Of a DNA stretch of 24,006 bases, positions 1 through 24,006 are shown in pieces. The notes below the pieces were generated by a model. The model ran no database searches, was not told the origin of the DNA, and was given only the letters and a program-made list of their open reading frames with translations. Each line of letters opens with the position of its first letter. Positions within the stretch are counted from its first letter, which is position 1. A program made the position numbers and the translations under genes. Source of the DNA: a virus. Location of the stretch: positions 1 to 24,006 of the IMG/VR virus record IMGVR_UViG_3300032607_001308. The stretch is one strand, 5' to 3'.

Positions 1-127
1 CTCGTGACCTAATGACGGCTTCAACAGAAGCGTCAACATGGGCTGTCAAAGTTGACGCTTCCGAGATCGCCCTGACGAGTGCCGATGTGCCGGTGCGGTG
101 AAGTCCTGAAACTATGTATCTCATCAT
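1..127 (-). CDS. Sulfotransferase-like protein, N-terminal fragment (runs off left edge)
   Basis: An open frame starts at 127 with two ATG codons in a row and stays open for 42 codons to the window edge. It begins with a beta strand and then GLHRTGTSALV at about residues 8-18. This matches the 5'-phosphosulfate-binding loop of sulfotransferases (usual form G-x-x-R-S/T-G-T-S/T), not a Walker A loop, which would need G-K-S/T. Such enzymes move sulfate from PAPS to sugars or proteins. The start overlaps the stop of the tail-fibre gene as ATGA, the same coupling seen at many junctions here, which supports it being a real gene. There is no clear Shine-Dalgarno sequence. The acceptor is unknown; a glycan on the virion or on the host is possible given the glycosyltransferases upstream. 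Only the first domain strand and loop are visible, so the family call is moderate. Confidence 0.6.
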   Translation of the reverse strand, partial: MMRYIVSGLHRTGTSALVRAISEASTLTAHVDASVEAVIRSR

Positions 128-795
128 TTGATCACGATCAGGTGGGCGTATTTCATTTGGGATCCAGCAACGATGGTGGCGGTTCTGTTACCAGTGGCTC
201 CGGATGCGGTGAGGGTCTGCGTGGCGACCATTGTGTTCAAATAACGGACCGTTGAGAGTGAGCGGAAGTTTGAGTTGACTCGCTGAGTCATTGAACCCGG
301 CGCGGTCAAGGTTCCTAGACCGCTGTACGCCTCGCTGCTCCACATTCCCACAAGCACACCGTTTGTCGTGGTGGCGTTGAGCGAAAGGCCAGTAAGGCCG
401 GAATACATATCTCCCGGAGCATCTACGGCAGTCGCACCGGAGATGGCGACGATTGACATTTGAGCGCCACTCCAGTTCGCACCGCCTGTCCAAGTAAACG
501 AGGGTTCCGAGGCTCCGGCCGTTTTCGTGTAGACGGCGCTCCAGTGGGGGGGGTTGTAGGAGTCATACGCGTAACCTCGCCTTGTCCAACCAGCGTATGT
601 TTGATTTCCTTCGGTTCCCGACTTTGGATCGTAACTTATGTAAGCGTGAGCGATGAGGATGTCACCAGCAACAACACCGGCTGGCATCGGACAGACCATC
701 GTTGCATTCTGCGTTGTGATGGTCGACGCTGAACGAAACGCAGGCGGACCAGTCGCAACTTCAACATGGCTTGAAGCGACAATCCCTGGAATCAT
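124..795 (-). CDS. Tail fibre / minor tail protein (beta-rich)
   Basis: This 223-residue protein is rich in Thr, Ser, Ala, Gly and aromatic residues and has the short alternating strands of a beta-sandwich. The segment around residues 43-50 (AGDILIAH), followed by GWTRRG near 69-74, resembles a pattern often seen in phage and bacterial surface proteins with a Gly-Asp-x-Leu strand followed by a Gly-Trp turn. I infer a distal tail or receptor-contacting protein, because it directly follows the collagen-like fibre gene and ends the visible tail-fibre block. The start at 795 is chosen because it overlaps the upstream stop as ATGA and has GGAG about ten bases before it; the frame extends further upstream, but only through the neighbouring gene. 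The exact receptor role is not visible from sequence. Confidence 0.7.
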
Positions 796-1367
796 GCGCT
801 GAGATCTCCAATGGCGACCCAACTGTCGGTTCCACGCTTTATCAAAGAAACAGCGGCGTATTGCGCTCGAGTTTTGAGACCAGGAGTCGCGTTGATAGTG
901 ACACCAGAACCTGGAGTCAATGTGATCTGTCCTGCTCCTGTTTGGAGAATGTGGATTTGGCTTCCGACAGTGAATGCCGCTGAACTATTTGGCGGGACTG
1001 TGACAGCAATGGCGGAAGCGTTGCTGCATTCAACAAGTTTTTGTTCGTCAGCGAGGACCAGTGTGTAGGTGGTTCCGCTTTGAGCGTTAGTTGTCAAGGT
1101 AAGAGTTGCGGCTGCTCCTGTTGCTCCTGTCGCACCCGTGGCTCCGGCTGCACCCGTGGCTCCGGCTGTTCCTGCTGCACCCGTAGCTCCGGTTGCTCCT
1201 GCCGCTCCTGTGGCACCCGTGACTCCGGCTGCACCCGTGGCTCCGGCTGCGCCTGTGGCTCCTGCCGGTCCTGCTGGACCGGAAATGCCAGAAATGACAA
1301 TCTCCGGAACACCGAGTGTCAGATCTACAGTGTCGGTTCTTTGGGTAAGTGTCACCTGTTGACTCAT
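792..1367 (-). CDS. Collagen-like tail fibre protein
   Basis: This 191-residue protein has three parts. Residues 1-29 are a short beta-like N-terminus. Residues 30-86 are 19 uninterrupted Gly-X-Y triplets, mostly GAT and GAA, with two GPA triplets at the start. Residues 87-191 are a Thr/Val-rich globular domain with strands such as [15 protein letters not shown], a form common in phage fibre heads. Collagen-like repeats form trimeric rods in phage fibres, so a homotrimeric fibre shaft with a C-terminal head is likely. The triplets are rich in Thr and nearly free of Pro after the first two, as in bacterial collagen-like proteins that lack hydroxyproline. The gene overlaps both neighbours as ATGA, so expression with the BppU-like protein and the next fibre protein is probably coupled. 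Confidence 0.85.
1110..1280 (-). repeat. Collagen Gly-X-Y coding repeat (19 triplets)
   Basis: The stretch codes for 19 Gly-X-Y triplets. At DNA level it is an imperfect tandem repeat of 9- and 18-base units, such as GGAGCCACGGGTGCAGCC read on the minus strand. Repeats of this kind can expand or contract by recombination or slippage in whole triplets, changing fibre length without breaking the frame. Confidence 0.85.
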
Positions 1368-1702
1368 GAGCGGGTCACATCCTGAGCAATGGTCACGGAA
1401 CCGGCCAGAAGAGTCGTGATCGTTGATCCGTTGGTTTCCTGAAGATCCCAGACACCTAAGCCGGCGCTGAGAGCTGCTGTCGTGGCGGCCGACAGGCTAG
1501 CGGTGAGTGTTCCGCCTGCTCCCGACACAATGGAACAAGTGAAAGTTGCGAGGACTGTGGTGGCGTCGGTGGTGCTTCGGATCTGAGACGCGTAGGTGCG
1601 GCCTGTGATGTTCACAGCAGCGCCAGTCGAATCTTTTATGGCGACGGAAATGGTTTCGGTGTCGCCGATCCGAATGTTGAGGGGAAGGTTTGCCGGTGCC
1701 AT
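1364..1702 (-). CDS. BppU-like baseplate / fibre-anchor protein
   Basis: This 112-residue protein starts with a polar strand and [12 protein letters not shown], then a G-R-T-Y-A-S-Q-I-R segment near residue 34, and ends with a G-V-W-D-L strand and a closing V-T-R-S. This Ig-like pattern resembles the N-terminal domain of BppU-type baseplate proteins, which anchor receptor-binding fibres to the tail tip. Proteins of this kind often precede collagen-like fibre genes in actinobacterial phages, and here the stop overlaps the fibre start as ATGA. The start at 1702 lies two bases after the holin stop; the Shine-Dalgarno match is weak (GAG). Assignment rests on the pattern and context and not on any catalytic motif. 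Confidence 0.6.
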
Positions 1703-1704
1703 AT

Positions 1705-1941
1705 CTACTCGAACGTCTTGAAGATAGGGACGATAGATGGGGATTCAAACGGACCCATCTTGTCCGAAGCAATGGACGTGAGGGCTGAGAGGCCGGCGGC
1801 GATGGCAGCGGTGGCGGTCAAATGCTGCCAGTCAAGGTTCAGCCAATCCATTTGAGAGGCGCCAGCCAATGCCACCAAAGTCTGGGCGAAGGTTTTGATG
1901 GCTCGTTCTGCGAGTTGTACAAGAAAGATTTTGGTGAACAT
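1705..1941 (-). CDS. Holin, r1t-type
   Basis: This 78-residue protein opens with a hydrophobic/amphipathic helix (residues about 3-27, including FLVQLAERAIKTFAQTLVAL). It then has the D-W-L-N-L-D-W turn, then a second small-residue helix (TATAAIAAGLSALTSIAS, about 42-59) and a polar tail. This layout, with E-R-A-I-K-T-F-A-Q early and S-I-A-S-D-K-M-G later, fits r1t-family phage holins, which oligomerise in the inner membrane and let the endolysin reach the cell wall. The start overlaps the upstream stop as TAATG, with only a weak GGAA before it. The endolysin gene is about 2 kb upstream in the same transcript and not adjacent. Confidence 0.8.
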   Translation of the reverse strand: MFTKIFLVQLAERAIKTFAQTLVALAGASQMDWLNLDWQHLTATAAIAAGLSALTSIASDKMGPFESPSIVPIFKTFE

Positions 1942-2069
1942 TATGGTTTCCAGTCTGGTTTTGGGTAGGTCTGCTCGTCGGGGTATTCGTAGTCGTCTGC
2001 ATCGTATTCCTCTTCGTCGAGGTCGGGTTGGGTGACAGGGATGACATCAGGGTCGATGGTGATGGTCAT
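1941..2069 (-). CDS. Small acidic protein (42 aa), unknown function
   Basis: This short gene codes for 42 residues, with a strand-like N-terminus followed by a very acidic, Tyr-rich segment (residues 16-32, mostly Asp, Glu and Tyr) and a basic, Pro-rich end. It is well supported as a gene. A GGAGGAGG ribosome site lies seven bases before its ATG, among the strongest in the window. Its start overlaps the upstream stop as ATGA, and its stop overlaps the holin start as TAATG. I do not recognise a family. An acidic small protein next to a holin could regulate holin translation simply by coupling, or could bind a basic partner, but neither can be shown here. Confidence 0.75.
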   Translation of the reverse strand: MTITIDPDVIPVTQPDLDEEEYDADDYEYPDEQTYPKPDWKP

Positions 2070-2452
2070 TCGTCTTCCTCCTCCCATTCCAAGTCTTCGG
2101 AGTCCTGGTCGTAACTGACAACCATGGTCGGCGGGTTGAGGAGTGATCCGTAGAGGCAATCCAAATATCCGGCGGCGTCAGTGATTGAATCTTTCAACAT
2201 TTCAGCGTCGAAGCCCATCTCCAAACCGTGGGCGATTCTTCCGAGCTTCATGCAAATCATAAAGAGGATGCCGGCGTTGACGTCTAGGACATCGTCACCC
2301 CAGAGGGCGTTGAATTGGTTGGTGACGCGCGCGTAATCCTCCCATGGCGGTCCATATGCTCGGCCTCTGTCCCCGTGTACCAGAGCGAAGGAGTCCAGGA
2401 GGATGGACGGCCAGTGAGCGTCGAACTGTTCTTCGGGTTCCATTTCTTCCAT
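2066..2452 (-). CDS. DUF6378-like phage protein
   Basis: This 128-residue protein has the core pattern R-A-Y-G-P-P-W-E-D-Y then F-M-I-C-M-K-L-G-R-I, followed by a D-S-I-T-D-A-A-G-Y-L-D-C-L helix. This matches small, helical, widely shared phage proteins of the DUF6378 type. Their helix with conserved Asp/Glu is reminiscent of MazG-like all-alpha nucleotide pyrophosphohydrolases, but I see no full MazG metal motif and do not claim activity. The ATG at 2452 is preferred over an upstream in-frame ATG inside the previous gene, because AAAGGA precedes it at good spacing and it lies 11 bases after the metallophosphoesterase stop. Both ends are acidic. Confidence 0.7.
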   Translation of the reverse strand: MEEMEPEEQFDAHWPSILLDSFALVHGDRGRAYGPPWEDYARVTNQFNALWGDDVLDVNAGILFMICMKLGRIAHGLEMGFDAEMLKDSITDAAGYLDCLYGSLLNPPTMVVSYDQDSEDLEWEEEDE

Positions 2453-2463
2453 GTCGGGTTCCT

Positions 2464-3696
2464 TTAGACGGAGTGGATGTGGAGGTCGCCCCAACCTCGA
2501 GGGCCGTAGCCGGTTCCGATGCCGAGGGTGACCATTCCGGCCGGAGAGTTTTGGCCGCTCATGTCAGTCCACCATGCCGACCCGCCATCCATTGCGGGTG
2601 CTTGCATGAAAGTTCGGCCGGTTGTTTCTGAACAGATGAAGTGGTGATAGTGGCCGGTGATGAGGATGTCGGCGTCGGCAATGGGTTGGCGGCCCATGAC
2701 TTGGCCTTTCCACCAGTTCTCGAGTTTGGCGGCTGGGTGTCCTGAGGCGCCGGCTTTGTGGCCGTGGGCGAAGGCGACGGGGATTCCTGCGATGTTGAGG
2801 ACAAGGTTGTTTCCGCTAGCCAAGACTGTGGTGCAGCTGCCGTAGCGTTCGGGGTTGGCAGCCAAGATTTCGGCGACCTGTTCCACTACGGCTAGGTCAT
2901 CATTGTCGGTGGTGCGGGTGAAGGCTTTTCCGTTGAGACGATTTTCTCCGTGGTTGCCTGGTACAGCAGCAAGAACGGTTCGTGGCGTTAGGCCGATGAT
3001 GTTGTCGACGGCTCGGAGGATGAGTCGGCGGGCTAGGCGTAACTGTTCACGGCGGTCCAAGTCGACGTTGAAGGTTTGGCCGGGGTAATGGCCGGAGCAT
3101 TGTTCGACCAGGTCGCCGAGGCCGACTAGGTAAACGGATTCGACTGGGCGTCCGGCTCTTTTGAGTTCACGGATTCGTGCGGGGATGAGGTCGAGTGCCT
3201 GGCAGATCCTTTGGATTGTCTCAGGAGTCCCTCCGTTGGCTTCTCCGGCCTTTCCCAACTGCCAATCGGCGAGGAGGCAGACAAGCGCTCTGAGGGGCTG
3301 TGAAGCGCTCTGAGCGGCTTTCACGGGCTTCCGGCGTTCAATGAGGCGACAGAGGGCGTCCACGTCGGGTCGGTCATAGTCCAGTTCACGCGCGCGCAAT
3401 GTGGCCCGGTAATAGCGGAGCCGGCGGCCGTCGTGAGTGTCCCATGCTCGAACCTGCACAGATCCTTCAACCACTTCAGTGGTCAGAGGATCCAAACCCC
3501 AATCGGCCACCAGCTCCGACCAAACCCCTGTCGTCGGGTCTTGCTCGAGGGGTGGGGTGGTGAGGGTTCCTTCACGGCCGTTCCATGCAACCCCTGGTTC
3601 CCATCCTTGCGGATGGTTTCGTCGAGGTCGAGATCCGGCTGCTACCTCGTCAGCGAAGGAGGCAGTTTCGTCGGTGTTTTCGGATTGTGTCGCCAC
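2464..3696 (-). CDS. Calcineurin-like metallophosphoesterase
   Basis: This 410-residue protein has the ordered metal-binding motifs of the calcineurin-like (Mre11-like) superfamily: ADWQLGK (Asp144), GLGDL (Asp195), PGNHGEN (Asn248-His249), AFAHGHK (His311/His313) and TGHYHH (His349, His351). The first motif is D-x-Q instead of the usual D-x-H. Residues 1-130 form a separate N-terminal region rich in Trp and Arg. Members cut phosphodiester bonds in nucleic acids or nucleotides; a DNA nuclease role is likely but not proven. The start is GTG at 3696 with GGGAG five bases before it; this makes a 47-base overlap with the upstream gene, and no later in-frame start is convincing. It sits among lysis genes, which is not an obvious place for a nuclease. 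Confidence 0.85.
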   Translation of the reverse strand: MATQSENTDETASFADEVAAGSRPRRNHPQGWEPGVAWNGREGTLTTPPLEQDPTTGVWSELVADWGLDPLTTEVVEGSVQVRAWDTHDGRRLRYYRATLRARELDYDRPDVDALCRLIERRKPVKAAQSASQPLRALVCLLADWQLGKAGEANGGTPETIQRICQALDLIPARIRELKRAGRPVESVYLVGLGDLVEQCSGHYPGQTFNVDLDRREQLRLARRLILRAVDNIIGLTPRTVLAAVPGNHGENRLNGKAFTRTTDNDDLAVVEQVAEILAANPERYGSCTTVLASGNNLVLNIAGIPVAFAHGHKAGASGHPAAKLENWWKGQVMGRQPIADADILITGHYHHFICSETTGRTFMQAPAMDGGSAWWTDMSGQNSPAGMVTLGIGTGYGPRGWGDLHIHSV

Positions 3697-3877
3697 GGAT
3701 CTCCCAGCCTCTCCGAGTCATCGCCCTAGAAATTGCTTCGGCGTTTTGGGAGGGGTCGGCGATGACTGCATCGACTTCGCCACGGGCTTTCGTGTCCATG
3801 ATTTTCAGCAGGGAACAGAGTCGACATTCGATTCCGGAGGATCGGGTTTCTTCTCGGACGTCGTCAGCAAAGCTCAT
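3650..3877 (-). CDS. Small helix-turn-helix DNA-binding candidate
   Basis: This 75-residue protein has an N-terminal helix, a C-R-L-C pair (Cys18, Cys21), a segment I-S-R-A-M-T-R-R-G-W-E-I (about 49-60) and then D-T-I-R-K-H-R-R-N-C. The pattern of a short helix, a Gly turn and a basic helix ending in K-H-R-R is typical of small phage HTH proteins, including those related to small-terminase DNA-binding heads. It could be a regulator or a DNA-binding partner of the metallophosphoesterase, whose gene start it overlaps by 47 bases. The start at 3877 overlaps the upstream stop as ATGA; an alternative ATG four codons earlier lies inside the previous gene. Function beyond likely nucleic-acid binding is inference. 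Confidence 0.65.
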   Translation of the reverse strand: MSFADDVREETRSSGIECRLCSLLKIMDTKARGEVDAVIADPSQNAEAISRAMTRRGWEIRGDTIRKHRRNCLLR

Positions 3878-4119
3878 TTGCGCCACCATTGTTTTCGGGA
3901 TGTCATGCCGTGAAGGACGACATGATCGTCAAGCCGGTCGGAAACAGTCTCAACCCTCTCAGCAGTTGAGTCAACCTTTTGCTCAATGCGGTCCAGTTTC
4001 ACAGCGGTTTCGGAGTGTTCGTCGGTGTTGATCCGACGGGTTTTCCGTGACTGCCAGATCACACCGCCAAAGGCGAGTAATCCGGTTACTGCTGCGGCGA
4101 TAATCTGTTCCCATTGCAT
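3874..4119 (-). CDS. Membrane protein with coiled coil (second holin or spanin-like candidate)
   Basis: This 81-residue protein has one clear transmembrane helix near the N-terminus (about residues 6-22, IIAAAVTGLLAFGGVIW), a positive stop (RKTRR), and then a polar heptad-like helix (about 36-68, with D-R-I-E-Q-K-V and V-E-T-V-S-D-R-L). It directly follows the endolysin gene, which makes a lysis role likely. One-helix membrane proteins with such a tail are often called holins in actinophages, though they may act as accessory or inhibitory partners. The ATG at 4119 lacks a strong ribosome site and is 20 bases after the amidase stop. The protein is distinct from the r1t-type holin, which has two helices. 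Confidence 0.75.
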   Translation of the reverse strand: MQWEQIIAAAVTGLLAFGGVIWQSRKTRRINTDEHSETAVKLDRIEQKVDSTAERVETVSDRLDDHVVLHGMTSRKQWWRK

Positions 4120-4139
4120 GACATCGACAGCCGATCCGG

Positions 4140-4949
4140 TTAGATGGTGGGGATAGCGTTGACGAATGCTTGGTCGGCCACCCAAACGGTTTGGCCTTCG
4201 ACGACAATGGTGTTGGAGCCGGTGGGGATAAGGAACTGTCCGCCGGATGACTGGGTGATAACCCAAACGATGTTTGTCATTTGTCCGGCTGGGATATGCC
4301 ATTTCCAACCCAAGCCGGCGTCGCAAAGGTAAATGTCGGCGGCTTTGTCGCCTCGGAGTAGGTAGCGTTTCATTTCGTCAACCTCAGGACTTGGTGGGGT
4401 AGGTGGTGCGGGAGGGGTGATTGCGTTGGTGAGAAGCTGGTTGAGGCGTGCCTGATCCGGATGTGTTGACCAAGCGTCGGATCGATCCCAAGGCTGGACA
4501 GTTCCGTGGCAGAATAACCCAGGACGGTTCAGAGCGTCAGTGCCGATCCACTGGGCATTCGATAAAGGAATGCCCAGCAAAGTCCAGAGCGCCCGGATCG
4601 CTTCGCCTGCTCGAGCAATCATCGCCTGTGTGTTGGGATCGTCGGGGCTGAGATCAGCACTGCGACCGGCGAGACAGATGTGCCAAGTGTGAGAGTTGTA
4701 GCCAGAAGCGGCGACGCTGAAAGTGGTGTAGCCAGGCGGGACTAGGACAATGGTTTCTTCACTGTCGACCACACAGGCATAAGAGCCGGGATCTGATCGT
4801 CTAGCGATGAAGGCAGCCAAGTTGCGCGCGCTTCCCGGTCCAGTCGAACCTTCGGAGGTGTGAACACCGATCGCCCATGTCGGTGTCGAGTTCCGTGACG
4901 GATAGAACTGTGGTGACGCTGGCGGATTGTCTAGGAGGTAGTAGCCCAT
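4140..4949 (-). CDS. Endolysin: N-acetylmuramoyl-L-alanine amidase
   Basis: This 269-residue enzyme is likely to cut the amide bond between MurNAc and the stem peptide of peptidoglycan. The N-terminal part fits the Amidase_2 fold: a strand ending in GVHTSEG (His30, first zinc ligand), the SHTWHICLAG strand (about 86-95), and FCHGT (His148) followed by THPD (His163), the likely remaining zinc ligands. A Pro-rich linker (about 179-189) leads to an 80-residue C-terminal domain with Trp/Ile/Val strands that probably binds the cell wall; I do not recognise its family. There is no signal peptide, so it needs a holin. The start overlaps the upstream stop as TAATG. Confidence 0.85.
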   Translation of the reverse strand: MGYYLLDNPPASPQFYPSRNSTPTWAIGVHTSEGSTGPGSARNLAAFIARRSDPGSYACVVDSEETIVLVPPGYTTFSVAASGYNSHTWHICLAGRSADLSPDDPNTQAMIARAGEAIRALWTLLGIPLSNAQWIGTDALNRPGLFCHGTVQPWDRSDAWSTHPDQARLNQLLTNAITPPAPPTPPSPEVDEMKRYLLRGDKAADIYLCDAGLGWKWHIPAGQMTNIVWVITQSSGGQFLIPTGSNTIVVEGQTVWVADQAFVNAIPTI

Positions 4950-5584
4950 TAGCCGGGGGCGCCTGATGGGCCGATGTCTTCAATGATCATGTTGACGTTT
5001 TCAAGTGTGCCGATTTGGCAGGTTCCAGCGCCAGCGGTTCTTTGAAGGGTGAGGAGGATGGTGTAACTGCCAGCAGAGATGGTCCGAACACCCATCGGGT
5101 GAACCATAAGTTTTGTTTGACCAGTGGCGAAAGTGATGTTGCCGGTCCACCAAGCGGTTCCGGTTGTGCTGTTTTCTCGAATACGGATTGTGTAGGCATC
5201 GCCAGCAGTGGCAGTCAAGGTCGGCGCAATACTGACCCGGTAGTACCTGTTCGCTAGAGCAGTCCATGAGGTACTTGTGAACACTGCCGTTTCAGTTGTG
5301 CCAACCGTGGCAGTGCCAGCACCTAATCCTTGGTTTCTTTCAATGAAACCCCACGGGGAGTTCCAGCCTGGACCTTTTCGCCAAGAGGTCCCGTTGTAGG
5401 TGTAGAGACCTTCGGACGAGTCGTTGCTGCCGATGTAGGCGGTCATACCGTCGGCCGGAGCAGTGATCTGAGTGTCTCGAGCGCCAGTCGACGAGAAATA
5501 CATTACCGACTGATTTTGACAGTAATTGTTTAGATCGGCAGCGGTGAGAACTGTTGATGTGAAGTTTTTGAAACCGGACCCCAT
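4949..5584 (-). CDS. Minor tail protein
   Basis: This 211-residue protein begins with GFKNFTSTVLTAADLNNY, a pattern shared by many actinophage minor tail proteins in which a short strand is followed by L-T-A-x-D-x-N-x-Y. The middle (about 45-75) is a Gly/Tyr-rich segment with Y-T-Y-N-G-T-S-W, typical of fibre or tail-tip proteins. The C-terminal half alternates Thr-rich strands like a beta-sandwich. The start at 5584 has AGGAG six bases before it and lies nine bases after the previous stop. It sits between the large tail-tip protein and the endolysin, so a tail-tip or host-contact role is likely. There is no catalytic motif. Confidence 0.75.
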   Translation of the reverse strand: MGSGFKNFTSTVLTAADLNNYCQNQSVMYFSSTGARDTQITAPADGMTAYIGSNDSSEGLYTYNGTSWRKGPGWNSPWGFIERNQGLGAGTATVGTTETAVFTSTSWTALANRYYRVSIAPTLTATAGDAYTIRIRENSTTGTAWWTGNITFATGQTKLMVHPMGVRTISAGSYTILLTLQRTAGAGTCQIGTLENVNMIIEDIGPSGAPG

Positions 5585-5593
5585 TGGATGCTC

Positions 5594-7558
5594 CTAGTAG
5601 CCGAGGATATTTGTTCCGAGAACTCCAAGTGTGGCGGAGTCTAAGACGAATGGTGCGTTTTGTAATGTTGGAGACGTGTTGAAAGTGACAGTCCATTCGT
5701 CTCGAGTGATGCGATGTTTGATTCCTTCAATGATAAGACTTTTGGAGATTGCTGAGCCGACATTCTGTGGTGTGCGGTTCACGGTGATCCGGTCGCCGAT
5801 GTCGAGTGTGGTGCAAGGCGACTGATAAGCGGTTTTTCGTCTGGTGTTGACGGTCAGTTCGTCGATTCGCATTTGTGGGTCTTTGTATTGGGCGAGTTTG
5901 TAGAGGCCGGCGTTGACAAGGAAATATCCGCTGTCGGCGATGAAGTTGTCAACTACGAAAGTTTGTTTAAAGTATTTGCCTTGGGAGGTGGTGTCGTAGT
6001 TGTTGTAGGAGGTGCCGTCGGGTTGGGAGAAGGTGATGTCGTTGAAGATGTAGCGGTCGTCGAAGGTGAGGGTGATGTCGGAGTATGCGATTTCTGCGCC
6101 AGTGGCTTTGTCGGAGAAGGTGGCTTGGGAAGTGATGAAGTTTCCGGATCCTTCCGAGTTGCGGTCGACGAACTTGATTTTGCCGTCGACGGACATGAAG
6201 AGGCGGCCTTGTTCGGCGGTCTCAACTTCTTTCAAAGCGTCGAGGAGTCCTTTGCCGGTGACGTTGAGTCCGAGGACTGTGGTGTCTCCTGTGCCGAGGT
6301 CTAGGCCGTCGGACATCCAACCGGCGAGAGCAGAGAGTGTGGTGATGCGTTCGTCGGTGCGGGTGCCTTGGAGGTAGGTGCCTGCTCCGATTTGATAGTG
6401 GGCGAGAACGTCGGCGGCTGTCAGCATTACTCCGCTGTAGAGAACCAGATGTTGGATGGAGCCTTTGAAGTAGTTGGTGAAGTTGTTTGAGACTGTGGCG
6501 CTTTTGTTGATAGGAAAGCCAAGGGTCATAAAGGAATATTGATTGTCAACGATGTCAAGGTAGCTGCCGGAGACAGTGGCGAGTTGTCCGTCAACATAAA
6601 GATTGAAGGTGTTTCCGAATGAAGCATCGGATTGATAGACGAGGGCGACATGGTGTGGTTTGCCGTCGTTGACGGTGATTTGAGCGTTTTTGGTGGTCAT
6701 CGTGTTCGATGTTCCACGATGACCAAATTGGGCGACAATCGTGGCATTTCCAGAAGCAACTACGAGTCCACACGTTCCGCCATGAATAAAGTTCAGATGG
6801 TTCCAGATTCCGTAGTTGCCAGTAGTTGATTCGGTGGTTTGGACCCAGAACTCAACAGACCAAGAAGAAGCGTCGGAACTGATCGGGTCAATGATTTGGA
6901 CGATTTTTTGTCCATCAAACGATGAGGATGTGGCGGGTTCAGCGGCGAGGAGCGCTTCGCCTGGTGTGCAGGAGGAGTTGACGTTGGCTGTTGACGACAT
7001 CCATTGGGCAGATGTTCCCGACCACGCCTCAACTTCGAAGGCGTAGAAGGCTCCGTTGAAGTCGGCGAGGGGGTACCAGGCTGTCGCTGGAGCAGCTGTG
7101 ATCGTTGTTCTCCAATACGAGGGAAGTTTGTATTGGTTGAGAACCTTGAAAGCGTCGGTGGCGGTGACAGTGACAGTGGCGTCTCGAGGGTAGGAATATG
7201 CCTGAGGCCATTGGTCGATGAATCCGAAGAAGATGGATCGGATGGTTCCGCCTGCTGGGGTGACTCGGATTCGGATTGGGCGGAGTGGTGTGAGTTTCCC
7301 GTAGTAGGTGCCGACTGTGTTTTCGGGGTCGAAGAGGCGGGTTCGGTTGTCGAGGATGACACTGCAAGATCCGGCGGAGTAAGTGTCGAGTTCCGAGGAG
7401 CGGCCACGGGAGGTGGATATGTCACGAACCGATGAGGTCACGTCGGTCCAAGTGATGGATGCGAGTGTGGAGTTGATTGGGACAGTCCCGGAGCCGGCGG
7501 TGGTGGAGAAGCCGATTTCGACGGTCAGGACCATTCCGTCTTCGAGGGTTGCTGTCAT
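5594..7558 (-). CDS. Large minor tail / tail-tip protein with LamG-like insertion
   Basis: This 654-residue protein is encoded immediately after the tape measure, where siphoviruses carry distal-tail and tail-hub (Dit/Tal) proteins. Residues about 1-150 and 400-654 look like tail-tip structure; the latter has the D-I-G-D-R-I-T-V strand near the end. Residues about 155-395 form a LamG/concanavalin-like jelly roll: WSVEFWVQ (233-240), DGKPHHVALVY (298-308), FNLYVDGQ (318-325) and FKGSIQHLVLY (364-374), ending in L-T-A-A-D-V-L-A-H-Y. Such domains commonly bind carbohydrate, so this may contact cell-surface glycans. The start overlaps the tape-measure stop as ATGA; a second Met at residue 9 is less likely. 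Confidence 0.8.
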   Translation of the reverse strand: MTATLEDGMVLTVEIGFSTTAGSGTVPINSTLASITWTDVTSSVRDISTSRGRSSELDTYSAGSCSVILDNRTRLFDPENTVGTYYGKLTPLRPIRIRVTPAGGTIRSIFFGFIDQWPQAYSYPRDATVTVTATDAFKVLNQYKLPSYWRTTITAAPATAWYPLADFNGAFYAFEVEAWSGTSAQWMSSTANVNSSCTPGEALLAAEPATSSSFDGQKIVQIIDPISSDASSWSVEFWVQTTESTTGNYGIWNHLNFIHGGTCGLVVASGNATIVAQFGHRGTSNTMTTKNAQITVNDGKPHHVALVYQSDASFGNTFNLYVDGQLATVSGSYLDIVDNQYSFMTLGFPINKSATVSNNFTNYFKGSIQHLVLYSGVMLTAADVLAHYQIGAGTYLQGTRTDERITTLSALAGWMSDGLDLGTGDTTVLGLNVTGKGLLDALKEVETAEQGRLFMSVDGKIKFVDRNSEGSGNFITSQATFSDKATGAEIAYSDITLTFDDRYIFNDITFSQPDGTSYNNYDTTSQGKYFKQTFVVDNFIADSGYFLVNAGLYKLAQYKDPQMRIDELTVNTRRKTAYQSPCTTLDIGDRITVNRTPQNVGSAISKSLIIEGIKHRITRDEWTVTFNTSPTLQNAPFVLDSATLGVLGTNILGY

Positions 7559-9936
7559 GATCGCCAGCCGGGGCCGGAGCGGCGTTCATAGGAGGAGATG
7601 GCTTCGACGATGGTTTGGCCGATGGCGGCTTTGTCGGCGGTGGCTGCGACGTTGACGTTGATGGTCACGTTGGATCCGCCACCACCCATGCTGCCGCCTG
7701 CATTGTTGAGGAGGGCTTTGCTGGTGGAGAAGGCGTCCATGATTCGGCCATAGCCGGAGGGGACGAACAGTTCCGGTCCTTTCTCGCCCACCAGATATGG
7801 GGTGTTGGCGTTGACTGGACCGCCTAGTGCTTTGGCGTCTGGGAAGTTGGCTGAGTAGGCGTTGAGTTCGTCGATGCCGATCACTGCATCGGCTGAAAGC
7901 CGAAGCAATGCTCGGATTTTGGCGACGGCTGCTTCTGTCTCAACTCGCAGTTTGATTACATTGTCTTTGTTAGCTTGGACAAAGAGGTCGTAGGCGAGTC
8001 CCTTGAGGTTTTTGCGCACTGGGCTATTTGGATGCAATGTGTCTGCAAGTTGGCCAAGTTTTATTGACTGAACTAAAGCCGCTTCGCCTGCTGAATAGGT
8101 TTCATCTTTGGCAAGTTTGCTGGCGCCGACAAGGTCACGGAAAGCCTCTGACTGTGTAATCAAAGTTTTTTCAAGTTCGATTTCTTTTGTCCGGCGCTCG
8201 TCTGCTGACAAACCACCATCTTTGAGGCTCTTGTTGTAATCCACTAAGGCCTTGCGAGTAGCGATTTCCGCTTCCTCATTGCTGACCCGGATACCATAAA
8301 GCTCTTTAGTTTGCTCGATCAGGTCTTTGATTTTTTCGGCCGACTCTTTGTTGGCGGCTGCTAGATCGTTTTCAGCTTTTATTTGATCTTGGGTTTTGCC
8401 GGTGGAGATGCCTTTTTGCTTGTTGAGTTCGTCGACTTTCGCCTGGTTTTGGCTGTAGGCGTCGATGCCGTTGTAGAGGGTGCTAATGACACCTTCGTCG
8501 GCTGCCTTAGTTTCAAGGAGGCGGGCGATGAGTTCGTTTTGAGCGCCACCACGATCACGAATTGCTTGAATATCTTTCTTGATTGACTCAGATCCGTAAT
8601 CTCGTTCTTTTCGTAAAAGTTCTTCAACATCCCCTTGTTTCACCAAAGTCTCTCGGTTGTCGTCAAGAACTTCGGTGAACTGAGCGACTGAGATGCCGGC
8701 TTTGTTTAGATTGTCAAGCTGATTCTTTTTTGCCAATTCAGCGCCCACGGTTGTTTGGGTGTTTGCCGTGATTGCGCCGGTCAGTTCATTGAAGGTGGGG
8801 ATGAGGGCGTCAATATCTTTTTTGACTGCCGCCTGCTCATCGGCGTAAGACTTGTAAGCAATGCCGCCAATGATGGCAGCAGCTCCGACCGCCAACACTG
8901 CCGGACCTAGAAGAGACATTCCGCCAGCAGCAGCAGTCGCAGAGGCTCCAGCGGCTTGGTTCGTCATGTTTATGGAAGCAATAGCGCCTTGGCTGGTGAC
9001 CGCTTTTGTCCCTGCATCAAGAATAAGCGTGATCGCGTTTGAAACTGCCTTTTGAGCAAGTTTGAAGCCTTCAACAATGGAAGGTCCGATAGCGATTACA
9101 CCAGCAAATCCGATAACTGCTGTCTGTGCCGGACCAGGGAGAGCCGTGAAAGCGTCCGCCACAAAGCCAATGGTTTCTTGGATTTTGGTGTAAACGGGAA
9201 GAAGGCTTTTCCCAAGTGCGGCGCTGGCGTCTTCCATTTTTGCTGACGCTCGTTCTGCCTGCCCAGAGGCAGTATTGGCTTCCCGAGCGAACTGACCCTG
9301 GGCAAATGCAGAGTTTTCGGTGATAAGTGCGAGGGTTGCCTGACCTTTAGCGTAAGCAGACACTGATGTCTCTGAGTCTGCCAAACCCATCGCGACGGCT
9401 TTAGCGTTCACCTGAGAGGCTTTGAGGGCGATACCGAAACGCTCCAGCGGATCGTATTCGCCTCGGAGTGCAGATCCGAGAGCTGCTACAGCATCGGAAC
9501 TTTTGCCGCCCAACGTGGCTGCCAGGTCGGCGCCTGTTTGGGTGAGGTTGATTGCTTGTTTTGCTGCCTCTTCGGTGGACATTCCGAAGCCTTTGAGAGA
9601 TGCACCGAGTCGACTGGTGATTGTTCTGGCAGCGTTTTCGGACATTCCGACAAGGTCGGCCGAGTTTTTGGTGAAGTCGCTGACAGCGCCGGAAGCGTCT
9701 TCGAATACGGCTGCTGTTCCGCCAACAGATTGTTCAAGGTTTGCGGCGGCGTCCACCAGTTTCTTCGCACCGTACAGAACAGCCCCACCGAACAAAGCGC
9801 TTTTAAGGATTGATCCGGCTTTTTGGGCGTTGGCTCCGAAACCGGAAAGTTGGCCTTCTGCTTTTTGAAGTTCCCGTTGGAGTTGGGCGGCGTCACCTAC
9901 AACGGCGACCCTCACTTCTCGTTTGTCACCGGCCAT
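7555..9936 (-). CDS. Tape measure protein
   Basis: This is the longest protein here (793 residues) and lies just after the chaperone frameshift pair, the standard place. It begins with a coiled-coil segment (Q-L-Q-R-E-L-Q-K-A-E near 18-27), has Ala/Gly-rich helices through about residue 230, two hydrophobic stretches (near 268-290 and 342-365), long charged helices, and ends with LVGEKGPELFVPSGYG, a motif typical of tape-measure C-termini. Tape measures set tail length at about 1.5 angstrom per residue, which predicts a tail of roughly 120 nm. The hydrophobic stretches may insert in the host membrane during DNA entry. AAGGA lies six bases before the ATG. No peptidase or lysozyme motif was noticed. 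Confidence 0.93.
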   Translation of the reverse strand: MAGDKREVRVAVVGDAAQLQRELQKAEGQLSGFGANAQKAGSILKSALFGGAVLYGAKKLVDAAANLEQSVGGTAAVFEDASGAVSDFTKNSADLVGMSENAARTITSRLGASLKGFGMSTEEAAKQAINLTQTGADLAATLGGKSSDAVAALGSALRGEYDPLERFGIALKASQVNAKAVAMGLADSETSVSAYAKGQATLALITENSAFAQGQFAREANTASGQAERASAKMEDASAALGKSLLPVYTKIQETIGFVADAFTALPGPAQTAVIGFAGVIAIGPSIVEGFKLAQKAVSNAITLILDAGTKAVTSQGAIASINMTNQAAGASATAAAGGMSLLGPAVLAVGAAAIIGGIAYKSYADEQAAVKKDIDALIPTFNELTGAITANTQTTVGAELAKKNQLDNLNKAGISVAQFTEVLDDNRETLVKQGDVEELLRKERDYGSESIKKDIQAIRDRGGAQNELIARLLETKAADEGVISTLYNGIDAYSQNQAKVDELNKQKGISTGKTQDQIKAENDLAAANKESAEKIKDLIEQTKELYGIRVSNEEAEIATRKALVDYNKSLKDGGLSADERRTKEIELEKTLITQSEAFRDLVGASKLAKDETYSAGEAALVQSIKLGQLADTLHPNSPVRKNLKGLAYDLFVQANKDNVIKLRVETEAAVAKIRALLRLSADAVIGIDELNAYSANFPDAKALGGPVNANTPYLVGEKGPELFVPSGYGRIMDAFSTSKALLNNAGGSMGGGGSNVTINVNVAATADKAAIGQTIVEAISSYERRSGPGWRS

Positions 9937-9945
9937 CAGTTTTCC

Positions 9946-10382
9946 TTACTCGTCCCAACGCTTCGCATCCGAACCGTATTCGGCGGATTCTCGGCGTCTC
10001 GTTTGAACTTCGAACATAGCGTCGAGGTAGTGGTCGGGTTCCTCTAAAAGTACGGACATTGGGATCCCCGAGTCAATCGCCATCGCTGCTACAGCGAGGG
10101 TGAAGAACTCGGGTCCGTAGGGCTTTCTTCTTCTTCTTCCGAAAGAATGTCAACGCCTTCAACGGTTTCCATCCATTCGTCAAAGACTGGAAGGTCAGCG
10201 TTGACCCTCTTTTCTGCACACCATCCGAAGAACCACAAATGTTCGGTGTAGATGCCGTTGTCTCCAAACAGGTTGGAGACTGGCATTTTGAACTCTCGTT
10301 CGAACTTGACGGCGTCGACCTTGCGGCCTGCTGCTTCGATGACAGTTCCGTCGAGGTGAGTGATTTTGTATTTTGCGAACAT
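9946..10382 (-). CDS. Tail assembly chaperone, frameshifted G-T form
   Basis: The frame one base back from the chaperone G frame opens only after a TGA just upstream of the GAA run. It continues through a protein-like segment (Y-G-P-E-F-F-T-L-A-V-A-A-M at its start) to a TAA at 9946-9948, ten bases before the tape-measure ATG. There is no start codon with a ribosome site suited to independent expression, and siphoviruses conserve a -1 programmed frameshift here. If ribosomes slip at the C-CCT near 10119-10122, the fusion has 88 residues of G plus 57 of T, about 145 in all. G and G-T coat the tape measure before the tail tube assembles. Confidence 0.75.
10089..10382 (-). CDS. Tail assembly chaperone G (unshifted form)
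   Basis: This 97-residue protein lies between the HK97 gp10-like gene and the tape measure. It starts with a K-I-T-H-L-D-G-T-V-I strand, has a compact middle with H-L-W-F-F-G-W (about 47-53), and ends in an acidic run of five Glu followed by a Ser/Pro-rich tail. This is the usual layout of the first actinophage tail chaperone, in which the acidic tail region holds the frameshift. The ATG at 10382 has AAGGAA nine bases upstream; a longer in-frame extension lies inside the previous gene and is rejected. It binds the tape measure and recruits tail-tube subunits; it is not part of the virion. Confidence 0.82.
   Translation of the reverse strand: MFAKYKITHLDGTVIEAAGRKVDAVKFEREFKMPVSNLFGDNGIYTEHLWFFGWCAEKRVNADLPVFDEWMETVEGVDILSEEEEESPTDPSSSPSL
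10116..10141 (-). promoter_or_regulatory. Putative -1 programmed frameshift region
   Basis: Five GAA codons, then AGC CCT ACG, occupy the only window in which both frames are open. No textbook X-XXY-YYZ heptamer is in phase. The best single-tRNA slip is CCT to CCC (bases 10119-10122), after which reading continues with TAC. The purine run before it could act as an internal Shine-Dalgarno-like stimulator. The exact slip point is inferred. Confidence 0.5.
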
Positions 10383-10395
10383 GGCGGGCTGTTCC

Positions 10396-10827
10396 TTATC
10401 TGAGAGCGGATTGGACTGCTTTGTCGACTGCTCGGCCAGCGGCCTCGACAAGTCGGTTTTGTGTTTCCATGATGCCAGGATAAACGTAGCGGCCTTTTTT
10501 TAGGATGGGCCGAACGATTGTTTGGTTTCTACCAGGACCACGGTTTTTCAATGTGCCACCAAAGTCCAGCCAGCCAAAGTAGGGGGCTACCGATGATGGG
10601 CCGCCTGCTATGACATAAAGCGTGTTCCCGCCTGAGCGGGCTTTGATGGTGAATTGGGCGTAACCGGATCGTTTCGGTACTCTCCGAATGATGGCCGGAA
10701 GAGTGTTTTGAATGATCGCGGTTTTGAGGTCTTCGCGCAGGACTGGCACGAGGTCCGGATGTATCTTTCGAAGATACTTCCGAACCTCGGCCAAGTTGCT
10801 GACATAAACCCCAGACCCAACGGCCAT
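10396..10827 (-). CDS. HK97 gp10-like tail completion / joining protein
   Basis: This 143-residue protein has an N-terminal helix-rich part and a later strand region with R-S-G-Y-A-Q-F-T-I-K and G-W-L-D-F-G-G-T (about 54-63 and 85-92). It ends in a long amphipathic helix with A-A-G-R-A-V-D-K-A-V. This pattern (R-x-G then strand, F-G-G-T, then basic P-I-L-K-K-G-R) fits the HK97 gp10-like family, which joins or completes the head-tail interface. It starts at 10827 overlapping the major-tail-protein stop as TAATG, with no strong ribosome site, so its level probably depends on coupling. It lies after the major tail gene, whereas in most HK97-like phages this family lies before it. Confidence 0.7.
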   Translation of the reverse strand: MAVGSGVYVSNLAEVRKYLRKIHPDLVPVLREDLKTAIIQNTLPAIIRRVPKRSGYAQFTIKARSGGNTLYVIAGGPSSVAPYFGWLDFGGTLKNRGPGRNQTIVRPILKKGRYVYPGIMETQNRLVEAAGRAVDKAVQSALR

Positions 10828-11231
10828 TAGCCGTTCTTTGCGACTGTGCTGCCTGCGCGCCAGCTGCCGGAAATGGTGATGGCACCATCGACAGGGGCGT
10901 CGACGGAGAAGTCGAAGAAGCCGGTTCCGTACCAGTAGACGTTCGGGGCGTTGGTGATGTCTGGGTACAGGTAAAACTTGCGGGCGTCACCATCAACAGC
11001 AGCCGTGTAGGACTGTGCGGTGGCATCGTCGAAGTAGCCGGAGAAGCTGCCCTGAGCGTCAGGAAGGCCGGAGACATAGATCTTGTTTGAGTCACCGAAT
11101 GAGGTGACTTCGACTGTGTCGCTGCCGAACTCTCCGGACCACTGCTTGAGGAATGCTACAGATGAGGGAGCCGCTGCTGATGTAGCGATTCCGAGGTAAA
11201 GGCGGCCGTTACGGCCGTGGCGACGTGCCAT
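10827..11231 (-). CDS. Major tail protein (tail tube subunit)
   Basis: This 134-residue protein matches short actinophage tail-tube proteins: a basic start (A-R-R-H-G-R-N-G-R-L-Y-L-G-I), then a W-S-G-E-F strand, V-E-V-T-S-F-G-D-S-N-K (about 41-51), G-L-P-D-A-Q-G-S-F-S-G-Y and a closing I-T-I-S-G-S-W strand. Tube subunits stack as hexamers around the tape measure. The ATG at 11231 is fixed by AAGGAG six bases upstream; a longer version starting at 11306 would run into the glycosyltransferase gene. A strong ribosome site fits a high-copy structural protein. The glycosyltransferase immediately upstream makes it a candidate for glycosylation, which is inference only. Confidence 0.85.
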   Translation of the reverse strand: MARRHGRNGRLYLGIATSAAAPSSVAFLKQWSGEFGSDTVEVTSFGDSNKIYVSGLPDAQGSFSGYFDDATAQSYTAAVDGDARKFYLYPDITNAPNVYWYGTGFFDFSVDAPVDGAITISGSWRAGSTVAKNG

Positions 11232-11237
11232 TGGATT

Positions 11238-11243
11238 CTCCTT
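11238..11243 (-). promoter_or_regulatory. Strong ribosome binding site of the major tail gene
   Basis: AAGGAG on the minus strand lies six bases before the ATG at 11231. It decides the start over an in-frame ATG 75 bases upstream. Confidence 0.8.
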
Positions 11244-11266
11244 GTGGAGTTGGGGTTTGGGGTTTT

Positions 11267-12301
11267 CTAACGACTCGTCAGGGTTGTCGGAAGAGCTGAG
11301 ACACAATCCAGCATGTGTCGGACATTATTGTCGAAGGTTCGGTCTGCTATCGCGGTTCGCGCTTTCACAGCGGCGTCTTGGCGTTTGTCGGGATGTGCGA
11401 GCCACCATCTTAGTTTCTCACCGAACTCTTCGGGGGTTGTGAATGATGGAAGCATTGAAAGAACATGGTCAGATTCTGGGCGTGGTTCTCGGAGGAAGAA
11501 GGTTCCGGTGGCTGCGAGTTCTATTTCTCGAGGCCCCATCGCCCATCCTGTGTCGAAGCCGTCGGCTCCTTCTTTGCGGTAAAGGTTGGCGGAGGCGTTG
11601 GTGGATGAGTAAAGGTCGGCGGCGTCTTCATTGGGGAAGCAGCCTTCGGGTTGGTGGATGAGGAATCGTTGGAGAGGTGAGTGTTGGTCGAGGTCTTGCC
11701 AGTTGCCGGCGAAAGCGACGTCAATGTTGGTCCAGTCGACTTGTTCGAAGAAGGCGATTCGGGATGGGAAGGCGGTTCCTACCCAAGCGAAGTCGGAACG
11801 AAGATCTGTTTGGGGTTCTCGTCGATAGTGGATTTCGGGGTCGTATGCCTGGGGACTGTAGAAGGTGTGGGGTTGTGTTTGGCGGAAGGTGTCGAGGTTG
11901 CTTGGGTCGTTGATGAAGGCGATGTCGGCTCGAGCTGCGATTGGTTGCTGTGATGGGTCTTCGTAGGGGGATTCGGTGAGGATGACGGCGATTCGGATTC
12001 CTCGTGAGCGGATGATGTCGAAGGTTTCGGGTGGTACCAGGAAGGCGGAGGTGATGACGACGAGGTCGGGCCAGAAGTCGAAGCAGGTGGCTCGGAGTTG
12101 CTCACCAACCATTCGAGCGGCCATGTGGGCTTTCTCTAGTTCAGGGACTTTGCCTCTGATGGCGTTTTCGCTGAAGTTGATTCGGTCGGCGAGGTTGAAG
12201 TTTTGGGTTTGGTTGCCGGTTCGTCGGAAGGCTTTGAGCCATCCGTTGTGGACGTCTGCGACGGAGAATGCTGGGCCGGGTTCTACTGTCAGGATTCGCA
12301 C
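11267..12301 (-). CDS. CgeB-like glycosyltransferase (GT-B type)
   Basis: This 344-residue protein looks like a GT-B glycosyltransferase of the CgeB / Glyco_trans_1_2 group. The N-terminal half alternates strands and helices (W-P-D-L-V-V-I-T-S near 77-85, R-I-A-V-I-L-T-E-S near 102-110). The C-terminal half holds the nucleotide-sugar site, with G-P-R-E-I-E-L-A-A-T-G-T-F-F-L (about 258-272), where a Glu contacts the donor, and then T-P-E-E-F-G-E-K-L and a closing basic helix. It transfers a sugar from an NDP donor to an unknown acceptor. The start is GTG at 12301, directly after the upstream TAA. It lies between a terminator-like gene and the major tail gene, so a virion tail protein is a plausible substrate. 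Confidence 0.75.
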   Translation of the reverse strand: MRILTVEPGPAFSVADVHNGWLKAFRRTGNQTQNFNLADRINFSENAIRGKVPELEKAHMAARMVGEQLRATCFDFWPDLVVITSAFLVPPETFDIIRSRGIRIAVILTESPYEDPSQQPIAARADIAFINDPSNLDTFRQTQPHTFYSPQAYDPEIHYRREPQTDLRSDFAWVGTAFPSRIAFFEQVDWTNIDVAFAGNWQDLDQHSPLQRFLIHQPEGCFPNEDAADLYSSTNASANLYRKEGADGFDTGWAMGPREIELAATGTFFLREPRPESDHVLSMLPSFTTPEEFGEKLRWWLAHPDKRQDAAVKARTAIADRTFDNNVRHMLDCVSALPTTLTSR

Positions 12302-12697
12302 TTAGCCGAGAACCTCAATGTTCACTTCGACACCCAAATATTCGATGCCGCCGATACTGAAGGTTCCGGGGTTATTCCATGAGGTGACGCGTGCCGAGTC
12401 GCAGGATCCGTTGAGGGTGGGGTTGGCGTCGACTACGTAGTACACGGAGTCGGTGCCTTGTCCAAGGAAATCGTCGAGGCGTTGCTGTCCAAGTTGATCG
12501 TCTGCCCTGGTGAGCATGACAAGGACGCCATAGTTGACAGACATTCCCTCATTGAAGTCGGCGTCGTATTGGCCGGTTCCAAGAGAAACAACAGCTGCTG
12601 GCGGTTGAATCGTTGAGGGGATCCATTCGTAGATTCGAAGGTTGTTGACGTTTTGGAGGGTATCGCTGATGCCTGCGCGTACTGATGCCAGGTTCAT
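12302..12697 (-). CDS. Tail terminator-like protein
   Basis: This 131-residue protein begins with a helix (S-V-R-A-G-I-S-D-T-L), then an I-Q-P-P-A-A-V-V-S-L strand (about 30-39), a G-V-L-V-M-L-T-R strand (about 57-64), a D-D-Q-L-G-Q-Q-R-L-D-D-F-L helix and a final Y-L-G-V-E-V-N-I-E-V strand. This alternation matches the small neck/terminator proteins found between the head-tail connector and major tail protein in siphoviruses. Such proteins cap the tail tube and mate with the head. The start overlaps the connector stop as ATGA. I call it by pattern and place; a head-closure (stopper) protein is the main alternative, and no other stopper candidate is evident. Confidence 0.62.
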   Translation of the reverse strand: MNLASVRAGISDTLQNVNNLRIYEWIPSTIQPPAAVVSLGTGQYDADFNEGMSVNYGVLVMLTRADDQLGQQRLDDFLGQGTDSVYYVVDANPTLNGSCDSARVTSWNNPGTFSIGGIEYLGVEVNIEVLG

Positions 12698-13326
12698 CCG
12701 ATGACCAAACCTTGGCCTCGAAGGCGGAATGGGGAGATGAGCATTTTGACGTCTGGGTCAATGAGGGTTGAGACTCGAATGGCTCCGAAGCCTTCACCGG
12801 CGGCGAAGCCTTCTGGGGTTTGCGCGCGTCGGTAGAGGCGGGATGCTTGGATGAGGCAGGCTTGTTCGATTGAGTGTGGGACTGCTGCCCAACCCCATTT
12901 GGCGGTGACTTGGATTCGTGGGCGTCGGCCGGTTACGGGAAAGAGTTTGGGGATGGTGGCGATGATGACGTTGTAGGGCTGGCTGGTGACTCCGCCGACT
13001 GTCGCGTTGAGTGGCTCAAGGATGTATTCGGTGGCTGCCCATGTTTGGTCGAAGGTTCCGTTGTCGCCTGTGTCGACTTTGATGATGAGGCCGGTGATGG
13101 TTGAGAAGTCGTCGACTGTGCATCGGATGGGAGTGTCGGAGTAGTAGACGCGCTCTGAGACTGAGGCGTCGAGGAAGAAGCGTCGGTTGGTGAAGTTGTC
13201 AATAATCCGTGACGCTGCTTCGATGGCGCCTTCCATTTGGGCGTCTTCTGCTGTGCCGTAGTTCGCTGAGGGGAACAGGTAGGCCTTGAAGTCGTTGAGG
13301 GTGGTGTAGCCGTTGGTGATTGCCAT
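12694..13326 (-). CDS. Head-tail connector (adaptor) protein
   Basis: This 210-residue protein has an N-terminal helix bundle (L-N-D-F-K-A-Y-L, then M-E-G-A-I-E-A-A-S-R-I-I-D-N-F-T-N-R-R-F, about 31-50), a beta region, then W-G-W-A-A-V-P-H-S-I-E-Q-A-C-L-I-Q (about 142-158). The helix ending in N-R-R-F and the W-G-W-A-x-V-P helix start are hallmarks of phage head-tail connector proteins of the HK97 gp6 / SPP1 gp15 type, which form a ring under the portal. The ATG at 13326 is preferred over one four codons earlier, because it overlaps the upstream stop as TAATG and has GGAG six bases before it. That places it in direct translational coupling with the last gene of the sugar cassette. Confidence 0.78.
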   Translation of the reverse strand: MAITNGYTTLNDFKAYLFPSANYGTAEDAQMEGAIEAASRIIDNFTNRRFFLDASVSERVYYSDTPIRCTVDDFSTITGLIIKVDTGDNGTFDQTWAATEYILEPLNATVGGVTSQPYNVIIATIPKLFPVTGRRPRIQVTAKWGWAAVPHSIEQACLIQASRLYRRAQTPEGFAAGEGFGAIRVSTLIDPDVKMLISPFRLRGQGLVIG

Positions 13327-14000
13327 TATTGGCTCCATTTGGTTCGGAGTCGGATGATGTTGTCGTTGACTGCTGACCAGCGTTCAGCGCCGGATTGAGA
13401 CTCCAAGTGCGTGACAGTTGCTTGTGGATCGTAGACGTTACGGAAGCCTTTTGCGATGGATGCCAGACAGAGGTCGACGTCTTCGTAGCCGTTCCAGTAG
13501 CCGGTGTCGAAGCCTCCGAGGTCGGTGAAGAGTTGCCGGCTGATGGCGAGACAGGCGCCGGTGATGGCGTCAACGTCGGCGAGTGTTTCAGCCCAGTTGG
13601 TGTTGAGGTTCCATGCTTCGAGTCCTGGTGGGCGGGTGAAGTCGACTGCTATTCCGGCTGATTGGATTGTGCAGTCTGGGTAAATAAGTTTTGGTCCGAC
13701 AATCCCAATGTCTGGTTCCTCGAGGTGTCGGGTGATGGAGGTCCAGTTGGGGTGGACGATGGTGTCGTTGTTGAGGAAGATGAGATGGTCGGCGGTTGCG
13801 TGGCGTGCGCCGATGTTGCAGGCGGTCGCGAAGCCTGTGTTGATTTTGAGTGAGTGGGTGGCGAGGCGTTCACTGCCGTCGGTGGATCCGTTGTCGATGA
13901 CGATGACTTCGTCGACTGGGTCGTGGCGTTCGATTGAGGCGAGACAGTTTTGGGTGAGTTCGATTCGGTTGAAGGTGGGGATGATGACGGCGATGGTCAT
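13326..14000 (-). CDS. Glycosyltransferase family 2 (GT-A)
   Basis: This 224-residue protein is a clear GT2 enzyme: I-I-P-T-F-N-R near 6-12, DNGSTDGS (36-43), FLNNDT (74-79, equivalent of the metal-binding D-x-D), GGFD then YEDVDLCLA (catalytic Asp in the E-D motif, about 181-189), and a later conserved His (T-H-L-E, about 205-208). It resembles rhamnosyltransferase/WbbL-like enzymes. It would move a sugar from a nucleotide donor to a growing glycan or protein acceptor in the cytoplasm. There is no transmembrane segment. Its start overlaps the preceding glycosyltransferase stop as ATGA and its stop overlaps the connector start as TAATG. Confidence 0.88.
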   Translation of the reverse strand: MTIAVIIPTFNRIELTQNCLASIERHDPVDEVIVIDNGSTDGSERLATHSLKINTGFATACNIGARHATADHLIFLNNDTIVHPNWTSITRHLEEPDIGIVGPKLIYPDCTIQSAGIAVDFTRPPGLEAWNLNTNWAETLADVDAITGACLAISRQLFTDLGGFDTGYWNGYEDVDLCLASIAKGFRNVYDPQATVTHLESQSGAERWSAVNDNIIRLRTKWSQ

Positions 14001-14740
14001 GGGGCGGGATCGTAGATGAGGCCGTTTTCTTCACAAAGTTTCCGCCAGGTTGCCCAAAGCATGGCGTCGTCGTATTCGCCGAGTTGCCGCCAGTGCGCCC
14101 CGTAAGTGGGGTGGAGGTTGGTGGCTTGGTAGGCGGCTAGTCCGTTTCGGGCTTTGGTGACGAGCTGTTCGAAGGAGCGGTATTGGTAGTGGCGGTAGTT
14201 GAGTGCTTGGGCGTGAAGGCCGGGGTGGTTGAAGATGAAGTGGTTTCCGAAGTCGATGTGGATGTCGGGGTGGTAGCGGAAAGCGACTTTGCCCATTTTC
14301 TGTGGGGTGAGCCGGCGATGGGTGGTTCGTCGGAATGGTGAAGTTTCGGTGGGGTCGTCGTCGTCGCTGACGATGTGGTCCCAGCCGGTGGCGGTGATGA
14401 TGTCGGCGGTTGCTTTGCTGAAGAACTCGGCGAGGGTTCCGCCGGTCCAGTAGAAGTATTCGTCGGCATCAAATGGGAGGATCCATTCGGCGTCGAAGTC
14501 GGCGGCCGCTAGGTGTGCTAGGTCGGTCATTTTCTTGTCTTGGTAGTAGCCGGGTTCGTCGTCTTGGATGACTGTGACTTTTCCTGTGCTGGCGAGAGCT
14601 GCAAGTTTCCAGCCGGTTTCGTCGACGGAAAGGTTGTCGGCGACGATGATGTGGTCGACGCCTTGGTCAAGTAGGTGTTGGAGTGTCCAGTCGATGATGT
14701 CTTCTTCATCTCGAACCATCGTGATAGCGACCACGCTCAT
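13997..14740 (-). CDS. Glycosyltransferase family 2-like (Glyco_tranf_2_4 type)
   Basis: This 247-residue protein starts M-S-V-V-A-I-T-M-V-R-D-E-E-D-I-I-D-W, the typical opening of the Glyco_tranf_2_4 group (K/R-N/D-E with a following W). It continues with G-V-D-H-I-I-V-A-D-N-L-S-V-D and FDADEYF (about 89-95), whose D-x-D-E is the metal and donor site. A His-rich stretch (Y-H-P-D-I-H-I-D-F-G-N-H, about 156-167) and R-H-Y-Q-Y-R-S-F follow, as usual in this group. The start is fixed at 14740 by AGGAGGA six bases upstream and by ATGA overlap with the acyltransferase. The acceptor is unknown. Confidence 0.85.
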   Translation of the reverse strand: MSVVAITMVRDEEDIIDWTLQHLLDQGVDHIIVADNLSVDETGWKLAALASTGKVTVIQDDEPGYYQDKKMTDLAHLAAADFDAEWILPFDADEYFYWTGGTLAEFFSKATADIITATGWDHIVSDDDDPTETSPFRRTTHRRLTPQKMGKVAFRYHPDIHIDFGNHFIFNHPGLHAQALNYRHYQYRSFEQLVTKARNGLAAYQATNLHPTYGAHWRQLGEYDDAMLWATWRKLCEENGLIYDPAP

Positions 14741-15315
14741 TTGATCCTCCTGGCTGGTACGCCAACCCAAGTCGAGTTTGGTGGAATGTTTTGTCTGGGT
14801 AGGACCACTGTTCCGGCGCCGATGGTTGCTCGAGGGCCGATCTCGGCGAGGTTGGAGATGACTGCTCCTGCTCCGATTTGGGCGCCGGCTCCGATGGTGA
14901 CGTGACCACAGATCGTGGCCCCTGGTCCGATGGTGACGAAGTCGCCGATTTGGGCGCGTGTGATGAAGACGTTTCCATTGATGTGGCTGTGTCGCCCTAC
15001 ACGGGTTTTGGGGCCGATAGTGGTGTGTGCGCCTATTACGACACCGGGGAGGGCCTGTAGGGTCGAATGAACGGCTGCTGAGGGGTGGATGGCTGTGGCC
15101 GCTCCGTTTGGTCTGTCTAAGGCTTCTCGGATTCGGCTGTTGTTGTGGCCGATCAGGTAGCGGTCATACAACTCGAGGTCTAGGCATGGGCCGAGAATGT
15201 CGGGGCCGTCGATTTCATCATCCAAATATCCGGCGAAGGGTTGGCCGGAATCTTTCAAGATGGCAGCGATGTCTTGACCATGACCACCAGCGCACAAGAT
15301 CACCACTGGACTCAT
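14737..15315 (-). CDS. NeuD/PglD-type sugar O/N-acyltransferase (left-handed beta-helix)
   Basis: This 192-residue protein has the N-terminal PglD_N strand-loop V-V-I-L-C-A-G-G-H-G (about 4-13), which binds the nucleotide-sugar. From about residue 90 there are hexapeptide repeats (V-V-I-G-A-H, T-T-I-G-P-K, A-Q-I-G-D-F and later copies) and the closing W-V-G-V-P-A-R-R-I-K. Relatives transfer acetyl or other acyl groups from CoA to sialic acids or to UDP-amino-sugars. The usual catalytic His just before the I-G-D-F turn (pattern G-H-D) is not there: the aligned residues are Thr119-Arg120. Both ends overlap neighbours as ATGA. No sugar aminotransferase or dehydratase is in the window, so the sugar would come from the host or from elsewhere in the phage. 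Confidence 0.85.
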   Translation of the reverse strand: MSPVVILCAGGHGQDIAAILKDSGQPFAGYLDDEIDGPDILGPCLDLELYDRYLIGHNNSRIREALDRPNGAATAIHPSAAVHSTLQALPGVVIGAHTTIGPKTRVGRHSHINGNVFITRAQIGDFVTIGPGATICGHVTIGAGAQIGAGAVISNLAEIGPRATIGAGTVVLPRQNIPPNSTWVGVPARRIK

Positions 15316-15944
15316 AGTTGGTAGTTCCGTGAACGTCGGATCCCAATGTGGATGGTTTTCGGGTCGTCGCCTAGTTCGCCAAGATATCCGAAACGCCAAT
15401 CATCCGCCAACAGATTGGCCGTCAGATCCGCTTCTAACCCTGCCCGGTAGTCGCGTGCCACACCTATGGGGTACAGGCAAGGGTTGAAAGTGAAGAGATG
15501 TGACTGCTGGACGAATCCGTATTTTTGTTTGAAGCGATCAGGTTCGATTGAGTAAATGCCGCCGGCCTGCTGCTCCTCCGGCGACCACGGCTGGCGAAGC
15601 AAAGCAACCTGGGCGAGTTCCGGTTCGTACTCGAGAATCTCAATCATCAGTTCAATGTCGACCACGTCTGGGAAGATGAAGTCGTCTTCGAGGTGAAAGA
15701 CATAGTCGATGTCTTTGTCTAAAGCGTCCCAGCCGGATTGAATGGCACCGGCCAAACCCCGTCGAGGCGTGTTCTTTACAAACTCGAAGCCATCAGGACA
15801 GAAACCTTTTTCTTCGCCTGAGTCGTCCACCAGAATCTTTTGATGCCACGGCCAGTCAAGAGCTACAGCAGCGGACTCGAGGGTGCGTTGCAGATAATCC
15901 CAACGGCCGTCAGTGATGACCATGAGCGCCAGTTTCGGGATCAT
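15312..15944 (-). CDS. Glycosyltransferase, GT-A type
   Basis: This 210-residue protein opens with L-A-L-M-V-I-T-D-G-R-W-D-Y-L-Q-R-T-L, the first strand and helix of a GT-A fold, then ILVDDSGE (about 37-44), a G-L-A-G-A-I-Q-S-G-W helix and YVFHLEDDF (81-89), whose L-E-D-D is the metal-binding acid cluster. It ends with a Gly/Arg-rich strand. It is a short, single-domain enzyme. The ATG at 15944 is chosen because it overlaps the upstream stop as ATGA; a longer start nine codons earlier lies inside the previous gene. The acceptor is unknown; it probably acts in sequence with its coupled neighbours. Confidence 0.78.
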   Translation of the reverse strand: MIPKLALMVITDGRWDYLQRTLESAAVALDWPWHQKILVDDSGEEKGFCPDGFEFVKNTPRRGLAGAIQSGWDALDKDIDYVFHLEDDFIFPDVVDIELMIEILEYEPELAQVALLRQPWSPEEQQAGGIYSIEPDRFKQKYGFVQQSHLFTFNPCLYPIGVARDYRAGLEADLTANLLADDWRFGYLGELGDDPKTIHIGIRRSRNYQL

Positions 15945-17368
15945 TGAACCTGCACCCCATGTCTCGCCCAACGGCGCATGAAAGCGGCCTTGTCTTTGGC
16001 AAGCTGCTGCTGCATCACTGGGTCTTCCCAGTTGCCAGTCTTCGAGCCTCCGTCGATGTGTTCCACTGTGGTTTGGGTTGCCATGCCATACCAGGCGCCG
16101 GCCATGTCAACAGAGAGGACGAGGTCGTTGTCTCCGAACCACCATTTGCAGTCTTCGGGGAAACGCCAGCCTTCTTGGAACCATTCCGACTTCACCATGA
16201 AAGCGAAGCCGGCGAGGCCGCCGGTTCCGTCATAGCGGTCGGCACAGATGCCGTGGAGTTGGACCACGGTTTCCACTGTTTCTCGGCCGTCATAGTTCGG
16301 ACAAATCGCCACCATCTGATGGTCGGAACGTAACCCTGCCGCCATCGTCGAAATGAACTTGTCACCGATGACGATGTCGTTGTTGAGGAAAGCGATGTTG
16401 CATTTGTGATGCCGGTTTATCGCCCATGTCGCTCCGACATTCCACATTTCGTGGATACCCATTCCTTCACAATCCATCACCTTGGCGAAGGTTTGAGACC
16501 CCAACCATTTCACGGTTTCAGGGTTGGAGCCGTTGTCGAGGACGAGGATGCCGTCGTGTTCGCCCTGGTCATGCAGCTGCAGTAGGAGCGCCTTCGTCAT
16601 TTTCAGATTGTCTTTGACAGGCACTAGAACAAAGTTTTTTGTAGGCACAAGTTCGGGCGGTACTTGCGGCCAGAAGTCTCGAGTGGTCAGTGTCCGCTTT
16701 TTGATGTGGCCGACTTCGATGGTGGTGTCGACAATGCAGGGAAAGCCGACCGCTTGCGCGCGCAGGCTGAACACATAGTCTTCGCCCATGATGTCGTGGA
16801 TTTCTTCACCGGTTTCTGGGTCGGTGTAGTCCCACTGCGCATATTTGAACCAGGGTTGAGCGTCTTTTCGGTTGGCGTCCCAAATCTTTTGGAGGACTGT
16901 TCGGTGGAGGAGGACACATCCGGAGCCGACAGCGCCGACCTGCCAATGCTGCTCAGGTGGGATTGTTGGATATTCGCGTGGTATGGGCGGATCTAATGTT
17001 TCGAAGCCAATGCAGGCCGGAACGATTCGGTGATGAGGATTCCACTTTTCCGCCATGATGAGCGCCGAAAGGATGGGGCGTTCGATTGGGTCGGCGGATT
17101 CCAGCATGACGTCAACGAGGTCGAAACGGAAACGCTGGTCGGTGTCGATAAACAGCAGCCACTCAGCGTCACCCTCGAGGAAGGTTCGGACGACAAAGTT
17201 TCTCTGTTGAGGCAGGTTGGTTCCTGCTTGGGCGATCATCCATCCGGCGTGGTCTAGACAGCCGGCGGTTTTTTGATCCCAAGATTTCAAGGCGAGAAGG
17301 GAGAATACGAAGTCGGGTTCGAAGCTGCCATAGATGATTCCGATGGCGACTTTGCCTTGCTTTGCCAC
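15941..17368 (-). CDS. Two-domain glycosyltransferase (tandem GT-A)
   Basis: This 475-residue protein appears to hold two GT-A domains. Domain 1 (about 1-240) has LLFIDTDQRF (71-80) with a D-x-D, V-G-S-G-C-V-L-L near 147-154, and GEDYVFSLRAQAVGF (195-209) with the E-D catalytic pair. Domain 2 (about 245-475) repeats the theme: ILVLDNGS (274-281), AFLNNDIV (326-333), G-L-A-G-F-A-F-M (384-391), GDNDLVLSV (412-420) and VEHIDGG (435-441). Such a fusion can add two sugars in turn. The start is GTG at 17368 with AAGGAG five bases before it, so this gene begins its own translation and is not coupled to the capsid gene. It heads the sugar cassette. Confidence 0.85.
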   Translation of the reverse strand: MAKQGKVAIGIIYGSFEPDFVFSLLALKSWDQKTAGCLDHAGWMIAQAGTNLPQQRNFVVRTFLEGDAEWLLFIDTDQRFRFDLVDVMLESADPIERPILSALIMAEKWNPHHRIVPACIGFETLDPPIPREYPTIPPEQHWQVGAVGSGCVLLHRTVLQKIWDANRKDAQPWFKYAQWDYTDPETGEEIHDIMGEDYVFSLRAQAVGFPCIVDTTIEVGHIKKRTLTTRDFWPQVPPELVPTKNFVLVPVKDNLKMTKALLLQLHDQGEHDGILVLDNGSNPETVKWLGSQTFAKVMDCEGMGIHEMWNVGATWAINRHHKCNIAFLNNDIVIGDKFISTMAAGLRSDHQMVAICPNYDGRETVETVVQLHGICADRYDGTGGLAGFAFMVKSEWFQEGWRFPEDCKWWFGDNDLVLSVDMAGAWYGMATQTTVEHIDGGSKTGNWEDPVMQQQLAKDKAAFMRRWARHGVQVQ

Positions 17369-17373
17369 TGTGG

Positions 17374-17379
17374 CTCCTT
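17374..17379 (-). promoter_or_regulatory. Ribosome binding site of the first sugar-cassette gene
   Basis: AAGGAG on the minus strand lies five bases before a GTG codon at 17368. It decides that start, as no ATG is near, and it abuts the G-quadruplex repeat. Confidence 0.75.
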
Positions 17380-17382
17380 GTC

Positions 17383-17423
17383 GGGGGTGTCGGGGTGTCG
17401 GGGGTGTCGGGGAAATATCGGGG
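17383..17423 (+). repeat. Tandem TGTCGGGG repeat with G-quadruplex motif
   Basis: Five runs of four or five G on the plus strand (17383-17387, 17392-17395, 17400-17404, 17409-17412, 17420-17423) are separated by TGTC three times and then by AAATATC. This fits the canonical G-quadruplex pattern. For the leftward operon the G-rich strand is the template strand, and the mRNA carries CCCCGACA repeats. It lies between the capsid hairpin and the first glycosyltransferase gene. Confidence 0.85.
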
Positions 17424-17431
17424 AGGCGTGG

Positions 17432-17467
17432 ACCGGACCCCCCAGCCCCGACGCTGGGAGGTCCGGT
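17432..17467 (-). terminator. Hairpin downstream of the capsid gene (attenuator/terminator candidate)
   Basis: The arms 17432-17446 and 17453-17467 form a 15-pair, GC-rich stem (14 Watson-Crick pairs and one U-G in the transcript) with a six-base loop. It begins 18 bases after the capsid stop codon. No U-run follows, so it may be a partial terminator, a transcript stabiliser or an RNA-processing boundary and not a classical intrinsic terminator. Confidence 0.7.
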
Positions 17468-17485
17468 TCACTTCTTGTCAGACGA

Positions 17486-18895
17486 TCAGACCTTCAGCAC
17501 CTTGAAGGCGTTGGAGGTGATGACGTCTGCACCGGTACGCCAGAAGGCGAAGAATCCGGCTTGACCTGTTGGGCGCTGGTTGGAACCCATGACCATCGGT
17601 TCATACATGATCTCGACGCCGATGCGGTCGACGATCTTGTAGCCGGTTCCGAAGTCGCCCAAGACGAGGACGAAGTCGTTGGAGCCGGAAACAATGGTCG
17701 TGTCCATTGCCTCGTTCTGGTAGGTGTTGTATCCGATGAGCTGAGCCGGAAGGCCGCCACCGAAATCAGACCAGAAGTTGGTGCGGGAGTCGGTCACGCT
17801 ACGAAGCTCGTTATAGGTCGCCTTCGCTGCAAGGAATGAAGCGTCGCGACGGAAACGTGAGCCAAGTGCGTTGTCGAGGGCGTAGGCGTCAGCGGCCACA
17901 AGGTTCGCTGCTCCTGCTGCACCCGACGTGCCGTTGACAACTGGGCCGGTGCCAGAAAGGCGGGTGATCAGACCGAAAGGCTGACCCGAACCGGTGCCAC
18001 TGATGTAGCAAATCTCTTCGAGACGATCCTTGGCGTCGGCGATGAGTTCGGCGACCTGGTTGAAACCAGAGTCGGCGAGGAACTCGTATGAGCCGAAGAG
18101 GAACGCTGCTGCCTTGTGGACCGAAATGGTCGGGCCTTGGAAGGTCGGAGTCGCGTCAGCGGCTTCGGTGCCTTCTGCAAGCCAGTCAGCGGTGACGCCT
18201 GCTGAAGTGACGCCATCCCACTGGTCGGTTGTGATGGACACAACGTCAGCCAACTGGCGGACAGCATTTGCCGAACCGGCGTTCGTGAGAACGATGGTCG
18301 GATCCAAGAACTGAGGAACAAGTACGCCACCGTTTGCCGCTGTAAGCGACATCGCTGCGCGTGCTTCACCCTTGCTCAGAATGCGAGGCATACCGGCCTG
18401 GGGGTTCTCAATGTAATCCTCGAAAGCCTGAAGGTACTCTGGGGAGGATGTGCGGACGATGTGGCGGGCCACAACATCGGCGTCCAACTTCGAGCGGCGT
18501 TCGATGAGCTTGGTTGCATTCTCACGGGCTGCGTCGTCGACGTAGGACGGGAGGTGCTTTTCGATTACTTCAAGCGCACGGCCTCGGAGTTCCGAGCCAC
18601 CATCGGCGGCGAGGGTTCCGTGATCGAATGCGTCGCGTGAAGTGTGAGTGTTGACGTTGATGGAGGTCATTGCTCCGTCTCCTGTTTCTTTGGCGGCTGG
18701 TGCAAAGTCGGCAATACGAGCCTTGCGCTCTTCGAGGGCGACAAGTTCGGCCTCTGTTGCGCGTACAAACTCGACGCCGGCTTCCCATGAAGCCTGTTCG
18801 TCTGGGTCAAATGAACGCTCTTCAGCGTCTGAGTGCATTTCGCGAAGGGCGGCTTTGACATAGTCAACGCCTTCGCGGAGGTTCTTTTCGTCCAT
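17486..18895 (-). CDS. Major capsid protein, HK97 fold
   Basis: This 469-residue protein has the layout of HK97-type capsid proteins. A charged, helical N-terminal region (about 1-65, rich in Glu and Arg) probably acts as the scaffolding delta domain removed by the protease. A linker and an Ala/Glu helix follow, and from about residue 170 the capsid fold starts with G-G-V-L-V-P-Q-F. Typical later segments are A-D-W-L-A-E-G-T-E-A (about 228-237), the G-T-G-S-G-Q-P-F-G-L loop (about 299-308) and the C-terminal G-V-E-I-M-Y-E-P strand. AAGGAG lies seven bases before its ATG, and the start overlaps the protease stop as TAATG. It is followed by a strong hairpin, in keeping with separate control of its high expression. 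Confidence 0.93.
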   Translation of the reverse strand: MDEKNLREGVDYVKAALREMHSDAEERSFDPDEQASWEAGVEFVRATEAELVALEERKARIADFAPAAKETGDGAMTSINVNTHTSRDAFDHGTLAADGGSELRGRALEVIEKHLPSYVDDAARENATKLIERRSKLDADVVARHIVRTSSPEYLQAFEDYIENPQAGMPRILSKGEARAAMSLTAANGGVLVPQFLDPTIVLTNAGSANAVRQLADVVSITTDQWDGVTSAGVTADWLAEGTEAADATPTFQGPTISVHKAAAFLFGSYEFLADSGFNQVAELIADAKDRLEEICYISGTGSGQPFGLITRLSGTGPVVNGTSGAAGAANLVAADAYALDNALGSRFRRDASFLAAKATYNELRSVTDSRTNFWSDFGGGLPAQLIGYNTYQNEAMDTTIVSGSNDFVLVLGDFGTGYKIVDRIGVEIMYEPMVMGSNQRPTGQAGFFAFWRTGADVITSNAFKVLKV

Positions 18896-20319
18896 TAGAG
18901 GACTCCTTCGATTTCGCGCAACTGTGAGCTGCGTTGGATGTGGGTGAGGCCGGAGTGCTGTGGCGAGTCCGGTGTCGATTCGGCGGGCCGCTCAGAAGTG
19001 CCATCAATGGCGGGTTCTGGTTGGGTGCCGAGAACAAGTGCCCTAGCGATCGCGTGGCGATCATCTTGGGGCAGTGAGAACAATGGTGACAGATCAGCAG
19101 AGCGAACGCCAACACTCGTCGATTCGTAAGCGGGGAAGACGACAGGTCCGAGTTCTAGGAGTTTGACTTCCTCGAGGGTTCGGACTGGCATATCGCCAGA
19201 CTCGTCGACACTGTCCCGAACAACTTGGAAGCGGAAAGACATTCCGTCGATGGCGCCGGAGGCGATGGCGTCGCGAACTGGTTGGATCAGCCAGTTGTCG
19301 GCGAGTCGTGCTTCGACATACAAACCATGCTCGTCTTCACGGAGCTTGGTGATCTGTCCGAGTGGCATGGATCCGAGGAGCGGATGGCGGCCGTGTTCGA
19401 ATTGGAGGACAGGCATTTTGGCGTTGATTGAGCGTTTGAAGGCTCCTGGGCGGATTCGTTCTTCGAAGCGGCCTTCGTAGTTGTCGATCATGGTGGAACG
19501 ATTGAAGACAGCGGCGTATCCGGTGAGGGTCAAGCCGTCTTCCGTGTCGTGTGCCGACCTAACTTCGAAAGGAACGTCACGGTAAAGATCCGAGCGTGTT
19601 TCCGTTGAGCGTGCCGATTCCATTTCGATCATGGGTTCTTCCTCGTCGATATTTTGAGCGTCGTGATCCATCAGACTTTCGGGGATGATCCAGTATTTAC
19701 AAAGTCCATTGGGGTCGATTTCGCCTGAGACAATTTCACAGGCTCGGCCTCCGGCGTAAAAGATACAACTGCTACAGACCATTCCTTCGGAAGCGAAGAT
19801 GTTTTCGTCAGGGTAGATGTAGTGGGCGCCTTGCGCTCCGACTCCTTGGTCAAACTTTCCGAAGACGTCAACAACATCCTCAAGGTCTTCGTAGATTTGG
19901 TTTTGCAGGGGCGTTATGGGGTAAATGGTTTCGATGTCTCGGATTTCATCCATAACGGACCTTTCGTCGTTGTTGAAGTCTTCCATGATGGCCTTGGCTC
20001 TGCTGTAGCCGGCGTCTCCACCCCAAAGCGCCCAGGCGATTCGGCCGTTGCTGGGGAATCCGTCTTCTCCTGGGCTGAAGCCTTCTGCCATTTTGTCGAC
20101 TTCGTGACGGTCGAAGAACGCTTTGACTCTTCGCCAAGTGTTGATGGGAAGGTCTTTGCGGTTGACGATGTCTCTGGCGCGCGCGATACCGATGGACGTT
20201 CCGCCTCGGCCATATTCGCTTCGCCAGTCCAAACCACGCTGAGCCTCTTCAACCATGCCGTCGGTCGGAGGGTAAGAGTCGGCAGCGCGTACTTCGTCAG
20301 ACGACATTGGTATCGCCAT
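18895..20319 (-). CDS. Prohead protease with N-terminal RGGT module and Cys4 module
   Basis: This protein (474 residues from ATG 20319; 470 from ATG 20307, which is equally possible) has three parts. Residues about 25-115 hold W-R-S-E-Y-G-R-G-G-T, A-R-A-R-D-I-V-N-R and F-F-D-R-H-E-V-D-K, a module that recurs in phage-encoded proteins. Residues about 177-213 hold four Cys (182, 185, 194, 207) in a short motif ending C-K-Y-W-I-I-P-E, likely to bind metal. Residues about 245-410 are the serine protease of HK97-like phages (S78 type), with LQFEHGR (catalytic His309) and GMSFRF (catalytic Ser361). It cleaves the capsid N-termini during maturation. The C-terminus is polar and probably self-cleaved. 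A long upstream extension in this frame lies over the portal gene and is rejected. Confidence 0.88.
   Translation of the reverse strand: MAIPMSSDEVRAADSYPPTDGMVEEAQRGLDWRSEYGRGGTSIGIARARDIVNRKDLPINTWRRVKAFFDRHEVDKMAEGFSPGEDGFPSNGRIAWALWGGDAGYSRAKAIMEDFNNDERSVMDEIRDIETIYPITPLQNQIYEDLEDVVDVFGKFDQGVGAQGAHYIYPDENIFASEGMVCSSCIFYAGGRACEIVSGEIDPNGLCKYWIIPESLMDHDAQNIDEEEPMIEMESARSTETRSDLYRDVPFEVRSAHDTEDGLTLTGYAAVFNRSTMIDNYEGRFEERIRPGAFKRSINAKMPVLQFEHGRHPLLGSMPLGQITKLREDEHGLYVEARLADNWLIQPVRDAIASGAIDGMSFRFQVVRDSVDESGDMPVRTLEEVKLLELGPVVFPAYESTSVGVRSADLSPLFSLPQDDRHAIARALVLGTQPEPAIDGTSERPAESTPDSPQHSGLTHIQRSSQLREIEGVL
18903..18908 (-). promoter_or_regulatory. Strong ribosome binding site of the capsid gene
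   Basis: AAGGAG on the minus strand lies seven bases before the capsid ATG at 18895, inside the last codons of the protease gene. It suggests re-initiation plus new loading of ribosomes. Confidence 0.8.
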
Positions 20320-21634
20320 CTGTCGGCGCTTGAAGCTGCACAGAGAAGACGCCTGTGTGCTGGAGGACTGTCGAGTCGCCTGTGGTGATGAACTTGGTGA
20401 CTGTCGAAGGTTCGAAACCGGCTTCGACAAGCTGCCGCATAGAAGATGCTTGAGTGGCTCGGATGTCTGCTTCGTCTTTGCGGTCTTCCTGAAGGAACAT
20501 GATTTGGGATTGGTCGAAGGAAAGTTCCGCTGGCGTCCCGACTGGCAAAGCCAAGATCCGTTCCATCGACGCGCACAAGTTTTGGGCGGTAGGTGTGAAC
20601 CAGGCGTCAGACCACATTCGACGGGTTTGGGAGTAGTTGCCGGCGTTGAGAGCCGAACCGGCCAAACCTTCGGAAATGCCGAGAACGGTTGCTGGGACTC
20701 TCGAGCGGAGGGCGATGCGGGTTTCGTCGACACCCTGAGTGTTTTTGAGGTCCAGTTGTTGCAGGTTGGATCCGGCGACAGTGACATCGGCGCCTCCACC
20801 CAGAATGAGGGTTTTGTAGGCGTTGGCTGAGCCTTCGTGGCGTTGGTTGATAACGCCAGCCATGTCGGTCGCCTGCTGCTGGGTGGTGTGTGGGTCGAGG
20901 GTGACGATGAGTTGGGGGGTTGCAGCGTTGGCGAAGAACTTGGATTTGAACTCTGTGGCCTGACGGTCTGTGGTGATTTCGGACAGGACCGAACCAATCC
21001 ATGACTGACCACGCCACCAGTGCATCGGGTCCGGTTCCGGTTTCCAATGAGCGACCTGTGATGGGGCGAGAAAGACAGGGGCTGTTTGTGATGAGATGCC
21101 GCCCGGCTGGTAGGAGTAGCCGGCGAGTTCAGTGTCAAGCTGCGCCGTCGGGTCGACATCGGATTCGTAGGAGCCATAAACAACGGTCACCCAGTCGGGG
21201 CGGAGAAGGCGAAGTTGGCCGCCATTGCGATAGAAGAACGCATTGCCGGCGAGGCTGTTGTGCTGCTCCGCACAGTAAAGGATCTCTGCTCGAGTCAGGT
21301 CACCAGGACGCTCGAGGACACTGAGTTCAGTGTTTCCGAAGAGCCGTCCGTTTTCGCCTTGCAACAGTGACTTCCATTGAAAGCGAAGCTGGGAGATGAG
21401 CAACGCGCGCGCTGTGATGGCAGCTGCTACGACTCCGGACTGGTTGTAGATGCCTTGGACGTATCCGGGGAAGTTTGCTGAGACGGCTGTGCCTGGTGCG
21501 CGCAATGGCGATGAGATGCCTTGGTAGGTGTTTCCGTTGAAGGAGAACATGGCGAGGACATCTTCGAAAGTGAGTCCGTTGGCGTAGGAGCGCTCTGGTT
21601 CACTGGCATTTCGGAGGCGGTCTAGAAGTCTCAT
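20297..21634 (-). CDS. Portal protein
   Basis: This 445-residue protein has the pattern of HK97-type portal proteins: a Ser/Gly-rich N-terminus, V-V-A-A-A-I-T-A-R-A-L-L-I-S (about 68-81), N-S-L-A-G-N-A-F-F-Y-R-N-G-G (about 125-138), L-R-L-L-R-P-D-W-V-T-V-V and a stem segment followed by long helices (L-D-L-K-N-T-Q-G-V-D-E-T-R). It forms the dodecameric ring through which DNA enters and leaves. AAGGA lies about seven bases before the ATG, and the start overlaps the small membrane gene as ATGA. The 3' end overlaps the protease start by 11-23 bases depending on which ATG is used. Confidence 0.93.
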   Translation of the reverse strand: MRLLDRLRNASEPERSYANGLTFEDVLAMFSFNGNTYQGISSPLRAPGTAVSANFPGYVQGIYNQSGVVAAAITARALLISQLRFQWKSLLQGENGRLFGNTELSVLERPGDLTRAEILYCAEQHNSLAGNAFFYRNGGQLRLLRPDWVTVVYGSYESDVDPTAQLDTELAGYSYQPGGISSQTAPVFLAPSQVAHWKPEPDPMHWWRGQSWIGSVLSEITTDRQATEFKSKFFANAATPQLIVTLDPHTTQQQATDMAGVINQRHEGSANAYKTLILGGGADVTVAGSNLQQLDLKNTQGVDETRIALRSRVPATVLGISEGLAGSALNAGNYSQTRRMWSDAWFTPTAQNLCASMERILALPVGTPAELSFDQSQIMFLQEDRKDEADIRATQASSMRQLVEAGFEPSTVTKFITTGDSTVLQHTGVFSVQLQAPTDGDTNVV

Positions 21635-21771
21635 TCAACATCCTTGAGGAGGCCGGCGATTATGAGGGCGACACCTGGGACACATAAAGCAAGCCAGGGG
21701 AGAGGGGAAAGTGCCAGGCCGATTGTCAAAGAGACAATGCCAACGATGACAGACAACAGAGCGGTTTTCAT
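21631..21771 (-). CDS. 46-aa two-helix membrane protein between terminase and portal
   Basis: This short gene codes for 46 residues: a Lys-Thr start, a hydrophobic helix (about residues 4-20, with V-I-V-G-I-V-S-L-T-I), a Pro-rich turn (S-P-L-P-W), a second helix (about 27-41, with V-P-G-V-A-L-I-I-A-G-L-L) and a charged end (K-D-V-E). Both junctions are ATGA overlaps: with the large-terminase stop at its start, and with the portal ATG at its stop. This is strong support for a real gene despite its size and the lack of its own ribosome site. The sequence predicts a small helical-hairpin membrane protein. I recognise no family; it might be a holin-like, lysis-timing or superinfection-related protein, but its packaging-gene setting gives no direct answer. 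Confidence 0.85.
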   Translation of the reverse strand: MKTALLSVIVGIVSLTIGLALSPLPWLALCVPGVALIIAGLLKDVE

Positions 21772-23393
21772 GCGAGAAGAGCGAACGGGGCGACTGGCTG
21801 TTCGGGGGGCATTTTGGCGACCTCGTCGTAGGAGAGGATTGCGGCTACTAAACCGTCAATCTTGGCATCAATCGTGGGCTTGACAATGGCTGGCAGATCA
21901 GACCTGCCTTTCGACTTTGTCAACAATGCATTCAACGCATAATCGCGCAGTTCTGGCGAACCGTCATGGGTGAAAGATTGTTCGTCGATTGCCTCCAAGA
22001 ATCTATCAATAGCCGGACCCATGCGAGTGGGTCTGTTCGTCAACACTTCAACTACGACAGGTTCACCGAATCGTTCGCCAAACTCTTTTTCCCATGAGTC
22101 AATTTCTTCACGCCAGCCAGGAGGGTCGCAGGCGAAACGGCGAACCTCAAACTGTTCGCGTAGTTCCGTCACTTTCTCTCGGATCTCTTCTCGAGGTACC
22201 CGATAGTCACGGCCGGCGAACTCTGGACGCTTCCAAGCGTTAATAAGGAACAAATGTGGCTTCTCAGTCAGCACCCAGCCGACTAGGACAGTGTCGTCGG
22301 CGTGTTCGCCACGGTCAGAGCCGTCGAAACCGATGGCAATGAACTCTCCGCCAAGCGGATTGAGGTTTGGAGCTGCCAGCGCGTCCCATTTCTCCGGATC
22401 TATGGCACGTTGGTCGCCCTTCCAGCGGAGATTGTGGAAGTAGCGGGCGTTTTCGGCTTTGACTGACCCTGGCGCTCGGATTTCGTGTTCGATCATGCCA
22501 GCAAGGTCCATCCAATCCGCTGCTGGGCCGTACGCCTCCTTCAGAGAGGCCAGTTGGGCGACATCGTCATCCCAATTCGACTCCGTCATCACGCCTTCCC
22601 GGTGATGCCAGCAGAAACCAAAGGATCTTTTCTGCTGCTCCATCAGTTTCTCCGCCTCGTCATACAAATCCTCGGCGACGGAATGCTGACCAGGTTGAAA
22701 CATGGTGGTCGTCGCCAACATCCACGGCTGAGCAATCTTCCGCTTCCGAGTGTTTCGACGGACCATGGCGTGCATCTGCCGCAACTCTGGCAAATAGTAA
22801 AGATGGGGTTCATCGACGATAGCGAAGGACTCTTTGCCGCCATCCTTGGAAGCAGCGCCGGCGCTTGAGGGGCGAACCTCACCCAACCGGCCACCCTTGC
22901 CGATCAGAGTTCGAGTAGATCCGATGTCGAGCTGTGAGAACGACCATTCAGATGGGAACAGTTCGCGCGCGTGCTCGAGCATGGCTTGGACATTGCCGTA
23001 TGTGTTGCCAGTTTGGTTTTCTTCTGTGGCAAGCGGCCTGATGAACGGATAGGTGACAGGTTTTCCCACTGGCTCTCCGTTGGCGTCCCAACCGTCAAAG
23101 CGGACGGGTCCGAGGAGTTCAGCACAAACCATGGCTCCGGCGAACTCTGATTTGGCGCGTCCCTTTGGCATGGAAATGCCGAAGTAGGAGACGACTCGTC
23201 GGCCTTCCTGCTCATGGCCTTTCGGGAACAGTCGATAGCAGTCAAGGATGATCTGGCAGAACTCTTCATCCCAGACCAGCGGTTCGCCTTGGATGTCTCC
23301 TGGTCCGTGGCAAAGATACTTTTCTGTCCAGTCGATGATCTGCCAGCCGAGGGTCGGCCATTCGGTGGGGGCTACGAGTCGGGTGATTGGCAT
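21768..23393 (-). CDS. Terminase large subunit
   Basis: This 541-residue motor packages DNA into the prohead and cuts it. The ATPase half has a Walker A-like loop MPKGRAKSE (75-83; note Ala in place of the usual Gly before Lys-Ser), a Walker B FAIVDEPH (190-197) and the ATTT coupling motif (about 228-231). The nuclease half has FDGSD (356-360), RFACDPPGW (419-427) and TIDAKIDG (507-514), with acids that bind the metal ions. The start at 23393 is fixed by AGGA seven bases before it and by lying seven bases after the small-subunit stop; an upstream extension of 59 codons in this frame lies inside the small-subunit gene and is rejected. Confidence 0.95.
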   Translation of the reverse strand: MPITRLVAPTEWPTLGWQIIDWTEKYLCHGPGDIQGEPLVWDEEFCQIILDCYRLFPKGHEQEGRRVVSYFGISMPKGRAKSEFAGAMVCAELLGPVRFDGWDANGEPVGKPVTYPFIRPLATEENQTGNTYGNVQAMLEHARELFPSEWSFSQLDIGSTRTLIGKGGRLGEVRPSSAGAASKDGGKESFAIVDEPHLYYLPELRQMHAMVRRNTRKRKIAQPWMLATTTMFQPGQHSVAEDLYDEAEKLMEQQKRSFGFCWHHREGVMTESNWDDDVAQLASLKEAYGPAADWMDLAGMIEHEIRAPGSVKAENARYFHNLRWKGDQRAIDPEKWDALAAPNLNPLGGEFIAIGFDGSDRGEHADDTVLVGWVLTEKPHLFLINAWKRPEFAGRDYRVPREEIREKVTELREQFEVRRFACDPPGWREEIDSWEKEFGERFGEPVVVEVLTNRPTRMGPAIDRFLEAIDEQSFTHDGSPELRDYALNALLTKSKGRSDLPAIVKPTIDAKIDGLVAAILSYDEVAKMPPEQPVAPFALLA

Positions 23394-23400
23394 GGAAGTC

Positions 23401-23829
23401 CTAGGCCAGATTGGTTCGGCGGGTTTGGCGACGTTCAGCGATTTCGTCCTGAACAGCAGCGGTCGGGGTTTCAGTGGCGGCCTTTGCTGGCAGCTGCGCC
23501 CATCGTAGGTCTTGCCGGCCTTTCGGCGTGATCCCATACCGATCCAACAGAGGCATGATCTTCGTGACATCGATCAGATCGCACATGACCTTGTCATAGA
23601 GGAAGACGAGCAGTTCGAGTCCTGGCACATCTTCCTTCGAATAGAAGCAAGCCCACCAGGAGTTCATCCATGTCTTCCACGCGCGCTGTCCGTGGGCGGA
23701 AAGTCCCTTTGGGCAGGGTGGGACTTTGCCGTGTTGCCAGCCTTCGTTTTCGGCGAGGTTCCAAGTGAACATCGACTTTCGCTGGTCGACCGCTTCGCCT
23801 GGTGGGAGGGGTTTGGAGCCTGGTGGCAT
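23401..23829 (-). CDS. Terminase small subunit
   Basis: This 142-residue protein has the pattern of small terminases common in actinophages: a polar N-terminus, G-L-S-A-H-G-Q-R-A-W-K-T-W (about 42-54), a helix around E-L-L-V-F-L-Y-D-K-V (about 72-81), G-I-T-P-K-G-R-Q-D-L-R-W (about 99-110) and a charged tail. It recognises the packaging start in phage DNA and hands it to the large subunit. The ATG at 23829 has no strong ribosome site; a later ATG at residue 20 is possible. Its upstream region is the DnaA-box-like array, so the protein's own DNA target may lie there. Confidence 0.85.
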   Translation of the reverse strand: MPPGSKPLPPGEAVDQRKSMFTWNLAENEGWQHGKVPPCPKGLSAHGQRAWKTWMNSWWACFYSKEDVPGLELLVFLYDKVMCDLIDVTKIMPLLDRYGITPKGRQDLRWAQLPAKAATETPTAAVQDEIAERRQTRRTNLA

Positions 23830-23851
23830 TGGCGTCTCGATTCGTTAGAAG

Positions 23852-23996
23852 TTATCCACAGAAGAAGTTTTCCACAGGTGTTTTGTTATCCACACCCGGT
23901 CTTTTTAGTTATTCACATTTCCACAGGGTTGGAGCAGACTTTTCCACAGACTCGGGTTGTCCACAGAGTTATCCACATATCCACAGGTTGTCCACA
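23852..23996 (+). repeat. Array of ten DnaA-box-like 9-mers
   Basis: Ten sites read in the same direction on the plus strand: TTATCCACA at 23852, 23886 and 23969; TTGTCCACA at 23957 and 23988; TTTTCCACA at 23868 and 23940; TTATTCACA at 23909; ATTTCCACA at 23917; ATATCCACA at 23977. Spacing is 8-23 bases. Three match the DnaA-box consensus TTATCCACA exactly; TTGTCCACA is the form used in many high-GC actinobacteria. T-rich spacers lie around 23881-23920. The array fills the whole leader upstream of the small-terminase gene and no convincing coding frame crosses it. No promoter was recognised in it. Confidence 0.93.
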
Positions 23997-24006
23997 GGTT
24001 TGGGAC

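Follow-up and report, generated by a model that had tools for sequence, protein, structure and literature searches.

Glycosyltransferase genes in the late virion operon

The window, by which we mean the whole stretch of DNA analysed, is the entire IMG/VR virus record IMGVR_UViG_3300032607_001308, a linear fragment of 24,006 bases. All annotated genes of the record are on the minus strand, and they follow the order terminase, portal, protease, capsid, cassette, connector, tail terminator, glycosyltransferase (GT), major tail protein, tape measure, tail proteins, amidase and exonuclease; the GT genes are thus co-located and co-oriented with the virion structural genes. The relevant features are as follows.

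17486..18895, minus strand: major capsid protein, HK97 fold (PF05065, E 1.4e-39); upstream flank of the slot
17428..17471, minus strand: conserved hairpin downstream of the capsid gene with the loop GUCGGG(G), supported by covariation
17380..17412, minus strand: four copies of the tail repeat CCCCGAC, which is complementary to the hairpin loop; candidate pseudoknot partner
15941..17368, minus strand: GTA_dbl, tandem GT-A glycosyltransferase, 475 aa, GTG start (PF00535, PHROG 34859, AlphaFold and Foldseek)
15312..15944, minus strand: GTb, GT-A glycosyltransferase, 210 aa (PF00535, E 1.6e-5; EDD motif)
14737..15315, minus strand: AcT, PglD/VioB-like left-handed beta-helix protein without the canonical catalytic His
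13997..14740, minus strand: GT2c, Glyco_tranf_2_4 glycosyltransferase, 247 aa (PF13704, E 1.6e-13)
13326..14000, minus strand: GT2d, GT2 glycosyltransferase, 224 aa (PF00535, E 5e-19)
12694..13326, minus strand: head-tail connector (PHROG 442, E 1.5e-14); downstream flank of the slot
11267..12301, minus strand: CgeB-type GT-B enzyme, 344 aa, between the tail terminator and the major tail protein (PF13524, Glyco_trans_1_2, E 9.6e-12)

An earlier note on this DNA had described a five-gene sugar-modification cassette between the capsid and connector genes. The five open reading frames are present on the minus strand with exactly matching coordinates, the described ATGA overlaps occur at all four junctions within the cassette, the GT2d stop and the connector start overlap at a TAATG, and the families named for the five genes agree with family searches (PF00535, Hexapep/PglD_N, PF13704, PHROG 34859). 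The inventory of five enzymes was correct as far as it went, but it overlooked a sixth enzyme, the CgeB-type protein, and the hairpin that precedes the cassette.

The description of GTA_dbl as a double GT-A enzyme is borne out by domain and structure searches. Its N-terminal half matches PHROG 34859 glycosyltransferases (E 6e-12), its C-terminal half matches Glycos_transf_2 (E 1.3e-5), and its AlphaFold model (pLDDT 74) has full-length Foldseek matches to the tandem GT-A enzymes K4CP chondroitin polymerase, mimivirus R699, LH3, LARGE1 and COLGALT1, with whole-chain TM-scores of ~0.3 that are low because the domain arrangement differs or is poorly predicted. The Glyco_trans_1_2 domain of the CgeB-type enzyme scores above the curated cut-off, and the GT-B class is taken from this domain match, since the predicted model (pLDDT 54) is too poor for a fold search. 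We found no membrane-spanning segment in any of the six proteins (the five cassette proteins and the CgeB-type enzyme).

Conservation and selection in close relatives

Scanning viral contigs for GTA_dbl yielded 46 loci. The order capsid-GTA_dbl-GTb-AcT-GT2c-GT2d-connector-terminator-CgeB-tail tube is kept in 45 related contigs, as far as each reaches, with identities of about 56-100% for the five cassette proteins; left aside here is L046, a single distant GTA_dbl locus with 34% identity. Looking for the same block in related phages had been suggested as a check on the cassette, and recurrence of the same order in 45 other contigs indicates that the arrangement is not due to chance. A separate scan with the CgeB-type enzyme gave 51 loci, and the gene has the same place wherever its context was examined.

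All six enzyme genes are under purifying selection. Median pairwise dN/dS is 0.087 for GTA_dbl, 0.17, 0.18, 0.24 and 0.24 for the next four cassette genes, and 0.15 for the CgeB-type gene; values for the portal, capsid, connector and tail genes are 0.06-0.23. The DxD-type and acidic catalytic motifs of the GT-A and GT2 enzymes are invariant or nearly so among 28-38 orthologues, with the EDD motif of GTb invariant in 38 sequences. By sequence, the products appear to be functional enzymes, constrained to the same degree as the structural genes.

Glycosyltransferases fill the same position in more distant relatives

With the connector as an independent query, the matches listed include 46 distinct records that have both capsid and connector genes. 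This cassette is found in 13 of the 46, and the slot of the other 33 more distant relatives listed (32 records and the cultured Pontimonas phage phiPsal1) holds a different GT set in every case (33/33). The alternative sets mostly consist of a GT4-like GT, a GT2 and one to three variable genes, the latter including a CTP_transf_like nucleotidyltransferase, GT17, a 2OG-Fe oxygenase, a methyltransferase and further GTs. A homologue of GTA_dbl is present in four of these more distant slots (L072, L085, L106 and L113), in two of which it is accompanied by a CgeB-like gene. When the capsid protein was used as the query, the first gene after the capsid gene was a GT in 69/69 listed contigs with enough sequence, and this leading GT is followed by a GT2, after which a varying series of genes extends to the connector. 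These counts come from sampling biased towards near relatives (the best <=80 loci per scan). In one diverged contig, L200, the same slot reads capsid-GTA_dbl-AcT-GT2c-GT-connector. Hence, the slot is general: GTs fill the capsid-connector position in the uncultured relatives sampled. No GT occupies the slot in Jflix2, Eyre and prophiGD02-2, three soil actinophages whose capsids or connectors are related (0/3). Separately, the Microcystis phage Mae-JY09 has a GT homologue shortly after its capsid gene.

The PglD/VioB-like protein and the question of acylation

The earlier note had called AcT a NeuD/PglD-type acyltransferase and proposed an acylated oligosaccharide. The fold and the sugar-binding motifs agree with that label: AcT matches Hexapep (E 8e-18) and, below the curated cut-off of that family, PglD_N (E 1e-3), its nearest solved relative is VioB (E 1.5e-24), and it combines a nucleotide-sugar-binding N-terminal domain, in which the GGHG and LDD motifs are kept, with a hexapeptide beta-helix. 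AcT therefore shares the N-terminal nucleotide-sugar domain and the left-handed beta-helix of the nucleotide-sugar N-acyltransferases PglD, VioB and PerB, but not their catalytic histidine. In sequence alignments, all 34 close homologues have Arg at the position of the PglD catalytic residue, His125 (PMC8040287), and all six distant homologues have Arg or Gln there; the turn that carries it is mostly shortened by a one-residue deletion. Since the AcT family is without the PglD catalytic histidine, acylation of the glycan is unproven, and this part of the original proposal is weakened.

AcT may bind or tailor a nucleotide amino sugar through a non-canonical active site, or it may be a pseudo-enzyme. 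We give serious thought to a further possibility, while leaning slightly against it: AcT could be a genuine acyltransferase in which another residue has taken over catalysis, such that the glycan carries an acylated amino sugar. The replacement would perhaps be the HxH at 108/110 (numbering without the initiator Met), which is invariant even at 34% identity, and the retained fold, the nucleotide-sugar motifs and strong purifying selection are all consistent with activity. Arguing the other way are the consistent substitution of the family's catalytic residue and the fact that no aminotransferase gene to supply a 4-amino sugar was recognised in the phage.

A covarying hairpin between the capsid gene and GTA_dbl

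The spacer between the capsid gene and GTA_dbl contains a well-supported RNA hairpin (17428-17471). All 18 pairs of its helix are kept in each of 13 distinct sequences, and eight pairs have changed on both sides, compared with a mean of 2.1 after shuffling (0/500 shuffles). The claim rests on this covariation because the spacer between the capsid and GT genes has an unexceptional folding energy (z -0.44). No match to Rfam 15 was found for the element at the gathering threshold. We considered whether the hairpin is an intrinsic terminator in this clade and rejected this, as it is not followed by a U run and no terminator-like site was called. In some relatives (L075, L079, L082 and L103), there is a hairpin followed by T's.

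The sequence CCCCGAC, whose reverse complement is the hairpin loop GUCGGG(G), occurs downstream in four tandem copies, the last of which reaches the GTA_dbl ribosome-binding site. Hairpins with covarying stems also occur in other lineages, where they differ from this one and have loop/tail complements of their own near the GT start: CGCAGGG/CCCTGCG, TGCCCGTGGT/ACCACGGGCA and CCTGCCTGT/ACAGGCAGG, as well as CCTAGAC/GTCTAGG and CCTAGAT/ATCTAGG, both of which overlap the ribosome-binding site. Swapping loops and tails among 11 lineages, which were picked after the complementarity had been seen, lowered the summed match to 47.5 +/- 5.9, against 82 for the true pairs (0/100,000 permutations). Loop and tail vary in concert from lineage to lineage, but within this clade the loop-tail helix shows G-U changes only, and single-locus shuffles of the complementarity give weak values for most loci (p about 0.07-0.2); a clear loop-tail match is absent in L072-L075, L079, L087, L093 and L112. 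We propose that the loop pairs with the repeats to form a pseudoknot, and that this pairing at the GTA_dbl ribosome-binding site probably holds enzyme output below capsid output.

Probable target of the enzymes

Two relatives of 34.85 and 34.87 kb are probably near complete, because their gene content matches at both ends. They encode WhiB, an Rpf-like transglycosylase, a primase-polymerase and a nuclease, and WhiB points to an actinobacterial host. Scanning genome contigs with GTA_dbl revealed no cellular or prophage copy, and the connector was found in only two MAG contigs, one of them from Acidimicrobiia, such that the host is not fixed beyond Actinobacteria. No sugar-nucleotide genes were recognised among the open reading frames profiled in the two ~34.9-kb relatives, and the enzymes therefore probably depend on nucleotide sugars from the host.

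We consider it probable that this is a virion-glycosylation module of an aquatic actinophage, which is the best-supported reading of the locus and that of the earlier note, leaving aside acylation. It is suggested by the late structural operon, the fixed slot, the solubility of the enzymes, the lack of recognised base-modification genes among the open reading frames profiled in the two near-complete relatives, and the precedent known from mycobacteriophages. The position beside virion genes is a sign of co-expression and not evidence of the target; nonetheless, a late virion operon with no membrane or lipid-linked enzymes favours virion proteins over the host envelope. On this reading, the enzymes are soluble, are expressed with the late structural operon next to the genes for the capsid and the tail tube, and would draw on the nucleotide sugars of the host to assemble a short glycan; its carrier would be a virion protein, most likely the capsid and/or the tail tube. 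GTA_dbl may act early in building this glycan, given that some relatives keep GTA_dbl without most of the cassette, with GTb, GT2c, GT2d and the CgeB-type enzyme perhaps extending the chain. The previously suggested glycan of four or more sugars is possible, although the six GT domains in five GT proteins (CgeB-type included) are a gene count and not a glycan structure. Separately, a collagen-like tail protein (792-1367) was considered as the acceptor owing to the collagen-galactosyltransferase fold matches, and was dropped because relatives do not retain its Thr-rich repeats.

An alternative that we regard as unlikely is that the enzymes modify a host surface glycan rather than virion proteins, for example to block superinfection or the re-adsorption of released virions. 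Phage GTs that act on the host surface are well known from Gtr-type serotype conversion, and multi-enzyme sets suit a polysaccharide. Moreover, for cultured phages of Nanopelagicales, the authors proposed cell-wall modification or DNA protection as the role of the phage GTs (PMC10202952). However, the six proteins are without membrane segments, no flippase or lipid-linked sugar gene was recognised among the profiled genes of the two near-complete relatives, and placement in the late virion block, which in all sampled relatives is fixed between the capsid and the connector, would be late for superinfection exclusion. It is far less probable still that the GTs glycosylate modified bases of phage DNA as a defence against restriction. 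DNA glucosyltransferases do exist in phage, as in T4, and DNA protection is, as noted above, among the roles suggested for related actinophage GTs. Nonetheless, no base-modification gene (hydroxymethylase, TET/JBP-like or thymidylate-synthase-like) was recognised among the open reading frames profiled in the two ~34.9-kb relatives, making DNA glycosylation unlikely; five GT proteins including GT2 types are not the known pattern for this role, and the genes are placed among head genes.

Taking virion glycosylation as the preferred reading, we tentatively put forward a broader proposal, about which we retain considerable doubt: that a large clade of actinophages, uncultured and from aquatic habitats, shares a dedicated capsid-connector locus for interchangeable virion glycan cassettes, together with an mRNA pseudoknot, conserved in architecture and variable in sequence, that doses the first GT. 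Virion glycosylation is a kind of process already known; what would be new is that several enzymes form one invariant cassette in a slot reserved for such sets, that the contents of this slot can be swapped, and that a conserved RNA element precedes it. Virion glycosylation is documented in a small number of cultured actinobacteriophages. The multi-enzyme cassette described here is invariant across dozens of environmental phages. If the virion is the target, glycosylation would be a core rather than an accessory trait of these freshwater and coastal viruses, and the swapping of whole cassettes at one site would be a natural experiment on the function of virion sugars without animal immunity. 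The RNA element would add a rare pseudoknot that balances the synthesis of structural proteins and modifying enzymes.

Comparison with known systems

The tandem GT-A enzymes K4CP, R699, LH3, COLGALT1 and LARGE1 resemble GTA_dbl in having two GT-A domains per chain, but differ from it in domain arrangement and substrates, with ~10% identity. A close parallel to the slot itself is phiPsal1 (MG835450), which was found with a Microbacteriaceae strain. Its connector is about 36-41% identical, its late gene order is similar, and it has GTs exactly between the capsid and neck genes, as here; the contents of its slot differ, being a GT4-like GT, a methyltransferase and one GT2. These genes are not discussed in the phiPsal1 paper (PMC6106888).

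For the RNA element, the T4 gene 32 leader pseudoknot (PMC3014915) is a precedent for a phage mRNA pseudoknot before a ribosome-binding site. The candidate here, which is predicted from sequence and has no known protein ligand, differs in that it starts from a long covarying hairpin downstream of the capsid gene. The tail is present in several tandem copies, any one of which could pair with the loop, and the same architecture is seen again with other sequences.

The mycobacteriophages Che8, Corndog and Myrna have glycosylated virion proteins, according to the account of Freeman et al. 2023 within PMC12363180, with phage-encoded GTs acting on virion structural proteins, as we propose for the phages described here. 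No mycobacteriophage relatives appeared in the organism tallies when all five GT proteins were compared by tblastn with 50,697 phage records. Unlike those phages, the present putative system has five GT proteins and a PglD-like protein in fixed positions between capsid and connector and between tail terminator and tail tube.

RNA element upstream of the first glycosyltransferase gene

The gene for the first glycosyltransferase (GT) of the cassette, a tandem GT-A enzyme, is preceded by an RNA element:

Window 17369-17485, minus strand: covarying hairpin and tandem CCCCGAC repeats, with the loop complementary to the repeats

The repeats end at the ribosome-binding site of this GT. Many relatives have analogous loop/tail pairs that differ in sequence from those in the window, and a search of Rfam gave no match for the element.

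Other genes in the slot and elsewhere

In two clusters of more distant relatives, the slot between the capsid and connector genes includes other enzymes:

L068, 2688-3452, and also L063 (cluster C8): 2OG-Fe(II) oxygenase
L101, 8528-8989, and other cluster C2 loci: CTP_transf_like nucleotidyltransferase, after two GTs

The oxygenase possibly hydroxylates an acceptor residue or a sugar. The nucleotidyltransferase, TagD-like as judged by eye, hints at a glycerol-phosphate or similar decoration.

Collagen-like tail proteins have Thr-rich GAT/GAA repeats in the window, whereas those of relatives are Gln-rich (GAQGPQG):

Window 792-1367, minus strand
L162, 6657-8192
L163, 6835-8055

GTs in other phages

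Caudovirales GX15bay (L285), 5369-10492: gene block before the terminase that encodes several GTs plus a methyltransferase
Microcystis phage Mae-JY09 (L286), 4995-6179: GT shortly 3' of the capsid gene

Within the GX15bay block, homologues of the cassette enzymes GTb (32%) and GT2c (37%) are adjacent. The Mae-JY09 GT is 36% identical to the GT of Pontimonas phage phiPsal1; the position of such a gene shortly after a cyanophage capsid gene suggests that the slot has been entered by transfer, or reused repeatedly, across phages of different hosts.

Follow-up and report, generated by a model that had tools for sequence, protein, structure and literature searches.

The stretch of DNA analyzed in this study (hereafter designated as the window) is the 24,006-bp uncultivated virus record IMGVR_UViG_3300032607_001308, which is of a freshwater bacterial virus. 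It carries the half of a tailed phage that is devoted to packaging and structure, and the genes, including those for the small and large terminases (terS and terL), portal, protease, capsid, tape measure and exonuclease, are all placed on the minus strand. The small terminase-like gene terS (23401–23829, minus strand; 142 amino acids) bears a weak match to PF25673 (Terminase_7), below the cut-off of that family, and terL (21768–23393, minus strand) was assigned to PHROG 9. The reading frame of terL stays open to 23570, and the start in the relatives is the M of MPxTRLVPPTEW. A glycosyltransferase-like gene (15941–17368) was found between the capsid and tail genes, and more glycosyltransferase matches occurred in the near-complete genome of a relative, G002. 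The phage family concerned is of the siphovirus type with a genome of approximately 34.85 kb (34,865 bp in G001 and 34,851 bp in G002) and is referred to as the 35-kb family below.

Upstream of terS, positions 23852–23996 on the plus strand are occupied by a one-way array of ten 9-mers resembling DnaA boxes, which read TGTGGANAA in the sense of terS. Our rescan agreed with the preliminary description in the number of sites, their single orientation and the presence of three perfect copies, and nine of the ten deviate from TTATCCACA by one mismatch at most. The motif scan placed the perfect TTATCCACA boxes at 23852–23860 (box 1), 23886–23894 (box 3) and 23969–23977 (box 8). Boxes 2 and 6, both TTTTCCACA, start at 23868 and 23940, respectively, box 4 (TTATTCACA) starts at 23909, and box 5 (ATTTCCACA), which has two mismatches, starts at 23917. 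Box 7 (TTGTCCACA) starts at 23957, box 9 (ATATCCACA; 23977–23985) has one base in common with box 8, and the outermost box 10 (23988–23996) is again TTGTCCACA. No box was detected on the minus strand within 23830–24006. When these 177 bp were put through 2000 dinucleotide shuffles, the higher of the two strand counts was 0.12 on average and 2 at most, and a chance cluster was thus ruled out. The window-wide total of sites with two or fewer mismatches was chance-like (47 vs. 43 expected); the exceptional feature is the cluster only, not the total. The array is separated from the start of terS by 22 bp, and the record ends 10 bp beyond it. All of the relatives with TerS of at least 74% identity, in which the sequence covers this interval, retain the array, and their left arrays comprise 7–11 boxes at steps of 8–43 bp. 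A chimera with a host oriC was also rejected, as the array and the gene order are common to approximately 13 independent contigs.

The 35-kb family carries a WhiB gene, and its TerL relatives are actinobacterial prophages. Judging from these two features, the host is an actinobacterium, resolved to the phylum only. In a prophage search for the host, none of the 50 actinobacterial loci, of which TerL were 27–43% identical, possessed the box cluster (0/50), and the host is thus given only as 'an actinobacterium'. The 131 array boxes of 14 relatives fit TT[T/A/G]T[C/T]CACA, with T, A or G but never C at position 3, which corresponds to C-TGTGGA-N-AA-C (N being complementary to T, A or G) in the sense of terS. 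The E. coli DnaA-box consensus TTWTNCACA and the actinobacterial TTGTCCACA have been documented (PMC5835720; PMC4285127), and the array motif is the union of the two, matched beyond chance. G002 additionally carries TTATACACA and TTTTGCACA. In the alignments of close relatives, variable columns amounted to 9% in the core, 57% at position 3 and 31% in the spacers, the pattern of a 9-mer under purifying selection whose degenerate position is free to vary. Position 3 was A in 25 of the 25 boxes in the arrays of enterobacterial T7-like phages vs. A16/T21/G14 in the actinophage arrays (Fisher p = 1.5e-9, boxes within one phage being non-independent), a division along host groups. Thus, the motif follows the preference of the host DnaA. 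Near actinobacterial dnaA genes, TTTTCCACA, TTATCCACA and TTGTCCACA were all found; for an oriC consensus of 12 actinobacteria, the boxes were too few for statistics. Among the options raised in the preliminary description, DnaA binding receives good support from the motif, its degeneracy, the tracking of the host and the recurrence described below, and we regard the array boxes as very probable sites of the host DnaA.

The array adjoins terS because it adjoins cos. Approximately 13 relatives, together with the alignment to L002/L003, placed the genome end approximately 22 bp past the window edge. Many contigs found via TerS or TerL begin exactly at CCCTTCTCGC, 160–260 bp upstream of terS, and those found via Prim-Pol stop exactly at ...CAAC. 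In five junction-spanning contigs and G001, an identical 10 nt, CCCTGCGCCC, directly precedes CCCTTCTCGC, and in the junction contigs it comes right after ...CAAC. Independent contigs therefore stop at one point, and the short gap between them is filled in the junction contigs, as is typical of a cos end. The simplest reading would be a 10-nt 3' overhang of CCCTGCGCCC at cos, which was presumably removed by end repair during library preparation. In G001 (L047:1-65) and G007, approximately 55 bp on the left of the cos 10-mer are unlike the right end of the family and are possibly a junction with the right end of another phage or an assembly chimera.

The window record stops before the right end of the genome, and the iterons and Prim-Pol described here are known from the relatives. 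Once the ends are joined, the order is the Prim-Pol/AAA_25 gene, an HNH-like gene, mixed-orientation boxes with a GGGGGAGGGG run, cos, the one-way array and terS. In the junction-spanning relatives, the right (HNH) end bears 2–6 boxes in both orientations, and the boxes face one another across the joined cos in a locus of approximately 330 bp with about 12–16 boxes. In L053, for instance, the iterons lie at 11496–11663, forward boxes at 12135–12162, reverse boxes at 12185 and 12207, cos at 12240, further reverse boxes at 12282–12431 and terS at 12463. The iterons are 6–8 one-way copies of CGGGACGCG in the last ~170 bp of the Prim-Pol/AAA_25 gene (731 amino acids). The joined box locus is 570–745 bp from the iterons (440–900 bp for the individual boxes), with the HNH gene in between; an initiator-like gene with iterons is thus found near the boxes, as expected for an origin. 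At the codon usage of the genome, CGGGACGCG has a probability of 0.019 per Arg-Asp-Ala (RDA), and one copy is out of frame; the repeats look like a DNA element, likely origin iterons. An inverted repeat, GGGACGCGTCCCCCCCTATAGGGGGACGCG, accompanies the iterons in L053:11496-11670 and likewise in G001–G006, G010, L241 and L244.

All exact copies of TT[ATG]TCCACA in the two near-complete genomes (9/9 in G001 and 11/11 in G002) are no more than 300 bp away from an end. AT enrichment in the array was modest, with a peak that ranked between the 92nd and 98th percentiles in three genomes and reached the 99.9th in the window only, and the GC skew was monotonic and uninformative on the origin. In G009/L245, in which Prim-Pol is 70% identical, the right end is kept, the boxes there are gone, and the iterons are replaced by a different repeat. 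Such a joint loss of the boxes and change of the iterons is what an origin module would show, albeit in a single case. In both the freshwater family and Arthrobacter phages (the ends of L176/L178 and L053:12180-12230), cos is immediately preceded by a box and then a G-rich run, AGGGGGAGGGG, and thus the right-end element may predate the left array.

Similar arrays were found in other viruses. A viral pattern scan that required three one-way boxes yielded at least 120 stretches. In the survey of the genes flanking the array loci, no single known family was dominant, and a large, uncultivated and unrelated marine group, termed marine group 2 (L278–L357 and L057–L136), came to light and accounted for about 25 of the 80 retained loci. 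In this group, the array precedes an AT-hook, terS-like gene of approximately 130 amino acids, for which no isolate relatives were found, followed by TerL. Among loci of this group that were not picked for arrays, the box density was 3.0/kb in the 900 bp upstream vs. 0.03/kb downstream, and 135 of the 167 boxes were oriented with TGTGGA along the gene. Three or more boxes were present in 21 of the 65 loci and none in 34; arrays in about a third of the loci imply quick gain and loss.

Four Arthrobacter phages (Richie, Seahorse, MidnightRain and EvePickles) bear 3–4 boxes or near-boxes between an HNH gene and the right end, and E. coli phages P483 and nasanit are further isolates with similar arrays. 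Among T7-like phages, one-way arrays were found within the direct terminal repeats (DTRs) of Shigella phage A7 (177 bp; L267/L268), Enterobacter phage phiEap-1 (195 bp; L274/L275) and Klebsiella phage ZK1 (292 bp; L276/L277). The boxes of these phages are TTATCCACA, always TGTGGATAA in the gene direction, and reside inside the DTR rather than in the remaining non-coding space of the ends (crude chance product of 0.006). The three arrays are akin to that of the 35-kb family in being one-way, at physical genome ends and in the same orientation to transcription, but differ in that the phages are of the DTR type with their own T7-type replication and have uniformly TTATCCACA boxes. Finally, the single-stranded DNA phage Microvirus mar31 (MZ089777) possesses twelve TGTGGAAAAC repeats, mostly with an 11-bp period, in one intergenic region between the capsid and pilot genes (L270:1900-2080). 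We tentatively propose, at somewhat less than even confidence, that unrelated tailed phages have repeatedly and independently acquired one-way arrays of host-DnaA boxes at their physical genome ends, namely at the cos ends in freshwater actinophages and Arthrobacter phages, in the terminal repeats in several T7-like genera, and upstream of terS in the large marine group. Such arrays would link the joining of the ends, the processing of the junction or packaging to the host initiator; the origin of the 35-kb family would then exist only with the ends joined and be split again by packaging.

In the 35-kb family, a replication origin is the most likely single use of the array, given the iterons, the Prim-Pol/helicase gene, the lack of a recognised polymerase and the facing box clusters. 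We thus favor, as a tentative choice that falls short of being probable, an iteron-plus-DnaA origin that is completed on the joining of the cohesive ends. The preliminary description had listed a phage origin recruiting host DnaA as one of its options, and this option gains support from the iterons in the neighbouring Prim-Pol gene and from the further boxes clustered on the other side of cos. In the linear virion DNA, the element would be split into 7–11 one-way boxes on the left (terS) and 2–6 mixed boxes on the right (HNH). After injection, the 10-nt cohesive ends would join, and the two halves would form the single locus of ~330 bp. DnaA would then nucleate on the joined array, the phage Prim-Pol/AAA protein would act at the iterons, and the two would jointly load the host replisome. 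The last step is proposed because Prim-Pol was recognised in the phage but no replicative polymerase; neither a DNA polymerase other than Prim-Pol nor DnaA was recognised among the phage genes. Against an origin, there is no strong AT-rich unwinding element, the number and spacing of the boxes are variable and loose for oriC, the HNH gene separates the iterons from the boxes, and arrays are found in just a third of the loci of marine group 2. Furthermore, T7-like phages replicate without DnaA and some nevertheless bear terminal arrays, and an origin is therefore not the function in all of the phages. The T7-type terminal arrays point to another use, which may be valid in the 35-kb family as well.

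The proposed origin can be compared with known replicons. P1/pSC101-type plasmids are iteron replicons that combine DnaA boxes with an initiator gene, and the origin of lambda has iterons inside gene O. The phage iterons are likewise inside the Prim-Pol gene with DnaA boxes near, but the boxes are 440–900 bp off, beyond the HNH gene, and flank cos, and the origin activity is putative. A plasmid with Prim-Pol is exemplified by pWTY27 (PMC3583192). The boxes in the oriC of H. pylori are all in one orientation, and the oriC of E. coli has two facing arrays (PMC4285127; PMC10316083). The phage locus shares with bacterial oriC the same 9-mer and its degeneracy, many boxes in ~330 bp, and one-way and facing sub-arrays, and the boxes facing across cos resemble the left and right DnaA regions of E. 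coli (PMC10316083). Unlike bacterial oriC, it is phage-borne, split by cos, away from dnaA, loosely spaced and devoid of a clear AT-rich unwinding element.

DnaA can block RNA polymerase. The array may alternatively serve as a junction marker or roadblock, in which DnaA would coat the one-way boxes in circles or concatemers and stall RNA polymerase or replication forks at the junction to be packaged; terS would thereby be insulated, and the cos/DTR site would be marked for terminase or cleared for it. This idea is in line with the recurrence of the arrays at the physical ends of the genomes of both cos and DTR phages, the placement of the boxes inside the DTR in three phages and the nearly constant TGTGGA along transcription. 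Nevertheless, the right-hand boxes are of mixed orientation and the array is missing in relatives whose TerL is 80% identical and whose cos core is the same, and we consider the roadblock possible but unlikely.

Titration of host DnaA was another of the earlier options. Clusters of the datA type are known to titrate DnaA (PMC5835720). If the phage array were such a sink, phage copies would absorb the host DnaA and halt host initiation, and the ends would merely offer free non-coding space. The many boxes, their variable spacing, their fast gain and loss, and their occurrence in phages of very different replication, a microvirus included, are consistent with titration. However, titration does not predict boxes that lie within DTRs or flank cos on either side, nor an orientation that stays constant, and few sites would be available early in infection. 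Like datA-type titration loci (PMC5835720), the array is a dense DnaA-box cluster, but it differs from datA in being phage-borne, one-way and at a genome end. Altogether, we regard titration as rather unlikely.

An array for packaging was also among the earlier options and is correct as to the location. In lambda cosB, the R sites for terminase are located between cosN and Nu1. The array similarly sits between a real cos and terS, is found in all relatives with TerS of at least 74% identity and is gone at 53–57%, as would be the case if the boxes were cosB-like sites of the small terminase whose likeness to DnaA boxes is convergent. The relatives L018–L020 speak against this: TerL is 80% identical to that of the window, TerS 53–57%, and the ends are of the same kind, but there are only 50–65 bp from the contig end to terS and no boxes, with the same cos core present in L019. 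In lambda-type cosB, the sites would be kept wherever terminase and the cos core are kept, which is not what we found. Thus, the boxes are not an obligatory packaging site, albeit a role with TerS within the array-bearing clade may be retained. The preliminary description had taken retention of the gene order without the boxes as evidence against its proposal; this was seen in the more distant relatives, and it speaks against a function that is obligatory rather than against binding by DnaA. The best-conserved stretch of TerS, LLDRYGITPKGRQDLRWA, which spans two short predicted helices in a low-confidence model (mean pLDDT of 65.6), differs little or not at all between phages with the array and those without it. 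The fold search with this low-confidence TerS model yielded no PDB match. In addition, the same motif occurs beside unrelated TerS proteins, which a shared host factor fits better than terminase does, and its degenerate position tracks the host. Unlike the sites of lambda cosB, the boxes carry the DnaA motif, are absent from close relatives with the same cos core and occur across cos too. We therefore find convergence on terminase sites improbable. Least probable is a DnaA-controlled promoter of the packaging operon, the late promoter of the preliminary description, for which the array is directly upstream of terS but the boxes flank cos on both sides and no sigma-70-like promoter or terminator was found in the cos-terS interval of a relative (actinobacterial promoters may be missed), leaving this option without support from the sequence.

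DnaA-dependent plasmids are textbook cases, and both DnaA-box clusters and iteron origins are already known. Our literature search, with most subscription journals outside its coverage, found no description of a cos-split cluster or of recurrent one-way arrays at phage termini. Among the papers found, ori boxes were predicted in one on a phage (PMC11512268), and terminal arrays were treated in none. Arrays of DnaA sites thus appear not to have been reported before from the packaging ends of phages. Isolates with similar arrays (Richie and Seahorse; P483 and nasanit) make direct testing possible. As the arrays show the DnaA-box preference of the host, they could aid host assignment for uncultivated phages. 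The presence of similar rows at the ends of unrelated viruses suggests an unrecognised use of the host replication switch. If DnaA binds to them, the host initiator would join a step at the phage ends, namely the start of replication after circularisation, the marking of the junction, or the withdrawal of DnaA from the host.
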